Position numbers and translations under genes: made by a program. 64,000 nt of DNA. It comes from Alphaproteobacteria bacterium (GTDB taxonomy: Bacteria; Pseudomonadota; Alphaproteobacteria; Micropepsales; Micropepsaceae). The notes beneath the pieces were generated by a model that saw only the letters and a list, made by a program, of their open reading frames with translations, did no database searches and was not told the origin of the DNA. Within the stretch, counting starts at the first letter, position 1. Each line of letters starts with the position of its first letter. Shown one piece after another: positions 1-64,000 of this stretch. The stretch is taken from positions 124,001 through 188,000 of the forward strand of contig JAJPHG010000018.1 in assembly GCA_021325375.1 (NCBI GenBank), read 5' to 3'.

Positions 1-161
1 CAGATGCGGATCGCCGCTTCCTGGCTGATGCGCTTCTGCGCGATGACGCCGTCGGTGTAGTCGGCGGACGCAACGGCGGCGCCGAGCACAGCACCCGAGA
101 TCCCGATCAGCGCGAAGATCGCGGCCCGCCCGGCCGCCTTGAAACGCTTTGTCCCACCCAT
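1..161 (-). CDS. Exported protein, N-terminal part only
   Basis: The reading frame enters from the left edge, so only the first 53 residues are present. It starts at an ATG at 161. Residues 1-12 are basic (MGGTKRFKAAGR). They are followed by a hydrophobic stretch of about 20 residues ending in ASA, which is a typical Sec signal peptide with a likely cut before DYTDG. The mature start does not match any family I can name. A Sel1-type periplasmic protein is possible but this is a guess from the DGVIAQ segment alone. The export call rests on the signal peptide only. Confidence 0.55.
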   Translation of the reverse strand, partial: MGGTKRFKAAGRAAIFALIGISGAVLGAAVASADYTDGVIAQKRISQEAAIRI

Positions 162-382
162 GGCATATCCCCGCCACGCGCGAATCTGTTTCGATCCGCG
201 ACCGATGTTAACGTTAAGCCGTGAAATGCGTTCCGAAAAGGGCGGGAGCGATTCGCCTTTTTGCCGCGAAATCGACCGATTCGAGCAAAGCCCTTGAGCA
301 CGCTTAACTATCTTGCGGAATCACAACGTGGTTAACGCGCGCGCGGGTCACGGAGACGAAAATATTTGCGTGAGCGCGTGTC

Positions 383-661
383 TCAGGCGCCACGCCAGTA
401 CTGCACCAGCGACCACGCCCCGATGGCGATGAAGCCGATGCCGGCGATCAGCTTGAGCGGCACGTGCTCGAGATAGCGCCCGCCATACGCGCCGATCACC
501 ACAGAGATCGCGGAGCCCAGCACCAGCGCGCCGGCCGACGCGGCGAACACCATCCACGGCGAACGCTCGCGCTCGGAGGCGAAGAGAAGCGTGGCGAGCT
601 GTGTCTTGTCGCCGAGCTCGGCGATGAAGATCGTGACGAACATCGTGATGAGCTGGCCCAT
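383..661 (-). CDS. GDT1/UPF0016 family membrane protein
   Basis: This is a 92-residue membrane protein of the TMEM165/GDT1 (UPF0016) family, whose members move manganese or calcium out of the cytosol. The diagnostic motif ELGDKTQ is near residue 15, and three hydrophobic segments cover most of the protein. Many family members carry this three-helix unit twice; this one has one copy, so it would have to dimerise. I chose the ATG at 661 over the upstream TTG at 673 because a GGAGA ribosome binding site lies 6 nt before it. The exact ion transported cannot be read from the sequence. Confidence 0.8.
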   Translation of the reverse strand: MGQLITMFVTIFIAELGDKTQLATLLFASERERSPWMVFAASAGALVLGSAISVVIGAYGGRYLEHVPLKLIAGIGFIAIGAWSLVQYWRGA

Positions 662-676
662 TCTTTTCTCCAATTC

Positions 677-810
677 GACCCTCCCTCAAGGGGAGGGTCG
701 AAAAATGCGAAGCATTTTTCGGGGAGGGGTCTAGCTTGAGCAAGTACCCCTCCCCGAAATTTGCTTCGCTGTGCTCAGCAAATTGTCGACCCTCCCTCAA
801 GGGGAGGGTG
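677..810. repeat. Compound palindromic repeat (REP-like)
   Basis: Four nested inverted repeats stand in a row between purH and the GDT1 gene: GACCCTCCC/GGGAGGGTC (677-699), CGAAAAATGC/GCATTTTTCG (699-721), GGGGAGGGGT/ACCCCTCCCC (721-755), and a second copy of the first unit (788-809). The layout is that of bacterial REP/BIME repeats. A related hairpin lies at 46105-46124. In RNA it would fold strongly and may protect or end the purH transcript. Confidence 0.75.
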
Positions 811-814
811 GCGT

Positions 815-2392
815 TCAGTGCCGGAAGTGACGCATCCCGGTGAACGCCATCGCGAGGCCCGCATTGTCCGCGGCATCGATGATCTCCTGGTCGCGGATCG
901 AGCCGCCGGGCTGGATGACCGAGGTCGCGCCCGCTTCCGCGACCGTGAGCAAGCCGTCGGGGAACGGGAAGAACGCGTCGGACGCCGCGGCCGAGCCCTT
1001 GGTCATCGGCTCGGCCCAGCCTGCCGCCTTCTGCGCGTCGAGCGCCTTGAGCGCCGCGATGCGCGCGCTGTCGACGCGGCTCATCTGGCCCGCGCCTATC
1101 CCCGCGGTCTGCAGGTCCTTGACATAGACGATGGTGTTCGACTTGACGTGCTTACCCACGGTGAAGGCAAAGAGCATGTCGGCGAGCTCGGCGTCCGAAG
1201 GCTTGCGCCTGGTGACGACCTTGAGGTCGGAAGCGGCGACATGTCCGTTGTCGCGCGTCTGCACCAGGAACCCGCCGGCGACGGATTTGTAGGCGAGACC
1301 GGACGCGTTCGGATCGGGCAGGTCGCCCGCGATCAGCAGGCGCAGGTTGCGCCGCGCGCTCAGGATGCGGCGCGCGTCCTCGTCGGCGTCGGGCGCGATG
1401 ATCACCTCGGTGAAGAGCTTGGCGATCTCTTCGGCGGTCGCGCCGTCGAGCTTGCGGTTGAAGGCGAGGATGCCGCCATAGGCGCTGACCGGATCGCAGG
1501 CGAGCGCTTTCTTGTAAGCTTCGAGGAGATCGTGGCCCAGCGCCACGCCGCACGGGTTCGCGTGCTTGATGATGGCGCAGGCGGGGCGCGCGAACTCCGC
1601 GACCAGCTCATAGGCCGCATCGGTGTCGTTGATGTTGTTGTAGGAAAGCTCGCGGCCCTGGAGCTGCTCGGCGGTGGCGACGCCGTAGCGCTTCTCGCCG
1701 GTCACGTAGAACGCGGCCGATTGGTGCGGGTTCTCGCCATAGCGCAGCGCCTGGCGCAGATGACCGCTGAGCGAGCGCCGCCGCGGCGCTTTCTCGTCGA
1801 GCTGATCGGCAAGCCAGCCCGACACCGCGCTATCGTAAGCGGCGGTGCGGGCGAAGGCGGTCTGCGCGAGATTCCGGCGCAGCGCGAGCGAGGTCGCGCC
1901 CTTGTTCGTATCCATCTCGGCCAGCACGGCCGCATAATCTTGCGGATCGACGACGACGGTGACCCAGTCGTGGTTCTTCGCCGCGGAGCGCGTCATCGCC
2001 GGACCGCCGATGTCGATGTTCTCGATCGTCTCGTCATAGGAGGCGCCTTTGGCGACGGTCGCCTCGAAGGGGTAGAGGTTGCAGACGAGCAGATCGATGC
2101 CCTCGATCCCATGCGCGCGCATCGCCTCAGCGTGATCGTCCTTGTCGCGCAGCGCCAGCAATCCGCCATGGATTTTCGGATGCAGCGTCTTGACGCGGCC
2201 GTCCATCATCTCGGGCGAGCCGGTCACCTCCGACACGTCGGTGACGGCAAGCCCCGCGTCGCGCAGCGCCTTGGCCGTGCCGCCGGTGGAGATGAGTTCC
2301 GTGCCGTGGCGCGCGAGGCCCTGGGCGAATGGGACGAGGCCCTGCTTGTCGGAAACCGAAAGCAGCGCGCGGCGGATGGGGCGGAGCGTCAT
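815..2392 (-). CDS. purH: Bifunctional AICAR transformylase / IMP cyclohydrolase PurH
   Basis: PurH carries out the last two steps of purine synthesis in the cytoplasm: formyl transfer to AICAR and ring closure to IMP. The start [15 protein letters not shown] and the STGGT and [13 protein letters not shown] segments belong to the N-terminal cyclohydrolase domain. The transformylase domain shows LRYGENPHQ, the catalytic KHANPCG motif and the C-terminal [16 protein letters not shown]. With the start at 2392 the protein has 525 residues, the usual length. An in-frame ATG at 2446 would add 18 residues unlike the family. The call is firm. Confidence 0.97.
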
Positions 2393-2430
2393 CGACGGCG
2401 ACTCGGGTTTTACGTGAGGTCGCCGGGGTC

Positions 2431-2637
2431 TTACTTCCTCGCCCACAAAAAGAGAAGGCCGAGAACGGTGCTCGCGATCAGGGATTGGGTGAAAGGCAGG
2501 AACAGCTTGTGATTGGCCCAGTTGACGGACACGTCGCCGGGGAGAGGATCGAGGCCCAGCCAGGCCACGACGGGCCCCAGGACCAGCGCCCCCGCGGCGA
2601 CGATCATCAGGAAGATCAGGCTACCTGGGATACGCAT
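2431..2637 (-). CDS. DUF2905 small inner-membrane protein
   Basis: A 68-residue protein with two hydrophobic segments, at about residues 5-27 and 48-64. The central LPGDV and the [12 protein letters not shown] stretch match the DUF2905 family, which has no known function and is often found near housekeeping genes. It lies just upstream of purH on the same strand and overlaps the 3' end of a small unnamed frame (2616-2795), so the three may be cotranscribed. Confidence 0.75.
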
Positions 2638-2795
2638 GCGGCGGCGGCCAGGGCTTGGGCGGCCTCGCGGATCTTGGGATCGTCAGAATTCAGCGGATCG
2701 GGGGCGATGGGCGCATCCACGGCCACGGTCTCCAGGGCCATGCCGTTGTGGCGCTCGAGCGCGGAGAGTAGGTCGGTGATCGAAATCTGAAGCAT
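2616..2795 (-). CDS. Small hypothetical protein overlapping the DUF2905 gene
   Basis: A 59-residue frame starts at the ATG at 2795 and ends at a TGA at 2616, overlapping the DUF2905 gene by 22 nt in another frame. The product begins [18 protein letters not shown] and ends in an alanine-rich helix. No family is recognised. Support is the tight overlap, which suggests translational coupling, and the absence of any other gene in this stretch. Confidence 0.4.
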
Positions 2796-2863
2796 GAAAG
2801 TCTCCGGCAGTCGTTCGCGACGGCGATCATGCGCGGGAGAGGCTCAACGAAACGTCAAGGAAC

Positions 2864-2928
2864 ACAGTTACTTAACTGTAAACGTGATGGAAATTAAGAA
2901 AATTGATTTTTCAAGCTTGAAAAATCAA
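2864..2928. promoter_or_regulatory. Two palindromes upstream of the DUF2089 operon
   Basis: ACAGTTA-ct-TAACTGT lies at 2864-2879. A perfect 26-bp palindrome with half-site TTGATTTTTCAAG occupies 2903-2928 and ends 23 bp before the start codon at 2952. Both sit in an AT-rich patch quite unlike the surrounding DNA. They look like operator sites; the first gene of the operon is itself a predicted DNA-binding protein, so autoregulation is possible but not shown. Confidence 0.6.
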
Positions 2929-2951
2929 GAATATCAATATATCTCTTCGCC

Positions 2952-3320
2952 ATGGCCCGCGAATGGCAAGAACTCCTCGAACTCACCCGCGATCAGCCGA
3001 TTATGGTCGAGCGCGTGCGCCTTCCGCAGAAGGACATCGCGGTGGAAGGCAGCTTCGAGCTGCCGCAGCTCGCCCGCCTCGACGCCTCGGACCAGATCTT
3101 CGTCGCCGCCTTCGTGCGCAGCCACGGCTCGATCAAGGAGATGGAGCGCGTCTTCGGCGTCAGCTACCCCACGATCAAGGCGCGGCTGAACCGCATCGCC
3201 GCGCGGCTGGAATTCGTCGACATCGATCCCAAGCCCACGCAGAGCGACGTCATCGAGCGGCTTCGCGCGGGCGAGCTCACCGCCGAAGAGGCGATCGCCG
3301 AACTGGGGGGACTCACATGA
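2952..3320 (+). CDS. DUF2089-family helix-turn-helix protein
   Basis: A 122-residue predicted DNA-binding regulator. Residues ~33-90 (SFELPQLARL, then VRSHGSIKEMERVFGVSYPTIKARLNRI) match the DUF2089 domain, a helix-turn-helix. Family members usually begin with a four-cysteine zinc ribbon; here that region is present in outline (LELTRDQ) but contains no cysteine. A short SHOCT-like tail (RLRAGELTAEEAIAELGG) follows. It is the first gene of a three-gene operon, and its stop overlaps the next start as ATGA. Confidence 0.75.
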   Translation: MAREWQELLELTRDQPIMVERVRLPQKDIAVEGSFELPQLARLDASDQIFVAAFVRSHGSIKEMERVFGVSYPTIKARLNRIAARLEFVDIDPKPTQSDVIERLRAGELTAEEAIAELGGLT

Positions 3321-3580
3321 TGCCGCCGCTTCTTGTCAGGCTTCAGATCATGAGACGGGACGGAAGGCGGTTGCGGCTCTGGCTGCCGCTGTTCCTGTTC
3401 TGGCTGATCGCGCTGCCCTTCGTGATCGTGGCGCTGCCGGTGGTGATCGTGATCCTGGCGCTGATGAGGCGCCGGCCCTTCGCCGTCGTCGCCGCCTACT
3501 GGCGCGTGCTGGGCGCGATCTCCGGCACCGACATCGAGCTGAGCGGCAGGCGCTCTTTCGTCCTGCTGCACGTCTACTGA
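3317..3580 (+). CDS. Small membrane protein in the DUF2089/SHOCT operon
   Basis: An 87-residue protein with a basic N-terminus and one long hydrophobic region at about residues 22-46, most likely a membrane hairpin or single span, followed by an RRRP stop-transfer segment. The ATG at 3317 overlaps the stop of the DUF2089 gene, and the next gene begins 10 nt after its stop. No family name can be given. The setting between a regulator and a SHOCT-like protein resembles envelope-stress modules. Confidence 0.6.
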   Translation: MMPPLLVRLQIMRRDGRRLRLWLPLFLFWLIALPFVIVALPVVIVILALMRRRPFAVVAAYWRVLGAISGTDIELSGRRSFVLLHVY

Positions 3581-3590
3581 GGAGACGCCC

Positions 3591-4019
3591 ATGAGCGACA
3601 ACCGCAAACAGATCCTGGAGATGCTTGGCCAAGGCCGCATCACCGCCGACGAAGCCGAGCGCCTGCTCGCGGCGCTGGAGGCGCAAGCCTCGCCCGCGCA
3701 AGCCGCGGCCGCGCCGGCGCCCAAATATCTGCGCGTGCAGATCGACGCCGACGACGCGAAGGGCGGCGACGTGCGCACCAAGGTGAACATCCGCGTGCCG
3801 CTGCAATTGCTGCGCGCCGGCGTGAAGCTCGCAAGCGTCCTTCCCCCCGACGCGCGCGAGCAGATGAACGAGGCGCTGCACGAGAAGGGCGTCGGCCTCG
3901 ACATCAACCAGATAAGACCTGAGAACCTCGACGAATTGATCGAGAATTTGCGGGACGTCTCCATCGACATCGCCGGCCGCCGCGGCCGCACCGCGACGAT
4001 CAAGGTGTTCTCGGAGTAG
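3591..4019 (+). CDS. SHOCT-like domain protein
   Basis: A 142-residue soluble protein. Residues 1-30 (RKQILEMLGQGRITADEAERLLAAL) form a SHOCT-like helical pair of the kind at the start of YvlB/LiaX-type proteins. An Ala/Pro linker follows, and then a domain with VNIRVPLQLLRAGVKLASVLP that recurs in these proteins. GAGGAGAC precedes the ATG at 3591. It is the last gene of the operon starting at 2952. In Firmicutes related proteins act in envelope stress; transferring that role here is inference. Confidence 0.65.
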   Translation: MSDNRKQILEMLGQGRITADEAERLLAALEAQASPAQAAAAPAPKYLRVQIDADDAKGGDVRTKVNIRVPLQLLRAGVKLASVLPPDAREQMNEALHEKGVGLDINQIRPENLDELIENLRDVSIDIAGRRGRTATIKVFSE

Positions 4020-4046
4020 GGGGCACGGCGCCGCGCCCGATAAGTA

Positions 4047-4075
4047 TTGGCGAACGCCGCCTCTCTCGCTATAGA
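4047..4075 (+). promoter_or_regulatory. Promoter of the interrupted host tRNA-Leu
   Basis: TTGGCG (4047-4052), a 17-bp spacer and TATAGA (4070-4075) form a sigma-70-type promoter whose transcript would begin a few bases before the tRNA 5' end at 4088. Because the tRNA is now cut, this promoter reads from 4088 towards the integrase gene. Confidence 0.7.
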
Positions 4076-4087
4076 GCTAAACCGCGT

Positions 4088-4126
4088 GCCCGAGTGGTGG
4101 AACTGGTAGACGCACTGGACTCAAAA
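4088..4126 (+). pseudogene. tRNA-Leu(CAA), 5' half
   Basis: The sequence has the acceptor strand GCCCGAG, a Leu-type D arm with GGTAGACGCA, the anticodon stem strand CTGGA and the loop CTCAAAA. It then runs into unrelated AT-rich DNA at 4127. The matching 3' half is at 32538-32585, with acceptor strand CTCGGGC pairing perfectly. Joined, the two give an 87-nt tRNA-Leu with anticodon CAA. In the present arrangement neither side restores the gene. Confidence 0.9.
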
Positions 4127-4198
4127 AAGGAAATGAACGAAAAAATACAGCAAAAACAAATAGTTATAATTATCAAAGGCTTACACAAAGCTTTCACA
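4118..4198 (+). other. attL: core repeat and arm-type sites
   Basis: The core GACTCAAAA (4118-4126) covers the anticodon loop. Two short related sequences follow, CTTACACA (4180-4187) and CTTTCACA (4191-4198). The same two octamers occur near the other end of the element at 32462-32469 and 32451-32458. This is what arm-type integrase binding sites look like. The partial dyad AAAGGC...GCCTT around 4175-4203, with a T run after it, could also act as a weak terminator between the tRNA promoter and the integrase. Confidence 0.6.
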
Positions 4199-4238
4199 GC
4201 CTTGCTTTTTCCGGCAAAAGCGCGTATGCGTACGCGTG

Positions 4239-5630
4239 ATGAGTGGGACACTCGATCTCGCGGGCGGAAAGCTCCACCTCTACAAGCGTGAGAACAGCGA
4301 CGTTTGGCAGTGCTCGGCCTATATGGCGGGCCGGAATCATCGCGTCTCCACGAAAGAGCGCGATGTCGAGCGCGCGAAGGAAGCCGCGCAGGAATGGTAT
4401 CTCGGCCTGCGCGTGAAGAAGCGGACCGGCGAGCTTGAGGGTGGCCCTACCCTTGCTCAAGCTGCCGCGAAATTCCTCCCCGAATACGAAACCCTCACGG
4501 CGGGCGAGCGCAACCCCGAATACGTCAAGAGTCACGGCGACCGGCTCCGTGTCCATCTCCTCCCCTTTTTGGGCAAGACGCCGGTGACGCGCATCGGCGC
4601 TCAGGCCGCGCAGGACTACCGCGTGCACCGCAAGACCAAGCCCAAGGAGGCCTTCGAGCGCGAAGCGCTCGAAGCGAAGAAAGTACTGGAGGCGAAGGAG
4701 CAGGGGAAAGTCTATACGCCGAAGAAGCCGTGGACGGCCCCGGCCAATTCCACACTCAAGCACGAGATCGTCACGTTGCGGCTCGTGCTCAAGACCGCGC
4801 AGCGCCTCGGCTGGATCGAGCATGTGCCCGACCTCTCGCCGCCCTATCGCGGCTCGGGCAAGATCAGCCACCGCGCATGGTTCACGCTCGAAGAATACAA
4901 CGAGCTATGCCGGGTGACGCGCGACCGCGCGAAGGACCCGCCCAAGCCGCGCTGGAAGTGGGAATGCGAGCAGCTCAACAATTTCGTCGTCTTCATGGTC
5001 AACACCGGCCTTCGCCCCGACGAGGCCGCGCGGCTGGAATTCCGGGATGTCGAGATCGTCGCGGACCGCGCGACGGGCGAGACGATCCTTGAGATTAGTG
5101 TGCGCGGAAAGAGGGGCGTCGGCTATTGCAAGAGCATGCCGGGTGCCGTCTATCCGTTCGAGCAGCTAAGCAAGCGCCTCCGCGCCAAGGACCCGAAGTC
5201 GCGCCAGTCGAAAGGCGGGCCTTCGGAGGCGCAGAATGGTGACAAGGGTCAGCGCAGCGATTTGGTGTTGCCCGGCCCGACCGATCTGTTGTTTCCGGGC
5301 TTGCGGTCCCATCACCTCAACGCGGTCCTCGAAGAGATGGGGTTGAAATCCGACCGCGAGGGGCAGGCGCGCAGCGCGTATTCTCTCCGCCACACCTACA
5401 TATGCCTCCGGCTCATGGAAGGAGCCGACATCTACGCCATCGCCAAGAACTGCCGCACCAGCGTCGAGATGATCGAAAAATTCTACGCCGCCCATATCAA
5501 GAACACGATCGATACGACCAAGACGAACGTCAGGTCACAGGACCGGCCGAACGGCCCCCCCTCTAAGCGTAAAGCGAACGCGAAACGCCCATCGGCGGCC
5601 CGAAAAGGCGGGTACCCGCCGCGCCGCTGA
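4239..5630 (+). CDS. Tyrosine-type integrase
   Basis: This 463-residue site-specific recombinase is presumably responsible for insertion at the tRNA-Leu anticodon loop. The N-terminal part contains an arm-binding-like region and a core-binding domain (about residues 70-200) with a charged helical insertion at 130-165. The catalytic domain shows Arg259 in NTGLRPDEAARL, Lys291, the YSLRHTY box with Arg384 and His385, and the nucleophile Tyr416 in EKFYAAH. The ATG at 4239 directly follows an in-frame GTG at 4236. Transcription may come from the host tRNA promoter at 4047. The tail after residue 430 is rich in Lys/Arg/Pro. Confidence 0.92.
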   Translation: MSGTLDLAGGKLHLYKRENSDVWQCSAYMAGRNHRVSTKERDVERAKEAAQEWYLGLRVKKRTGELEGGPTLAQAAAKFLPEYETLTAGERNPEYVKSHGDRLRVHLLPFLGKTPVTRIGAQAAQDYRVHRKTKPKEAFEREALEAKKVLEAKEQGKVYTPKKPWTAPANSTLKHEIVTLRLVLKTAQRLGWIEHVPDLSPPYRGSGKISHRAWFTLEEYNELCRVTRDRAKDPPKPRWKWECEQLNNFVVFMVNTGLRPDEAARLEFRDVEIVADRATGETILEISVRGKRGVGYCKSMPGAVYPFEQLSKRLRAKDPKSRQSKGGPSEAQNGDKGQRSDLVLPGPTDLLFPGLRSHHLNAVLEEMGLKSDREGQARSAYSLRHTYICLRLMEGADIYAIAKNCRTSVEMIEKFYAAHIKNTIDTTKTNVRSQDRPNGPPSKRKANAKRPSAARKGGYPPRR

Positions 5631-5636
5631 TAGAAC

Positions 5637-5665
5637 TTGGCGAACGCCCATGTTCTGGCTATAGC
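5637..5665 (+). promoter_or_regulatory. Promoter of the element's tRNA-Leu, near copy of the host one
   Basis: TTGGCG (5637-5642), a 17-bp spacer and TATAGC (5660-5665). The -35 region shares the 12-mer TTGGCGAACGCC with the host tRNA promoter, and the spacing to the tRNA start is 11 nt against 12 nt in the host. The replacement tRNA therefore appears to bring its own housekeeping-type promoter. Confidence 0.7.
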
Positions 5666-5676
5666 TTTATCAGGCT

Positions 5677-5762
5677 GCCCCAGTGGCGAAACGGTAGACG
5701 CACGGCACTCAAAATGCCGCGCCCTTGCGGGCGTGTTGGTTCAAGTCCGACCTGGGGCACCA
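5677..5762 (+). tRNA. tRNA-Leu(CAA), complete, carried by the island
   Basis: An 86-nt tRNA with encoded CCA. The acceptor stem GCCCCAG/CTGGGGC is perfect, the D arm contains GGTAGACGCA, the anticodon stem CGGCA/TGCCG holds the loop CTCAAAA (anticodon CAA), the long variable arm is of Leu type, and the T arm GTTGG/CCGAC holds TTCAAGT. It differs from the split host tRNA-Leu(CAA) at several stem positions, including the anticodon stem, while keeping the same loop. It would decode UUG and so replace the function lost by insertion at 4126. Confidence 0.95.
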
Positions 5763-5875
5763 CTTAATCTTCGTGGCGTTGCGAAAGAACCGGCCTGACA
5801 GCTAGCAGCGGGAATTCGTCTGTCCTTCTCAACGGTGAAGAAGGAAAATCACGAGGCAGGAAAGGAGGGGCGATC

Positions 5876-8014
5876 ATGGCGAACAAGTACTCCATGCGCA
5901 TATCGCGCCTCACGGTCGATAAGCTTGGCGTCAAGCTTTACGACCGCGCGTCTGCCGTCATCGGTGAACTCATTTCGAACTCCTACGATGCCGACGCCAC
6001 TACCGTTACGATCGATGCTCCGATGGGTCAGTATCTCGCGACGCAGGTCGGCGGCAAGGTTGTGGACAAAGGTTTGAGCGTTAGCGTCATCGACGACGGG
6101 ATCGGGATGACGCCACAAGAGTTGCAGAATTTCTACCTCATCGTCGGCAAGGAAAGACGCAACGACCCAAAACAGGGTAGCATCTCCAGAAAGTTCAAGC
6201 GCCACGTTACGGGACGCAAAGGCGTGGGTAAGCTCGCGCCCTTTGGCATATGTCGAACGATCGAAGTCATAAGCTCCGGCGGCGATCCCATCGAAGGCAA
6301 AGATGCCAACGGTAAAAAGGCGAAAGGCTACCTCACTTCACACGTCATTCTCGATTACGAGAAAATCGCGGTGGATGACGGCGACAAGAATTATGAGCCA
6401 ACCGTGGGGAAGTTGGATGGGACCGTCAGCAAAGCGAGCGGAACGACGACACGTCTAAGTGGCTTCGCCTATCGGCGGGTTCCGGACATGGATGATCTAT
6501 CGCGCCAGATAGCTCAACGCTTCGGTCTTCCGACGAAGAACTGGAGCATCGTGCTTCATGATAACACGAAAACGAAAGGTTCCGCGGGCTACGAGGCGAA
6601 GGTCGGTGACTTCAAGATCGACACGATGCCCAACACCAAGATCGTATTTTCCGGTCCTGACAACACGTTCCGAAACGGTGCCGCATCGTCCAAATATCAC
6701 GTCATAGGGCCTGATGGCGAAGCCATCGATGATTTAACAGCCGGGTTCTTCCATGAAGGCCAGTTCTATCCCGTTCGCGGATGGGTTGGTTACTCCAAGG
6801 TTCCCTACAAGGACGACCTGATGGCCGGCATCCGCATCTATTGTCGTGGAAAGATCGCGGCCCAAACGACCGTTTTTGGGCGCAAGGCCGGTTTCACGGG
6901 CGAGCACAACGTCCGGTCCTATCTCGTTGGTCAATTGGACGCCGATTGGCTAGACGAGAAAGAAGACCTCATTCAAACGGATCGAAGGGACCTGCTTTGG
7001 TCCGACGAGGTTGCCACCGCGTTCGAACAGTGGGGACAGAAAATCGTCGCGCGCATTGGTACGTTGGCACGCGATCCGATGCGGAAGACGGCAATCGATA
7101 AATTCTTCGAACTCGGTAAGGTGGAGAAGCGCGTAGCCGCAGAATTTCCCGGAATCGAACAGAAGACCATCCGCGATCAAGCCATTGAGGTGGCGCGTAC
7201 CCTTGGAAGGGCGATATCTCCGGGTGATCTTGATGACGAAGCAGTCGTGGAAGACTTCGTACAGCTCACGCTGCTGTTAGCGCCGCACATCACGCTCGAT
7301 GAAATGTTGCGCGCGGCCGCCGGCGACGCGGCAACACCTCTGGCGGCAATTTCGAATATTCTTCGCACCGCTCGGTTGGCCGAGCTCGCCTCTTTCGGCC
7401 GGATTGCCGAAGATCGTATTCGCGTGATCGAGAAGCTTGAACAACTCAAGGACGATGACGAGACTAACGAAGACGAATTCCAGCGGTTGATTGAAGAGGC
7501 GCCATGGCTAGTCAACCCGCAGTGGGCGCCTGTCTCCGCGAACACATCTCTAAATACGCTCCGGCGTGAGTTTGAAAAATTCTACAAAAAAAACACCGGA
7601 AAGGACATTTATCTTGGCGAATTCATCGCCGGGAAGAAACGTCCCGACTTCGTCCTTTCGAGTCAGGATACTTACCTCCAAATCATCGAAATCAAAAAAC
7701 CGCATCACAAAATCACAAACGCCGAAATGGACCGAATTATCGTCTACGACGAGCAATTCGAGGCATTTCTGGACGATCCCAAGCACGCCGAGTTCAAGGC
7801 TTTGGTGCCTGGCTACAAAATTACGCTCGTTGCGGATGGCCTTTCTCTGACCGGAGCGCAGAAAAAATCCTACGACGCGATGAAGAAGGACGGGAAGCTA
7901 GATCACATTGCGTGGCGATCGTTCCTTATGCGCACACGAAAGATGCATCGCGCGTTTCTGGACGAAGCAGAGCGTCAAAAGTCAATCGCGCGTGATATTG
8001 GGAAGACGCCGTGA
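5876..8014 (+). CDS. GHKL ATPase fused to a predicted PD-(D/E)xK (Shedu/DUF4263-like) nuclease
   Basis: A 712-residue protein. The N-terminal GHKL ATPase domain shows the N box ELISNSYDAD (Glu31, Asn35), DDGIGM at 73-78 and the lid motif GRKGVGKLAPFG at 113-124. This is the fold of Hsp90, MutL and MORC. The C-terminus has EEAPWL followed by RPDF (Asp591) and IEIKK (Glu605, Lys607), the spacing of a PD-(D/E)xK nuclease as in DUF4263. AAGGAGG precedes the ATG. The stop overlaps the methyltransferase start as GTGA, so the two are coupled. It is related to the protein at 9765. An ATP-driven DNA-sensing or restriction role is inferred from context. Confidence 0.82.
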   Translation: MANKYSMRISRLTVDKLGVKLYDRASAVIGELISNSYDADATTVTIDAPMGQYLATQVGGKVVDKGLSVSVIDDGIGMTPQELQNFYLIVGKERRNDPKQGSISRKFKRHVTGRKGVGKLAPFGICRTIEVISSGGDPIEGKDANGKKAKGYLTSHVILDYEKIAVDDGDKNYEPTVGKLDGTVSKASGTTTRLSGFAYRRVPDMDDLSRQIAQRFGLPTKNWSIVLHDNTKTKGSAGYEAKVGDFKIDTMPNTKIVFSGPDNTFRNGAASSKYHVIGPDGEAIDDLTAGFFHEGQFYPVRGWVGYSKVPYKDDLMAGIRIYCRGKIAAQTTVFGRKAGFTGEHNVRSYLVGQLDADWLDEKEDLIQTDRRDLLWSDEVATAFEQWGQKIVARIGTLARDPMRKTAIDKFFELGKVEKRVAAEFPGIEQKTIRDQAIEVARTLGRAISPGDLDDEAVVEDFVQLTLLLAPHITLDEMLRAAAGDAATPLAAISNILRTARLAELASFGRIAEDRIRVIEKLEQLKDDDETNEDEFQRLIEEAPWLVNPQWAPVSANTSLNTLRREFEKFYKKNTGKDIYLGEFIAGKKRPDFVLSSQDTYLQIIEIKKPHHKITNAEMDRIIVYDEQFEAFLDDPKHAEFKALVPGYKITLVADGLSLTGAQKKSYDAMKKDGKLDHIAWRSFLMRTRKMHRAFLDEAERQKSIARDIGKTP

Positions 8015-9141
8015 CCGATTTCACGGCCATAGATTTGTTCGCTGGCGGCGGCGGACTGACCGTCGGCCTCAAAAGTGCTGGTTTCTTTGTGGAAGCCGCC
8101 GTCGAAGTCGACTCCAGTGCGTACGAGACTTACGTAGCAAACCATCCAGACGTACGAGCGTACAAACAAGATATTCGCACGGTTTCTGGGCGTGATCTCC
8201 TTGCGCATGGTCAAACGAAGCGCATCGATCTCGTAAGCGGATGCCCACCTTGTCAGGGGTTTACGAGTCTTACCGCGAAATACAAAAAAAATGACCCCCG
8301 GAACGCACTTATAAACGACATGCTGCGCATCATTCGAGAGTTGCGCCCGCGAGCCGTAATGATGGAGAACGTTCCAGGTCTACTAAAAAGAGGAAAGCGC
8401 CGGTTTCAGAAATTCGTTCGCGAACTGGAGGCGGCTGGTTACATAATTCGATATGGTATCTTGCAGGCTGCCGATTTCGGCGTCCCGCAATACCGACGAC
8501 GCCTCGTCTTACTTGCTGGTCTAGGTTTCGAGATTCCCTTGCCTACGCCTACGCATTCTAGGAACGGCGGGGATGGATTGCGCAAATATAAGACCGTGAA
8601 GGATGCGATCGGAGGAATGAAGAAGCCTGTGCGGTACGCAGACCTTCGCGCAAAGAAAGTTTCGCCGAAGAATACGGATTGGCACATCGTTAGGACGATG
8701 ACGCCTGAAAACGAAGCTCGCATGCGAGCGGCCCGTGTTGGCCGACAGTGGTGGAAAATTCCTTCGAAGCTTAGACCCAATTGCCATAAAGGGCGAGAGT
8801 ATAGGGGATTTGGTAGTGTCTATGGACGAATGCGTTGGGCAGACGCATCGCCTACCATCACTGGCGGCTGCACGACATTCAGCAAGGGGCGCTTCGGGCA
8901 TCCCCAAGCTCATCGGACGATTTCGGTGAGGGAGGCGGCGATGCTCCAAACGTTCCCGAAAAACTATGTGTTCGATACGGGAAGTATTGAGGATGCGTGT
9001 AATATAATAGGCAACGCTCTTCCTTGTATGTTGGCCGAAGTTCTAGCGCGGCAGTGTCGGAAACTCATAGCCGAGCAGCCCAATCCCGGCGCACCGAGGA
9101 CGAAGTCGATAAAAGGCAGGAAACGTGCCCACCGCACATAG
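8011..9141 (+). CDS. DNA (cytosine-5) methyltransferase
   Basis: A 376-residue C5 cytosine methyltransferase that transfers a methyl group from SAM to cytosine in a specific DNA site. Visible motifs in order are DLFAGGGGL (motif I), GCPPCQGF with catalytic Cys81 (IV), ENVPG (VI), QYRRRLVLL (VIII), a target recognition region around residues 190-290, REAAMLQTFP (IX) and GNALP (X). The GTG start overlaps the stop of the GHKL ATPase gene. The vsr start lies within its last 17 nt. It is the modification half of a restriction-modification-like operon. The target sequence cannot be read from the protein. Confidence 0.95.
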   Translation: MTDFTAIDLFAGGGGLTVGLKSAGFFVEAAVEVDSSAYETYVANHPDVRAYKQDIRTVSGRDLLAHGQTKRIDLVSGCPPCQGFTSLTAKYKKNDPRNALINDMLRIIRELRPRAVMMENVPGLLKRGKRRFQKFVRELEAAGYIIRYGILQAADFGVPQYRRRLVLLAGLGFEIPLPTPTHSRNGGDGLRKYKTVKDAIGGMKKPVRYADLRAKKVSPKNTDWHIVRTMTPENEARMRAARVGRQWWKIPSKLRPNCHKGREYRGFGSVYGRMRWADASPTITGGCTTFSKGRFGHPQAHRTISVREAAMLQTFPKNYVFDTGSIEDACNIIGNALPCMLAEVLARQCRKLIAEQPNPGAPRTKSIKGRKRAHRT

Positions 9142-9541
9142 ACGGCGGTCGAGACATGGGCCGCGCATGTCGAAGGTTCGGCAGAAGGACACTGCTCCGG
9201 AATTGATCGTTAGACGTCTGGCGCATTCCATGGGATTGCGCTTCCGGCTGCATCGCCGCGATCTTCCAGGAAGCCCGGACCTCGTTTTTTCTTCCCGCCG
9301 AGCCGTCGTATTCGTTCACGGTTGTTTCTGGCATCGCCATGCCAACTGTAAGCGTGCATCCATGCCGAAGACGCGCCTGCAATTCTGGCAAGAGAAATTC
9401 GACCGAAATGTAGAAAGGGATCATAGGGTCGAACGAGCGCTACGGCGAGCGGGATGGCGCGTCGCGGTGATTTGGGAATGCCAAACCAAGAAGCCAGAAG
9501 TCGTCCGCCGAAAGATCAAACGATTGACAACGCCAATCTAG
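9125..9541 (+). CDS. vsr: Very short patch repair endonuclease Vsr
   Basis: Vsr nicks DNA at T:G mismatches formed when 5-methylcytosine deaminates, and usually accompanies a C5 methyltransferase. The 138-residue frame shows RDLPGSPDLVF with catalytic Asp52, VFVHGCFWHRH with candidate metal-site residues, and VIWECQ near the end. The GTG start at 9125 overlaps the methyltransferase by 17 nt; an internal ATG at 9167 is an alternative. It supports the reading that the upstream enzyme is a true C5 methyltransferase. In some systems a Vsr-like protein acts as the restriction nuclease, which cannot be excluded here. Confidence 0.92.
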   Translation: MPTAHRRRSRHGPRMSKVRQKDTAPELIVRRLAHSMGLRFRLHRRDLPGSPDLVFSSRRAVVFVHGCFWHRHANCKRASMPKTRLQFWQEKFDRNVERDHRVERALRRAGWRVAVIWECQTKKPEVVRRKIKRLTTPI

Positions 9542-9764
9542 CAGAGCGCCCTTACGGTCGTCGCATCTCGCCAAAATTGCTTCCAGAATGTTCGTCAGGG
9601 TACGCATACATGTCGGCCAGTAGCGGGCTAGTCGAACGGGCTGGACAAGCCTGACCAATGCATCCTATCGATTAGCGGTATGGTATTTTCTACCAATAGG
9701 TGAAAAGTCGGCCCGTCCGTCGCAAACTACTCCAATCACGCCCTTACCAGCTAAGGAGCATATC

Positions 9765-11753
9765 ATGGTCAAGCGTCGTGCGGCTGTCGCATCTAAGCAG
9801 CAGAAAGTTCTCCTGCCGGGCCGCGACCCAAAGGAATTGGTCCTCACTTATGCCGGCAACATCATCAAGCATCTTGGCGTCCAGATGTATGCCGGCCGGC
9901 CCGTTCCTGCCATCGCAGAGCTAATTTCCAACTCCTGGGATGCCGACGCCAAAACCGTAGACGTTCGTGTTCCGATGGGCGAGCCATGGGACCCGAGAAA
10001 TCCCGAGCACATCATTCAAGTTGTGGACGACGGCAACGGAATGACATGGGACATGATACGCGACGCGTATCTAGATGTTGGTCGCGACAAACGAGAGGCC
10101 GACAACACCGACAAATCGCCGGGTGGGCGCTTGTTGCAGGGAAGAAAGGGCATCGGAAAACTGGCCGGTTTCGGTGTCGCCGATGTCCTCGAGGTGCAGA
10201 CGGTATACAAAGACTCTGATCGAGCGGTCCGCGAAAAGACCCTGATTTGGTTCAAGCTCGACCTATTAAAATTGAAAGCGATCGAACGGCGACCGGCACC
10301 GGCGGACGTCATCTTTGCGGGTCCGATCAGCAAGGCTCCTCGGGGTACTCGGACCAGGAAGGGTACGACCATAATTCTGCGCAAGTTGCATGCGCGAAAG
10401 GCACAGAATGCCGACCTATTTCACCACAGCATGGCCGAGCGCTTTCTATTCATCGGTCCGAAATTTCGCGTTCGACTCAACAACGAGGATCTACGTCCGG
10501 AAGACATCCAGCTTCAGTGGCGTTGGCCTAAGAAGAAGGGGTGGATCAAAGACGAAGTGCCTGGCTGTGGACCGGTTCAGTACTGGATTGGCTTCACACC
10601 AACGCCCAGAAAGCAAAACGAAGGTCAGCTAAGCGGCATTCTCATCTATACGAGAAAGAAAATCTCGCAGGAAGCAATGGTCTTCGATATAAGCGGCGGC
10701 GTTACTGGGCAACACGGACTGCGCTACCTCGTTGGTATGGTGAGGGCGGAATGGCTCGATGCGGGGATTCACGAAACCGACTTCATCGCCACGCCGCGTG
10801 ATTCTATAGCGTGGGAGAGTCCGCAAGGTGTCGCGTTCAAGGAATGGGGCCAACAGCTAGTCAAGAAACACCTCGCGGAATGGGCAAAACTTCGCGCCAA
10901 ACTGCGTGAGAAGCACATCAAGGAAATGAGCCCGGCGATCGCCGCTCGCATAAGCCAATTAGCGCCTTCGTATCGGGACGTAGCGCTTCAGTTCGTTGAT
11001 AAGTTCAAATCGCTCGAAATGGAGCCCGGCGAGTTTGAAGACATACTTTCGTGGTTCTTAGATGCGTTAGAGAACGCCACGCTGCGAAGTATTCTTCAAA
11101 AGCTGCGGGATTCGGACGTGCGTGATTTGGGAGAGCTAGACGATCTTCTCTCAAAAATGGAAATTCGTACGGCAGTCACGCTTCTGCAAATCATCGAAAG
11201 TAATTTGGCCGCGATCGAGACGCTCGAAAGAATGCACCACCAAGACGCGAAGGAACGGGGCGTGCTTTCTAAGCATCTAGAAGGCAATCCTTGGCTCATC
11301 GACACCACTTGGATGCTCAACAAAGCGGAAGGCCGCGTGGCGACCTGGATTGAGAGTGAATTTGGGAAAAAAATGAAAAGGAAAAAGCGATCGGGAGATG
11401 ACGATCGCGCCGATTTTTTCTGTGTGGCGGTTGGCGGAACGCTTCACATTGTTGAAATTAAGCGCGGAGCATTCGTCGCCAAGCTCGCCGACATCGTTCA
11501 GGCTAACAAGTACCGCGACTATGTCCTCAAACGGTTTGAAGAAATTACAGACAGAAAGGCGATAAAATACTCTCAGGTCCAGAGTCACCTTATCGCTGCA
11601 AGGTTGCATGAAGATGCCATATCTACGGCGGAGTCGTTGGAAAATACAGGCAAGGTGTTCTTCACTCCATGGGACGATCTCATCGAACGGGCTAAGCATA
11701 GCCACCATCAGTTTCGGGACGCACTTCAGAAGCGAGCCTCCGAAATTGCCTGA
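9765..11753 (+). CDS. Second GHKL ATPase fused to a predicted PD-(D/E)xK nuclease
   Basis: A 662-residue relative of the protein at 5876. GHKL motifs are AELISNSWDADAKTV (Glu52, Asn56), DDGNGM at 88-93 and GRKGIGKLAGFG at 126-137. The C-terminal half is helical and contains LEGNPWL, then RADF (Asp550) and VEIKR (Glu564, Lys566). The Asp-to-Glu spacing of 14 residues is the same as in the first protein. AAGGAG lies 7 nt before the ATG. A 223-bp gap separates it from vsr, so it may have its own promoter. Two non-identical ATPase-nucleases in one locus suggests a heteromeric machine; that is inference. Confidence 0.8.
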   Translation: MVKRRAAVASKQQKVLLPGRDPKELVLTYAGNIIKHLGVQMYAGRPVPAIAELISNSWDADAKTVDVRVPMGEPWDPRNPEHIIQVVDDGNGMTWDMIRDAYLDVGRDKREADNTDKSPGGRLLQGRKGIGKLAGFGVADVLEVQTVYKDSDRAVREKTLIWFKLDLLKLKAIERRPAPADVIFAGPISKAPRGTRTRKGTTIILRKLHARKAQNADLFHHSMAERFLFIGPKFRVRLNNEDLRPEDIQLQWRWPKKKGWIKDEVPGCGPVQYWIGFTPTPRKQNEGQLSGILIYTRKKISQEAMVFDISGGVTGQHGLRYLVGMVRAEWLDAGIHETDFIATPRDSIAWESPQGVAFKEWGQQLVKKHLAEWAKLRAKLREKHIKEMSPAIAARISQLAPSYRDVALQFVDKFKSLEMEPGEFEDILSWFLDALENATLRSILQKLRDSDVRDLGELDDLLSKMEIRTAVTLLQIIESNLAAIETLERMHHQDAKERGVLSKHLEGNPWLIDTTWMLNKAEGRVATWIESEFGKKMKRKKRSGDDDRADFFCVAVGGTLHIVEIKRGAFVAKLADIVQANKYRDYVLKRFEEITDRKAIKYSQVQSHLIAARLHEDAISTAESLENTGKVFFTPWDDLIERAKHSHHQFRDALQKRASEIA

Positions 11754-12549
11754 TTTGATCTCACGAGCCTGTCGGAGCGCGCCCCTTCGGGCCGGGCTCT
11801 ATGCGTCCGCTTTCGCTGCGCTACGGCGCGACGCACCGAACCCCTGCTACGCCGAGGCTACGCAGGGTTTCGGCCCATGCGGGTGACGATCCCTCGCGCA
11901 AGGGAGATCGAGAGCGCCAGCGATCGCACTCGGTCCCGCCGCATCCGCCTCCGCCGAGGCTTCGGCGGACAAGTCGCGGCTCCTGCGGGTGCGCCGCTTC
12001 GCGCGCCTTTCGGCGTCGCTGGCGCTCGACGGCGCTTCCCGACCGCGCTGCCGCACGGTCTCTTGGCAGCCTAGCTCGGTGCGCGCGCGGCTGAAGCCGC
12101 ACAACGCCTCTCGCCTTTGTTAGTCGGCTGGTTGAAGGAAGTCGCTAAGGGGCTCCGCCCCTCGCGCGCGGAAGGGTGCCCGCACGTCCCGCGCGGCTGC
12201 GGCCGCGTCTCCCCGTTCTTCCTCCGCTTCCACCTGCGCTGACGCTTCGGCGGACGAGCCGCTCCGTGCAGAACGGGTGATCCCCCTCCCGGCCTTCGCC
12301 CTTCCCCTTGCTAACCCCGGTCTCGCCGACGGGCAGAGGTTCACACGCGCGCGCTGCGCTGGAACCCCGAACCAAAGGGAGAGGCAGGCTGAACGAACGC
12401 ACAAACGCACGGGATAGGTATTTCTACGAACTATCAAAACCCCGACTATTGATTTATGGCCGGGTCTTCGATTCTGTAAGAGTCGGAGTGATTCGCCTGT
12501 TGCAGGAGACCTAGCCCCGCACGGCGACAACGCATCGGGCAGATACCGC
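11754..12549. other. Gene-free, GC-rich, hairpin-dense stretch
   Basis: About 800 bp without a credible gene; frames here have no family features. It abruptly returns to high GC after the AT-richer ATPase gene. It holds many short dyads such as CCGCCGA/TCGGCGG near 11950-11970 and AGGGGC/GCCCCT near 12150, and the decamer CTTCGGCGGA recurs near 11960 and 12250. It could be decayed coding DNA or an untranslated regulatory block. Confidence 0.5.
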
Positions 12550-13455
12550 GTGGCGTATTCTCAGGGAAAGAAGCGGCGTAAGCCGGTTCGACAGAACATC
12601 GCCACGAGGATTGAGCAAGCCGAAATCCGCCCCGAGGACACCACATCTCTTCTGCGGACGCTTTCTGGCATTGTTGCCAGTCGCATGTCCGGCAATGCAA
12701 AGCTCGCACAAATCCAGTCCCTAGTCGCTGAACTCGAAAAACCTCAAACAGCGCCCAAGACCGCAGATCATCCCGGTACGGACGACCATCCAGTCAGGTC
12801 TTTACAAGGAAAAATTGAACGGGAATTCAATCGGATAACTGATGAATCTCCGAATTCCGTTGCTGCAAGTATTTCCGACAGGCAAAATGAGGGCGCACAT
12901 AGTGACTCCGTTTTTTTTGGCACCGTGGATATTACACAATTAGATACGCTTCTATCGAATGCGGGCATGAAATCGAAACGGGTTCGCGCTGAGTTCGCAC
13001 GCTCTGTCGGCATGATCGCCAGTCGCATCGTCACCGGTGAGAACATTGAGACGACGCTGGCCGAACTAAAGCGGGTTGCCGCGAGAGCGGCGGCGAGCGA
13101 TTTTCCTCCGTTGCCCAGAAAAGCGCCGTACCTATACGCGGATCGGCCGGAGCATATGCGTACAAGGAGCGGCGACGACATTATCTCATATCTCAGAGAC
13201 CCCAATGGTTGGGGGCCGTGGACATCACGCGGACTTTTATCCCGCCCGGAGCTGGGGCGTTACGATCCCCAAGCCCTCACCAGTCTCAAGATGTGGTTGC
13301 ACAAAAATGGTGGAAAATTACCCGCTGGCCTCGATATCCCTACAAAGAGTGAGGTCATAGACAGAATGGTGGCTTCTGGCGCTGTTCCGGCACCTGTTGC
13401 GCCGAAGGTTTGGCGCACAATAGCCCGGCGCGAGCAAAGGGCAGCGAGGCGATAG
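12550..13455 (+). CDS. Hypothetical protein
   Basis: A 301-residue frame from a GTG start; no strong ribosome binding site is seen, so the start is uncertain. The N-terminus is basic (QGKKRRKPVR), followed by a helical region, a low-complexity linker near residues 70-100, and a C-terminal half containing DDIISYLRDPNGWGPWTSRGLLSRPEL. No family is recognised. Composition and codon use match the preceding lower-GC cargo, so it probably arrived with it. Confidence 0.6.
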   Translation: MAYSQGKKRRKPVRQNIATRIEQAEIRPEDTTSLLRTLSGIVASRMSGNAKLAQIQSLVAELEKPQTAPKTADHPGTDDHPVRSLQGKIEREFNRITDESPNSVAASISDRQNEGAHSDSVFFGTVDITQLDTLLSNAGMKSKRVRAEFARSVGMIASRIVTGENIETTLAELKRVAARAAASDFPPLPRKAPYLYADRPEHMRTRSGDDIISYLRDPNGWGPWTSRGLLSRPELGRYDPQALTSLKMWLHKNGGKLPAGLDIPTKSEVIDRMVASGAVPAPVAPKVWRTIARREQRAARR

Positions 13456-13580
13456 CGCAGATACAATCCGTCAGTGCGACTTTAGATTATATTTAGGATT
13501 CTGTGGCAGCCTTCTCGTACCGGTCATGTGCTAACTCGACAATCGTTGCCGAGTGGCGCGACCGGCCTAGGGCAAGCGCC

Positions 13581-13931
13581 ATGGGTATTTTTGAAAGACT
13601 GTTTCGCTTTGCAAAGTTCGCAGGCGCAGCTAAGCCGTTAGCCCACACCGCTCCGCAAACTTCAACGCCGCTGCCGCACAATCACCGCCCCGGCTGGAGC
13701 GGCGGTCTCTTTGGAATCGTTCTGTGGCTTCTCGATGTTAAGGAAGGTTTGGCCTGTATCCGAGAACCCTACCGCTACTGCCAGAGTCTCGGGGACGTAT
13801 TCAATACCACGTTGGATTTATCCATGGTCACGTTCGCCGGTGTCGTAGTTTGGTTGGTGGTGGTCGTGTGTAGCACAATCGTGTTGATCATATTTCTCCG
13901 CGGAAAGCTGAAGTTTCCGATTTCGGATTGA
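13581..13931 (+). CDS. Hypothetical membrane protein
   Basis: A 116-residue frame from the ATG at 13581; a GTG at 13503 would extend it by 26 residues that look unlike a protein start. A hydrophobic stretch GGLFGIVLWLL lies at about 48-58, and a strong transmembrane helix of Val/Ile/Leu residues lies near the C-terminus, followed by a basic tail (RGKLKFPI). No homology is recognised. Orientation suggests it belongs with the gene at 12550. Confidence 0.5.
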   Translation: MGIFERLFRFAKFAGAAKPLAHTAPQTSTPLPHNHRPGWSGGLFGIVLWLLDVKEGLACIREPYRYCQSLGDVFNTTLDLSMVTFAGVVVWLVVVVCSTIVLIIFLRGKLKFPISD

Positions 13932-14304
13932 GTCATCCCTGCCACGACGCACACCAACCACTCCATTAAAGACGATAGCGAATCGACCATCCCCGTCCGC
14001 GTTTCACGCCAGTCTCCCTTTGCACTCTTTCTTCCGTTCTGCATGCCAGAATTTTGGGCGCGCAAGGTCTGCGGCTTTTGACGCTCCTCCCTTTCGCCGT
14101 TCAAACAGCCACGCAAACGGCCTCCGAATTGATGCGCAGTTCTGCATGCGCGTGCGCCGCCGTCAAAACCGAACGCGGGCCCGTCCTTCGGACACCCATT
14201 ACGGCATAGCCTCCGGCTTTTTGACCGCGCCGCTTGTTCGCGCATGCGGTCGAACCGCATCGAGGCCGCGATAAGCATGGCTTCACAGACGAAAGGAAAC
14301 GAAC
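13932..14304. other. Intergenic stretch, no gene seen
   Basis: About 370 bp with no convincing frame on either strand. The last bases give AAAGGAAACGAAC just before the ATG at 14305, a usable ribosome binding site, so the stretch probably contains the promoter and leader of that small gene. Confidence 0.45.
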
Positions 14305-14517
14305 ATGAGCAACAAGCAAACCGCCAAGACCCTTCCCGCATTCCGCGTCTACAGCGTCGCGAGGAACGGCGAGAAGAAAGCAAGCTGGGCCGAGATCGGC
14401 GCAGCGTGGCGTCACAAGGACGGCAAAGGCTTCAACCTTCAGTTCGCGGCGCGTCCGCTCGAAGGCGCGGCAATCGTCCTTCGCACGGTCGAGCCGAAGA
14501 AGGCGGGCGCTCTTTGA
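14305..14517 (+). CDS. Small conserved mobile-element protein
   Basis: A 70-residue soluble protein with AFRVYSVARNGEKKASWAEIGAAWRHKDGKGFNLQFAARPLEGAAIVLR. The pattern W-x-E-I-G-A-A-W-x-H-K-D-G-K-G-F followed by a V-L-R end is one I associate with small proteins common on alphaproteobacterial plasmids and islands, but I know no function for it. A good ribosome binding site precedes the ATG. Confidence 0.6.
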   Translation: MSNKQTAKTLPAFRVYSVARNGEKKASWAEIGAAWRHKDGKGFNLQFAARPLEGAAIVLRTVEPKKAGAL

Positions 14518-14706
14518 GCGCCTTACCTTCGCAGCAGGCTCGCGTGATCGTTACCCGGACGGTCACGCGGGTCCGTGCGCGTCACGGTCCGGCATCGCGG
14601 AAAGCCGCGCCTATCATCGCGCCGTGGGCCAATTCGCTACGCCGCAACATCGGCCGATTGCATACAATTGTCCTCATCTCGACGAATCGAGTGGGTAGCG
14701 CTATCG

Positions 14707-14733
14707 GTGAACAGAATGCTGTATTCTGTTCAC
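14707..14733 (+). repeat. 27-bp recombination-site-like palindrome, copy 1
   Basis: The perfect 11-bp arms GTGAACAGAAT and ATTCTGTTCAC flank a 5-bp centre GCTGT. It lies 65 bp upstream of a small tyrosine recombinase gene. A second copy in opposite orientation is at 16310-16336. The 11+5+11 layout resembles sites used by tyrosine recombinases; an operator is the alternative. Confidence 0.65.
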
Positions 14734-14798
14734 TCGTTCTTCCCCGCGTCAATGGCCTCTGCTCGCTTTTTTTAGCGAGACGAACGAGGTGCTTGCCA

Positions 14799-15389
14799 AT
14801 GACGCAATCGCTATTCGACCAAACCGGAAGCCGTAAATACCTTGTCGCTCGCGAAAGGCTCTCGTTTGTTTCCGCCGCCGTAGCCGAAGGCGGAACTGTT
14901 GGCGCGTTTTGCCTGACGCTCGCTTTCACTGGGGCGAGGATATCCGAGGTATTGGCTCTCCGCGCAGAAAGCATAGACGCGAGCAACGAGGCCATTGTGT
15001 TCGAGACGCTCAAACAGCGGAAGCGTGGGGTGTTCCGCGCGGTTCCCGTACCTCGGCGATTAGTGGATTTGGTATTGAGAGCAACGCAAGGATCAGGGCG
15101 TAGATCGCGCTCGCGTTTTTGGCCGTGGGGCCGCACGATGGCTTGGAAGCATGTTAAGCGGGTCATGAAAAGCGCCGGAATTGCCGATAGCCTATGCAAG
15201 CCGAAAGCGCTTCGACATGGCTTCGCTATAGACGCGGGTCAAAATGGTGTGTCGCTTAATATCGTACAACGATGGATGGGACACGCCCGATTGGAAACCA
15301 CAGCGATCTATGCTGGTGCCATCGGCGAGGAAGAGCGGGCGCTCGCACGACGGACATGGAGGGCTTTGCAAGGCGCGCTGCGGAACTAG
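14799..15389 (+). CDS. Small tyrosine recombinase
   Basis: A 196-residue recombinase consisting almost only of the catalytic domain, as in FimB/FimE-type invertases. Catalytic residues are all visible: Arg47 in TGARISE, Lys75, Arg139 and His140 in KALRHGF, His162 in WMGHARLETT and Tyr171 in AIYAGA. The frame stays open far upstream, but the sequence before the ATG at 14799 has no protein character and contains the 27-bp site. The gene ends within the 3' end of the HNH gene on the other strand. Confidence 0.85.
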   Translation: MTQSLFDQTGSRKYLVARERLSFVSAAVAEGGTVGAFCLTLAFTGARISEVLALRAESIDASNEAIVFETLKQRKRGVFRAVPVPRRLVDLVLRATQGSGRRSRSRFWPWGRTMAWKHVKRVMKSAGIADSLCKPKALRHGFAIDAGQNGVSLNIVQRWMGHARLETTAIYAGAIGEEERALARRTWRALQGALRN

Positions 15390-16249
15390 CCGTCCGAGCG
15401 TCTAGGCGCTCCGGCGATGACGTGATAAATCGGCATTCCGTGCTCCTTATGTGCACTGCTCGCGAACAATCGGACATTGATCATATAAAGTTTCAACGGC
15501 CCGGCTTTGCTAGCGAGATCGACGTGCTGAACCATATGTAACGCTTTGCTGCCAAGCGGCTGTGGAGGAAGGTGCAACGGCCCACCAACGAAATACGGCG
15601 CAGCCCTCGATTTCCCGAGAATGATTCCGGGTAGAGCGAGGCGTCGGAATCCATGCAAGCCGTGTCGCACTACCATGTGGCAGTAAGCTATCTTGGCGAT
15701 AGCCCGCGCGAACAATTCTGCGCTGACACGACCAGACGACCAAACCTTGAAGTGCTCGTCGCCGGACAGTCCTAGCTTTTCCCGTATGTCTGGCGGCATC
15801 CAATGGTAGATATGAAAGAACGTCTCAGGAAACGGTGCGTCGATTGACTCGCCGCGGAAAAATCCAGCGTCGCCCCAGATGGGAAGTGCTGTTGAGAACG
15901 GAAATTCCTTGGCGGCGAATTCCTTCTTTGTTTGCTCGCCGCCAATCTCGATGTCCGCCGTCAGTGTATCAGGCCGACCTTTCGGATTTCTGGTTTTCGA
16001 GCCGGTGTGAAGGCGGTAATGCCAATATACCGACTTCGCGAGGTGAGTGTCTGCTGGATTGATGCTCTTTTCACAGATCGTGCAGCTTGCTTTCTCGATG
16101 ACCGCATCGCCGTTCAGCGATAGCGGAATTATATGCTCATCGCGCAGGCCGTCACTTCCGCCATTCGAGCCACAATAAATGCACTCGCCGTAGCCGGGAT
16201 ATCGGTGTCCCTGTACGTCCTCCCAGCTTGAATCAATGTTATCAGTCAT
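15386..16249 (-). CDS. HNH-type endonuclease-like protein
   Basis: A 287-residue protein. The N-terminal 60 residues show a zinc-bound HNH core: Cys23-x2-Cys26 (ECIYCG), RDEHIIPLSL with His39, and Cys56-x2-Cys59 (CTICEKSIN). The remaining 220 residues, with ETFFHIYHWMPPDIREKLGL and a His-rich VQHVDLAS near the end, are not recognised and may set specificity. It faces the small recombinase and lies just inside the second 27-bp site. A role in defence or in movement of the unit is equally possible. Confidence 0.7.
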   Translation of the reverse strand: MTDNIDSSWEDVQGHRYPGYGECIYCGSNGGSDGLRDEHIIPLSLNGDAVIEKASCTICEKSINPADTHLAKSVYWHYRLHTGSKTRNPKGRPDTLTADIEIGGEQTKKEFAAKEFPFSTALPIWGDAGFFRGESIDAPFPETFFHIYHWMPPDIREKLGLSGDEHFKVWSSGRVSAELFARAIAKIAYCHMVVRHGLHGFRRLALPGIILGKSRAAPYFVGGPLHLPPQPLGSKALHMVQHVDLASKAGPLKLYMINVRLFASSAHKEHGMPIYHVIAGAPRRSDG

Positions 16250-16309
16250 TTGCCGCGCAAAATATCACGGCCCAGTCAAATAGGGGCAGCAATTCACCAC
16301 TCTGGCCCA

Positions 16310-16336
16310 GTGAACAGAATACAGCAAATTGTTCAC
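16310..16336 (-). repeat. 27-bp recombination-site-like palindrome, copy 2 (inverted)
   Basis: Read on the minus strand this site has the same centre GCTGT and outer arm ATTCTGTTCAC as copy 1; the other arm differs at three bases. It lies 60 bp upstream of the HNH gene start on one side and about 80 bp upstream of the Sel1 protein gene on the other. Confidence 0.65.
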
Positions 16337-16419
16337 GCCCGCCGCCGCTGCCGGCGGCGGCAATTCGGCGGGATTCCGGCGATCGAGGCCCGAAGCGCCG
16401 AGCGCTCGGGAGATTTGCC

Positions 16420-17760
16420 ATGCGCCATCGGAAGACTGCCGTAGGCTCTATACTGGTCGCCCTATCTCTAAGCTTGACGGTTCCGGCAATAGCCGGACCG
16501 TTTGAGGATGGCAGCGCAGCCTACAAGCGCCACGACTATGCTCAGGCCTCGGCCTTGTTCCGCAAATCCGCAGACCAAGGAGAAGCGCGTGGGCAATATC
16601 TCCTTGGATATATGTATGGCCATGGCCAAGGGGGCCCGACGGATTATGCCAAAGCCCTCCTGTGGAACCGAAAAGCAGCCGATCAGGGGCTTGTCGAAGC
16701 TCAGCTCGACATGGGGTACGCGTACGAAAAAGGCCGAGCCGTAAAGCAAGACTATGCAACGGCATTCTCATGGTATCGCAAGGCTGCCGATCAGGGCGCG
16801 GCGGCAGGTCAGTACGATGTCGGCCACATGTACGATAGCGGCATGGGCGTCCCGCAAAATTACGCCATGGCCGTGGATTGGGAAACGAAGGCAGCCAATC
16901 AAGGGCTTGTCGAAGCTCAGATCAATTTGGGGTACGCATACGCCCAAGGTCGAGGCGTGAATCAGGACTATGCCACGTCTTTGTCATGGTATCGCAAGGC
17001 CGCCGATCGGGGCGCGGCTAACGGTCAGTACATGGTCGGCAAGTCCTACGACCAAGGACGTGGCGCCGCACAAGATTATTCAATGGCGGCGGAATGGTTT
17101 CGGAAAGCAGCCGATCAAGGGAATACGGATGCGCAAGGCTATCTGGCGAAATACTATGCCCTAGGGACCGGCGTTCCCAAGGATACCGCCTTGGCGCTGG
17201 CATACGCAAAGAAAGCGGCAGCAGGCGGCAGTCAAAACTGGCGCAACTTGCCTTCGTTGATCAAACAGATGATCGCCGCCGAAAAGCAACATCCGGCAGC
17301 CGGGGATTCTCAAGCGCAGTCCGGGCAGTCCGATTCCGGCGTAGTTCAGGTGGCGGCGCGTGGAACCGTTCGGCCCAATCATGCGAGCGCACTGGCACAA
17401 ATCCGCAAATCTCTCACTGCTTCGGGCAACGTCGCGATTTCCAATCTGAACTACGCCAATGGGTATAGCGACGGCGGCGCTTATGTCGTTGAAGCGCAGT
17501 GGACCGAAACCGTGACGAGATCGACGGCGGATGCGCGCGCCGCAGCGGTCGAGAAGGAAAAGCGCATCCTCAACGATCCGAATTCCTCCGAAAGCCAGAA
17601 AGAGCACGCGAGAGAAATGCTCGATCTTGCCAGCTATGGAAGCATGGTAGGCGACGTGTTCGGAACCGACAGGAAGGTCGGCGACCGTTTCGACAAGACG
17701 GGCGTTTTCCGCTTCAGGAACACCGAGCGCGGCTGGCTGCTCGCCGCCCGCGTGCAGTAG
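16420..17760 (+). CDS. Secreted Sel1-repeat protein
   Basis: A 446-residue protein with a Sec signal peptide (residues 1-25, cut after AIAG). Residues ~30-290 hold about seven Sel1-type repeats of 36 residues with the signature A-x-x-W-x-x-K-A-A-D-Q-G and G-x-G-V-x-Q-D-Y-A. The C-terminal 150 residues form a separate unrecognised domain. Sel1 proteins act as periplasmic or secreted adaptors in protein-protein contacts. The ATG at 16420 is chosen because it begins the signal peptide; the open frame upstream crosses the 27-bp site. Confidence 0.85.
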   Translation: MRHRKTAVGSILVALSLSLTVPAIAGPFEDGSAAYKRHDYAQASALFRKSADQGEARGQYLLGYMYGHGQGGPTDYAKALLWNRKAADQGLVEAQLDMGYAYEKGRAVKQDYATAFSWYRKAADQGAAAGQYDVGHMYDSGMGVPQNYAMAVDWETKAANQGLVEAQINLGYAYAQGRGVNQDYATSLSWYRKAADRGAANGQYMVGKSYDQGRGAAQDYSMAAEWFRKAADQGNTDAQGYLAKYYALGTGVPKDTALALAYAKKAAAGGSQNWRNLPSLIKQMIAAEKQHPAAGDSQAQSGQSDSGVVQVAARGTVRPNHASALAQIRKSLTASGNVAISNLNYANGYSDGGAYVVEAQWTETVTRSTADARAAAVEKEKRILNDPNSSESQKEHAREMLDLASYGSMVGDVFGTDRKVGDRFDKTGVFRFRNTERGWLLAARVQ

Positions 17761-17839
17761 CGAGCCCGAACAGTTTCCGTGGAATATCGAGTTCAAATAT
17801 GCTATAAATACGTCATTATTCACTTAGCACAGAGGGGCA

Positions 17840-18121
17840 ATGAATATTGGGGAACTTGAACGACGGCTTGCTGAACTCGAAAAGAAGCACGCCGATTTAG
17901 AGCAGAGCTATATTATAAATCTGCGGGCACACGTTCCAAGGCTTGTCGAGCTTGAATTGAAGGTCCGAGCGCTTGAGGAACAAAGACTGCCCGAACTCGA
18001 AAAAAAGCACTCCAAATTGAAGGAAGACAATATCGAGGACGTCCGGCATTTCACTTGGCGGTTCGTGGAACTTGAGGCGAAGGTCGAAGCTCTCGAAAGC
18101 CGCACCAGTGGCCCGAGTTAA
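17840..18121 (+). CDS. Small coiled-coil protein
   Basis: A 93-residue protein made almost wholly of heptad repeats, with three related segments of the form LPELEKKHSKLK and LVELELKVRALE. The start has AGAGGGGC as ribosome binding site. No family is recognised; a parallel coiled-coil oligomer is the most that can be said. Confidence 0.6.
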   Translation: MNIGELERRLAELEKKHADLEQSYIINLRAHVPRLVELELKVRALEEQRLPELEKKHSKLKEDNIEDVRHFTWRFVELEAKVEALESRTSGPS

Positions 18122-18248
18122 GTCCAACAAATCGTGATCTGCATGCAGTGCCCTATTTAAAATCCTCACTCAGGCTGCGCAACTATCGGTCGAATTATAG
18201 TTTTCTCTATGATACCGTGCCTCCCGCGTAAGACCGGGTGGGGCAACC

Positions 18249-19346
18249 GTGACCGCCGACGACCAAGGCAACGGCGCGCCGGAGGCGCGTGAGAGCGAGC
18301 TTGCAAAGAAATTGGCAAGCCTCTCCGAGGATAAGCGCCGGAACTTTGAAGGTCGCGTCAACGCAGCCACTCATGGCAATGGCTTGGCAAGCTATGAGTA
18401 CCGCTCCGATATGGTGAGAACCCTAGCGAAGGGATTGCCGTCTCGCGAAGAAACCATCGAGCTCAATGATCACCTGCGCAATGAAGAAGAGCGCGTTTTC
18501 TTGCAAAACCGCTCAGTGGATCGCGACCCTCAAGCAGCACAGCCTGGGATCGGGCCGCCGACGGGAAGTCCGGTAACGGAGGCGAGCCGGACTCAAACCG
18601 GCGATCCGATGGAAGGCGTGAGGCCTCACGGCCCGCCCCGCGACTACGACGAGTTACGCCAAACGCGCGGGACGCCCGCCGGAACGCGCGGCCGAAGGGA
18701 AGGAGAGAAAGGTCAAGTTGGTTCGCCACTCTCCAGAGAAGAATTGCAGCAGATGGCGGATCGCTACGGCGAAATCCGAAAAGCGGAGGGTATCGAGCCT
18801 ACACCGAGCGAATTGCGTGAGCGCGATGGCTTGCTGAAAGTGCAAGCCGAGGGTCGCGCGAAACTTGCTCGCCAAGAGGGTCGGGACTCCGATGCACGAG
18901 ACGCGCGCGGCGCATTGCTCGAGCATCAGCAACTCGCCGAACGGGTCGGGTTAGAGGCGCAAAGCCTGACCAGGCACATGCGGCGGCAGGGCGACCCGCG
19001 CGCGGAGAGCTTCGACAACGATGCGCGCCGCATCCAGCAGACGGGTTTGAGTGTTTACCGGCAGCGGCAAAGTCTGGAACGCGGCGAGGACCGCGTACAG
19101 GAGGCGTCCCGCTCCGCAACGCCGCAGGACCAGCAGAGGCAATCGGACTTAAGGCAAGCGGTACTCAGCGGCACGACAATCACCAGCGAGCAGCGTGCAG
19201 GCGCAGCACCCGACATCAAAGAGACACTTGACCGCACGGAGCGCACGCAATCCTCGCGGGGGCAAGAGACCGAAATCGCGGCTCCTCGGCGACCAGATGG
19301 ACCCACACGCCCCGGAGCTGGCCGCCCAAGTGGGCGCGGTATGTAA
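18249..19346 (+). CDS. Hypothetical charged protein, possible mobilisation accessory
   Basis: A 365-residue hydrophilic protein from a GTG start, rich in Arg, Glu, Gln and Gly, with helical regions at about 10-90 and 165-300 and low-complexity ends. There are no membrane segments and no recognised domain. Composition resembles the tails of relaxases and other plasmid mobilisation proteins, but no motif supports a specific role. Confidence 0.55.
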   Translation: MTADDQGNGAPEARESELAKKLASLSEDKRRNFEGRVNAATHGNGLASYEYRSDMVRTLAKGLPSREETIELNDHLRNEEERVFLQNRSVDRDPQAAQPGIGPPTGSPVTEASRTQTGDPMEGVRPHGPPRDYDELRQTRGTPAGTRGRREGEKGQVGSPLSREELQQMADRYGEIRKAEGIEPTPSELRERDGLLKVQAEGRAKLARQEGRDSDARDARGALLEHQQLAERVGLEAQSLTRHMRRQGDPRAESFDNDARRIQQTGLSVYRQRQSLERGEDRVQEASRSATPQDQQRQSDLRQAVLSGTTITSEQRAGAAPDIKETLDRTERTQSSRGQETEIAAPRRPDGPTRPGAGRPSGRGM

Positions 19347-19361
19347 TGGAAGCGGCATAAG

Positions 19362-19769
19362 ATGACGTTGCGAATATCGAAACTGTGGCTGGCGTCGGGA
19401 ATTTTCCTCTCCCTCATCCTCGTAGCGGGCGGGCTTTGGTATTTTTTGGACATACACAAGGTGCAGCGGTTCTCGTGCGATTTTGTCGATAGCGACGGAA
19501 TAACGTCGCACGAGAATATCGACATGCCGCAAATCGACCACAGCGCCTACCTCACGCCGAGCGGCAAGCTGATCGTGTCCCGCGACCGGTTCGTTATCTC
19601 GACCGATGCAAACAATATTGTATCTGTCGACACGACGATAGTGACGATCAGCCGGCACAATGGAGCAGCTACGGAAGAGTTTGACCAGGACATAGGCAAT
19701 GGCCCTTCGCGTGGTTCGCCGTTGCACGGATCGTGCGCGACCATAAGGAACCTGTGGGTAACGGATTAG
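19362..19769 (+). CDS. Membrane-anchored hypothetical protein
   Basis: A 135-residue protein with one N-terminal transmembrane helix (about residues 9-28) and an otherwise soluble, probably periplasmic part containing two cysteines (FSCDFVD and HGSCATI) that could form a disulfide. It begins 16 nt after the gene at 18249 and is followed by two small membrane-protein genes in the same direction. No family is recognised. Confidence 0.6.
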   Translation: MTLRISKLWLASGIFLSLILVAGGLWYFLDIHKVQRFSCDFVDSDGITSHENIDMPQIDHSAYLTPSGKLIVSRDRFVISTDANNIVSVDTTIVTISRHNGAATEEFDQDIGNGPSRGSPLHGSCATIRNLWVTD

Positions 19770-19786
19770 ATCAAAGGGAGTGATAC

Positions 19787-20029
19787 ATGGCAGACGAACA
19801 GGATACACGAAACATCACGATCTCAGTGCCTCCCTTGCTGGCCGATTTTATCGGCTCGATTTGGGCGAAGGTGCTCGCCATTTTGACCGCCGTGTCGATC
19901 GTGCTCGGGATCATCCTCGAAATTCAGTCCGTCGTCGCGGGATTCTACGGCATCCGCAAGGCGGCGGCCGAGGCGCATATTTCCGAGATCAACGCGACCT
20001 ATGCACGAGACGTTGGAAAGTATCCATGA
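19787..20029 (+). CDS. Small membrane protein, paralogue of the one at 20732
   Basis: An 80-residue protein with one hydrophobic helix at about 27-50 and a following short helix. The segment LADFIGSIWAKVLAILTA is nearly the same as LADFIGSVWGKTLAILTA in the protein encoded at 20732-21001 on the other strand. GGGAG precedes the ATG. The stop overlaps the start of the next gene as ATGA. The function is unknown; position near the coupling protein suggests a part in mobilisation. Confidence 0.65.
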   Translation: MADEQDTRNITISVPPLLADFIGSIWAKVLAILTAVSIVLGIILEIQSVVAGFYGIRKAAAEAHISEINATYARDVGKYP

Positions 20030-20691
20030 CCTCCTCAATACCGAACCTGCTGAAAACTGTGAGAGGTAGGGCCGCTGCAATCGGTATTGCCGTTGCGGCT
20101 CTGCTCGCGATCGGCTTCGCCGTGAGTGCGCTCTTCGGCGGCGAGCAGGAAGACAAGATACGGAAAACTTTCGTGACCGAAAGCGGCCGCACGACCGAGG
20201 CCGGAATCCGCTATGCCGCACACCATCGCGACATGGAGGCACTCCGCAACGCGTCCCCGCAACTCAAGCGGAATATTTTTCAGACGCTGGCGCGCATAGC
20301 GAAAGAAGGGCGTGCGCACGAAAGCGATTTGGACCATGCGCATGATTATCTGCGCCTGTCATGGCAAGCCTTGCTGGCGGGAGACGATAAGGTTGCGCTC
20401 GACGCGGCCGACCGCGCCGTGTCCTTCGCCGGGAATGCCGGAAACGAATATTCCTTGGGAGAGACTTACGATGCTCAATTGCATCGGGCTCATGCGCTCA
20501 TGTTTCTCGGAAAGCGCGACGACGCTTTCACGATATACCTTCGCTACAAGGATCGCATAGGCGCGAACGGGGAGCCGGAGGACCAGCTGATTTGGAACGA
20601 GGCCGTGGCGGCGGATTTTCTGAGCTTCCGCGAAGCCGGATTGTCCAACCCCTTGATGCCGGACGTGGAACAGGCTCTCGGTATTCGTTGA
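20026..20691 (+). CDS. Membrane-anchored helical (TPR-like) hypothetical protein
   Basis: A 221-residue protein with a transmembrane helix at about residues 16-39 (AAAIGIAVAALLAIGFAVSALF) and a soluble helical region carrying TPR-like pairs (ALLAGDDKVALDAADRAVSFA, then HRAHALMFLGKRDDAFTIYLRY). It is translationally coupled to the small membrane protein before it and ends 40 bp from the convergent gene at 20732. No family name can be given. Confidence 0.6.
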   Translation: MTSSIPNLLKTVRGRAAAIGIAVAALLAIGFAVSALFGGEQEDKIRKTFVTESGRTTEAGIRYAAHHRDMEALRNASPQLKRNIFQTLARIAKEGRAHESDLDHAHDYLRLSWQALLAGDDKVALDAADRAVSFAGNAGNEYSLGETYDAQLHRAHALMFLGKRDDAFTIYLRYKDRIGANGEPEDQLIWNEAVAADFLSFREAGLSNPLMPDVEQALGIR

Positions 20692-20731
20692 TCGCGTTGT
20701 TCTGGCGACGGAGCAAAACTCCAAGGGAGGT

Positions 20732-21001
20732 TCAAAGAGAATTGTCTCGTGGCAGCCTAGGCATAGGCGTTGAACGGCCATGGGCCGCTTGAGCTTCGGA
20801 TGCCGCGATATCGACTTCGTAAGCTGCCTTTCGCATGACGTAATACCCGGTGACGAGCCCTTCGGCTTCGAGAAGAATGCCCATCACGATCGAGGCTGCC
20901 GTCAGGATCGCGAGCGTCTTTCCCCAAACCGAACCAATAAAGTCGGCCAACGCGGCGGGAACAACGATGGTCATGGACTTCGTATCGGTACTATCGGTCA
21001 T
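20732..21001 (-). CDS. Small membrane protein, paralogue of the one at 19787
   Basis: An 89-residue protein with one transmembrane helix at about 27-50; residues 10-65 align without gaps to the protein at 19787. It lies 15 nt downstream of the gene at 21017-21664 and is probably the last member of the operon headed by the coupling protein. Confidence 0.65.
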   Translation of the reverse strand: MTDSTDTKSMTIVVPAALADFIGSVWGKTLAILTAASIVMGILLEAEGLVTGYYVMRKAAYEVDIAASEAQAAHGRSTPMPRLPRDNSL

Positions 21002-21016
21002 GAATTTCTCCCTTGC

Positions 21017-21664
21017 CTACAATCCGAGCCACCGAAACAGAAAGAACGCGCCGCCGCCGACCAAAGCGAGCGCGGCGATCCAGCCGAGCGCTTCGGAAAG
21101 TCCCGAATGCCGCCGATTGTCTGGCGCGGTACGCGCCGGGTCATAGGTCAGTACCCGGTCGTCATCGACGGGCCATTGAAAAGCGTCCCGGCAGATGGTG
21201 CCGACGAGGATATGCTGATTGCCGACGAATTCGCGCGTCAGTGCGACGTGCAGGTGCCCGATTTCGACCGGCGAAGCGGTCGCGCAATTGACGTGCAAGG
21301 GTGTGTCGTCGACGAACTCGGCCAAAAGGACTTGCGCGCTGTCGCTCAGCGCGACCTTCCCGCCGATGCTCTTGCCCCCGAGATGCTGACGGACATCCAG
21401 CTCTTCCTTCGTGTAATAGAGGCCGTCCGCCGAATGGTTGCTGAAACCGCGCAGATGCTCCCACGGCTTGCCTTCTTCGAAGGAACCGTGGCGTACCGTG
21501 CCGCGCGCGACGAACAGCAATATGCCGCTCGTCGCGTCCTTCATTATGCGGCACTCGACGCGCGCGCGGCGCATCGCTTCGGGCGAGGCGATGTTGCGGT
21601 CCTCGCACCACGACACGACGGGAAATCCCGCCGCGTCTTTCCCGATCTGCAATTCGTGGATCAC
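21017..21664 (-). CDS. Tail-anchored hypothetical protein in the coupling-protein operon
   Basis: A 215-residue protein starting at a GTG that overlaps the coupling protein stop (GTGA). The soluble part contains GDSAQ-like and HLHVALTREFVGN segments with no recognised domain. The last 25 residues form a transmembrane helix (LGWIAALALVGGGAFFLF), so it is tail-anchored with most of the protein in the cytoplasm. Coupling to the VirD4-like gene suggests it anchors or regulates it. Confidence 0.6.
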   Translation of the reverse strand: MIHELQIGKDAAGFPVVSWCEDRNIASPEAMRRARVECRIMKDATSGILLFVARGTVRHGSFEEGKPWEHLRGFSNHSADGLYYTKEELDVRQHLGGKSIGGKVALSDSAQVLLAEFVDDTPLHVNCATASPVEIGHLHVALTREFVGNQHILVGTICRDAFQWPVDDDRVLTYDPARTAPDNRRHSGLSEALGWIAALALVGGGAFFLFRWLGL

Positions 21665-23220
21665 GCGCCGGACTCCGGTTTGGCAGCGTATTCTGGGTCG
21701 GGATCGTAGAGACCCTCGAACATCGCATCCCTGTAGTAGAAGAGGCGCTCCGCAATCGCCGGATTGTCCTCGGCGTTGAAGATCAACACGCGGCCCTTCT
21801 TGCGGCCGAGCGCAAGGCGCAGCTCGTGCTCGGCGAGAAGCGGAACCTCGCGGCGGTCGTCCTGCAACGGAGACGCGCCCTGGCTGAGGGCGCTGTTCGA
21901 TGCGCCGCTGCGGACTTTCTCGACGATGCCGGTCCGGCCGAGACTGTCCGAAAGGGTCTTCAGCGTTTCGGAATCGCTGATGCCGAACGCCGTGATGACT
22001 CCGCAATTGGCGAAGAAGGTCTCCCACGCTTCCTTATAGTGCTGTTTTAACTGGCCGACATTCTGGACGATCAGCCAGAGCTTGACGCCGAAGCCGGCCA
22101 TGAGCCCGGCCGCTTTCTCGATCGAATCCATGTGGCCGAGCACCGGGAATTCGTCGAGCACGAAGAGAACTGGCGGCTCGGGCTTTCCTTGCGTGCGCTC
22201 CATGATCGTGATCGCGAGCAGGATCACGAGGCGCAGCCACCGCGCATGCGTCGAGAGGCGCATCGCGGGCAGGCTCAGATAGAGCGTCATCCTCGTGCGC
22301 TTCAAATCCGCGAGCCGGAAGGTGCTGTGGCACAGCGCGCTTTCGATTTTCTCGCTGTCGAGCCATTGAGTTTGCGTGCGCGCAGTCGAGAGAACCGAGC
22401 CGCGCTCGTTATCGCCCATCGCATCGAGCTGTTCGGCGACGCCTTGGCAGACCGAAGCGTGCCGCCCCTCCTGCTCCTTGAGGATGTGAACGAGCGCCGC
22501 TTGCGCGTTGAGGGTCCCGTTCTCGTCGATATCGCTTGGAGTCTGGAAATCGATCTTGTCGCGGATGCTTCGGTCGGTAAGCATCAGGAGCCGCCGCACC
22601 GTGACGAGATTACGCCGCGCGGGATCCTCGTCGGCGACCGCGACGAGGATCAGGGCGCGTATGAGCGCTTGCGCCGACTCGGTCCAATGCTTTTCGCCAT
22701 GCTCGGGATGAGTAATCAGCGCATCCGCGAACATCGCGGCGTCGTCGATCAGGTCCGGCGAATCGAGATCGAGTTCGGCAAGCGGATTGAACGACGAGGC
22801 GGCGCGGCCGCTGACGCCGAACGGATCGAGCACATGGACGCTCTGCCCGAGCCCGCCCTTGCCGCCGCGTGCGCCAGGCCCCCGGCGTCCGGCCGTATGC
22901 CGCGCCAGTTCCCCCTTCGGATCGACGACCAGCGCCGACCCTTCGTAGAACATCAGATTGGGTTCGATCAGGGAGACACCCTTGCCGGCGCGGCTGCCGG
23001 CAATGGTCATGACATGCCGGTCGTCGTTCCAGCCGATCAGCCGTCCGGCGCGGCGGCCAAGCAGAAGGCCGCCCGTTGGGTTCCAGCTCGGGCCTTGCAT
23101 CTCTTCCGGCTTTAACCAGCGTGCAAACAAGCCGCGTTCGATGCCGCGCGCCAAGGCACGTTCGCCGTGGCCGCGCGGGAGGTCGTCGCGTAGCTCCTGC
23201 TCGAAAAGGTCGTCGGTCAT
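21661..23220 (-). CDS. VirD4/TraG-family type IV coupling protein
   Basis: A 519-residue ATPase that links the relaxosome to a secretion channel. Walker A is GSRAGKGVS (residues 75-83) followed by the family pattern IEPNLM and VVDPKGEL. Walker B is VLFVLDEFPVLGHM near residue 350, and VQNVGQLKQHYKEAWETFFANC follows as in TraG. It has no N-terminal transmembrane pair, which is unusual; the tail-anchored partner at 21017 may supply membrane contact. The gene is divergent from mobC/relaxase across the oriT candidate region. Confidence 0.88.
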   Translation of the reverse strand: MTDDLFEQELRDDLPRGHGERALARGIERGLFARWLKPEEMQGPSWNPTGGLLLGRRAGRLIGWNDDRHVMTIAGSRAGKGVSLIEPNLMFYEGSALVVDPKGELARHTAGRRGPGARGGKGGLGQSVHVLDPFGVSGRAASSFNPLAELDLDSPDLIDDAAMFADALITHPEHGEKHWTESAQALIRALILVAVADEDPARRNLVTVRRLLMLTDRSIRDKIDFQTPSDIDENGTLNAQAALVHILKEQEGRHASVCQGVAEQLDAMGDNERGSVLSTARTQTQWLDSEKIESALCHSTFRLADLKRTRMTLYLSLPAMRLSTHARWLRLVILLAITIMERTQGKPEPPVLFVLDEFPVLGHMDSIEKAAGLMAGFGVKLWLIVQNVGQLKQHYKEAWETFFANCGVITAFGISDSETLKTLSDSLGRTGIVEKVRSGASNSALSQGASPLQDDRREVPLLAEHELRLALGRKKGRVLIFNAEDNPAIAERLFYYRDAMFEGLYDPDPEYAAKPESGA

Positions 23221-23836
23221 GTCGAGCCCCCGGCCACTTTACACGAGCGCGACCGGACGATCTCATGACGGGAGTCGGAAAAGAATTACACCTTCGCGTG
23301 TGTTCAATCGGAAATTGATGCGAACTTTTTCGATCCCTGCATACGCTCGTACGACACGGAACGGAGTTTCCGGCGGCGCAAGTATTTCCGGTCTGGTATG
23401 TTGCCTTCATTCCGCGCGAACGCCGGAGGGAAGGCAGCTGCCCTGCCTTCCCGTCTCCCCCAAGAGCAGGGTTGAGACCGTAAGAGAAGATGAAAAAGGC
23501 AACCAAAAGCAGATAAGGCAGAGGGCAAGCCATGCGCGGTAGTGCGCTACGTCGTCTCGGTGAAACCGATCCTCCTTGCGCGCCGCGCGGCTTGGCAAGG
23601 GCTGTCCAGCCCCGTGCACCCCGGCCAAAGGGAGCCTTGCTCCCTTGTGGAAACCCAGCGCCGGAACTCTCCGGTTCCGGCACCTCAGGTCCAAGGGTGC
23701 GCCCCTTGGAAATCCGCGCTCATGGAGCCTTGCTCCCCGAGACCCCAGCCTGTCCCGCCATAGCTGCGGAGCAGCGACGGCGGACGCGCAAGTGGCCGAG
23801 CCCCTTTTCGCCCTATCCCCGTATGCGGAACGCGTC
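23221..23836. other. Candidate oriT region with five hairpins
   Basis: A 616-bp gene-free region between the divergent coupling-protein and mobC genes. Inverted repeats are GGGAAGGCAG/CTGCCTTCCC (23428-23452), AAGGGAGC/GCTCCCTT (23628-23646), GCCGGAAC/GTTCCGGC (23660-23681), CCAAGGG/CCCTTGG (23691-23709) and GGAGC/GCTCC (23724-23736). The 13-mer GGAGCCTTGCTCC occurs twice. Position next to mobC and the hairpin density fit an origin of transfer. The nick site cannot be assigned. Confidence 0.55.
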
Positions 23837-24193
23837 ATGAGTCATGGCAGCGAAAAGCGCGTCCGCAACCGGCACCTGACCGTTCGTCTCAGCGACGACG
23901 AACGCGCCGCGATCGACGCGGCGGCGGAGCGTGCCGGGCTGATGCCCGGCAGCTTCGCGCGTCAGGTGCTTCTCGGCGCTCCGGCACCGCGACAGGTCAG
24001 GCGTCCGCCGGTTGAGCGCAAGGAGCTTGCCCGCCTCCTGGGCGAACTCGGCAAAATCGGCGGCAATCTCAACCAGCTCGCCAAGGCGGCGAATACCGGC
24101 GTACTCGTTTATGAAAACGAGATCGACGCCGCCCTTCGCGGGCTTGCCGATGTGCGGGACGCGATCCTGAAAGCCCTTGGGCGTGCGCCATGA
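23837..24193 (+). CDS. mobC: MobC-like relaxosome protein
   Basis: A 118-residue accessory protein that binds near oriT and helps the relaxase. The N-terminal half reads as a ribbon-helix-helix (HLTVRLSDDERAAIDAAAERAGL). The family motif GKIGGNLNQLAKAANTG is at about residues 74-90. The frame is open upstream to 23576, but the ATG at 23837 gives the normal family length. Its end overlaps the relaxase start by 4 nt. Confidence 0.85.
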   Translation: MSHGSEKRVRNRHLTVRLSDDERAAIDAAAERAGLMPGSFARQVLLGAPAPRQVRRPPVERKELARLLGELGKIGGNLNQLAKAANTGVLVYENEIDAALRGLADVRDAILKALGRAP

Positions 24194-25260
24194 TTATCAA
24201 GGGCAAGTCTCGCGCCGGTCCCGCCGCGCTTGCGGCGCATCTCGGCAACGCCGAGAAAAACGAGAAGGTCTCGCTCGTCGATGTTCGCGGCACCGTCGCG
24301 CAGGATTTGCGCGGTGCGCTCATAGAGATGGACGCCTATGCGGTCGGCACGCGCTGCGAGAAGTCTCTCTATCATGCAGCGATGAGTCCCGAACCTCCGC
24401 ATAGGCTCACGCCCGAGCAGCGCGCCGAAGCGGTTGAGGCGCTGGAAGAAAAGCTCGGGCTCGCCGGTCACGCCCGCGTGGTCGTGATGCATGAGAAATT
24501 AGGCCGCGAGCATATCCATGTAGTCTGGTCGCGGATTGACCTCGACAACATGCGCTCCATCAGCGATAGCCATAATTATCGCAAGCACGAAGAAGTTTCG
24601 CGCGATCTCGAGCGCCGCTTCGGTCATGAGAAGGTTCAGGGCGCACATATCGAACGGGATGGTGTGGAGCGGCCCGACCGCACGCCCTCGCGGGCGGAGC
24701 TTCGGCAAGAGGAACGCACCGGCATCAGAGGTAGAGACGTGAAGGCAGACGTAACCGAAGCCTTCAAGGCGAGTGACAATGCGCAAGCTTTTCAGTGCGC
24801 ATTGGAGGACCGCGGCTACATTCTCGCCAAAGGAGACCGGCGCGACTTCGTGATCGTGGATCGCGCGGGCGGGATCCACTCTCTGGCGCGGCGCATCGAC
24901 GGCATGAAGGCAGCTGAGCTTCGGGAGTTTATGGCCCCGATAGACCGGGAGAGCCTTCCGGACATTGCAGCAGCCAAGGAGCTTACGGAAGAACGCGAGC
25001 GCCAGGCTACGGGCGAGAAACAAAGAGCGGTGCTGGAATCCATGTATTCGCGCGGCGAAGATTACGTCAGCCAGACGCACGCCGCGCTGAAAGATCACCG
25101 GATGCGTCAGGGCGAGTTGGACCGAAGGGCCGTCGAAGAAATCACAGACCGGACGGAGCCACCGCCGAGCGGTTCTTCGGAGAATGCGAAGAGCGTGGAG
25201 AGCGGGAAGACCGACCGCCAGCCACGGGCTCCCAGAGGAGGCCGCTCCGGGGGCCGATAG
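24190..25260 (+). CDS. MobA/VirD2-like relaxase
   Basis: A 356-residue relaxase that would nick one strand at oriT and pilot it to the recipient. The family start MIIKGKSRAG, the metal-binding HIHVVWSRID (His108, His110) and SISDSHNYRKHEEVSRDLE are present. No tyrosine lies in the first 49 residues, where many relaxases carry it; Tyr50 and Tyr61 are the candidates. The C-terminal 100 residues are charged and disordered. It is coupled to mobC by a 4-nt overlap. Confidence 0.85.
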   Translation: MIIKGKSRAGPAALAAHLGNAEKNEKVSLVDVRGTVAQDLRGALIEMDAYAVGTRCEKSLYHAAMSPEPPHRLTPEQRAEAVEALEEKLGLAGHARVVVMHEKLGREHIHVVWSRIDLDNMRSISDSHNYRKHEEVSRDLERRFGHEKVQGAHIERDGVERPDRTPSRAELRQEERTGIRGRDVKADVTEAFKASDNAQAFQCALEDRGYILAKGDRRDFVIVDRAGGIHSLARRIDGMKAAELREFMAPIDRESLPDIAAAKELTEERERQATGEKQRAVLESMYSRGEDYVSQTHAALKDHRMRQGELDRRAVEEITDRTEPPPSGSSENAKSVESGKTDRQPRAPRGGRSGGR

Positions 25261-25937
25261 GGGCAGCGAGCGGCCGATCTGCCTATGAGATGCTTCGAAT
25301 GCTTTTGGTGTTCGCGCGAATGCTTCTCTACCGATTGCGCTACACGCTGTTCAGGGAAGCGGGCTTGGAGTTGACCGGGCGCGCAGCCCCGGATGTCACG
25401 TCCCGTCCCAATCCGCCTAGGCGTCGCGGCGTGAAGTGCGACCTGAAATATCGCTGAAGCTTATGAAGAGCGCACTATAGCATTACCTGAAGGGCGCACT
25501 TTAGCATTACCGCGGTGCGCATGGCCCTCCCGCCGAAAAAACGGGATAGCAATTCACTAAAAAGCGCGGTGTTCCAGGGCTTTAGCAGAGACCCCTTTCT
25601 TATCGACAGAAAAGTCGCCTTTGCCGTGCCTTAACTACGGAAAAGTCGCTTTTTTCCACTTTTTAGGCTCGCTAATCGCGAAAAAATCCCCAGCTTTGCT
25701 CGTGAGGCTTTGCTTATTGCGGTTCATCGATAGCGGCTTGTTACCTAATGTCGGCATTTGCCGATTAGTTGCCGACGTTTTGTAACAGCCCCGAGGGTCC
25801 GGGGGAGTGGTTTATCCATCGCTATTTCAGCGGCGATGATCGCCGCAAGAACCGCTGTAAGCGAACGCAGACATTTCGCAAATGTCAGTGCTCGATGACA
25901 TTGTCCTTCGAGCCCACTTTAGCTTCGGGAGGACAAG
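25261..25937. other. Gene-free stretch with tandem repeats, possible replication origin remnant
   Basis: About 680 bp with no credible gene. It contains a 24-bp-period direct repeat (two copies, 25465-25511), a second pair around GAAAAGTCGC (about 25609 and 25639), AT-rich tracts at 25640-25700, and GCCGA-type dyads around 25760. Iterons next to AT-rich DNA are typical of replication origins. Confidence 0.45.
25465..25511 (+). repeat. Iteron-like direct repeat, two copies
   Basis: Two 23-nt copies at 25465-25487 and 25489-25511 share GCGCACT and TAGCATTACC and differ at two positions. The 24-bp period is just over two helical turns, so a protein could bind both copies on nearly the same face of the DNA. 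Confidence 0.6.
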
Positions 25938-26762
25938 ATGGAGACGCAGGAGAACACAAGCGCGGAAAAAGTTGCCGGAAGACCCCGGAAGAAAAGAGAT
26001 GACGAACCGGCCGTAGACCAGCGTGCGCTCCGGATTAACGAGCTTTTCGAGCAGGCTGCGGCCGGGCGCGGCTATAAGAAGGAAACCCGGAAATTTAGGA
26101 AATGGTATGCGCGCGGGCTTGTCATCCGAGGCGAGTTCATCCGGTGGCGCATGATCGAACGCAGCCGTATCCGAAAGCAGCCGCTCACGAAAGAGGAGCT
26201 TGCGGAGCCTTACAACGTCGTGACAAGGCGAAAATGGAAAGCCGCCTACATCCCAACAAGTACGCTCGTCTTTTTCATCGACGCTGATTACCAGTCCGAA
26301 AGCCGCTTCGAGGAATTGAAAGGCGGGCCCTTCGAGGGCCGCATCGGCGAATTGCTTGCCGCGTGCGAGGGAGCGGCGTCGCTTGCGATCGCCGCCAGGA
26401 ACAAGGCAGCCGAGCGGAGCCGCCGAAGAGCGGAGCGTGCCGCTCAGGCGCTCCGTATGGACATATTGGCCGATAGGGAAGAGGCCCGGTGGTCGAAGTT
26501 CAGAGCGGAAGCCAACGCGTGGCGAGAGGCCACCATCCTGCGCGAGTTCCTGGATGGTGTCGCAAGAAAGATGGGCGAGCTCGCAGAGCGGCCACGGCGG
26601 GTCGATATCTGGCTCGACTGGGCAAAGTCACGTATCGACTTCCATGATCCCATGACCCGCGAAGCACACGCCCTGTTCACGACGCTCATAGCCAAACCGC
26701 GCCTACTTTCGGATTACGAACTTGAATTCGGCGAGGAAGAAGACTGCGATTTTGACGTCTGA
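25938..26762 (+). CDS. Hypothetical protein with AT-hook-like N-terminus
   Basis: A 274-residue, strongly charged protein. Residues 13-20 (AGRPRKKR) resemble an AT hook, suggesting minor-groove DNA binding. The middle contains RKFRKWYARGLVIRGEFIRWR, and residues ~150-180 form an Ala/Arg-rich helix. GGAGGACAAG precedes the ATG. It lies directly after the iteron-like repeats, so a replication or partition function is conceivable, but no initiator motif is seen. Confidence 0.6.
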   Translation: METQENTSAEKVAGRPRKKRDDEPAVDQRALRINELFEQAAAGRGYKKETRKFRKWYARGLVIRGEFIRWRMIERSRIRKQPLTKEELAEPYNVVTRRKWKAAYIPTSTLVFFIDADYQSESRFEELKGGPFEGRIGELLAACEGAASLAIAARNKAAERSRRRAERAAQALRMDILADREEARWSKFRAEANAWREATILREFLDGVARKMGELAERPRRVDIWLDWAKSRIDFHDPMTREAHALFTTLIAKPRLLSDYELEFGEEEDCDFDV

Positions 26763-26910
26763 AAAGTGAGACGCTGATCCGATCGGACAACATGCTGATC
26801 CAAGATACGCCCGTCGATCTGCATGAATTTTCAACGAAAAATCATGCATCCGAGGTCGAAGTTTTGACTTGGCTTATCGCCCAAATCGCCCGGCTATCCA
26901 CGGCTATTGA

Positions 26911-27027
26911 TGTTCCCGATCGGTAATATTTTGCTTAAAACAGACAAAAATCCCGTTATTATTCCCGTTCGGGAATAATTTATGGACTTCCGGTCACCAC
27001 TTGTGATATATTCCCGATGGGGAATAT
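26911..27027. promoter_or_regulatory. Three evenly spaced HipB-type operators
   Basis: Operators O1 (about 26911-26928, TTCCCGATCGGTAA, imperfect), O2 (26958-26979, perfect palindrome with half-site ATTATTCCCG) and O3 (27008-27027, ATATTCCC/GGGAATAT) have centres 49 bp apart. O3 contains the ribosome binding site of hipB. Dyads of this kind are bound by HipB dimers in other species; here binding is inferred from position and symmetry. Confidence 0.7.
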
Positions 27028-27031
27028 CTCT

Positions 27032-27265
27032 ATGACAACCGCGAGCGATATAGCCACTTCGATCAAAGATGCGCGCCGGGCACTAAAGCTCCGGCAAGCC
27101 GATCTTGCGGCGGCGGCTGGCGTGGGCCTTCGTTTCTTGATCGAGCTTGAGGCGGGCAAGCCGACCGCACAACTCGGCAAAACGTTGGCCGTCCTCGATG
27201 CGCTCGGACTCGATTGCGATCTCGTCCCCCGGACCGCCACATCCAAACGACGGAGCAAGCTGTGA
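27032..27265 (+). CDS. hipB: HipB-like antitoxin and repressor
   Basis: A 77-residue XRE-type helix-turn-helix protein (IKDARRALKLRQADLAAAAGVGLRFLIELEAGKPTAQLGKTLAVLDALGLD). It would neutralise HipA and repress its own operon. I chose the ATG at 27032, which has GGGGAA 7 nt upstream; an ATG at 27017 lies inside operator O3. The stop overlaps the hipA start as GTGA. Confidence 0.85.
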   Translation: MTTASDIATSIKDARRALKLRQADLAAAAGVGLRFLIELEAGKPTAQLGKTLAVLDALGLDCDLVPRTATSKRRSKL

Positions 27266-28506
27266 CGCGCGCGCTCTCGGTATGGTGGGATCGAACGTTG
27301 GCCGGCACGCTGCGCATCGATCGACACGGCGATCTTAGTTTCGCTTACGGGCAAGCCTGGCTCGACGATCCGGCGCGTCCGCCGATCTCACAATCGCTGC
27401 CGAAACGCGCGGAGCCATTCAATCGTCGCGAGACGCGTCCTTTCTTCGCCGGGCTTCTTCCGGAAGAAGCACAGCGTGAGGCTGTCGCGCGCAGCCTCGG
27501 CATCTCGGAAGGCAACGATTTCCGGCTGCTCGAAGCGCTGGGCGGCGATGTTGCGGGTGCGCTGACGCTCTGGCCCGAAGGCGAAACACCTCCGGCGCAG
27601 CCGGAGACTTCCACCGCTCATCCTCTATCGGAAATCGAACTCGTCGAGATTTTGGATGCGCTGCCCAAGCGGCCGATGCTCGCCGGTCGCGACGGACTCC
27701 GCCTTTCTCTCGCGGGTGCGCAGCAAAAACTTCCCGTCGTGCTGGTCGATGGCCGCGTCGCGCTGCCCCAGCCGGGACAACCGACTACGCATATCTTGAA
27801 GCCGCCGATCGCGCGCTTTCCTGTGACGACGGAGAACGAGGCTTTTGCAATGCGCCTTGCCGAGGCGGTTGGGCTGAAGGTTGCGGCCGTCGAGCCGCGC
27901 CACGTTGCCGGGCGTCCCTTTCTGCTCGTCGAGCGCTATGACCGCACGATTGATGCCGATGGCCGCGTGCGACGATTGCACCAGGAAGATTTCTGCCAAG
28001 CGCTCGGCATCCCATCCGAGCAGAAATACGCGAGCGAAGGCGGACCTGTGTTCAAGGATTGCTTCGACCTCGTGCGGCGGGCCTGCACGCCGCCCGCGCC
28101 GTCCCTGCTCGCGCTTCTCGATGCCGCGATCTTCAACGTCATCCTCGGGAATGCCGATGCGCACGGTAAGAATTTCAGCCTCCTTTATGCCGGGGGAAAG
28201 GTGAGTCTCACGCCGCTCTACGATCTGCTTTGCATCGTCGCCTATCCCGAGCTCAGCCCGAAATTCGCGATGCGCGTCGCCAAGCGCGCGACGCTAGAGG
28301 AATTCAGGCCCGACACATGGGAGCAGTTCGCGGAGAATGTCGGCATCGGCGCGCCCCACACGCGTCGGCGCGTGCGCGCGCTCGCTGAGGCCGTGACCGA
28401 GCAAGCGCCGCGTCTCGTCGCGGCGCTTGGTGAGTTTGGGCTCGATGCCGCGGCGCTCGGAAATTTCTCCGACATCGTGCGTGCACGCGCGGAGCGTTTT
28501 CTTTAA
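27262..28506 (+). CDS. hipA: HipA-like serine/threonine kinase toxin
   Basis: A 414-residue HipA-family kinase; such toxins phosphorylate aminoacyl-tRNA synthetases (GltX in E. coli) and cause growth arrest. The N-terminal subdomain has PFFAGLLPE. The kinase core shows LSLAGAQQKLPVVL (phosphate loop), HILKPP (Lys), ILGNADAHGKNFSLL (catalytic Asp/Asn) and LTPLYDLL (metal-binding Asp). All key residues appear intact. The GTG start couples it to hipB. Confidence 0.9.
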   Translation: MTRALSVWWDRTLAGTLRIDRHGDLSFAYGQAWLDDPARPPISQSLPKRAEPFNRRETRPFFAGLLPEEAQREAVARSLGISEGNDFRLLEALGGDVAGALTLWPEGETPPAQPETSTAHPLSEIELVEILDALPKRPMLAGRDGLRLSLAGAQQKLPVVLVDGRVALPQPGQPTTHILKPPIARFPVTTENEAFAMRLAEAVGLKVAAVEPRHVAGRPFLLVERYDRTIDADGRVRRLHQEDFCQALGIPSEQKYASEGGPVFKDCFDLVRRACTPPAPSLLALLDAAIFNVILGNADAHGKNFSLLYAGGKVSLTPLYDLLCIVAYPELSPKFAMRVAKRATLEEFRPDTWEQFAENVGIGAPHTRRRVRALAEAVTEQAPRLVAALGEFGLDAAALGNFSDIVRARAERFL

Positions 28507-28700
28507 GTACAGTCCGTGCCGGTCTTGGCGAGAGAAGATCATCCTTCCCGGATGAAGCCCGCAGATTGCGCGAGCCCAATTCAACTGCCTAGTCGAGTCC
28601 CGCCGATTGACGCTCGCACTAGGGGCGGAAAAATCGCTTTGATCTGGAGGAGTAACGATCCCGAGGGTAGCTGTTGGCGCGGAACTGCGGCGGCCCTTTC

Positions 28701-29636
28701 CTATTTAGCTTTCGCGCCACTTTCGGACCAAGGTCCGCCCGGCGGCCAACGAAGATTGAAGTCGGCAAGGTCGGCGGCAGCCGCAGCCGGATGCAGAAGG
28801 AAGGCGCGGAGAAGACGAACGACGGCATCGAGATCAGTGTATTCCTCCAGAATGGATTCGCGCGTCACAAATGCTTTCCATCGTGAGGCTACCTCGGACT
28901 GCTTTGTAAAGGCATCGGTCAAAGCAGGCGGCGGCTCTGTCGGAAGGAGCGTTCCGCGTCTCTTGAAGGTGGCCATCAATGCCTTCGCCAGCAAAGAACC
29001 TTCAAACTCGAACATAGAAGCGAGGACGGCCACGTCGTGAAAGTCCTTCATCCGGCTATTGGTAAGCCCAAGCGAAACCATCGCCTCGAACTTCTCAGCG
29101 ACAACTGTCTCGCGCGGGTAAGCAAGGAGACGCGGCTTCGGCAGATCGAGAAGGGAAGGATAGTCGGTCAGTTCCGGCTTCGGCGTGATCGCATCGCCGA
29201 AACCAACGTCGATCACGACCGGAACGCGTGCGCCACCGAGATCGGCCGTCGTCCTCAGGCGGATGCCGCCATAAGAGACGTTTTCACGGATAGGCTCGAC
29301 CTTCAGCTCTTTCACGTCGAAAGTCACGCCGTCATCGTCGACGGCGGTCGTTAGGATGGTTTCAAAGGCCTTAGAGACGCGAACGGCGTCTTCTTCGCCG
29401 CGCGCATGGAGATCGAGATCGCGCGTGTTGCGAAACGGGTTTTCCAGCCAGACCGCTTGCAGCATCGCGCCTTTCAGCACGAATTCCTCTTGGAAGCTCG
29501 ATAGCGTCAGGCGGTAAAGAATACGTTCGAGGACGTAACGCCGTAGCGCGACCTGATAGTCCCAGCCTCGCGCATTGGCGAGGTTCTTGAGCCGCTGGCG
29601 GATGGACGCGGCGATGTTGGCGATTTTATCCGGCAT
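28701..29636 (-). CDS. AbiEii/AbiGii-family nucleotidyltransferase toxin
   Basis: A 311-residue member of the AbiEii toxin family, which adds nucleotides to RNA or tRNA and halts growth after phage infection. Motifs are FVLKGAMLQAVW and RNTRDLDLHARG (GS-x-DxD-like site), VVIDVGFGD, and VAEKFEAMVSLG with Lys, followed by RMKDFHDVAVL. It is the second gene of the pair with AbiEi, overlapping it by 11 nt. Confidence 0.88.
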   Translation of the reverse strand: MPDKIANIAASIRQRLKNLANARGWDYQVALRRYVLERILYRLTLSSFQEEFVLKGAMLQAVWLENPFRNTRDLDLHARGEEDAVRVSKAFETILTTAVDDDGVTFDVKELKVEPIRENVSYGGIRLRTTADLGGARVPVVIDVGFGDAITPKPELTDYPSLLDLPKPRLLAYPRETVVAEKFEAMVSLGLTNSRMKDFHDVAVLASMFEFEGSLLAKALMATFKRRGTLLPTEPPPALTDAFTKQSEVASRWKAFVTRESILEEYTDLDAVVRLLRAFLLHPAAAAADLADFNLRWPPGGPWSESGAKAK

Positions 29637-30249
29637 GGTCGAGCATTGCTTCGAGATACGGCCTCACCTTCGTCCAGATGCGGCGGTGTTGAGCCGCTTG
29701 CATAATGGAATCGCCGGTCGCTTTCCTGTGCTTGAGCGCCTCGCGCATTCCTTCGATGGCAACGTCGGTTCCGACTTTACTGCGGAAACGGAAGCAGTCG
29801 GCGATCGTGTAGGCAGGATTCGTCACGCGAACCATTACGCCCTCGATCTTGTGCTTTTCGACGCCTTCCGCGAGCGTAGTGTCGCCAAACCGTACGAAGC
29901 GCAGGGAAGGCCGCTTGGTTTGGGGCATCCATGCCGAGGAGGCAATCGCAACCCAGATCGCGCGCGGAAGCTGTACGGTCAGATCGTGGAATTGGAGGGC
30001 CGAGACGAGGCAGATCACGCCCTTCGGCACCAGCTTGCAGGCTTCGGCAAAGCCGTGCTCAGTGGCAAGCTCGGCGTCGGGAAGCTGATAAACGCCACGT
30101 GTAAGACGAACGATGCGGCCTTGACGCGTAAGGCGAGCAACCGTCGTTTGATTTATGCCGGCCGCTATGAGTTCGTTAAGGCGCGCAATCCCTTGTTCCC
30201 GCAGTATCGCGAGCGTCCTTTCCGCTTGGGTTAGAGCCACCTTGGGCAT
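29626..30249 (-). CDS. AbiEi-type antitoxin and repressor
   Basis: A 207-residue type IV antitoxin. The N-terminal winged helix (LTQAERTLAILREQGIARLNELIAAGI) and the ARLTRQGRIVRLTRGVYQLP segment match AbiEi antitoxins. The C-terminal part contains VTNPAYTIADCFRFRSKVG, the usual family signature. It probably binds the long inverted repeat that covers its own start codon (30248-30297). Confidence 0.88.
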   Translation of the reverse strand: MPKVALTQAERTLAILREQGIARLNELIAAGINQTTVARLTRQGRIVRLTRGVYQLPDAELATEHGFAEACKLVPKGVICLVSALQFHDLTVQLPRAIWVAIASSAWMPQTKRPSLRFVRFGDTTLAEGVEKHKIEGVMVRVTNPAYTIADCFRFRSKVGTDVAIEGMREALKHRKATGDSIMQAAQHRRIWTKVRPYLEAMLDHAG

Positions 30250-30297
30250 GTAACAAAACCTCGGTACTTAGTTCTAATGTCATAGGATTTGTTACAT
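30248..30297 (-). promoter_or_regulatory. Operator-like inverted repeat at the AbiEi start
   Basis: ATGTAACAAAACC (30248-30260) and GGATTTGTTACAT (30285-30297) form a 13-bp inverted repeat with one mismatch and 24 bp between arms. The proximal arm overlaps the start codon of the antitoxin gene. AbiEi-type repressors are known to bind paired inverted repeats in their promoters. Confidence 0.65.
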
Positions 30298-30442
30298 CGA
30301 TTCGCCATGAATTTCATAAGATATTGATCTAAAACAATTTATTAGATTCTTGTTCGCTCAATGTTCTATTGTACAATCTTCGCGAGCAGACGACTCGCCC
30401 ACTACGGAGTCCTGTTCAACAACCAGACGAAGGCGCCCACCC

Positions 30443-30793
30443 ATGGCCGTAATTTTTCATACCGACAAACCGCAGAAGCTGCTCAACAGTTTTGACGCCA
30501 AGATCGAGCAGAAAGAAGCGAGCGGAAAAATCACGACGTGGGAAAAGAGCGATGACGGAAAATACTATACCCACAAGGCAAAGGAGTGGACGAAGAAGGC
30601 TTGGTTCAAACCGAACGTAGGCACGTCGAGGCTCACCTTCAATATCATAAAACCGAAGGACGCCAATGTTACGGCAACGGTCTACGCCTACTATCATGGG
30701 CATCTGATCGAGACGTTTCTCAACCACTTCGATCACGACTTTGAAACCGGCGAAGCAACCGCGCTCGCTACGTCGGGCGACAATTGTGGCTAG
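30443..30793 (+). CDS. Hypothetical protein
   Basis: A 116-residue soluble protein beginning MAVIFHTDKPQKLLNSFDAKI, with a mixed beta-rich pattern (SRLTFNIIKPKDANVTATVYAYYHGHLIETFLNHF). No signal peptide or membrane segment and no recognised family. It is divergent from AbiEi and may share its promoter region. Confidence 0.5.
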   Translation: MAVIFHTDKPQKLLNSFDAKIEQKEASGKITTWEKSDDGKYYTHKAKEWTKKAWFKPNVGTSRLTFNIIKPKDANVTATVYAYYHGHLIETFLNHFDHDFETGEATALATSGDNCG

Positions 30794-30828
30794 ACAGATA
30801 GCGATGGGCATGTCCGCTTATTTGTGCC

Positions 30829-31338
30829 TTGAAACAGATGCCACCCGCTGTTGACCTTCACGCTCGCCTTGGAGCTTTTGCCGAGACCATCAGCAAGGGG
30901 CCGCTCGGGCTTGCGCGCTACCGACGAGACGAGACGGCACGCCCAACACAATGCTTTGCAAATGTTCTGATGAAAGTGAAACGCTGCGGTGGCCGCGAGC
31001 GGTTCGGATGGATGTTTCACTATAGGGTTGTTCCCGAAATCGACGGGCTTGGCTACCTGATCGCGGTTCATCATGCCGTTTGGCATGCTCCGGATGGTTG
31101 TCTAATCGATGTCACGCCTTTCCACGCTGACGAGAAGCACCACCCCATAACGGCAGCCGGCGACGTTCTTTTTCTTGTCGATGATCAAGCCGAGCCGCTG
31201 TTCATTCACAACCAATTAGCTCCTCTACCGTCGAAATTTCACGCGCTCTGTGCCGATGCACGTCTGATAGCGCATGTCGAAAAACTGCGTATCGATGAGC
31301 AAAGTGCCTGTCAGCGAATTTACTCCAGCGCGTTGTGA
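30829..31338 (+). CDS. Hypothetical protein with HAVWHAPDG motif
   Basis: A 169-residue soluble protein from a TTG (alternative ATG at 30838). The core HHAVWHAPDGCLIDVTPFHADEKHH is one I associate with uncharacterised proteins in which a WHAPDG-x-LIDVTP segment is conserved; the His and Asp residues suggest a metal site. It lies 35 nt after the previous gene and 37 nt before the next one, so the three may be one transcript. Confidence 0.5.
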   Translation: MKQMPPAVDLHARLGAFAETISKGPLGLARYRRDETARPTQCFANVLMKVKRCGGRERFGWMFHYRVVPEIDGLGYLIAVHHAVWHAPDGCLIDVTPFHADEKHHPITAAGDVLFLVDDQAEPLFIHNQLAPLPSKFHALCADARLIAHVEKLRIDEQSACQRIYSSAL

Positions 31339-31375
31339 CGCCCGCAAAGCGACGAACGAAAGTTCGGAATCAAAA

Positions 31376-32278
31376 ATGATGTCAGAACCTTCAGACAAAG
31401 AAATCTTCGAGGCCGTCATTGCCGCCGACGAGGAAGGATTACTTGCCGGAGAAAATCCGAAACAGCGATCGCTCCAAACGATCTTTCGCGCGATGAAGCG
31501 TCTCGGATTTGAAAGTTTTGTTTTTGCGGGAACTGCTACTCATCCAACGGTCGAGCGCATTCACAACATCATTAAACAACTCTACAGGCCCGAAGATATC
31601 GCCGTCGGTGGCATTCATATGGGAACGTTTATGTTCCGGGACGTCTTTGCCCGCATCAGCGTGGCATTGGCTTATGGGACAGTGCGCGTGGAGCCTTTGC
31701 GGCACACCAACATGAACGAACTGCAACTACGTTGGCTGCGGTCGCGTCCGGAGGACTACAACGCTTTCCATGACCAGTTCGCCGACATTTGGGATTTCGG
31801 GTGGGGACTATTGGAGCTAGGCAGCACCCGGTCTGTCGGTGACGAATGCAAGAATTTCATGGGCCTCGCCCACTTTCAGCTTCAGGCAGCGGCGGCGATC
31901 GTGACGGGAGCCTATGATTTTCGCGGCGCTGTCCAAAGCAGCCTGATCGCGACCGAGCTTGCCTTGAAGGGCGGCCTTGCCGCCAGCAAGCTCGACCTCA
32001 AAGCGCTCAAAAATCTAGGACACGATCTCGGCGCGCTCACCGCCGAATTGGAAAAGCATGAGCCCAAGTTGGACGGAAAGCGCATAACGGAGACGATCGG
32101 AAAATTCCCTAGCTATGTTCCAAACCGTTATTCGCCGAACCAGCCGGACCGGCGTGCGACCGGCCATATCGTCATGGGCGCGCAGTATGTAGCGGCGGAG
32201 GTCATGCGGCAGCTCACCGACCGCAATTTCAGGTCTGCGGCGAAGGACTACCCGGCGCGGTCGTATCCGCCCCTATAA
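31376..32278 (+). CDS. Hypothetical protein with HEPN-like C-terminus
   Basis: A 300-residue protein from the ATG at 31376 (a frame-open extension to 31274 overlaps the gene before and looks spurious). The C-terminal third (IATELALKGGLAASKLDLKALKNLGHDLGALTAELE, later RRATGH as a possible R-x4-H site) resembles HEPN domains, many of which are RNases in toxin and defence systems. The N-terminal part is unrecognised. It is the last gene before attR, a common place for defence cargo. The HEPN call is tentative. Confidence 0.5.
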   Translation: MMSEPSDKEIFEAVIAADEEGLLAGENPKQRSLQTIFRAMKRLGFESFVFAGTATHPTVERIHNIIKQLYRPEDIAVGGIHMGTFMFRDVFARISVALAYGTVRVEPLRHTNMNELQLRWLRSRPEDYNAFHDQFADIWDFGWGLLELGSTRSVGDECKNFMGLAHFQLQAAAAIVTGAYDFRGAVQSSLIATELALKGGLAASKLDLKALKNLGHDLGALTAELEKHEPKLDGKRITETIGKFPSYVPNRYSPNQPDRRATGHIVMGAQYVAAEVMRQLTDRNFRSAAKDYPARSYPPL

Positions 32279-32450
32279 TCCGCGCGCCAATGGATGGCGC
32301 AGGCTCGTCCGAATCGATCTTCACAACCGGACGAGTCGCGCGCAGAGTGGAGGTGCGGCGCGGATGATCTTCGCCGTTGGTGATCCGCCCCATGCATGCG
32401 GAATTCCTGGTGAAAGCGGGCACCGGATATTCGGTCTCGGACCGCAGAGT

Positions 32451-32537
32451 CTTTCACATTCCTTACACATAGGGTCAATAATGTGGAAATAATCGTTAAA
32501 TATCAAAGACTTGATATTTGACGCGGCAGACTCAAAA
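32451..32537 (+). other. attR: arm-type sites, dyad and core repeat
   Basis: CTTTCACA (32451-32458) and CTTACACA (32462-32469) repeat the octamers of the left end. A perfect dyad AAATATCAA/TTGATATTT lies at 32498-32519, and the core GACTCAAAA is at 32529-32537, fused to the tRNA 3' half. The AT-rich dyad may bind an excisionase or bend the DNA; this is inference. Confidence 0.6.
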
Positions 32538-32585
32538 TCCAGCGCCCGCAAGGGCATGTCGGTTCGATTCCGACCTCGGGCACCA
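32529..32585 (+). pseudogene. tRNA-Leu(CAA), 3' half
   Basis: From the anticodon loop the sequence continues with the stem strand TCCAG, a Leu-type long variable arm, the T arm GTCGG/CCGAC with TTCGATT, the acceptor strand CTCGGGC, discriminator A and encoded CCA (ends 32585). The bases before 32529 do not restore a 5' half. No promoter for it is seen, and any transcript from here could not make a tRNA. Confidence 0.9.
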
Positions 32586-32700
32586 GCCTTCGCTCGCGAA
32601 GCGAGAGAAGGCTGTCGCGCCGTAGCCGTCCGTAGCGACAGCGTACGGACGGGCGAAGGCGGACCGGTTGCCGCGGTCGATACGCTGTCGCTATCGACCG
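32586..32700. repeat. Three hairpins after the tRNA 3' half
   Basis: A hairpin with outer stem GCCTTC/GAAGGC spans 32586-32612. Two perfect 9-bp stems follow: CCGTCCGTA/TACGGACGG (32626-32652, loop gcgacagcg) and CGGTCGATA/TATCGACCG (32674-32700, loop cgctgtcgc). The two loops are reverse complements of each other. This looks like a REP-type repeat pair with one conserved core and changed stems. The first may end the original tRNA transcript. Confidence 0.65.
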
Positions 32701-32790
32701 GCTCGGCAAGCCAGTCTTCACAAAATCTACCCTTGGTAGTTTCCATTTCCTGCTCTGTAATTGCGCGTCGAATCGATGAGCGCGCGCGGC

Positions 32791-33819
32791 ATGAGGACGG
32801 CGGAGTTCGAGTTTCGGGTGCCGGAGCGGCTGATACCGTCCAGGCCGCGCGAATTGCGCGGCGGACGCCGCGGCGACGCGCGGCTGGTGGTGCTCGACCG
32901 CGCGCGCGAAAGGATCGAGCACGCCCAGTTCCGCGATCTCAAATCCTGGCTCGACAAGGGCGACGCGCTCGTCGTCAACAACAGCCTCGTCATGCACGAC
33001 CGGCTCCACGGCGAATGCGCGGACGGCAGGGTTTCGCTCATCCTGTTCGGCCAGCACCCCGACGGCTGGCTCGCGCAAGTAAGCCCCGCGCGGCATGCGC
33101 GGCGCGGGCGCCGGATCCGCATCGGCGGCGGCGAGGTGCGCGCGGTGCTGCTGCGTCCGGATGCGGACGATTTGTGGGTCGTGCGGTTCGAGTTCGAGGG
33201 CGATTTCCACGACGTGCTGCAGCGCTTCGGACGGCGCCACGCGGCCGCGCTGCAGGACCTGAGCAAGCGCATGCAGAGCTATCGCAACGTCTATGCCACC
33301 GAGCCGGGCTCGCTCGAAGTGCCGTCGGCGGGGTTGCATTTCACGCAGGCGATCCTCGCCGGGCTGCGCGCCAAGGGCGTCGATATCGTGCCCATCACCC
33401 TTCATATCGGGCTTTCGGAAGCCTATCGCCATATCTCGGCGCGCGACGTCGAGGACCATGAGGTCGGCGCGGAATGGTTCCGGGTGAATGACGCATCCGC
33501 GCGCGCGCTCAACGCGGCGCGCAGGCGCGGCGGTCGCCTCGTCGCCGTGGGAACGACGTCCACTCGCACGCTCGAAACGGTGGCGCAGCGCGGCGAGCCG
33601 TTCCGCGCGCGCGAGGGCTGGTCCGACCTCTATATCCGCCCGGGATACCGCTACAAGGCGGTCGATGCGATGCTGACCAACCTGCACCAGCCGCGCTCGA
33701 GCCATCTGATGCTCGTCGCCGCCTTTGCCGGCAAGGACTTCACGCTCGCCGCCTATCGCGAGATCGTGCGGAAGGAGTATCGTTTCGACCTTTTCGGCGA
33801 CTGCATGCTGATCGTGTGA
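32791..33819 (+). CDS. QueA-like SAM:tRNA ribosyltransferase-isomerase, divergent
   Basis: A 342-residue member of the QueA family, which moves the ribosyl part of SAM to preQ1 in tRNA during queuosine synthesis. Family motifs are VVNNSLVMHDRL, PSAGLHFT, ITLHIGLSEAYRHI, VGTTSTRTLE, TNLHQPRSSHLMLVAAFAG and EYRFDLFGDCMLI. The region that normally holds PLPPYI is replaced by LQRFGRRHAAALQDL, so this may be a paralogue with changed specificity. The start at 32791 aligns with the QueA N-terminus (MRTAEFEFRVPERLI); 32776 is possible. Confidence 0.75.
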   Translation: MRTAEFEFRVPERLIPSRPRELRGGRRGDARLVVLDRARERIEHAQFRDLKSWLDKGDALVVNNSLVMHDRLHGECADGRVSLILFGQHPDGWLAQVSPARHARRGRRIRIGGGEVRAVLLRPDADDLWVVRFEFEGDFHDVLQRFGRRHAAALQDLSKRMQSYRNVYATEPGSLEVPSAGLHFTQAILAGLRAKGVDIVPITLHIGLSEAYRHISARDVEDHEVGAEWFRVNDASARALNAARRRGGRLVAVGTTSTRTLETVAQRGEPFRAREGWSDLYIRPGYRYKAVDAMLTNLHQPRSSHLMLVAAFAGKDFTLAAYREIVRKEYRFDLFGDCMLIV

Positions 33820-33831
33820 CGCAAACAAAAT

Positions 33832-34009
33832 TGTCATGGCCCGCGAATGTGGGCCACCCAGGTTATGCAGCAGTGCCCTTTTTGAATGGTTCACGCGCAG
33901 ACGCGGAGTCGCGGGAAGATAACGAACCTCTGCGGCTCCGCGTCTCCGCGTGAGTCCGTCCAGATCGAGCAGAACCCAGCTGGGTGGCCCGCATTCGCAG
34001 GCCATGACA
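33832..34009. repeat. MITE/BIME-like repeat, copy 1
   Basis: A 178-bp unit with 30-bp terminal inverted repeats starting TGTCATGGCCCGCGAATG and matching at 28 of 30 positions. The interior has a second dyad around CGCGGAG/CTCCGCG. A second copy lies at 45284-45451. No gene is inside and no target duplication is clear. Confidence 0.75.
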
Positions 34010-34042
34010 CTGGATTGGACAGGTCAACTGCGAAGGCCGGCG

Positions 34043-35788
34043 TCAATCCACGTTGCGCCAGATGCCATGGCCGAGGTTGAGGTTTTCAGGCGCGCCGCGC
34101 ATCACGCGCTCGATGCGGGCGAGATAGGCCAAAGCCCAACGGCGGCACCAGTCGTCGACGTTCTCGCCTTCGGCCGGATCCGGCAGGTGCTCGAGCTCCA
34201 TCGCCACGCGTCCGTCGCGCCAGGTGGCGTGCCACCACAAGGATCGCGCGCCGAGCTTGTGGATGATGCGCGGCACGAAGGTGGCGAGCGTGATGGGACG
34301 GCCGAGGAATTCGAAGGCGAGGCTGTGGCCGCTCTCCGGCGACTCCGCCGCGAAGCCGACCAGCGTGCCGCGCTCGATCTGCTTGAACAGCTCGCGGAAC
34401 GACGCGTTGCCGCGCGCCGAGATGCGCATCGGCGCCTCGCCCTCGATCACCGGATCGGGTCCCGCGAAGCCGAAACCGCGGAACGCCCGGCCGCAGGTCT
34501 GCATGTAGCGCACGCCCGCCGCCAGCGGTCCCATATGCGTCGTCACGACGACGCAGCGCGCGCCTTGCGGCAGCCGGTCGATAGCGGTCTCGGGCGCGTG
34601 GTCGATCAGCGCGTCGATCTCATGGGCGCGCTCCGGCGCCGAGAGCCACCAGTCGCGCAGCAGCGCGTCGGCGTTCTGACCCCAATGGAGCCTTTCGAGC
34701 CATGCGTCCTCGGTCCACACCGACTTATCGGCGAGCTCCCAGGCCCAGCGCGATCGCTCGTTCCAGATGTTGGGAGGAGGCTTGCGGCCGCGCAGCGCGG
34801 CAAGCCCGTCCGCCAGCGTGCGCGGCAGGCTGCGCGCGCCGACCTGCGAGAGCTTGAGGCCGCATTGGCGCATCGCCTCGTGATTGCCGGACTGAAGATG
34901 CAGCACATAGAGATCGCGCAGCGACGCCTCGTCGTCGGGACGAAGCGCGAGCGCTTCCTCGAACGCGGCCACGGCGCGCTCGGTATCGCGCACGCCGCGC
35001 AGAGCGCGCCCGCGCGCACGGGCATGACGGAAGGTATCCTCCGGCGTCATCGGCTCGTTGGCGCGCGCGCTGGTGCGCAGCGCGCTCAGCGCGTCGTCGT
35101 GGCTGCTCTCGCTGATCAGGAGCTCCGCGCGCCACAGCCATGGGCCCGCCTGCGCCGGCAGCAGCACCGCCGCGCCGTCGCACAAGGAGATCGCAAGCGG
35201 CCTTTGGCGCGCGCGCACCAGCGCGAAGATCCATTCGCGCAGTATCGCGAGCAGCGCCGCCGTTCCGTCCTCGAGCGCGCCGCGCTCCTCCCGCGCCTGC
35301 TCGAGCCGCCCGGCCGCGACGAGGGCGATGACGCGCGCCGCGCGGAACAGCGCGATGTCGGGATCGAGCGCGATGGCAGCGTCGATGGCGTCGACCGCGC
35401 CGGCCGCGTCGCCGGTCATGAGCAGCGCCTGGCCTTGCAGGTTCTTGAGCGCCGCGGATCTGGGAATCGCCGCGACCGCCTGGTCGAGGTGCCGCAGCGC
35501 CTCGTCCGGCACGTCCAGCCGAAGCAGGAGCTGACCCACGAGCTGCGCGGTGCGCGCATCGAAGGGGTGGCGGTCGAGGGCCGCACGCGCCGCCTCCAGC
35601 GCGTCGCCGCCGCGCTCCTGGCGCATCAGCACGCGTGCGTGGAGGATGCGCGCCTCTATCGTGGCCGTGTCGTCCGCGATGAGCTGCGCGAGCATGCGCT
35701 GGGCCGCCTCGAGATCGCCGGCGTCGGCGAGCGCCTGCGCCTCCTGGAGCGACGGCATGGCAGGTGCGGGTGTCGTGGGCGCCGGCAA
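34043..35788 (-). CDS. TPR protein with acyltransferase-like C-terminal domain
   Basis: A 581-residue protein. Residues ~10-320 are TPR-type helical repeats (for example AQALADAGDLEAAQRMLAQLIADD and ALAALRPDDEASLRDLYVLHLQSGN-like units). The C-terminal 230 residues resemble LpxL/HtrB-type acyltransferases: VVVTTHMGPLAAGVRYM with a His, RELFKQIERGTLVGFAAE, and an ending like these enzymes (APENLNLGHGIWRN). No signal peptide. It is 9 nt downstream of the radical SAM gene on the same strand, so the two form an operon. Its substrate is unknown. Confidence 0.6.
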   Translation of the reverse strand: MPAPTTPAPAMPSLQEAQALADAGDLEAAQRMLAQLIADDTATIEARILHARVLMRQERGGDALEAARAALDRHPFDARTAQLVGQLLLRLDVPDEALRHLDQAVAAIPRSAALKNLQGQALLMTGDAAGAVDAIDAAIALDPDIALFRAARVIALVAAGRLEQAREERGALEDGTAALLAILREWIFALVRARQRPLAISLCDGAAVLLPAQAGPWLWRAELLISESSHDDALSALRTSARANEPMTPEDTFRHARARGRALRGVRDTERAVAAFEEALALRPDDEASLRDLYVLHLQSGNHEAMRQCGLKLSQVGARSLPRTLADGLAALRGRKPPPNIWNERSRWAWELADKSVWTEDAWLERLHWGQNADALLRDWWLSAPERAHEIDALIDHAPETAIDRLPQGARCVVVTTHMGPLAAGVRYMQTCGRAFRGFGFAGPDPVIEGEAPMRISARGNASFRELFKQIERGTLVGFAAESPESGHSLAFEFLGRPITLATFVPRIIHKLGARSLWWHATWRDGRVAMELEHLPDPAEGENVDDWCRRWALAYLARIERVMRGAPENLNLGHGIWRNVD

Positions 35789-35797
35789 TGCTTGGGC

Positions 35798-36928
35798 CTA
35801 TTGCGCGGCGATGGTGTCCGCCGCGTGCATCGGAGCCTTGGCCTGCCGCGCGGCGAAATCGAAGACGAAGATGCGGCGCAGCGATTCCATCATCTCGAGC
35901 CAGCCAGAGAACGCCTCGGCATCGGCCAGGTCCTCGGGCCGCGGCGCGAGCTTGGTCGACCAGCCGCCGCTCATGATCCGGCATTGCGAGCAATCCAGAT
36001 CCGGCGTGCAGCACTTGATCTCTTTGCGCTCCAGATCGGCGCCGTAATAATGCATCAAGGGCGTGATGCGCGAGCCGCAATCGGGCGCGATGCCGTTCGC
36101 GTCGACCGGATGCAGAGGCTCTTCGCGCGTCGACCAGGCGTTGTAGTTCTTGGAATAGAGGACCGTCTCGGGGAAGTCCTCCATCAGGTCGAGCACCGTG
36201 CGCTCGGCGTGCTTGAGGTCCTCGCCCGACAGCATCGGCGTGTCGTCGGGGCGGCTGACGCGGAAGAACTGGTCGTCATTGGCATCGCCATGGCTGAGCT
36301 TGGCGAGATACGTCACCGTCGGCGAATAGAGATTGAAGGTCAGCGGCAATCCGTTGTCGCGGCACAATTCGGCGATGGTGCGCGCGCCGTCCAGGTTCCA
36401 GCGCGACAGCGTGTAGTAGACGATCGCGCGCGGGTCGCCGCGATAGTTGCGGAACGCCTTCTTGTAGGCGGCGGCGCCGCGCATCTTGCGGTCGGTCTCC
36501 TCGTCGCCCGCCCACATCGAGATCGAGATGCGGAAGGGGACGGCGGCGTCGATCTTGATCGTGCCGTTGGTGCCGACATTGCCGTATTGGAAATGGCCGG
36601 CCGCCGCCATCAGGCGCTCCTGGTGCAGCGCGGGCTCGGCGCCGACGAAATAGGCCATCGACACCTGGCGCTCGGTCTCCTTGGCGAAGAAGGTTTCCCA
36701 TTCCTCGACCGCCTGGCGCTCGGTGATCTCCTTCAGGCCGGATTCGAAATAGTAGCAGCCCTCGCATTTGAGGTTGCAGCGCTGGGTCACCTCGTAGAAG
36801 GCGGGCTTGCGGAAGACGCGGATGGTCTGCTTGGCGGCCTCGTAGCGCTCCGCGAGGTCCGGGCGCGGCTCCACGAGCTCGCGAACGCGCCTGAGAACGA
36901 CGCGCGGATCGGACGCGGCGTACGCCAT
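35798..36928 (-). CDS. Radical SAM protein
   Basis: A 376-residue enzyme with the iron-sulfur motif Cys51-x3-Cys55-x2-Cys58 in VTQRCNLKCEGCYY and a GAEP in place of the usual GGEP. A second cysteine group near residue 310-330 (CGSRI, KCCTPDLDCSQC) suggests an auxiliary cluster as in SPASM-like proteins. It would cleave SAM to a radical and modify an unknown substrate. The partner gene follows after 9 nt. No precursor peptide gene is visible beside it. Confidence 0.8.
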   Translation of the reverse strand: MAYAASDPRVVLRRVRELVEPRPDLAERYEAAKQTIRVFRKPAFYEVTQRCNLKCEGCYYFESGLKEITERQAVEEWETFFAKETERQVSMAYFVGAEPALHQERLMAAAGHFQYGNVGTNGTIKIDAAVPFRISISMWAGDEETDRKMRGAAAYKKAFRNYRGDPRAIVYYTLSRWNLDGARTIAELCRDNGLPLTFNLYSPTVTYLAKLSHGDANDDQFFRVSRPDDTPMLSGEDLKHAERTVLDLMEDFPETVLYSKNYNAWSTREEPLHPVDANGIAPDCGSRITPLMHYYGADLERKEIKCCTPDLDCSQCRIMSGGWSTKLAPRPEDLADAEAFSGWLEMMESLRRIFVFDFAARQAKAPMHAADTIAAQ

Positions 36929-37323
36929 AATAGTTCCCCAAAACCGGCCGGTTCGGCCTCACCGTCCCCAGGGTGTCAGGAAGCTGACCGAAAATCCACA
37001 TTCAATTCCGTATAGAGCCGAACTTTGGCGGGATTCCGCGGGAAAGTTCCCGGGCGGCCAGCCCGGTGCCGTCTCGCCTGAACCTGATGGGTCATCCTTC
37101 GAGGGCCGCTTCGCGGCCACCTCAGGATGACGCGCTGGTTGTTAGAGTAGGTCCGTCACCCTGAGGTGCGAGCGAAGCGAGCCTCGAAGGGCGACGGGCC
37201 GCTTGGCGCCGCCCCAAAACAAGAAACCCGCGCCGGATTTCTCCGGCGCGGGCTCTTGCTTGAAGGTCGTACGGCCCTATGGGGAGGGGCTTACCACGGA
37301 CCGCACGCCTCAAGAACTGGTCG
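36929..37323. other. Intergenic region with two REP-type repeats and a terminator
   Basis: About 395 bp without a gene. Two related inverted repeats occupy 37091-37131 (GTCATCCT...AGGATGAC) and 37154-37196 (CGTCACCCTGAGG... ending GGGCGACG), which share CCTTCGAGG/CCTGAGGTG-type blocks in opposite orientation. A rho-independent terminator for the minus-strand gene follows at 37227-37252. Confidence 0.65.
37227..37252 (-). terminator. Rho-independent terminator of the gene at 37324
   Basis: An 11-bp perfect GC-rich stem with a 4-nt loop, followed on the minus strand by TTTCTTGTTTT. It lies 72 bp after the stop codon of the secreted protein gene. Confidence 0.8.
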
Positions 37324-37668
37324 TCAGAGGACGATCTCGCCGATGAAGGCGCCCGTGTAAGGGTTCACCTCGACGAACACGACGCGGCCGAAGCGGTCGT
37401 AGGAACGAACGACATAGCGGTCGTGATAGAAATACGGGTCGCCGACGAAGCGCACATAGTTGTGGCGGCGCAGCTCGCCGAAGATCCGGTCGCGCTCGAC
37501 GATGCGGCCGAAGCCGGGCCTCCAATAGCGGTCATGCGCGCCGACGCGGTGCTCGAAGCGGTCGGGGACGCCGTCGTGATTGCGGTCGGTCGCCATCGCT
37601 GCGTTGGTTCCGGCAAGGGTCATCACCGCGACCGCCGCCAGCAGGGCCTTTTTGACAAACATTTTCAT
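37324..37668 (-). CDS. Small secreted protein with calcium-loop-like motif
   Basis: A 114-residue protein with a Sec signal peptide (residues 1-26, MKMFVKKALLAAVAVM..., cut near AMA). The mature start DRNHDGVPDRFEH resembles a thrombospondin-3/dockerin-type calcium loop. The C-terminal VVFVEVNPYTGAFIGEIVL resembles the end of a PepSY domain. AGAGGAG precedes the ATG at 37668. It is divergent from the FeuNPQ-like operon and may be under its control. Confidence 0.65.
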   Translation of the reverse strand: MKMFVKKALLAAVAVMTLAGTNAAMATDRNHDGVPDRFEHRVGAHDRYWRPGFGRIVERDRIFGELRRHNYVRFVGDPYFYHDRYVVRSYDRFGRVVFVEVNPYTGAFIGEIVL

Positions 37669-37818
37669 CTCCTCTTCTCTCTGCCTTTTCGGGCCTATGT
37701 TGGAAGCGGTCCGACTGGAGCCGCCGTTCCATGTCGCGTAAGATGGCACCGCGCTCCTGAACGCGTTCTGGACGGTGCGTTCATTCGTCGTTCATTCGCA
37801 CGAGCCTAGAAAAAGCCC

Positions 37819-38181
37819 ATGCGTAGCCGTGTAATTCCTTGTATCGCCTTCATTTTCGGCTTGCTCGCCGCAGGCGCTGCACCGGCTTGGGAAAACGCCG
37901 ACGCGCCCTCGCTCGACCGCATCCTCCCGCAAATCCGCGAACGCCATCCCGGCAAGTTCTATGACGCGGAAGGTCCGTGGCGCGGTCCCGACGGACAATG
38001 GCGCTATCGCCTGAAATGGATGACGCCGGAGGGACGCATCGTGTGGTTCGACGCCGACGCGCGCACCGGCCGCGTGCTCAGCCCCGAATTCGACCGCATG
38101 CGTCCGCCGCCGGTGGTCCGCGAGGAGCGCCGCTTCGAGCGCGACAGGCCGTGGGGCGATCGCCCGCGCCGCCCGAGATAG
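37819..38181 (+). CDS. Periplasmic PepSY-like protein (FeuN-like position)
   Basis: A 120-residue exported protein with a signal peptide (residues 1-24, ending APAWE). The mature part ILPQIRERHPGKFYDAEG...WRYRLKWMTPEGRIVWFDADARTGRVL follows the PepSY pattern. It is 9 nt upstream of an OmpR-type regulator and a kinase. In Sinorhizobium a small periplasmic protein, FeuN, inhibits the FeuQ kinase; this gene has the matching place. Function by analogy only. Confidence 0.7.
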   Translation: MRSRVIPCIAFIFGLLAAGAAPAWENADAPSLDRILPQIRERHPGKFYDAEGPWRGPDGQWRYRLKWMTPEGRIVWFDADARTGRVLSPEFDRMRPPPVVREERRFERDRPWGDRPRRPR

Positions 38182-38190
38182 GAACACGCC

Positions 38191-38874
38191 ATGCGCATCC
38201 TTCTCGTCGAGGACGACCGCGACCTGCAGCGGCTGCTCAAGAAGGCGCTGAGCGACGCGGGCTATGTCGTCGACACGGCGGGCGACGGCGAGGAAGGGCA
38301 TTTCCTCGGCGACACCGAGCCCTATGACGCGGTGATCCTCGACCTCGGCCTGCCCAAGCTCGACGGCGTGCGCGTGCTCGAGAAATGGCGCAAGGACGGA
38401 CGCAAGATGCCGGTGCTCATCCTGACCGCGCGCGACCGCTGGAGCGACAAGGTCGCCGGCTTCGACGCCGGCGCCGACGACTATCTGGCCAAGCCCTTCT
38501 ATACCGAGGAGCTGCTCGCGCGCGTCCGCGCCTTGCTGCGCCGTGCGGCGGGTTTCGCCACGTCCGAGATCGAGATCGGCCCGCTGCAGATCGACACCCG
38601 CGCCAGCCGCGTCACGATGGACGGCAATCCCGTCAAGCTCACCAGCCTGGAATACCGCCTGCTCGCCTATCTCGCCCATCACCGCGGCAAGGTCGTGTCG
38701 CGCACCGAACTGGTGGAGCATCTCTACGACCAGGACTTCGATCGCGACTCCAACACGATCGAGGTCTTCGTCGGACGTTTGCGCAAGAAACTCGACCCCA
38801 ATCTCATCCAGACGGTGCGCGGCCTTGGCTATTGCCTCGAAGTTCCGGGCGCTTCGGATCGCGCCGAAGCTTGA
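38191..38874 (+). CDS. OmpR-family response regulator (FeuP-like)
   Basis: A 227-residue regulator. The receiver domain shows EDD near residue 7, the phospho-acceptor Asp in VILDLGLPKLDG (Asp51), and LAKPF with Lys. The C-terminal winged helix contains LTSLEYRLLAYLAHHRGKVVSR and NTIEVFVGRLRKKL. It lies in one operon with the PepSY-like protein and the sensor kinase, whose start lies within its last 50 nt. FeuP-like by sequence feel and context. Confidence 0.88.
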   Translation: MRILLVEDDRDLQRLLKKALSDAGYVVDTAGDGEEGHFLGDTEPYDAVILDLGLPKLDGVRVLEKWRKDGRKMPVLILTARDRWSDKVAGFDAGADDYLAKPFYTEELLARVRALLRRAAGFATSEIEIGPLQIDTRASRVTMDGNPVKLTSLEYRLLAYLAHHRGKVVSRTELVEHLYDQDFDRDSNTIEVFVGRLRKKLDPNLIQTVRGLGYCLEVPGASDRAEA

Positions 38875-40231
38875 TTCCCTCGCCGCCCGCCTCATCGCGG
38901 GCGCGCTGGTCTGGACCGTGTTCGGCCTGGCGCTGGGGGGCTTCGTGCTGTCGCGCGCCTTCACCTCGGCGGTGGAAGACAGCTTCGACACCACGCTGCA
39001 GGTCGATCTCGACGGGCTGATCGCGGCCGCCGAAGCCGATCCCAATGGCGGCGTGGTGCTGGAGGAGCGCCTGCTCAACCGCCGCTTCGAGCGCGTCTAT
39101 TCGGGTCTTTATTGGGAGATCATCCCGATCGAAGCCGGCGAGCCCCTGCAGTTCTCCCATTCGCTGTTCGATCACCACATCACGATCGACAACCCGAAGA
39201 GCGCCGGCCAGGCGATCTTCGGCTATGCCGAGGGGCCGGAGAACCAGAAGCTGCGCGTGCTCGCCCAGCGCATCGTCTTTCCCGTCGCCGCCACGCCGCA
39301 GAAGGACGACACGCGCTCCTACACCTTCATGGTCGCGGGCGATCTCAACGAGGTCGACGACGAGACGCGCGATTTCAACGGCACGCTGATCTGGGCGTTC
39401 TCCATCCTGGGAGCCGGGCTGCTCTTCGCCGTGTTCCTGCAGGTGCGCGTGGGCCTGCGTCCGCTGCGCCGCGTGAGCGAGGCGCTCGCACGCATCCGCG
39501 ACGGCAAGGCGCGCCGCCTCGAAGGTGATTTCCCCGCCGAGATCGCGCCGCTCGCCTCCGAGCTCAACAGCCTCATCCAGCACAGCGAGGAAGTGGTCGG
39601 CCGCGCGCGCACGCACGTCTCCAACCTCGCGCATTTCCTCAAGACGCCGCTCGCGGTGCTGTCGGGCGAAGCCGATGCCGAGCCCGGGCCGCTCGCCGAT
39701 TCCGTGAAGAAGCAGGTCTCATCCATGCGCCGCCAGGTCGATCACTATCTCGCGCGCGGACGCGCCGCGGGCGCGCTCGACGTGCTCGGCAACCGCACGA
39801 AGGTGGGCGCGGCGTTGAGCGATCTGGTGCGCATCCTGGAGCGCATGCATGAGGAGCGCGGCATCGAGATCGCGCTCGATTGCGCGGACAATCTCTACTT
39901 CCGCGGCGAGCGGCAGGATTTGGAGGAGATGGCGGGCAACCTCATCGACAATGCCTGCAAATGGGCCCGCGCCCATGTGCGGGTGAGCGCGCGCGCGATC
40001 TCCGGCTCGCGCTTCGAGCTCGTGGTCGAGGACGACGGCCCGGGCCTCAGGCCCGAGGATCGCGAGCGCGTGCTGGAGCGCGGCGAGCGCCTCGACGAAA
40101 GCGTGCCGGGCTCGGGGCTCGGCCTCTCCATCGTCGAGGACATCGCCAAGCTCTATGGCGGCACGTTCACGCTCGGAAACTCCGCGCTCGGGGGCTTGAG
40201 CGCGACGCTGGTCTTGCCGGCAATCGCGTGA
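38825..40231 (+). CDS. Sensor histidine kinase (FeuQ/PhoQ-like)
   Basis: A 468-residue inner-membrane kinase if it starts at the TTG at 38825, the only in-frame start that keeps the first transmembrane helix; it overlaps the regulator gene by 50 nt. Helices at about 23-47 and 195-217 flank a periplasmic sensor domain. The H box is HVSNLAHFLKTPLAVL, the N box NLIDNACKWA, and G boxes are DDGPGL and GSGLGLSIV. The LKTPL variant is seen in PhoQ/FeuQ-type kinases. The start codon is the weak point. Confidence 0.82.
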   Translation: MAIASKFRALRIAPKLDSLAARLIAGALVWTVFGLALGGFVLSRAFTSAVEDSFDTTLQVDLDGLIAAAEADPNGGVVLEERLLNRRFERVYSGLYWEIIPIEAGEPLQFSHSLFDHHITIDNPKSAGQAIFGYAEGPENQKLRVLAQRIVFPVAATPQKDDTRSYTFMVAGDLNEVDDETRDFNGTLIWAFSILGAGLLFAVFLQVRVGLRPLRRVSEALARIRDGKARRLEGDFPAEIAPLASELNSLIQHSEEVVGRARTHVSNLAHFLKTPLAVLSGEADAEPGPLADSVKKQVSSMRRQVDHYLARGRAAGALDVLGNRTKVGAALSDLVRILERMHEERGIEIALDCADNLYFRGERQDLEEMAGNLIDNACKWARAHVRVSARAISGSRFELVVEDDGPGLRPEDRERVLERGERLDESVPGSGLGLSIVEDIAKLYGGTFTLGNSALGGLSATLVLPAIA

Positions 40232-40292
40232 ATGCCGCAAGCGGTTGTTAACGCTGTCACGTTAGCCTCCAGGAGTGGGGACAGGTCTTACG

Positions 40293-41696
40293 ATGCTTTC
40301 GACCGAGAAATCCGCGCTTTTACAGGCTTTCCTGGGCGGGCTGCCGCAGGCGGCGGCGGCGCGGCTGGCGAAGGCCGTGGAGATCGACCGGCTGGCCGGC
40401 GGCACGGTCCTGCCCCACGACATGATCCTGGGCGCGCTTCGGCCCAAGCTGCGCCATGTCGAGCGCACGCCGACGCCGCTGCGCCTGTTCTGCAAGCCGT
40501 TCGAGGATCTCGTCCGGCCCGAGAACCCGCCAGAGAACCGGAAAGAGAAAGTCAAAGGCCGCATCGCGCGCGCCAGCATCGTCACGGTGTGGACGTGGCT
40601 GAGCAGGACGCTGCTGCCCGAGGCCGCTTCCGCCTATCAGTCCGAGGTCAGGGCGCTGATCATCCGCCAGCAATTCGACGACGCGCTCGCGCGCGTGGCT
40701 GCGTTCTGGACGCTCGCCGCGGACGCCATGACGGCGGCGATCGCGAACGACCGCAAAGCGGTGCGCATGGCGCTGATGAGCGACGCCGTGCTCGCGGACG
40801 CGCAGGAGATGGCGTTGCTCCTGTCCGCCGGACAAGAGATCGCCGCGATCCAGTCCCTCCTGCCCAGGCTCGTGCCGCAGCTCACCGACGACATGCTCCA
40901 CGCGTTGCGCGACATCCACGACCGGTTGGCCGCGAGCACGGCCGATGCCGCGCCCTATGTCGCGGTGGTGGCGATGAACCGGCTCGTCCATCCCTGGGAA
41001 GCGTTGAAGCTGCCGCAGCTCGTCACCCATCAGACCCAGGACACGCTGATCAGCAGCACCGACATGGGGCTCGTCGGCGATCTTCTCTTCGCCGACATCG
41101 AGCTGCATGGCGGCGCGGTGCGGGGTGCGCGCCATCCGGTGTTCGACGTCCATGTCCTGCTCGACCACCTGGCGCATTTCACCGAGCTCTCCAGCTCCAT
41201 CGTCAAGGAGATCGACATCCGCCGCGACGGCAAATGGGGCAAACGTCTTCTGAAGGACCGCGCCGCGATCGCAGAGCACATGGAAGGATTCATGGAGCGC
41301 GCGCCGAAGGAGATCGTCGCAATGCTTCCGGTGCAGAAGAGCGGCGCCTTCGGCGGCGGGCCGAAGACGGCCGATTTCTCGCGCGCCGTCGACGGCGAGA
41401 AGGCCGATCGCGGCCTGCGCTATGCGCGGCTCGTCACCGGCTGCGCACCTTATGCGGCGGCGGCCTCCTTTGCCGCGGCGCAGAAGGACGCGTACGACGA
41501 AGCGAGCCAGCATCTGCGCGGCTACAACGAAGACCTCATCCGCGAGCTGCGCGGTCCGGAAGATTCGCGCCGTGCCGTCCTCGAGCGCCAGTTCGAGCTC
41601 GCCGCCGAACTGACCGCGCTCCTCTTCAGCCCCGAAGAGTCCGAATTCCTCCGCCGCCGCGCCCGGGCGGCGACGGCACAGGCGGCTGCGGCGTAG
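40293..41696 (+). CDS. Conserved hypothetical protein
   Basis: A 467-residue soluble, mostly helical protein beginning MLSTEKSALLQAFLGGLP. Segments such as HPVFDVHVLLDHLAHFTELSSSIVKEIDIRRDGKWGKRLLKDRA suggest a globular core, but I recognise no domain. No signal peptide or membrane segment. It follows the kinase gene by 61 bp; a GTG at 40275 is an alternative start. Confidence 0.6.
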   Translation: MLSTEKSALLQAFLGGLPQAAAARLAKAVEIDRLAGGTVLPHDMILGALRPKLRHVERTPTPLRLFCKPFEDLVRPENPPENRKEKVKGRIARASIVTVWTWLSRTLLPEAASAYQSEVRALIIRQQFDDALARVAAFWTLAADAMTAAIANDRKAVRMALMSDAVLADAQEMALLLSAGQEIAAIQSLLPRLVPQLTDDMLHALRDIHDRLAASTADAAPYVAVVAMNRLVHPWEALKLPQLVTHQTQDTLISSTDMGLVGDLLFADIELHGGAVRGARHPVFDVHVLLDHLAHFTELSSSIVKEIDIRRDGKWGKRLLKDRAAIAEHMEGFMERAPKEIVAMLPVQKSGAFGGGPKTADFSRAVDGEKADRGLRYARLVTGCAPYAAAASFAAAQKDAYDEASQHLRGYNEDLIRELRGPEDSRRAVLERQFELAAELTALLFSPEESEFLRRRARAATAQAAAA

Positions 41697-41728
41697 ACAT
41701 CGCCGCCGCCTTAGGCTATATTCCGCAT

Positions 41729-41968
41729 ATGGAAAAGCACGCCGAACTGCGCAGCCGGCTCAACGACCTCATCGAGGCTCTGATCGCCGAAGGTCATTAC
41801 AAGACCGGCGACGAAGCCGTGCGCGCGATCGCCGAGCTTCTGGAAGAACGCGAGAAGAAGGTCGCAGCCTTGCGGGCTGCGATCGAAGAGGGCGAGAACA
41901 GCGGGGATTGGGAAGAGTTCGACCTGGAAGAGTTTATCGCGCGTAAGAAAAAAGAACGCGTGGCCTAG
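41729..41968 (+). CDS. parD: ParD-like antitoxin
   Basis: A 79-residue protein. The N-terminal part (RSRLNDLIEALIAEGHYKTGDEAVRAIAELLEERE) is the ribbon-helix-helix/CC2985-type fold of ParD antitoxins, and the acidic C-terminal tail (DWEEFDLEEFIARKKK) would wrap the toxin. It is followed 6 nt later by the ParE toxin gene. Confidence 0.8.
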   Translation: MEKHAELRSRLNDLIEALIAEGHYKTGDEAVRAIAELLEEREKKVAALRAAIEEGENSGDWEEFDLEEFIARKKKERVA

Positions 41969-41974
41969 ACTTTT

Positions 41975-42256
41975 ATGGCGCGTTTTGTCCTTCGTCCCAG
42001 GGCGAGCGCCGACATCGACGGGATATGGGACTACACCGAGGGCCGATGGGGCACGGCGCAGGCGATCGAATATACGCGCAACATCTGGGAAGTCATCGAA
42101 CGAGTAGCCGAAAATCCTGACCTCGGCCGGCGCTGTGACGATCTTCATTTCAAAATTCGTGCAGGTTCACACTTCGTGATTTATCGCCTCGTCGGCGGCA
42201 AGGTTGGTATTGTCCGCGTCCTGCACCAAAGAATGGATTTTAAGCGCCAGCTCTGA
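41975..42256 (+). CDS. parE: ParE-like toxin
   Basis: A 93-residue RelE/ParE-family toxin; ParE poisons DNA gyrase. The family outline is clear: LRPRASADIDGIWDYTEGRWG, NPDLGRRCDDLHFKIRAGSHFVIYRL and IVRVLHQRMDF. Its stop codon abuts the stop codon of the convergent CoA-transferase gene with no gap. Confidence 0.85.
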   Translation: MARFVLRPRASADIDGIWDYTEGRWGTAQAIEYTRNIWEVIERVAENPDLGRRCDDLHFKIRAGSHFVIYRLVGGKVGIVRVLHQRMDFKRQL

Positions 42257-43456
42257 CTAGCAAGCCCCTTCCTGCTTGAGCGCAGCGATCTCTGCAGCCG
42301 AGTAGCCCAACTCGCGCAGAACCTGATCCGTATGCTCCCCCAGCATCGGTGGGCGCGCGCGGACTTCGCCGGGCGTGCCGTGCAGCTTCACCGGCGTCGC
42401 GGCGACCGGTGCCTTGCCGATGCCCGGGAACTCGATCTCCGTGAAGAAATCGCCGGCTGCGACGTGCGGGTCGGCAAGCGTCTCGCGCGGGCGGTAGACG
42501 GGGCCGGCAGGGACGCGGGCGCCTTCGAACGCGGCGATGGCGTCGGCGCTGCTGCGCTCGGCCACCCAGGCGGCGACGCGTTCGCTGATGAGCGCGCCGT
42601 TGTCGCCGCGCGCTTTGTCGCTCGCGAAGCGCGGATCGTCGAGCCACTCCACGGCGCCGATCAACCGCGCCGCGCGGCGGAAGAGCGGGTCGCCGTTCAC
42701 CGCGACGGTGATCCACACGCCGTCCTTGGCTTTGTAGATGTCCGACGGCCCCGCGGTCTGGCTGCGGTTGAGAGTCGGCTGGCGGTCGAGCTTGAGCACG
42801 GCTTCCTCGATCAGCGTCGGCGAGAAATAGGTGAGCGCGGTGCGCAAGAGCGCGCCCTCGACCATCTGGCCGCGCCCCGTCGTCTCGCGCGCGCGAAGCG
42901 CGGCCGCGACGCCGAGCGCCAGCAACGACGCGGTGCCGAAATCGACCCACGGCGCCGCCGCGCGCACCGGCTGCTCCGGTGTGCCCGCGAACCACACCGC
43001 GCCCGACATCGCCTGTGCGACGCCGTCGAAGCCGACGCGCGTCGCGTAAGGCCCCTCCATCCCGAACGCGCTCACCACCGCGAGCACCGCACGCGGATTG
43101 ACTGCGGATACGCTCTCATAGTCGAGCCCCATCGCTTTCAAGGTTTCCGCCGGCAGGTTCGCGACCACGACGTCGGCGGAGCGCACCAGCCTCTTCACGA
43201 TTTCGCGACCGGCCTCGCACATCGGATCGAGCGTCATGCTCTTCTTGCCGCGGTTCATCTGCAGGAACATCGCGCCTTCGCGCGGGGAACCGTCCTCGTT
43301 CTGGGCCAGGGGAACCAGCGTGCGGTCCTCGCGCCCGTCACGCTTCTCCACGCGGATCACCTCCGCGCCCAGATCGCCGAGCAGGGCGGCGCAGAACGGG
43401 CCCGCGATATAGCGGCCGAAATCGATCACGCGAATCCCGTCGAATGGTCCCGGCAT
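42257..43456 (-). CDS. CaiB/BaiF-type (family III) CoA-transferase
   Basis: A 399-residue transferase that moves CoA between carboxylic acids. Family hallmarks are FDGIRVIDFGRYIAGPFCAALLGDLGAEVIRVE at the start with the catalytic Asp expected near residue 170 (WVDFGTASLLALGVAAAL region), NRGKKSMTLD, and GRGQMVEGALL. The C-terminus has RPPMLGEHTDQVLRELGYS. It is divergent from a second CoA-transferase gene, 79 bp apart. The substrate is not evident. Confidence 0.88.
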   Translation of the reverse strand: MPGPFDGIRVIDFGRYIAGPFCAALLGDLGAEVIRVEKRDGREDRTLVPLAQNEDGSPREGAMFLQMNRGKKSMTLDPMCEAGREIVKRLVRSADVVVANLPAETLKAMGLDYESVSAVNPRAVLAVVSAFGMEGPYATRVGFDGVAQAMSGAVWFAGTPEQPVRAAAPWVDFGTASLLALGVAAALRARETTGRGQMVEGALLRTALTYFSPTLIEEAVLKLDRQPTLNRSQTAGPSDIYKAKDGVWITVAVNGDPLFRRAARLIGAVEWLDDPRFASDKARGDNGALISERVAAWVAERSSADAIAAFEGARVPAGPVYRPRETLADPHVAAGDFFTEIEFPGIGKAPVAATPVKLHGTPGEVRARPPMLGEHTDQVLRELGYSAAEIAALKQEGAC

Positions 43457-43535
43457 GGACGAACCTCTTGGTTGTGGTAGAGTTATGCGCTGCGGGGCGT
43501 TGCGTCCGGATTATACCGGGCTGTCGGAGAGTTGC

Positions 43536-44966
43536 ATGAGTTCCCGCAAGGCCTTCGAGTATCTGAACAGGATCACGGGACTTGCGCCGCTGAGCGCGCC
43601 CGCCTTCGAAGGCTGTGATCCCATCCTGGTCACGCCGTTCCGCGCCGCGGAGGCCGCGAGCGCCTCCCTTGGGTTGAGCGCCGCCATCGCGGGCGAGATC
43701 TGGCGCCTGCGCGGCGGCGAGGCGCAGACGATCGCCATCGACCTCAATGCTGCCGCGGCGTCGCTTTTGTCGTTCACTTTCGTGCGGCGCGACGGCCAGA
43801 CGGTGCCGCGCCCCGCCGCCGACGCGCCTACGGTCGGGCTCTACCGCTGCGGCGACGGGCGCTGGATCCATCTCCATGGCGGCTTCCCGCGCCAAATGGG
43901 ACGCACGCTCGACCTGCTCAACGCGCAGAACACGCGCGAGGGGGTTGGGGCGGCATGCGCGAAATGGAACGCGTTCGCGCTGGAGGAATCGCTCGCCTTC
44001 ATGAATCTCTGCGGCGCGGTGGCGCGCACGCGCGAGGAATGGGCGGAGAGCCCCCAAGGCCGCGTGGCTGCGAATGCGGCGCCCATCGTGCTCAAGAAGA
44101 TCGGCGAGGCGCCGCCACTCAGGCTCGGCGACGCGCATGCGCCGCTCGACGGCGTCCGCGTGCTCGATCTCACGCGCGTGCTCGCGGGGCCTACATGCGG
44201 GCGCACGCTCGCCTCCTATGGCGCCGACGTGCTCAACATCCGTGCCGAGCGCCTCGACACGATCGAGCTCTTCGATCTCGACACGGGGCAGGGCAAGCGC
44301 TCCGCCTTCCTCGATCTCGTCAATCCGGCGGATGCCGAGCGCCTGCGCCAGCTCGTGCGCGGCGCGCATGTATTCGTGGACTCGTATCGTCCCGGCGCGC
44401 TCGCCAAGCTCGGCTTCACGCCGGCGGCGCTGGCGCATATCGCACGCGGCATCACCTATGTCTCCGTCTCCTGCTACGGCCATGAGGGGCCGTGGGCGGG
44501 ACGGCGCGGCTGGGAGCAGCTCGCGCAATCCGCCACCGGCCTCGCGCACGAGCAGGGCCAGTTCAGCGCGCAACGCCGGCGCGAGCGCGATCCGGCGCCG
44601 GAGCTGATCCCGGCGGCGGTTTGCGACTACATCACCGGCTATCTCGCCGCGGCGGGAGCGGCGGCGGCGCTGCTTCGGCGCATCCGCGAAGGCGGGAGCT
44701 GGCACGTGCAGGTGTCGCTGTCGGCGACCGCGACGTGGCTCGCCTCGCTCGGCAAGATCGACGCCGCGCAGGTGCCGCAGAGCTGGGTCCCCGAGGGACT
44801 CGACCGTTACTTGAGATCGTGCGAAACCGCGCAGGGGCGGCTCGACTTCCTGGGCCCGGTGGTCCGGATGGCGAAGACGCAGCCCCAATGGCGTTTGGCC
44901 CCGCCCGTCCCGGGCGCGGACCGGGCGCTGTGGCCGGATACGCGCGAGGAGATGCATGCCGCCTAG
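43536..44966 (+). CDS. CoA-transferase family III protein with rearranged domain order
   Basis: A 476-residue protein. Residues ~1-195 resemble an internal and C-terminal part of the CaiB fold (GEAQTIAIDLNAAAASLLSF, YRCGDGRWIHLHGGFP). A canonical family N-terminus (APLDGVRVLDLTRVLAGPTCGRTLASYGADVLNI) starts near residue 203, and a second stretch like GPWAGRRGWEQLAQSATGLA follows. The order thus looks permuted relative to the gene at 42257. GGAGA precedes the ATG at 43536. The next gene overlaps its end by 11 nt. Confidence 0.75.
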   Translation: MSSRKAFEYLNRITGLAPLSAPAFEGCDPILVTPFRAAEAASASLGLSAAIAGEIWRLRGGEAQTIAIDLNAAAASLLSFTFVRRDGQTVPRPAADAPTVGLYRCGDGRWIHLHGGFPRQMGRTLDLLNAQNTREGVGAACAKWNAFALEESLAFMNLCGAVARTREEWAESPQGRVAANAAPIVLKKIGEAPPLRLGDAHAPLDGVRVLDLTRVLAGPTCGRTLASYGADVLNIRAERLDTIELFDLDTGQGKRSAFLDLVNPADAERLRQLVRGAHVFVDSYRPGALAKLGFTPAALAHIARGITYVSVSCYGHEGPWAGRRGWEQLAQSATGLAHEQGQFSAQRRRERDPAPELIPAAVCDYITGYLAAAGAAAALLRRIREGGSWHVQVSLSATATWLASLGKIDAAQVPQSWVPEGLDRYLRSCETAQGRLDFLGPVVRMAKTQPQWRLAPPVPGADRALWPDTREEMHAA

Positions 44967-45276
44967 GAACAATCCGCTCAAGCTCAACCCGCTGCAGCTG
45001 CGTACACTGACGCTCCTGCAGGCGATGGCGCACGCTCAAGGCGGCGAGCCCACGATCTCGCGCTTCCCGCAGGCGCATGGCGATCACTTCCATCTGGGCG
45101 ACGCGGTGGTGGCGGGCAAGGACGCGACCGGGCTCTACAACGAAATCGTCTGGCACGCGCTCGAGCGCAAGGGATTGGCGAAGTCGGATTATCCCAGACA
45201 GATCGTGCTCAGCGCCGAAGGTCTGAACTACGAGACGGGCCTAGCCGGCGAGATCCTGCAAAAGAGCGGGCATTAG
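44956..45276 (+). CDS. Small hypothetical protein
   Basis: A 106-residue soluble protein overlapping the CoA-transferase gene by 11 nt, so likely cotranscribed. It has an N-terminal LKLNPLQLRTLTLLQAMA segment and a winged-helix-like body (GLYNEIVWHALERKGLAKSDYPRQIVLSAEGLNYETG). No family is named. Confidence 0.6.
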   Translation: MPPRNNPLKLNPLQLRTLTLLQAMAHAQGGEPTISRFPQAHGDHFHLGDAVVAGKDATGLYNEIVWHALERKGLAKSDYPRQIVLSAEGLNYETGLAGEILQKSGH

Positions 45277-45283
45277 AAAAAGC

Positions 45284-45451
45284 TGTCATGGCCCGCGAAT
45301 GCGGGCCACCCAGGTGACATCAGCTCGGTTTAGAAAATCGCGCGCGGAGACGCGGAGAAGAAAAAGAACCTCCGCGTCCTCCGCGGCTCCGCGTGAGTCA
45401 TTTCAAGTGTGCAGAATCCAGCTGGGTGGCCCGCATTCGCAGGCCATGACA
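45284..45451. repeat. MITE/BIME-like repeat, copy 2
   Basis: A 168-bp unit whose 30-bp terminal inverted repeats match those of the copy at 33832-34009. The middle contains CGCGGAGACGCGGAG and CTCCGCG blocks as in copy 1, but about 10 bp shorter. It lies between the hypothetical gene at 44956 and the convergent lipoprotein gene. Confidence 0.75.
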
Positions 45452-45461
45452 GTTGGGCTTG

Positions 45462-46049
45462 CTATTTCACCTTCGTCAGCACCACCAGCTTGGCGCTGAA
45501 CAGCGCAGCGCCTTCCCTGGTCGCGAAGAAGGCGTCGAGCTCCTTCGGATCGGCGGTGATGTGGCCGTCGTCCTCGCTGCCTTCGTGCACCGTGCCCTTG
45601 ATTCTGCCGGCCTTGATCGCCGCCGTCGTCGCTTTGTCGTCGAGCAGCGAGAGCGTGAGCTTGCCGTCCTTGCCGATGTCGTAGCGGATCGGGATGATCT
45701 GTCTTGCGTCTTCCTCGTTCGCGGGCGTGCCGTTCTCCGACCGCTCGCGGACGCTCATGATGTGGTTGGCGCCCAGCGTCACGACGTCGGCTTCGTAGAC
45801 GTTCCACTGGTCGGCATCCGACTCGAACGTCACCAGCATGGCCGTTATGCTGCCGTCCTCGTTGCGCAGGAAGGCGAAATAGCCGTCCTTGTCCTGCTTG
45901 TTGTCGCCGCGACCCTTCCACATGCCGATCAGCGCCGGATCGGGCTTGAAGCCCGCGGTCGAGCCGACGGGATGGTCACTGGTGACGGGCAGGCAGGCGG
46001 CGAGCAGAAGTGCCGCGAGACCCAGGCAGGCGAAGCGAATGGTTGTCAT
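45462..46049 (-). CDS. Putative lipoprotein
   Basis: A 195-residue exported protein with a lipoprotein signal (residues 1-19, lipobox LLAAC). The mature part has beta-rich segments (GMWKGRGDNKQDKDGYFAFLRNEDGSITAMLVTFESD) with no recognised family. It would sit in the outer or inner membrane facing the periplasm. Confidence 0.65.
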   Translation of the reverse strand: MTTIRFACLGLAALLLAACLPVTSDHPVGSTAGFKPDPALIGMWKGRGDNKQDKDGYFAFLRNEDGSITAMLVTFESDADQWNVYEADVVTLGANHIMSVRERSENGTPANEEDARQIIPIRYDIGKDGKLTLSLLDDKATTAAIKAGRIKGTVHEGSEDDGHITADPKELDAFFATREGAALFSAKLVVLTKVK

Positions 46050-46104
46050 CGAAATCCCCCTTTGAACAGCACAAATCCTGCACCTGGATTCAGGCGCTCT
46101 TGTG

Positions 46105-46124
46105 ACCTCCCCTTGTGGGGAGGT
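46105..46124. repeat. Short hairpin of the CCTCCCC type
   Basis: ACCTCCCC/GGGGAGGT with a 4-nt loop, resembling the REP-like units at 677-810. It is in the gap between the lipoprotein gene and ccmE. Confidence 0.6.
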
Positions 46125-46175
46125 GAGACACTAGCGCGTTTGAGTTGTGCGGCGCCGACCCTATAGTCGCGGCCC

Positions 46176-46616
46176 ATGACTCCCAAGAAGCGCCGCCGCC
46201 TTGCCTTTGCGATCTCCCTGCTCGTCGCGGGCGCGGGGGCGGCTGCGCTGGTCGTCTATGCGCTGCAGGACAACGTTCTCTATTTCTATAGCCCCAGCGA
46301 CGTCGCGGCCAAGCACATCGCGCCGGGCGTCGCGTTCCGCATCGGTGGGCTGGTCGAGAAGAACAGCGTGCGCCACGGCAAGGGCGCCGCCATCAGCTTC
46401 ATGGTCACCGACGGGCGCACGCGCGTGCCGGTGGCCTATGCCGGCGTGCTGCCGGCGCTGTTCCGCGAGGGGCAGGGCGTGGTCGCGATGGGCGCGATGG
46501 ACGGCGCCGGCACCTTCGACGCCAGCGAGATTCTCGCCAAGCATGACGAGCGCTACATGCCGCCCGAGGTCGTCGACGCGCTGAAGCGCTCCGGCCGCTG
46601 GAAGGAAGGCAAATGA
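46176..46616 (+). CDS. ccmE: Cytochrome c maturation heme chaperone CcmE
   Basis: CcmE (CycJ) receives heme covalently in the periplasm and passes it to the CcmF/H ligase. The 146-residue protein has an N-terminal membrane anchor (RRRLAFAISLLVAGAGAAALVVYAL) and the heme-binding LAKHDERYMPPEV with the His. GGLVEKNSV and the FMVTDG segment of the OB fold are present. Its end overlaps ccmF by 4 nt. Confidence 0.95.
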   Translation: MTPKKRRRLAFAISLLVAGAGAAALVVYALQDNVLYFYSPSDVAAKHIAPGVAFRIGGLVEKNSVRHGKGAAISFMVTDGRTRVPVAYAGVLPALFREGQGVVAMGAMDGAGTFDASEILAKHDERYMPPEVVDALKRSGRWKEGK

Positions 46617-48547
46617 CCGGCGAGATCGGCCAGCTCGCGCTCTGCCTCGCGCTCGCGCTCGCCTGCGTGCAGGCGGCTGCGGGTTTGTGGGGCCTGAAGG
46701 ACGAGCGCGCGGCGGGTGTCGCGTCGGGCGCGGCGCTCGGCATGTTCGTCTTCGTCGCGCTGTCCTTCGGCGCGCTGGTCGTGGGCTTCGTGACCTCGGA
46801 CTTTTCCATCGCCGACGTCGCCAACAATTCGCATACGCTCAAGCCCCTGATCTACAAGATCACCGGCGTGTGGGGGAACCACGAAGGCTCGATGCTTTTG
46901 TGGGTGCTGGTGCTGTCGGTCTACGGCGCGGGCATCGCGTTCCTCAAGCGCGGGGGGCTGCGGCTGACATCGGCGGCGCTCGGCGTGCAGGGATTGCTCG
47001 CGGTCGCGTTCATCCTCTTCATCCTGCTCACCTCCAATCCCTTCGCGCGGCTCGACCCGATGCCGTTCGAGGGATTGGGATTGAACCCGCTGCTTCAGGA
47101 CCCCGGCCTCGCCTTCCATCCGCCGACGCTCTACACGGGCTATGTCGGCTTGTCCGCGACGTTTGCTTACGCCGCCGCGGCCCTGCTCACCGGCGACGTC
47201 GACCGCGCCTGGGCGCGCGCGGCCAGGCCGTTCATGCTCATCGCCTGGATCGCGCTGACGCTCGGCATCGCGGGCGGCTCGTGGTGGGCCTATTACGACC
47301 TCGGCTGGGGCGGGTTCTGGTTCTGGGACCCGGTCGAGAACGCCTCGCTGATGCCGTGGCTGGTGGCCACCGCACTCCTGCATTCCGCGCTCGCGACCGA
47401 GCGCACCGGCGCGTTCCGCACCTGGACCTTGCTGCTCTCCATCATGGCGTTCTCTCTGAGCCTGATCGGCACGTTCCTGGTGCGCTCGGGCGTCATCACC
47501 TCGGTGCACGCGTTCGCGAGCGATCCCAAGCGCGGCGTCTTTATATTGCTGATCCTGAGCGTGGCGATATTGGGCGCGCTCGCGCTCTTCGCCTGGCGCG
47601 CGCCCAAGCTCGAGAGCGGCACCGCGTTCGAGCCCACGAGCCGCGAGACCACGCTGCTCGTGAACAACATCTTCCTCGTCACCGCGCTCGGCGTCGTCTT
47701 CGTCGGCACGATCTATCCCATCATCCTGTCGGCTTTCGGCACCAGGCTTTCGGTCGGCGCACCTTACTTCCAGCTCTTCTTCGCGCCCATCTTCATCGCG
47801 CTGATGATCGTGCTGCCGTTCGGGCCGAGACTTGCGTGGCGCAGAGGCGATCTTCTCGCCGCGTTCCGCACCCTGCTTCCCGCGCTCGGCGTTGCAGCGG
47901 TCGCAGGCGTCATCGTCCTTGCAGCCGCATCGCCCAGGACGCTCGTTGGCGCCGGTGCGTTCGCGGTCGCGGGTTGGGTGATCGGCGCGAGCGCGGTCGA
48001 TCTCGTGGCTCGCGTGCGCGCGCGGACATTCGCGATTGCGGGCTTCGCCGCGGTCCTCGCGCATGCAGGACTCGGCATCACGCTGATGGGCGTCGCGGGC
48101 ACGAACCTGTGGCGCAGCGAGGCGCTGGAAGTGCTCGCGCCCGGTGAGACGATGACCGTCGGGCGCTACACGCTGCGCTTCGACGGCGTGAAGGGCGTCG
48201 CGGGCCCCAACTACCAGGCCGCGCATGCCGACATCGATATTTTGAAAGACGGCGCCGTCACCGGACATCTCGCGCCCGAGCGGCGCATGTATCCCGCCGA
48301 GGGCCAGGAGACGGTGCAGACCGCGATCCGCACCACCGGGCTCGAGGATCTCTATGTCGCGCTCGGCGACGACCGCGGCCAAGGGCGCTGGACGTTGCGC
48401 GCCTATGTGAACCCGCTGGCGCCGCTCATCTGGCTCGGCGCCGGCGTGATGGCGCTGGGCGGGCTCGCGAGCCTGTGGGGCCGCGTGCGCGCGATGTTCT
48501 TCGCACAAGACAAAGAGCCGGCCGCGCTCGCGCCGGAGGCCGTATGA
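46613..48547 (+). CDS. ccmF: Heme lyase subunit CcmF
   Basis: CcmF (CycK) is the integral-membrane part of the ligase that joins heme to apocytochrome c. The 644-residue protein has many transmembrane helices. The WWD signature is visible as GWGGFWFWDPVENASLMPW, with NHEGSMLLWVL before it and conserved periplasmic His residues. It overlaps ccmE and ccmH by 4 nt each. Confidence 0.96.
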   Translation: MTGEIGQLALCLALALACVQAAAGLWGLKDERAAGVASGAALGMFVFVALSFGALVVGFVTSDFSIADVANNSHTLKPLIYKITGVWGNHEGSMLLWVLVLSVYGAGIAFLKRGGLRLTSAALGVQGLLAVAFILFILLTSNPFARLDPMPFEGLGLNPLLQDPGLAFHPPTLYTGYVGLSATFAYAAAALLTGDVDRAWARAARPFMLIAWIALTLGIAGGSWWAYYDLGWGGFWFWDPVENASLMPWLVATALLHSALATERTGAFRTWTLLLSIMAFSLSLIGTFLVRSGVITSVHAFASDPKRGVFILLILSVAILGALALFAWRAPKLESGTAFEPTSRETTLLVNNIFLVTALGVVFVGTIYPIILSAFGTRLSVGAPYFQLFFAPIFIALMIVLPFGPRLAWRRGDLLAAFRTLLPALGVAAVAGVIVLAAASPRTLVGAGAFAVAGWVIGASAVDLVARVRARTFAIAGFAAVLAHAGLGITLMGVAGTNLWRSEALEVLAPGETMTVGRYTLRFDGVKGVAGPNYQAAHADIDILKDGAVTGHLAPERRMYPAEGQETVQTAIRTTGLEDLYVALGDDRGQGRWTLRAYVNPLAPLIWLGAGVMALGGLASLWGRVRAMFFAQDKEPAALAPEAV

Positions 48548-48951
48548 AACGGCTCCTCTTCGCACTGCTCCTGATGTCGAGCACGGCCTTGGGCGCGCGA
48601 GCGCCGGAGACGCTGCCGGATCCCGCACAGGAAGCCCGCGCCCAGGCCTTGCAGAAGGAGTTCCGCTGTCTGGTCTGCCAGGGCGAATCCATCGACGAAT
48701 CGGGGGCGCCGCTCGCCGCCGACCTGCGCCGTCTGATCCGCGAGCACATCGCCAGGGGTGAGAGCGACGCCGAGATCACGCATTACCTCGTCGCCCGCTA
48801 TGGCGACTTCATCCTGATGAATCCCCCTGTCCAGTCAAACACTTACGCGCTCTGGGCCGCGCCGTTCGTGGTCCTTTTGCTGGCGGCCGGCACAGGCGGC
48901 TGGATCGTCCTGCGCGCCCGGACCCGCGCCCGGGAAACATCGGCACAATAA
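48544..48951 (+). CDS. ccmH: Cytochrome c maturation thiol protein CcmH
   Basis: CcmH (CycL) reduces the apocytochrome thiols. The 135-residue protein has a signal sequence (residues 1-18), the redox motif FRCLVCQGESI (Cys-x2-Cys), and a C-terminal transmembrane helix. The ATG at 48544 overlaps the ccmF stop. The CcmI and CcmG partners often found in this operon are not beside it. Confidence 0.93.
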   Translation: MKRLLFALLLMSSTALGARAPETLPDPAQEARAQALQKEFRCLVCQGESIDESGAPLAADLRRLIREHIARGESDAEITHYLVARYGDFILMNPPVQSNTYALWAAPFVVLLLAAGTGGWIVLRARTRARETSAQ

Positions 48952-49063
48952 TTACGCATTTGTAACCACCAAGAGAAGGTTGCGTAACCTGAGCGGCCTA
49001 TGTGAGAGGCCGTGCCGGGTGAGGCTGGGCGGCTGGCCTGCCCCGGAAATCCAGGAGATATAG

Positions 49064-50626
49064 ATGTTGGGTGAGAAGTGGGTTGCTTACGCCAAGCAGC
49101 ACGCAAAGATTACGGCGCTTGGTTCGGCGGCGGTCATCGTCGTCGTTGGTCTCGGTGCGTTCAGCCTTCTGCCGCGCGTTGAGAGTTCTTCGAACAGCGG
49201 GCCCGAGCCCGTGCGCATGGTCTCGGCCGTGCCTTCGGAGAACCACACGCCGCCGCGCATGCTCGAGAGCGGCGCGCCGTTCAGCTTCGCCGATCTTGTC
49301 GAGCGCGTGAGCCCGGCGGTCGTCACCATCACTGCCATCGAGCAGGAGACCGCCGCCGACCAGCAGGCGCAGCTCGACGACCTGCCCGCGCCGTTCAAGG
49401 ATCTCTTCAACCAGTTCAACCAGGGCCGCCAGCTTCAGCCGCGCAAGGCGGTGTCGATGGGCTCCGGCTTCATCATCGACAAGTCCGGCATCGTGGTGAC
49501 CAACAACCACGTCATCGACGGCGCCAAGAAGATCACCGTCAAGATGCCCGACGGGCGCAGCCTCGACGCGCATCTCATCGGCACCGACGCCGCGACCGAC
49601 GTCGCCGTCTTGAAGATCAAGAGCGACAAGCCGCTTCCCACCGTCGATTTCGGCGACGACCGCCAGCTTCGCGTCGGCGACTGGGTGGTCGCGGTCGGCA
49701 ATCCCTTCGGCCTTTCCAATTCCGTGACGGCGGGCATCGTGTCGTCCATCGGCCGCGACGTCGGCAGCGGTCCGTATACGGACTTCATCCAGATCGACGC
49801 GCCGATCAACCGCGGCAATTCCGGCGGCCCCACCTTCGACCTGCGCGGCCAGGTCATCGGCATGAACTCGATGATCTTCTCGCCGTCCGGCGGCAGCGTC
49901 GGCATCGGCTTCGCCATCCCGGCGTCGACCGTGCGCGAGGTCGTCGCCCAGCTCGAGGCGCACGGCCATGTCGCGCGCGGCTGGCTCGGCGTCGAGATCC
50001 AGGCGATCACGCCCGAGATGGCCGCGTCGCTCGGCATGAGCGAGCCCAAGGGCGCCATCGTCGCCAGTGTCGTCCCCGACGGCCCGGCCGCGAAAGCGGG
50101 CCTGCGCCAGGGCGACGTGATCCTGTCGGTCAACGGCAAGCAGATCGAGGACAACCGCGATCTGTCGCGCCGCGTGGCCGCGCTCGCCGCCGGCACGACC
50201 GCTTCCTTCAGCGTCAGCCGCGACGGCAAGGTGCAGACGATCTCGGCCCATATCGCCCCGCGCAAGGAAGAGAAGCTCGCCGCCAACGACAAGGGCGAGG
50301 CGGTGCCGGGCGCCGTCGGCGCAACCGGCGAGGCGATGGGCCTGGGGCTGGCCGCGGTCACGCCCGAGACCCGGCGCGTCTTCAACCTCGACGATTCGAC
50401 GCAAGGCGTCCTCATCACCAAGGTCGATCCCGACAGCGACGCGGCCGACAAGGGCCTGCAGCCGGGCGACGTGGTGATGTCGGTCAGCAACAGGAATGTG
50501 CGCACGCCGCAGGACGTGCAGAAGGGCGTCTCCGAGGCGCAGACCATGGGCCGCAAATCCGTGCTGCTGCTCGTGGCGACGTCGGGCGGTTCGCGTTACG
50601 TGGCAGTGGATATCGGCAAGACCTGA
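49064..50626 (+). CDS. degP: DegP/HtrA-family periplasmic serine protease
   Basis: A 520-residue Do-type protease and chaperone that clears misfolded envelope proteins. An N-terminal helix at about 18-38 acts as signal or anchor. The catalytic triad is His in TNNHVID, Asp in TDVAVLK and Ser in RGNSGGP. Two PDZ domains follow (VARGWLGVEIQ... and GLGLAAVTPETR...). The order ccmEFH-degP is as in rhizobia. Confidence 0.93.
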   Translation: MLGEKWVAYAKQHAKITALGSAAVIVVVGLGAFSLLPRVESSSNSGPEPVRMVSAVPSENHTPPRMLESGAPFSFADLVERVSPAVVTITAIEQETAADQQAQLDDLPAPFKDLFNQFNQGRQLQPRKAVSMGSGFIIDKSGIVVTNNHVIDGAKKITVKMPDGRSLDAHLIGTDAATDVAVLKIKSDKPLPTVDFGDDRQLRVGDWVVAVGNPFGLSNSVTAGIVSSIGRDVGSGPYTDFIQIDAPINRGNSGGPTFDLRGQVIGMNSMIFSPSGGSVGIGFAIPASTVREVVAQLEAHGHVARGWLGVEIQAITPEMAASLGMSEPKGAIVASVVPDGPAAKAGLRQGDVILSVNGKQIEDNRDLSRRVAALAAGTTASFSVSRDGKVQTISAHIAPRKEEKLAANDKGEAVPGAVGATGEAMGLGLAAVTPETRRVFNLDDSTQGVLITKVDPDSDAADKGLQPGDVVMSVSNRNVRTPQDVQKGVSEAQTMGRKSVLLLVATSGGSRYVAVDIGKT

Positions 50627-50755
50627 GTTTTCTGCGTACCGGGCGGCGCGGGGCGGGAACGCTTCGCGGCGTCCGGCCCCCGCGCCGGTGGTGGCCCCTT
50701 CCCCCCCGTTGCCGCCGGCGCGGACCCGACAACGGCTTCGATGGAGAGAGCCACC

Positions 50756-51433
50756 ATGCGTATTCTTGTCATCGAAGACGATCTCGAGGCGCAACGCTAT
50801 CTGGTCAACGGGCTGAAGGAGGCCGGCCACGTCGTCGACGACGCGGCCGACGGCGAGACGGGGCTGACGCTCGCGCTCTCGCGGCCCTATGACGTCGCCA
50901 TCGTCGACCGCATGCTGCCCAAGATGGACGGGCTCGACGTCGTAGCCGAGATGCGCGAGCACTCGAACACGACGCCGGTTTTGTTCCTCTCCGCGCTCAG
51001 CGAGGTCGACGACCGCGTGAAAGGCCTCAAAGCCGGCGGCGACGACTACCTGACCAAGCCCTACGCCTTCGTCGAGCTTCTCGCGCGCATCGATGCCTTG
51101 ATGCGGCGGCGCTCGCCGTCCTCGGTCAAGACGCGGCTTCAGGTCGGTGATCTCGAGCTCGACCTGCTCACCCGCGCCGCCAAGCGCAACGGCACCGCGA
51201 TCGACCTGCAGCCGCGCGAGTTTCGGCTGCTCGAATACCTCATGCGCCATGCCGGCCAGGTGGTTACCCGCACCATGCTGCTCGAAAGCGTGTGGGAATA
51301 TCACTTCGATCCGCAGACCAACGTGATCGACGTGCACATCTCGCGCCTGCGCGCGAAGATCGACAAGGGGTTCGAGCTGCCGCTGCTGCATACGGTGCGC
51401 GGCGCCGGCTACATGATCCGTGCGCACGCTTAG
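50756..51433 (+). CDS. OmpR-family response regulator
   Basis: A 225-residue regulator with a receiver domain (MRILVIEDD, phospho-acceptor in VAIVDRMLPKMDG, Lys in LTKPY) and a winged-helix DNA-binding domain (LQPREFRLLEYLMRHAGQVVTR, NVIDVHISRLRAKID). I chose the ATG at 50756, 7 nt after GGAGAG; an ATG at 50741 adds five residues. Its end overlaps the kinase start. Confidence 0.9.
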   Translation: MRILVIEDDLEAQRYLVNGLKEAGHVVDDAADGETGLTLALSRPYDVAIVDRMLPKMDGLDVVAEMREHSNTTPVLFLSALSEVDDRVKGLKAGGDDYLTKPYAFVELLARIDALMRRRSPSSVKTRLQVGDLELDLLTRAAKRNGTAIDLQPREFRLLEYLMRHAGQVVTRTMLLESVWEYHFDPQTNVIDVHISRLRAKIDKGFELPLLHTVRGAGYMIRAHA

Positions 51434-52841
51434 CATCCTTCGAACGCAGGCGTTCAGGATCGTTTTCGTCTATGTCGCGGTGTTCGCGCTGTCGGTGACG
51501 GCGCTGCTCGCGTTCACCTATTGGAACACCGAGCGCGCGCTCGACGCGCAGACCGACCAGATCATCGGCGCGGAGATCGCGGGCCTCTCCGAACAGTACC
51601 AGCGGCTCGGGCTTCGCGGCCTGGCCGACGTGGTGATGAGCCGCTCGGCCAATGGCGGGCCGGGGCTTTATCTGCTGCTCGACCGCGCTAAGCAGCCGAT
51701 CGCGGGCAATCTCGACGGCATGCCGCAGAACATCAACCGCCAGGCCGGCGAGATCGAGTTCGACTACGAGCGCCGCGTCGAGGGCAACCTGCAGCGCCGC
51801 CGCGCGCGCGGGCGGCTGTTCCAGCTCATGGGCGGCTTCGAGCTGCTCGTCGCCCAGGACGTGCATGAGCGCTATCTGACCGAGAAGCTGTTCTCGACGA
51901 CGCTTCCCTGGACGGTCGGGCTGATGCTGCTGCTCGGCCTCGTCGGCGGCGGGCTGATGAGCTTCAACATGCTGCGCCGCCTGGACGGGATCAACCGCAC
52001 CGCGGGCCAGATCATAGCCGGCGACTTCTCCCGCCGCGTGACGGTGACGGGCGCGCAGGACGAGTTCGACACGCTCGCCGGCAGCCTGAACCGCATGCTG
52101 GACCGCATCGAGCGGCTGATGGGCGGCGTGCGCGAGGTCACCGATTCGGTGGCGCACGACCTGCGCACGCCCTTGACGCGGCTTCGCAACCGCCTCGAGG
52201 ACACGCTGCGCCATCTCCCCGCCGACAGCGCGCAGGTGGGCGAGATCGAGGCCGCCATGCGCGAGACCGACCAGATCATCACCACCTTCAACGCGCTGCT
52301 CCTGATCGCCGAGGCCGATGCGGGCGTGATGCGCGGGGCGATGACGCGCGTCGATCTCGCCCCCATCGCGGGCGACGTGGCGGAGTTCTACGCGCCGCTC
52401 GCCGAGGAGAACGGGGTGACGCTGGCGATGACGCCCGCAGGCGCGACCTGGATCGAGGGCAACCACAGCCTCATCGCCCAGGCGCTCGCCAACCTCATCG
52501 ACAACGCGATCAAATACACGCCCAAGGGCGGCCATATCGCCGTCTCGGCGACGATGACGCCGCAAGGCGCCGAGCTCACCGTCTCCGACACGGGCCCCGG
52601 CATCCCGCCCGAGCAGCGCGCGCATGTGATCGAACGCTTCGTGCGCCTGGAATCGAGCCGCAACTCGCCGGGCACGGGGCTGGGTCTGTCGCTCGTCGCC
52701 GCCGTCGCGCGCCTGCACGGCGCCTGGCTGACGCTCGACGACAACCGCCCCGGCCTGCGCGCGACGATGCATTTCCCCCGCCGCGCCCCCGCCACGCGCC
52801 CCGTGACCGCGCCGCCGCCGAGGCAGAGGACGGCGGCGTAG
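51420..52841 (+). CDS. Sensor histidine kinase
   Basis: A 473-residue inner-membrane kinase from a GTG overlapping the regulator stop. Transmembrane helices at about 11-32 and 160-184 flank a periplasmic region; a HAMP domain (RRLDGINRTAGQIIAGDFSRRV) follows. The H box is VAHDLRTPLTRLRNRLE, the N box NLIDNAIKYTPKGG, and G boxes DTGPGI and GTGLGLSLV. The signal is unknown; position after degP suggests envelope stress. Confidence 0.92.
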   Translation: MRTLSILRTQAFRIVFVYVAVFALSVTALLAFTYWNTERALDAQTDQIIGAEIAGLSEQYQRLGLRGLADVVMSRSANGGPGLYLLLDRAKQPIAGNLDGMPQNINRQAGEIEFDYERRVEGNLQRRRARGRLFQLMGGFELLVAQDVHERYLTEKLFSTTLPWTVGLMLLLGLVGGGLMSFNMLRRLDGINRTAGQIIAGDFSRRVTVTGAQDEFDTLAGSLNRMLDRIERLMGGVREVTDSVAHDLRTPLTRLRNRLEDTLRHLPADSAQVGEIEAAMRETDQIITTFNALLLIAEADAGVMRGAMTRVDLAPIAGDVAEFYAPLAEENGVTLAMTPAGATWIEGNHSLIAQALANLIDNAIKYTPKGGHIAVSATMTPQGAELTVSDTGPGIPPEQRAHVIERFVRLESSRNSPGTGLGLSLVAAVARLHGAWLTLDDNRPGLRATMHFPRRAPATRPVTAPPPRQRTAA

Positions 52842-53218
52842 TTGCAACCTCAACCCCAACTGTCATCCCGGCCGAGCGCAGCGAGTGCCGGGACCCAGCG
52901 TGCCGTTTGCGCCCTGGGTCCCGGCCCTGCGCGATGCTTCGCATCGCTTGGCCGGGATGACAATAAGTGGGTGGAGAGAACATCCGTATCTTGAATCGCT
53001 TCCGTTTCCGCACCACCTTGTGGCAGCGGTGCATGCGAGTTCGTACGGCACATACGCGCATCCCAATTGAACCTCATGGATCGATTCAATTGGGCGTGCG
53101 TATCGCACAAAGCGGCTTTCGCAGGCGCAATGAAGGAAGGCGATTTCACCACGGCTTCAAGAGGTTGAAAGAGACATGGGGGAATTGAATTCAAATTTTT
53201 AAAATATCACTCTGCGTC
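52842..53218. other. Intergenic region with REP element and a hairpin before glnE
   Basis: The stretch holds a 102-bp REP/BIME at 52861-52962 (outer TGTCATCCCGGCC/GGCCGGGATGACA, inner CCGGGACCCAG/CTGGGTCCCGG) and, in lower-GC DNA, a 10-bp perfect stem CCCAATTGAA/TTCAATTGGG at 53062-53094. The AT-rich bases just before glnE probably include its promoter. No gene is seen. Confidence 0.7.
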
Positions 53219-56002
53219 ATGACCGCCCCATCGATTCCCGCACCTTACGATCCGGCGCGCGCCGCGCGCACGCTGGAGGCGCTCGCTGCCGAGGGCGTGA
53301 CGCTGGAGCCTGCGTTCAAGGCGCTGGTCGAATCGGCGAGCGGCAACTCGCCCTTCCTCGCGCGTCTCATCCTGCGCGAGCGCGCGATGCTGGGAATGCC
53401 GCCGGACGAAGCGGTCGAGGCGGCGCGCGCGCTGGCATTGTCCGCTGCGGACGCCGAGGACGAGAGCGAGGCGATGGCACGCCTGCGCCGCGCCAAGCGC
53501 CAGGCCGCGCTCGCCATCGCGCTCGCCGACATCGCGGGCGACTGGGGCCTGGAGCGCGTGACGCGCGAGCTGACCCTGTTCGCCGATGCGGGCGTGAAAG
53601 GCGCGCTGCGCTTCCTCTTGGCGAAGGCCGCGGGCGAGGGTGACGGCGCGGCACTGGAGGCCGAGACCGGCCTCGTCGTGCTCGCGATGGGCAAGTACGG
53701 CGCCTTCGAGCTCAACTATTCGAGCGACATCGACCTCGTCGTTTTCTACGACGCGCAGCGCTTTCCGTTCCGCAAGCGCGACGACGCGCGCGGCGCCGCC
53801 GTCGATATCGTCAAGGGGCTCGTCAAGCTGCTGAGCGAGACGACGGTCGACGGTTATGTGTTCCGCACCGATCTGCGCCTGCGCCCCGACGCGGGCGCCA
53901 CGCAGGTCGCGATCTCGACCGACGCGGCCGAGGCCTATTACGAAGCGATGGGCCAGAACTGGGAGCGCGCCGCGATGATCAAGGCGCGCGCCTGCGCCGG
54001 CGATCCCGACACCGGCGCACGCTTCCTCAAGGCGATCGAGCCGTTCGTGTGGCGGCGCAATCTCGACTTCGCCGCGATCGAGGATATTCACTCGATCAAG
54101 CGCCAGATCCACGCCCATGAAGGCCACGCCCGCATCGCCATCGCGGGCCACAACATCAAGCTCGGCCGCGGCGGCATCCGCGAGATCGAGTTCTTCGCCC
54201 AGACACAGCAGCTCATCCTGGGCGGACGCAATCCGGCGCTTCGCAAATCCGCGACGATGGAGGCGCTCGACGCGTTGCGCGACCGCGGACTGGTGAGCGA
54301 AGCGGCGACGGCGGAGCTGAAAGATGCCTATCGATATCTGCGCAAGCTCGAGCATCGCCTGCAGATGATCGAGGACCAGCAGACGCACACGCTGCCGAAA
54401 TCGTCCGACGAGCTCGCGCACGTCGCCTGCTTCATGGGCTACGCGGATTTCGAGAGCTTCGCCGCCGCGCTGACGCATCAGCTGGAGACGGTGCAGGACC
54501 ACTATGTGCGCCTGTTCGAGCGCGAGGCACCGCTCGCGGGCGCGGGCGGCAATCTCGTCTTCACCGGCGTCGAGGACGACCCCGAGACGCTCTCGACCTT
54601 GCGCCGGATGGGCTTTCGCGACGCCCATCACGTGGCGAACGCGATCCGCGGCTGGCATCACGGCCGCATCCGCGCCACGCGCAGCGCCCGCGCGCGCGAG
54701 CTGCTTACCAAGCTCGTACCGGGACTGCTCGCGGCGCTCGCCGCCAGCGCCGATCCCGGCGCCGCGTTCATGCAGTTCGACCGTTTCGTCTCCAACCTGC
54801 CGGCCGGCGTGCAGCTGTTCTCGCTGTTCCTGGCGCGGCCGGAGCTGCTCAAGCTCGTCGCCGGCATCGCCGGATCGGCGCCCAGGCTGGCAGCCCATCT
54901 GGCGCAGACACCCGCGACGCTGGACGCTCTGCTCGACGCGGATTTCCTCGACCGGCTGCCGTCGCGCGACGCGCTGGCCGCAACGCTGGGCGAGCAATTG
55001 ACGCGCGCAGCCGGCACCGAGGCCAAGCTCGACGCCGCGCGGCGCTTCGCCAAGGAGCAGATATTCCGCGTCGGCGTGCAGATCATCGAAGGCCGCGCCA
55101 GCGCCGATGCCGCCGGGCCCGCTTTCGCCAACGTCGCCGAATGCGTCGTGACCGGTCTGCTCGACGCGGTGGAGCGCGAGATGACATCGCGCGCCGACGG
55201 GGGGCGCTTCGCGGTGATCGCGATGGGAAAGCTCGGCGGGCGCGAGATGACGGCGGAGTCCGATCTCGACCTCATCTTCGTCTACGACGCGCCGGATCTT
55301 TCGGCCGCTGTGCTGCACTATGCGCGCCTGGCGCAGCGGCTGATCTCGGCGCTCACCGTGCTGACCGGCGCCGGTGGGCTCTACGAGGTCGACATGCGTC
55401 TCAGGCCCACCGGCAACAAGGGCCCGGTCGCGGTGAGCCTGGAATCCTTCCGCCGCTATCACGAGAGCGAGGCGTGGACCTGGGAGCGCCTCGCGCTCAC
55501 CCGCGCCCGCGCGGTGGCCGGGGATGCGGGCCTTTGCCGTGAAGTCGAGGACGCGATCCGCGCGGCGTTGACCGCGAAATCCTCCGACGCGAAGCTCACC
55601 GCCGATGCGCGCGAGATGCGCGAGAAGCTCGCCGCCCAATTCCCGGGCAAGAACCGCTGGGATCTGAAATTCGCAGCCGGCGGCCTCGTCGACATCGAGT
55701 TCGTCGCGCAGACCCTCGAGCTGCGCCGTGGCGTCTTCGACACCAACACCATCGCGGCGCTCGAGAAGCTGGGCGGCCTCGACGCGGTGATCGAGGCCGC
55801 CTCGTTCCAGCATGCGCTGATGCAGGTGTTGCGCATCGCCGTCGACGGCACGCTGGAGCCGGCGCATGCGACGCCGGGATTGAAGGCGCTGCTGGCACGG
55901 ACGGGAGGGGCGAAGGATTTCGCCGAGCTGGAGGCGCGGCTCGCCGCGCATCAAGCGCAAGCGCGCGCGGCGTTTGACGAGGTGATGCGGTTAGACCGGT
56001 AG
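53219..56002 (+). CDS. glnE: Glutamine synthetase adenylyltransferase/deadenylase GlnE
   Basis: GlnE adds or removes AMP on glutamine synthetase in response to nitrogen status. The 927-residue protein has the normal two-nucleotidyltransferase layout: AMGKYGAFELNYSSDIDLVVFYD near residue 155-180 (deadenylase) and AMGKLGGREMTAESDLDLIFVYD near residue 668-690 (adenylase). Its 3' end overlaps the convergent transporter ATPase gene by 12 bp. Confidence 0.96.
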   Translation: MTAPSIPAPYDPARAARTLEALAAEGVTLEPAFKALVESASGNSPFLARLILRERAMLGMPPDEAVEAARALALSAADAEDESEAMARLRRAKRQAALAIALADIAGDWGLERVTRELTLFADAGVKGALRFLLAKAAGEGDGAALEAETGLVVLAMGKYGAFELNYSSDIDLVVFYDAQRFPFRKRDDARGAAVDIVKGLVKLLSETTVDGYVFRTDLRLRPDAGATQVAISTDAAEAYYEAMGQNWERAAMIKARACAGDPDTGARFLKAIEPFVWRRNLDFAAIEDIHSIKRQIHAHEGHARIAIAGHNIKLGRGGIREIEFFAQTQQLILGGRNPALRKSATMEALDALRDRGLVSEAATAELKDAYRYLRKLEHRLQMIEDQQTHTLPKSSDELAHVACFMGYADFESFAAALTHQLETVQDHYVRLFEREAPLAGAGGNLVFTGVEDDPETLSTLRRMGFRDAHHVANAIRGWHHGRIRATRSARARELLTKLVPGLLAALAASADPGAAFMQFDRFVSNLPAGVQLFSLFLARPELLKLVAGIAGSAPRLAAHLAQTPATLDALLDADFLDRLPSRDALAATLGEQLTRAAGTEAKLDAARRFAKEQIFRVGVQIIEGRASADAAGPAFANVAECVVTGLLDAVEREMTSRADGGRFAVIAMGKLGGREMTAESDLDLIFVYDAPDLSAAVLHYARLAQRLISALTVLTGAGGLYEVDMRLRPTGNKGPVAVSLESFRRYHESEAWTWERLALTRARAVAGDAGLCREVEDAIRAALTAKSSDAKLTADAREMREKLAAQFPGKNRWDLKFAAGGLVDIEFVAQTLELRRGVFDTNTIAALEKLGGLDAVIEAASFQHALMQVLRIAVDGTLEPAHATPGLKALLARTGGAKDFAELEARLAAHQAQARAAFDEVMRLDR

Positions 56003-57064
56003 CACCACCATCGCGTCGGGTTGCCAGGCCAGATGGACTTTGTCGCCGGCGTTGAGACGTTGACCCGCGCGGTCCAGGTTCTGCTGCGCGACGGAGACCG
56101 GCTCCTTCACGCCGTCGACGAGGACGTGGATGTGGTTGCGTTCGCCGAGATAGGCGGACGCCGCGATGGTTCCTGCGATGCCGCTGTCGGCGAGCGCGAT
56201 CTTCTCGGGGCGGATCGCGACCAGCACCTTCGCGCCGACCGGCTCCGGCGACGTCGCGCGCAAGGTGCCGAGCGGGCCGGCGTCGAGCACCGCGACCGCA
56301 CCATCGCGCGCGGTAACCGTCGCGGCGAAGAAGTTCATCGTGCCGATGAAGTCGGCGACCTCGCGGCAATTGGGCTGCTCGTAGAGCGTGCGCGGCTCGG
56401 CGATCTGCAGCACCTTGCCGGCCGACATCACCGCGATGCGGTCGGACATCGACAGCGCCTCCTCCTGGTCGTGGGTGACGAAGACAAAGGTGATGCCGAC
56501 GGTCTTCTGGAGCTGGCGCAGCTCGATCTGCATGGATTCGCGCAACCGTTTGTCGAGCGCGCCGAGCGGCTCGTCCAGCAGAAGCACCTTGGGGCGCATG
56601 ATGAGCGCGCGGGCGAGCGCGACGCGCTGGCGCTGGCCGCCGGAGAGCTGGTCGCCGCGCCGCTTGCCGAAGCCCGTAAGCTTGATCATTGCCAGCGCCT
56701 CGTCGACGCGCCGCGCAAGCTCCTCGCGCGGTAATCGCTGCTTGCGCAGGCCGTAGGCGATGTTGTCGAAGACGTTCAGATGCGGAAAGATCGCGTAGGA
56801 CTGGAACACCATGTTCGACGGCCGCTTGTGCGGCGGCAGGTCGGTGATGTCGGCGCCGTCGATCAGGATCGCGCCGTCGGTCGGATACTCGAAGCCCGCG
56901 ATCATGCGCAGCAGCGTGGTCTTGCCGCAGCCGGAAGGGCCGAGCAGCGAGAAGAACTCGCCCCTGCCGACGCCGAAATCGGCATCGTCGACGGCGGCGA
57001 CGGCGCCGAAGCGCTTGGTGACGTTCTGGATGCGGATGAAGTCGTCCAATCTCGTCTCCGTCAT
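55991..57064 (-). CDS. Polyamine-type ABC transporter ATPase (PotA-like)
   Basis: A 357-residue ATPase with Walker A GPSGCGKTT, the Q loop VFQSYAIFPHLNV, the signature LSGGQRQRVALARAL, Walker B VLLLDEPLGALD and the H loop VTHDQEEAL. A C-terminal TOBE domain follows from about residue 270. ATGA overlap with the permease gene upstream shows one operon. Family resemblance is to spermidine/putrescine importers; no binding-protein gene lies nearby, so the substrate is uncertain. Confidence 0.88.
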   Translation of the reverse strand: MTETRLDDFIRIQNVTKRFGAVAAVDDADFGVGRGEFFSLLGPSGCGKTTLLRMIAGFEYPTDGAILIDGADITDLPPHKRPSNMVFQSYAIFPHLNVFDNIAYGLRKQRLPREELARRVDEALAMIKLTGFGKRRGDQLSGGQRQRVALARALIMRPKVLLLDEPLGALDKRLRESMQIELRQLQKTVGITFVFVTHDQEEALSMSDRIAVMSAGKVLQIAEPRTLYEQPNCREVADFIGTMNFFAATVTARDGAVAVLDAGPLGTLRATSPEPVGAKVLVAIRPEKIALADSGIAGTIAASAYLGERNHIHVLVDGVKEPVSVAQQNLDRAGQRLNAGDKVHLAWQPDAMVVLPV

Positions 57065-57873
57065 GCGCCGACCACGGTGCGGCCGCGCTGGCCGAGGCTC
57101 CTGACCCATTCCGCCGTCACCACGAGCACGCAGGAGACGAGCAGGATGAGCGCGCCGAGCGCGAGCACTGTGGGAAGTTTGAAGGGGAAGCGAAGCTGCG
57201 CCCAGATGTAGATCGGCAGCGTCACCTGCGTGCCGGCGAGGAAATAGGCGATGAGGAAATCGTCGAACGAGACCATGAAGGTCAGCAGCAGCGCCGAGAC
57301 GATGCCGGGCAGCACCAGCGGGAAGGTCACGCGCCAGAACGTCATCCAGCCGTTCTCGCCCAGATCGAGCGAGGCTTCCTCCAGGCTTTTGTCGAAGCCG
57401 TCCATGCGCGACATCAGGACGGTGATCGCGAACGGCACGCAGACCGTGATGTGGCCGATGACGACGGTGATCAGCGACAGCGGGATCGCCGCCCAGTTGA
57501 GCAGGATCAGAAGCGAGATGCCGAGCACGATCTCGGGGATGAACAGCGGCAGGTTGACGAAGCCGATCAGCGCGCCCTTGCCCGGTACAGGATAGCGCGT
57601 CAGCGCCTTGGCGGCGGGCAGGCCCAGCATGGTGGAGATGATCGCCGCCGCGGCGCCGACCTTCAGGCTGTTGCCGAGCGCGCGCTGGACCTCCTGGTCG
57701 TGCCACATCTGCGCGTACCATTGCGTCGTGAAGCCCGACAGCGGGAACGAGATGAACATCGAGTTGTTGAACGAGAACAGCGGCAGGAACAGCACGGGGA
57801 TGTAGAGGAACGCGAGATAAAGGATCGCGTAGACGAAGAGGCCCCAACCCTTTTTCCCACCGCGCTTCTTCAT
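57061..57873 (-). CDS. ABC transporter permease (PotC-like)
   Basis: A 270-residue permease with six predicted transmembrane helices. The cytoplasmic coupling motif is EEASLDLGENGWMTFWRVTFPLVLPGI. Overlaps both neighbours by 4 nt (permease 57870 and ATPase 57064). Together with them it forms an importer of the PotABC type. Confidence 0.87.
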   Translation of the reverse strand: MKKRGGKKGWGLFVYAILYLAFLYIPVLFLPLFSFNNSMFISFPLSGFTTQWYAQMWHDQEVQRALGNSLKVGAAAAIISTMLGLPAAKALTRYPVPGKGALIGFVNLPLFIPEIVLGISLLILLNWAAIPLSLITVVIGHITVCVPFAITVLMSRMDGFDKSLEEASLDLGENGWMTFWRVTFPLVLPGIVSALLLTFMVSFDDFLIAYFLAGTQVTLPIYIWAQLRFPFKLPTVLALGALILLVSCVLVVTAEWVRSLGQRGRTVVGA

Positions 57874-58772
57874 TTCGTCCTCGCCACGGCCAAGCGAACC
57901 GCCTGCACGAAGATGATGGTGATGATCGCCACCATCGCCATGCTGGCCATCGCCAGCGCCGCGCCGAGCGGCCAGTTGCCGATCTTGTCGAACATCACCT
58001 CGATGACGTTGGCGATCATGACGCCTTTGGGCCCGCCGACCAGCGACGGCGTGACGTAATCACCCGTCGTCGGCACGAAGATCAGCACCGCCGCGCCCAG
58101 CACGCCGGGCAGCGACAAGGGCAGCGTGATGCGCATGAAGCGCCTGACCGCGCCGTCGCCCAGATCGGCCGCGGCCTCGAGCAGCGAGCGGTCGATCTTC
58201 TCCAGCGACACATAGATCGGCAGGATCGCGAACGCGGCCCAGGCATGCGCCAAGGTCACCACCACCGCGGTCGGGTTGTAGAGCAGGAACTGCAGCGGCT
58301 CGTGGATCAGCCCAAGGCTCATCAGCCCCGAATTGATCACGCCGTTGTAGCCCAGGATCACCTTCCACGCGAAGACGCGCAGCAGATAGCTCGTCCAGAA
58401 CGGGATGGTGAGCAGGATCAGCCAGATGAACTTCGACTTCTCGACACGGAAGGCGACGAAATAGGCCATCGGATAGGCGAGGCCGACCGTCACCAGCGTC
58501 ACCACCGAGGAGATCGCGAGCGAACGGTAGAACAGGCTTCGATAGCTCGCCCGCCCGAAGGCGTGGGCGTATTGGTCGAGGGTCAGATGGGTGTCCAGCG
58601 TCAGCCCGTATTGCGACCAGAAGCTGTAGAGCCCGAGCAGGACCATGGGCGCCGCGAGCGCCAGCCCCATCGCGGTCATGGTGGGCGTGAGCAGCATGAT
58701 CCCGCGGGCGGGCTCGGAGCGGCGCAGGAACGCGCTGACGCTCTCGTCGCTGGTTTTCCTGGCCGCCGCCAT
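57870..58772 (-). CDS. ABC transporter permease (PotB-like)
   Basis: A 300-residue permease, first gene of the transporter operon. The N-terminus is cytoplasmic, followed by six helices; the coupling loop reads LEAAADLGDGAVRRFMRITLPLSLPGVLGAAVLIFVP. No solute-binding protein precedes it, since the next gene upstream is an unrelated ice-binding protein. Confidence 0.87.
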   Translation of the reverse strand: MAAARKTSDESVSAFLRRSEPARGIMLLTPTMTAMGLALAAPMVLLGLYSFWSQYGLTLDTHLTLDQYAHAFGRASYRSLFYRSLAISSVVTLVTVGLAYPMAYFVAFRVEKSKFIWLILLTIPFWTSYLLRVFAWKVILGYNGVINSGLMSLGLIHEPLQFLLYNPTAVVVTLAHAWAAFAILPIYVSLEKIDRSLLEAAADLGDGAVRRFMRITLPLSLPGVLGAAVLIFVPTTGDYVTPSLVGGPKGVMIANVIEVMFDKIGNWPLGAALAMASMAMVAIITIIFVQAVRLAVARTK

Positions 58773-58895
58773 TACGCCCCCTGAAGCGAGGCGAGCTTAG
58801 AGCAGAACGGAAGTGTGCGCCAAGACAAGCTCACCCTTCGACCCGCCTACGCTTTCAGCTACGGCGGGTCGAAGCATGAGGGGCTTCGCGGGACT

Positions 58896-59648
58896 CTACC
58901 GCACGACGACGCTGTTCATCTGCAGCGTCACCGCGGTCTGAGAATAAAGCCTGCCGTCGATCGACGCGCCGGTCTTCATGGAGATCAGCGTCTTGGCCAG
59001 GATCGTCCCTTCGAAATGCGAGGTCGTCCCGAGGCTGACCTTGCCCGCGACCTGCCAGATCACGTTGCGGGCCCTTGCGTGTCCGCGCAGCATGACGGCC
59101 GTGCCGCTGGACAGGGCGAGGTTCTTCGATATCTGGAAGATCCATATGTCGTTGCGGCCGCCTTTGAGCGCGACGTTCGCCGGGATGGTGACGTTGGTGC
59201 TCCAACTGTAGACGCCGGGCGCGAGCGTGAGCCCGCCCAGATTTCCGGCGCCGAGTTCGGTGATCGTGGCGGATCGTCCCGCGGCATCGGTGTAGGCGGT
59301 CTGCATGTCGCCGATGGCGGTCGTGAGTCTGGCTGGGCTCTTGATGTTGCAGGGCGCGGGTCCCGCATCGTCGACCGAGAGGATCTTGCCCGTGACTTCG
59401 GCGCAGCTCAGATGATCGGCGGCACCGGTGATGGGGCTGGTTCCGACGTTTCCGGTCACGTCCGAGCCAGGAACGTCGGTGATTCCCGACTTCGACAGGA
59501 TGACGAAATATCCTGCGCCGCCGAGGTTCACCGCCGCCGTGGGAGCGGCTGGTTCCGCGGCGCGGGCGAGCGGCGCTGAGAGAAGGACGGCCGGCAGTAC
59601 GGGCAGAAAGCGCAGCAGTGCCGCGCCGAAAGCGGATTTGACGATCAT
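58896..59648 (-). CDS. DUF3494 ice-binding-like protein
   Basis: A 250-residue exported protein of the DUF3494 family, whose characterised members bind ice with a beta-solenoid. Family signatures run along it: YFVILSKSGITDVPGSDVTGNVG, CAEVTGKI...DDAGPAPCNI, LTTAIGDMQTAYTDAAGR, LGAGNLGGLTLAPGVYSWST, NDIWIFQIS, VIWQVAGKVSLGTTSHFEGTILA and GASIDGRLYSQTAVTL. The signal peptide is residues 1-31. GGAGG lies 6 nt before the ATG at 59648. The ice-binding face cannot be judged from sequence. Confidence 0.9.
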   Translation of the reverse strand: MIVKSAFGAALLRFLPVLPAVLLSAPLARAAEPAAPTAAVNLGGAGYFVILSKSGITDVPGSDVTGNVGTSPITGAADHLSCAEVTGKILSVDDAGPAPCNIKSPARLTTAIGDMQTAYTDAAGRSATITELGAGNLGGLTLAPGVYSWSTNVTIPANVALKGGRNDIWIFQISKNLALSSGTAVMLRGHARARNVIWQVAGKVSLGTTSHFEGTILAKTLISMKTGASIDGRLYSQTAVTLQMNSVVVR

Positions 59649-59869
59649 CGAAAGCCTCCATGGAGATGTGTCGTTGCCCAGCTTCCGCCGCAAACCGGCG
59701 AGGGCGGCGGAAGACCGGGCGAAATGTCAGGCTGAAATTGCCGGATGGCAGCGGATGTTACGTGGCCCCAGAATGGCGTCGTCGCGAAAGGCCGACATCC
59801 TGCCGACAGTGGTAACGCGCCGGGACGATGGAAGGCGCATTTTTCGCGTGAATAGTTTGGGAGCCGGGA

Positions 59870-60997
59870 TCAGGCGCTGCGATATTGCCCGATCGCGGGA
59901 TCGAGGAACGCGTTGTTCTGCTCGCGCAACGCCGCCGCCGCCTCGTCGTAGAGGAAGGGCAGGAAGACGTGGCGCCGCCCGCGCGTCACCAGATCGGCCT
60001 GGTGCAGCAGCGAGCAGGAGAACACGACCGCGGCGCCGGCTTGCGGGCGGAAGCGGCGCGGTCCGAATTCGGGGAAGGCGAGCGCGCCGCCCTCATAGTC
60101 GTCGTTCAGGTTCAGCGACACGGCGAATCTACGATGCGCCGTGCCCTTGGTGGTGTTGTCGCGGTGCGGGTTGAAATGGCCCTCCTCGTCGGCCGAATAG
60201 CAGGCGACGATGAAGCGCTCCATGCGGGTGACCTGGAACTGGAAGACCTTGGCGATCTCCGGGATCAGGCGGCGCTGGATGCGCCCCTTGATCTCGTCGA
60301 TCAGCGCGATGTCCTGGATGATGTAGTCGCGGCGACGCTTGTGGACGGGATCGTGGACGAGGATCGTCTTGCCGCCGACCTCGCGCATGAAGCCGCTCTC
60401 GTCGCCGCCATGGGCGTCATAGAGGCCGACGAGCCTTTGGCAGAGCTCCGGCTCGAACACGTTGGGCAGCATCAGGACAGGCGCCTGGACCTCGGCGCCG
60501 GTGTGGCGCTCGGGCGCGGGCAGCGCCTCGACGAACGCCATCACCTCGGCCCGGTCCGCGCCGTCCAGCGCGAAGGGGAACACCTTCAGCACCCGCAGCA
60601 TCGGATCGAGCACGACCCAGAACCGCCGCGCCGGGACGTTCTTGTCCTCGATCCGGAAGTCGTGCGGCAGGGCGCCATAGGCGCGCGACGCCGCACCATC
60701 GAAATCGCGGAACCAGCGGGGAGTGTCCGGCAGGCGCTCCTTGTCGGCCTGGTCCAGGCTGACCCCGAAGAACGAGGCCTTCACGTCGTCGAACAGGCCC
60801 GCATGCTCCGCCGCCGCCGCCATCGCGGCCTTCCCCGCCTCGTTGGCCGCGCTGGCGAAGAAGCACAGCACCACATAGCGCCCGCCCGAGCGGTGCAGCG
60901 CATACCCCTCCTCGCCCAGCCTCTGCGTGAACCACGGCGCCGGGTCCCCGGGCGTGAGGTTGACATAGGCGCGCTGCGTCGCGGCGGGAGCGTTCAT
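59870..60997 (-). CDS. Redoxin domain fused to 2OG-Fe(II) oxygenase
   Basis: A 375-residue protein. Residues ~15-160 have a thioredoxin/AhpC-TSA outline (PGDPAPWFTQRLGEEGY, YVVLCFFASAANEAGKAAM, FGVSLDQADK), but no cysteine at the usual peroxidatic position. Residues ~180-375 resemble a prolyl 4-hydroxylase-type dioxygenase: HFNPHRDNTT (His, Asp), AVSLNLNDDYEGGALAFPEFG, and LLHQADLVTRGRRHVFLPFLYD (His and the 2OG-binding Arg). The substrate is unknown. Confidence 0.75.
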   Translation of the reverse strand: MNAPAATQRAYVNLTPGDPAPWFTQRLGEEGYALHRSGGRYVVLCFFASAANEAGKAAMAAAAEHAGLFDDVKASFFGVSLDQADKERLPDTPRWFRDFDGAASRAYGALPHDFRIEDKNVPARRFWVVLDPMLRVLKVFPFALDGADRAEVMAFVEALPAPERHTGAEVQAPVLMLPNVFEPELCQRLVGLYDAHGGDESGFMREVGGKTILVHDPVHKRRRDYIIQDIALIDEIKGRIQRRLIPEIAKVFQFQVTRMERFIVACYSADEEGHFNPHRDNTTKGTAHRRFAVSLNLNDDYEGGALAFPEFGPRRFRPQAGAAVVFSCSLLHQADLVTRGRRHVFLPFLYDEAAAALREQNNAFLDPAIGQYRSA

Positions 60998-61272
60998 GGC
61001 GAGCACAATAGCATCGGGTTAAGAATGGGCATCTCCCCTTTGCTTTTTACCTTTCCACCCTGTAGGAAAGCGCGCCATAACCGCGCAGGCCTCTGATCTC
61101 TCGACGTTTTTTCCGCTTTCCCGTATATTCGACTTGCGGGCGAGGCGGACCGGTCGGGCCGGGGCCTTGCGAGGTATGCGGTGATCCTTGAGGGGCTTAA
61201 CCCTTATAGGAGCCCACGGCCGGGGCCGTGCGGGCGCCGCGCTGGCTAGGCTGTCGGGGTTGAATATCGGTG

Positions 61273-62679
61273 ATGCGGGGCATTTTTCGCGCCTTGACGC
61301 TGGTCCTTGTGGGCACCTGCTTGGTGAGCCCCGCATGGGCCGACCGTTTCACGCTCGCCGACGCGCTGGCGATGGCCTACGAGCACAACCCCGAACTCGA
61401 AGCCCAGCGCGCCAAAGTTCGTCAAGCGGACGACATGGTCGCGGAGGCGCGCGGCAACTACCGCCCCAGCGTCGGCATCACCGGCTCCTACGGCTACAAT
61501 CGCAACAATGAGGTCGGGTTAGCCGGCGCTCGTCTGCCTTCCGGGCCGGTACAAGAATTTACACCCACCGTCGGCCGTGCGACGCTTACCCAGCCGGTAT
61601 ACACGGGCGGTCAAGCTTATGCGCAGGTTCAGCGCGCGATCGCGCTGGTACGCTCGGCACGCGCTGACCTGCTGAATGCCGAGCAACAAATCCTCTTCGC
61701 GGCCGCACAGGCCTATATGGATACGGTGCGCGACGCCGAGAACCTCAATCTTCACCGTAGCGACGTCGACGTATTGATGCGCCAGCGTCAGGCGACGCAG
61801 ACCGAACTGGATGCGGGGGCCGCGACCAAGACCGATCTTCAGGAAGTCGATGTGCGACTTGCTGGCTCACAGGCCGATCTCGCTCAGGCTCAGTCTCAGC
61901 TTGCCCAAAGCCGCGACAATTTCGAACGTATCATTGGCCGTCCGCCCGAGACGCTGGAACAAGCGCCGCCCCTGCCACATTTGCCCGGCACGCAGGAGCA
62001 GGCGCTTGCATTCGCGCTTAAGCTCTCGCCGCGCATCCAAGGCGCTCAGGCAAACGATAAGGCAGCACAATACGGTGTCGATAACGCCGTGGGCGCGCTG
62101 CTTCCGCATGCGTCGATCCAGGCGGACATGAACTATTTCGACCAATCGCTGCAGAGCCCCTTTGGCGTCACAAATAGTTTTACAGGCCAAACCACCAAAG
62201 CCACCTCCTTCGACGTGATCGGCCAGATCCAGATCCCGCTCTATCAAGGTGGCTCGGAGGACGCGCGTATCCGCGAGGCGAAGCAGGCCCATGCACAGAC
62301 GACGCTTGGCATCGTCGATGCGGATCAGGCGACGCGGCAGCTGGTGAAGGACGCGTGGGCGGCGTTCCATTCGGCGCAGACGGCGGCGGCCTACAACCAG
62401 AGCCGCGTCAAGTCGAGCGAGCTGGCGCTCAACGGCGTCATCCAGCAGCAGCACCAGGGCGAGCGGCTGATCATCGACATCCTCAACGCCGAGCAGGAGC
62501 GGCTGCAGGCCGAGCTCGCCTCCGCCGCCTCGCATCATGATATGGTCGTCACCGCGTATCAGTTGTTGGCCGCGTCGGGGGAGCTGACGGCCAAGCATCT
62601 GATGCTGAGGGTCAAGATCTACGATCCCAACCAGTATTACGACGAGCATTCGTCGAGCTGGATCGATTTCGGGGATTGA
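61273..62679 (+). CDS. TolC-family outer-membrane channel protein
   Basis: A 468-residue outer-membrane efflux/secretion protein. The signal peptide is residues 1-24 (ending AWA). Then come the family repeats with SLADALAMAYEHNPELEAQRA-like starts, LTQPVYTGGQAYAQVQRA, a long coiled-coil helix region, and a second half IQIPLYQGGSEDARIREAKQAH. The ABC transporter gene of a type I secretion system starts 7 nt later. A GTG at 61270 precedes the ATG. Confidence 0.88.
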   Translation: MRGIFRALTLVLVGTCLVSPAWADRFTLADALAMAYEHNPELEAQRAKVRQADDMVAEARGNYRPSVGITGSYGYNRNNEVGLAGARLPSGPVQEFTPTVGRATLTQPVYTGGQAYAQVQRAIALVRSARADLLNAEQQILFAAAQAYMDTVRDAENLNLHRSDVDVLMRQRQATQTELDAGAATKTDLQEVDVRLAGSQADLAQAQSQLAQSRDNFERIIGRPPETLEQAPPLPHLPGTQEQALAFALKLSPRIQGAQANDKAAQYGVDNAVGALLPHASIQADMNYFDQSLQSPFGVTNSFTGQTTKATSFDVIGQIQIPLYQGGSEDARIREAKQAHAQTTLGIVDADQATRQLVKDAWAAFHSAQTAAAYNQSRVKSSELALNGVIQQQHQGERLIIDILNAEQERLQAELASAASHHDMVVTAYQLLAASGELTAKHLMLRVKIYDPNQYYDEHSSSWIDFGD

Positions 62680-62686
62680 GGGCGCG

Positions 62687-64000
62687 ATGAGCAGTTCGGG
62701 AGCAGCACGGCCGATGACGCAGACGCGCCCGCGTCCGCTCTATGACGCCGTGATGGCCAACCGGCGGCTGATGATCATGGCGTTCGCGTTCAGCGCGGCG
62801 ATGAGCCTTCTGGCGCTGACGACCTCGTTCTACATGCTGCAGGTCTATGACCGCGTGCTGACCAGCCGCAGCTTCGAGACGCTGGTGCTTTTGACCCTGA
62901 TCGCGTTCAGCGCCATCGGCGTCTTCGGCTGGCTCGATTCGCTGCGCCTGCGCCTGGTGCAGCGCATCGCGCTGCGCACCGCCGACGCGCTGGGCAAGCG
63001 CGTGCTGCGCGCGATGGTCGCCTCGGCCTCGCAGACCGGCGGCGGCGTCAGCCGCAACGGCCTGCGCGACCTGGAGACGGTCAAGAACTTCATCGGCAGC
63101 CCGGCGATCAACACGCTGATGGACGCGCCGTTCACGGTGGTCTTCCTGCTGGTGCTTCTGGCGCTGCACTGGGCGCTGCTGTTGATCGTGGTGGCGGGCG
63201 GGGGAATCCTGATCCTGCTCGCCCTGCTCGGCCAGCGGGTGACCAACGCCTCGCTGGTGCAGTCGATCGAGCTGCAGGCGCGCACGCACAATTTCGCCGA
63301 GGACGGCTTGCGCAACGCCGACGTGCTCGAGGGCATGGGCATGTCGCAGACCTTCGTCGACCGCTGGCACGAGCAGTGGATCGGCTCGATGCGCAAGAGC
63401 TCGATCTCCGCCGACCGCGATTCCAAGCTGACCTCGATGTCGCGCGCGGTGCGCCTGCTGATCCAGATCTTCCTGCTCGGCGTCGGCGCGCTCCTCATCC
63501 TCGACCTGCAGGCGACGGGCGGCATCATGATCGCGGCCTCGATCATCGGCGCGCGCGCGCTGGCGCCGATCGAGGCCGGCGTCGCCACCTACAAGAGCTA
63601 CATCGCGGCCAGGCTCGCCTGGATAAGGCTCGACGAGATCCTCAACACCGCGCCGCGGCGCGACGAGGGCATGGCGCTGCCCGCGCCCAAGGGACGGCTG
63701 AGCGCCCAGCGCGCGGGCTTCGTCCATCCCCAGACGCGCCGGACGATCCTCGCCAACATCTCCTTCGAGCTGCTGCCGGGCGAGTCCGTCGGCGTGATCG
63801 GGCCCTCGGCGTCGGGCAAGTCGACCCTGGCGCGCCTGCTCATCGGGGCGTGGCCGTGCGCGGCGGGCAATGTCCGGCTCGACAATGCCGACATCTATTC
63901 CTGGCCGCGCGCCGAGCTCAGCCGCTATGTCGGCTACCTGCCGCAGGACGTCGAGCTGTTCTCGGGCACCGTGCGCGAGAACATCGCGCGCATGAACGCG
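62687..64000 (+). CDS. Type I secretion ABC transporter (PrtD-like), incomplete at window edge
   Basis: The frame from the ATG at 62687 runs off the right edge, giving 438 codons. Transmembrane helices occupy about residues 25-75 and 140-185. The nucleotide-binding domain shows Walker A GPSASGKSTLARLL and the Q loop GYLPQDVELFSGTVRENI. It follows the TolC-family gene, so this is the start of a type I secretion operon; the membrane-fusion protein and substrate are presumably beyond the window. Confidence 0.9.
   Translation, partial: MSSSGAARPMTQTRPRPLYDAVMANRRLMIMAFAFSAAMSLLALTTSFYMLQVYDRVLTSRSFETLVLLTLIAFSAIGVFGWLDSLRLRLVQRIALRTADALGKRVLRAMVASASQTGGGVSRNGLRDLETVKNFIGSPAINTLMDAPFTVVFLLVLLALHWALLLIVVAGGGILILLALLGQRVTNASLVQSIELQARTHNFAEDGLRNADVLEGMGMSQTFVDRWHEQWIGSMRKSSISADRDSKLTSMSRAVRLLIQIFLLGVGALLILDLQATGGIMIAASIIGARALAPIEAGVATYKSYIAARLAWIRLDEILNTAPRRDEGMALPAPKGRLSAQRAGFVHPQTRRTILANISFELLPGESVGVIGPSASGKSTLARLLIGAWPCAAGNVRLDNADIYSWPRAELSRYVGYLPQDVELFSGTVRENIARMNA

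Follow-up and report, generated by a model that had tools for sequence, protein, structure and literature searches.

What keeps a cell supplied with a tRNA when a mobile element has cut the gene and restored it at neither end? The question is raised by a 64,000-nucleotide stretch of DNA, here called the window (positions 124001-188000 of contig 8 in genome G000, an assembly of 4.77 Mb in 45 contigs). The host tRNA-Leu(CAA) gene is interrupted within its anticodon loop, and a 9-bp direct repeat, GACTCAAAA, stands at both ends of the insertion. The 28,411 bp between these core copies correspond to an element length of about 28.4 kb. The features at the two ends are:

3591-4019, + strand: left-flank chromosomal gene, 142 aa, with a homologue at the same position before the tRNA in G045, where the tRNA is intact, and in G023, where it is split
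4047-4075, + strand: putative promoter-like TTGGCG-17-TATAGA ahead of the split host gene, read from the sequence
4088-4126, + strand: 5' half of the split tRNA-Leu(CAA), including the core, from sequence comparison
4118-4126, + strand: left core copy GACTCAAAA, 9 bp, from the sequence
4180-4198, + strand: repeats resembling arm-type sites, CTTACACA then CTTTCACA, at the left end, from a pattern search
32451-32469, + strand: repeats resembling arm-type sites, CTTTCACA then CTTACACA, at the right end, from a pattern search
32529-32585, + strand: right core copy GACTCAAAA (32529-32537) and 3' half of the split tRNA-Leu(CAA), from sequence comparison

The pieces at 4088 and 32585 are halves of one gene, because the joined 87 nt are 100% identical, over the whole length, to the intact gene of a congener (G034); a chance match is thereby ruled out. 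ARAGORN calls a tRNA-Leu(CAA) on the joined halves and no tRNA on attL or attR of the 28.4-kb element, in agreement with an earlier note on this DNA, which had described the gene as split and restored at neither junction (its 3' boundary, 32538, falls on the base that follows the core). The same result was obtained for the six elements with both ends available: all six joined empty sites yield tRNA-Leu(CAA), none of the 12 junctions contains a tRNA, and the identical runs between the two junctions are 9 to 29 bp long, with the gene rebuilt in none. The left flank is common to the window and G045, and the intact gene of G045 occupies the position of the split gene. The earlier note had proposed to search related genomes for an uninterrupted site; none with both flanks was found in the relatives. 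On the right flank lies a queA-like gene peculiar to this genome, other genus members having only a QueA of 36-42% identity; a QueA match is present in 49 of the 69 genus genomes, this one included, and G000 has a second copy on C37. Within the window, the CTTACACA/CTTTCACA pairs are confined to the two element ends and have the appearance that arm sites of the integrase would be expected to have.

Between the core copies lie the following features:

4236-5630, + strand: tyrosine integrase (PHROG integrase family, E 5e-23)
5637-5665, + strand: putative promoter-like TTGGCG-17-TATAGC ahead of the replacement tRNA, read from the sequence
5677-5762, + strand: replacement tRNA-Leu(CAA), anticodon arm CGGCA-CTCAAAA-TGCCG (ARAGORN; Rfam tRNA, 53.8 bits)
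5876-11753, + strand: cargo block including a C5 methylase (8011-9141), flanked by two HATPase-type genes
14244-15389, + strand: second tyrosine recombinase (Pfam PF00589, E 8e-15)
21661-23220, - strand: VirD4/TraG-type coupling protein (Pfam PF02534, E 6e-69)
23576-25260, + strand: NikA/MobC-like mobilization protein and MobA/VirD2 relaxase (Pfam PF21983, PF03432)
27214-28506, + strand: HipA-like kinase
28701-29636, - strand: AbiEii-type nucleotidyltransferase

The integrase is, as judged from its relatives and a predicted structure, a divergent tyrosine recombinase. The window protein itself reaches the Pfam integrase domains at E 0.014 only; among 16 aligned relatives, Phage_int_SAM_3 is found in 12 and Phage_integrase in 10. 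A structure model of moderate confidence (pTM 0.47) matches the Tn1549, XerA and lambda integrases. Residues R260, K292, R385 and Y417, which we take to be catalytic on the basis of familiar motifs, are unchanged across 16 integrase sequences. Homologues of the second recombinase occur near the elements of G066, G023 and G098.

Both an integrase and a relaxase are present, as in integrative and mobilizable elements, and the VirD4-type coupling protein is the only conjugation part among the ORFs scanned, which were a part of all ORFs. The two HATPase-type genes resemble BbrUII/HgiDII restriction enzymes at 208 and 260 bits, under the family cut-off of 550. A temperate phage, or a phage family, was considered as the carrier and rejected in view of the relaxase and coupling protein, the absence of tblastn matches to the window integrase in 50,697 phage records, the near-empty PHROG result (ten element proteins gave integrase families, one weak match of unknown function and nothing else) and the distribution of the integrase family alignment, with 9 relatives in 2.9 million viral contigs vs 549 stretches in species genomes. 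The window integrase matches 24 of 72,556 plasmid records. Nor does the element behave as a conventional tRNA-rebuilding island, its target being rebuilt at neither junction. It looks mobilizable rather than phage-like, and by its gene content is best termed an integrative mobilizable island.

The tRNA at 5677-5762 is the sole complete tRNA of the window. As already pointed out in the earlier note, it begins 46 bp past the integrase stop, and it is 80% identical to the split host gene. The same upstream layout, TTGGCG-17-TATAG, precedes both genes, and in the family 27 of 59 replacements have a CTAT-type box in the 45 nt before them, vs 3.7 expected.

This arrangement is widespread. In the host family, 19 of 96 genomes, the present one included, have an integrase match at E 1e-20 or better, and in several of these 19 the integrase is preceded by a split 5' half and followed by a tRNA-Leu. 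For a broader survey, we used the 80 closest named relatives of the 549, some of which are near copies (L145, L146). A split tRNA-Leu 5' half precedes the integrase in 66 of the 80 (63 by pattern; L150, L202 and L217 by eye), and a complete tRNA-Leu follows on the same strand in 53 of these 66 (50 of the 63, plus the three found by eye), so the integrase and tRNA-Leu pairs that the earlier note proposed to look for do exist. The replacement is at most 300 bp from the integrase in 40 of those 50. In eight of the 80, the integrase is preceded by an intact gene for tRNA-Met, Arg or Phe, and none of the eight has a tRNA-Leu after it; for a tRNA-Leu within 300 bp, the comparison of split with non-splitting members is 40/63 vs 0/8 (Fisher p 7e-4). 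The remaining six loci (L149, L152, L153, L164, L168, L195) are without any tRNA half and were kept in the denominator of 80; at least four of them have an uncut attP-like core before the integrase. Record titles place the split-and-replace members mainly in Pseudomonadota and Acidobacteriota.

Thirteen of the 66 are without a complete replacement in the available DNA. In four of these, the replacement is partly seen, at contig ends (L144, L155, L182) or with a run of N (L159), and in three the contig stops at the integrase (L161, L209, L214). The other six are Acidobacteriota in whose available flank no replacement was found (L178, L189, L203, L204, L211, L212); two relatives have theirs 14.6 and 21 kb away. 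Longer stretches and intron-aware ARAGORN revealed a more distant replacement in L180, L186, L187, L188, L191, L198, L207, L216 and L177, and the count draws on longer stretches for L177, L188, L198, L207 and L216. In L198 and L207, the replacement is 9-12 kb off and may lie inside the element, for which no right end was found. Rfam at gathering, run on 22 loci mostly without a nearby complete replacement, returned one intron (L155) and one unrelated tRNA.

The replacements differ from the targets at the integration core. Among 63 targets, the core is GACTCAAAA in 30, GACTTAAAA in 30, GATTCAAAA in two and CACTCAAAA in one. The core is changed in 50 of the 53 replacements, by an intron (28), U32 (11), C30 (6), G31 (3) or U31 (2). 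In the window, G30-A31-C32 of the target has become C30-A31-C32, and the suggestion, made from this one stem, that the alteration hides the tRNA from its own integrase thus gains support at the level of the family, as far as sequences can give it. Nine more loci with both parts lie outside the 80 (L060, L061, L064, L069, L076, L081, L241, L242 and L243, that of the window being among them); the core is altered in eight of the nine, and unaltered in the distant L076. Since L076 and three of the 53 (L147, L167 and L216, the last with its replacement 21 kb from the integrase) keep the core, GACTCAAAA in the latter three, the change appears not to be obligatory, or changes at other stem positions may suffice.

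Position 32 is naturally variable between bacteria, and leuX of E. coli has U32. As a baseline, we examined the resident CAA genes of the host's family in distinct genomes, excluding element-borne genes (G023, G063, G066, G093) and scar genes (G019, G031): GACTCAAAA is kept in 34 of 34. CAA replacements are changed in 24 of 27 vs none of the 34 residents (p 5e-14, a value that overstates the difference, as rows are related and taxa unmatched, the residents coming from one family and the replacements from many taxa). On well-supported branches of a quick integrase tree, U32 requires at least five changes and C30 at least three, counts that may be inflated by the labels used, with 'other' for L150, L202 and L217 and 'none' for replacements that were not seen. 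The recurrence of change types on this tree points to repeated origin.

The commonest change is an intron in the anticodon loop, present in 28 of the 53 replacements (26 UAA, 2 CAA). The exons of all 31 intron genes can be joined to a target-type loop with 4-5 stem pairs, by a script that searches for that loop. ARAGORN, on which the loop was not imposed, reports TAA or CAA and an identical intron length in 25 of the 31; in the other six it mislabels the anticodon, so that exon ends were set by anticodon-stem pairing and the loop was partly imposed. For L141, the CAA reading of ARAGORN was preferred over that of the script. Seven introns match the group I model RF00028 at gathering, in three Rfam runs (L069, 1/4; L155, 1/4; L140, L141, L150, L160 and L169, 5/12), and L064, L070 and L081 match it under gathering at E 1e-6 to 2e-8. 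The remaining introns, either below gathering or outside the Rfam runs, were classed by ARAGORN and by likeness to the eye. Once spliced, the intron-type tRNAs would regain the loop of the target, and the change would act on the DNA: because the exons join to a target-type loop, the mature RNA would have no protection from a nuclease, whereas the gene would have no integrase site.

This bears on the best of the other explanations, that the changes guard the element's tRNA against anticodon nucleases of the PrrC, VapC or colicin type and not against the integrase. The changes do lie in or beside the anticodon loop, and for phage tRNAs, changes in the anticodon loop have been interpreted as a way to evade anticodon nucleases (excerpt of PMC10264068). 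However, 28 of the 53 changes are introns, absent from a mature tRNA whose exons give the target-type loop in all 31 cases (the script seeking that loop). Furthermore, the targets of the L157 and L181 integrases carry U32 themselves, and their replacements have C32 with other stem changes, a reversal that suits avoidance of the target sequence and not of one nuclease motif. We consider nuclease escape improbable; judged by these sequences, the core change fits better with a shield against the element's own integrase.

A second alternative is that the replacement is incidental cargo, UUG being decoded by wobble of a UAA tRNA or by an unassembled gene. A tRNA-Leu(TAA) is indeed present: the scan of the genome gave 45 tRNA matches, and ARAGORN, run on all 45 places, identified the tRNA-Leu set as TAA, TAG, GAG, CAG and the CAA of the island. 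No second CAA gene was found in this genome by covariance model or by pattern, in a scan that also lacks tRNA-Trp and tRNA-Ile(GAT), so that assembly or scan is incomplete and a second CAA gene could lie in a gap between the 45 contigs. Against the incidental role, 53 of 66 split members have a tRNA-Leu after the integrase, vs none of eight non-splitting ones, and searches for a further CAA gene found none in three genomes whose element-bearing contigs measure 4.8 to 9.2 Mb. In G066, which is a single 5.0-Mb contig, the matches listed, four out of five, comprise the two halves, the replacement and a tRNA-Leu(TAA), the fifth match being weak, and the pattern search gave three places in total. 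The split gene, the replacement and a TAA gene were all that the pattern search gave in G098 (Bradyrhizobium sp. CCGUVB4N, one 9.2-Mb contig) and in G102 (Phenylobacterium sp. J367, a 4.8-Mb contig of a 5.0-Mb genome). Incidental cargo is therefore quite unlikely, and compensation by a separate tRNA gene, as the earlier note had it, is supported.

The history of the site is also informative. Its landmark in the genus is:

815-2446, - strand: purH-like gene (AICARFT/IMPCHase) beside the tRNA-Leu(CAA) site (Pfam PF01808, E 1e-125)

A purH homologue adjoins the site in all 28 genus loci compared; in 27 of them it lies upstream, encoded on the other strand. The acceptor stems of 22 intact residents fall into unlike types: GCCCCNG in 13, GCCCGAG or GCCCAAG in 7 and GCGGGCG in 2. 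In G063 and G023, the kind of gene that is split here serves as the replacement on the element (98-99% identity). With the host gene as query, a full-length match of at least 92% is found in 10 of 69 genus genomes, two of them element-borne; the non-target tRNA-Leu(CAG) is matched at 100% over all 85 nt in 41 of 69 and at 92% or better over at least 83 nt in 60 of 69, the other nine giving weak, partial or no matches. Eighteen nucleotides of the common genus type, GACGCGGCAGACTCAAAA, remain at the right end of the element. L136, L137 and L247 each have a 5' half and, within about 250 bp of it, a complete gene that is changed or contains an intron, with no integrase match; each looks like a replacement left behind. 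The several unlike CAA genes at the purH-linked site suggest repeated replacement, and for this lineage we infer two rounds or more; such a pattern could also have arisen by gene conversion or by fast drift. That the 5677 tRNA is an old resident beside which the element inserted is very improbable: its acceptor stem, GCCCCAG, is close to the common genus type GCCCCTG, but it lies between the core copies, inside the element and after the integrase, integrase relatives in many other genomes carry a tRNA-Leu at the same spot, the split gene and not this tRNA occupies the position of the intact G045 gene, and in the loci examined it was not seen at the same place in island-free strains.

Taken together, the sequences make it very likely, in our view, that an island with a linked integrase and replacement tRNA-Leu splits the host gene and supplies a substitute altered at the core against its own integrase. 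The tyrosine integrase and the replacement would travel as a linked pair on a mobilizable island. Only a short stretch, 9 bp here, is common to element and target, so that the gene is rebuilt at neither junction. The host would afterwards depend on the element's tRNA, presumably transcribed from the element's own putative promoter; excision would restore the host gene, and a deletion taking the replacement would be lethal or harmful. The altered core would keep the integrase off its own tRNA, and relatives would achieve this with U32, with different changes in the stem or with an intron, which disrupts the site in DNA and is absent from the RNA. A wider reading, in which a widespread island family replaces an essential tRNA gene and arms each substitute at the DNA level, with the group I intron as removable armour, seems to us reasonably probable.

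On these readings, tRNA-dependent integration would reach beyond phages and include chromosomal islands of a widespread class, and the decoding of a host codon would hang on a mobile element. The recurrent core change would provide a simple, testable rule for the avoidance of self-attack. It also suggests a function for group I introns of tRNAs and, if true, a selective reason for them in bacterial tRNA-Leu genes. Finally, an essential tRNA gene would have a route by which to change identity at a fixed chromosomal place; if this is true, it would drive repeated in-place turnover of tRNA-Leu(CAA) in host lineages.

Among the records listed from the open-licence PMC literature, outside which most subscription journals lie, we found no title or abstract opening that dealt with core changes or introns in the replacement tRNAs of mobile elements. 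Nor did we find, in those parts of that literature that were accessible, islands as the setting, a single integrase family of such breadth, the core rule or the use of introns as armour. In cyanobacteria and plastids, the group I intron of tRNA-Leu(UAA) sits in the anticodon loop. The tRNA type of these introns (PMC4476775, in part) is the same as that of the intron-bearing replacements; unlike them, the introns described here lie on integrative elements beside an integrase and occur also in tRNA-Leu(CAA).

Islander islands share with our element a tyrosine integrase, a tRNA target and bounding direct repeats (PMC4383910, in part). Conventional islands rebuild the tRNA at one junction, whereas here neither junction does; the eight of the 80 relatives whose integrase follows an intact tRNA-Met, Arg or Phe look conventional. 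In Sinorhizobium meliloti, Lo5R7ANS-like prophages disrupt tRNA-Leu(UAG) and carry a similar tRNA, and the authors suggest that such swaps diversify tRNA genes; two prophages are concerned, and the available portion of that paper has no core analysis (PMC11476347). Other S. meliloti prophages do rebuild their tRNA (excerpt of PMC12429752).

The closest parallel is the tRNA-dependent lysogeny described by Guerrero-Bustamante and Hatfull for the actinobacteriophages Fionnbharth, LeBron and Gaia, the last of which uses tRNA-Leu-CAA and has its tRNA downstream of int; the cases described include one at tRNA-Leu-CAA with a core of 8 bp (PMC10865867, in part). The available text asks how frequent tRNA-dependent lysogeny is elsewhere; it does not discuss core-altered or intron-bearing replacements, and the word 'intron' appears in it once, in a reference title. 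Common to these phages and our element are a tyrosine integrase beside attP, a short core (9 bp here), a host tRNA rebuilt at neither junction and a tRNA on the element that matches the host's in isotype and anticodon. The carrier differs, being here a mobilizable island and not a phage. The principle is thus already known from phages, and the element of the window is not an isolated oddity.

The cargo of the window element and its immediate right flank include the following genes:

5876-8014, restriction-like HATPase protein (the first of two)
8011-9141, C5 methylase
9765-11753, restriction-like HATPase protein (the second)
32761-33819, second QueA gene (tRNA queuosine synthesis), directly right of the element

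The methylase is flanked on both sides by the HATPase proteins. Counterparts of the methylase and of the first HATPase protein, 79-88% identical, are present in the element of another genome, G066, where they likewise adjoin the integrase-tRNA pair. The QueA encoded beside the window element shares only ~40% identity with the QueA of the genus, and another copy in this genome (G000) is located on contig 37. The same genome carries another element on contig 7 (173379-198671; loci L030, L031, L234 and L235), which is bracketed by a complete copy of tRNA-Met(CAT) at each side. Its integrase is related at ~48-50% identity, with one in-frame TAG counted within the match.

At L065 (G030, contig 67), tRNA-Leu(UAA) is split, and the replacement lacks the 5′ exon and the start of the intron, the truncated gene being fused to the 3′ end of the integrase. 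A further intronless UAA gene was not found among the matches listed for G030. On contig 31 of G117, locus L241 has a tandem pair of integrase genes, related to each other, that is flanked by a split tRNA-Leu(UAA) and by an intronless tRNA-Leu(UAA) replacement with U32, one of the changes of replacement tRNAs at the integrase core.

Additional tRNA-Leu halves were identified in G050 (L131 on contig 62, and contig 78, 155217-155273) and in G061 (L133 on contig 203, a contig with an integrase fragment); both genomes also possess an intact resident gene elsewhere. The 5′ half of G050 carries U32 (GATTCAAAA), with no integrase match nearby.

Downstream of the integrase, eight loci from Acidobacteriota (L177, L178, L189, L203, L204, L211, L212 and L216) contain a repeated hairpin-like sequence, CCAGGATGGAACCATCCTGG, GGGCCGGAACCGGCCC or near variants. 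Six other loci, from records titled Acidobacteria, Planctomycetes and Verrucomicrobia (L149, L152, L153, L164, L168 and L195), have a tRNA-Leu after the integrase and no tRNA half before it. In at least four of them an uncut attP-like core is present upstream; in L153 and L168 the core is apparently UAG-type and in the opposite orientation. Such an arrangement would fit an element that is not integrated at this position.
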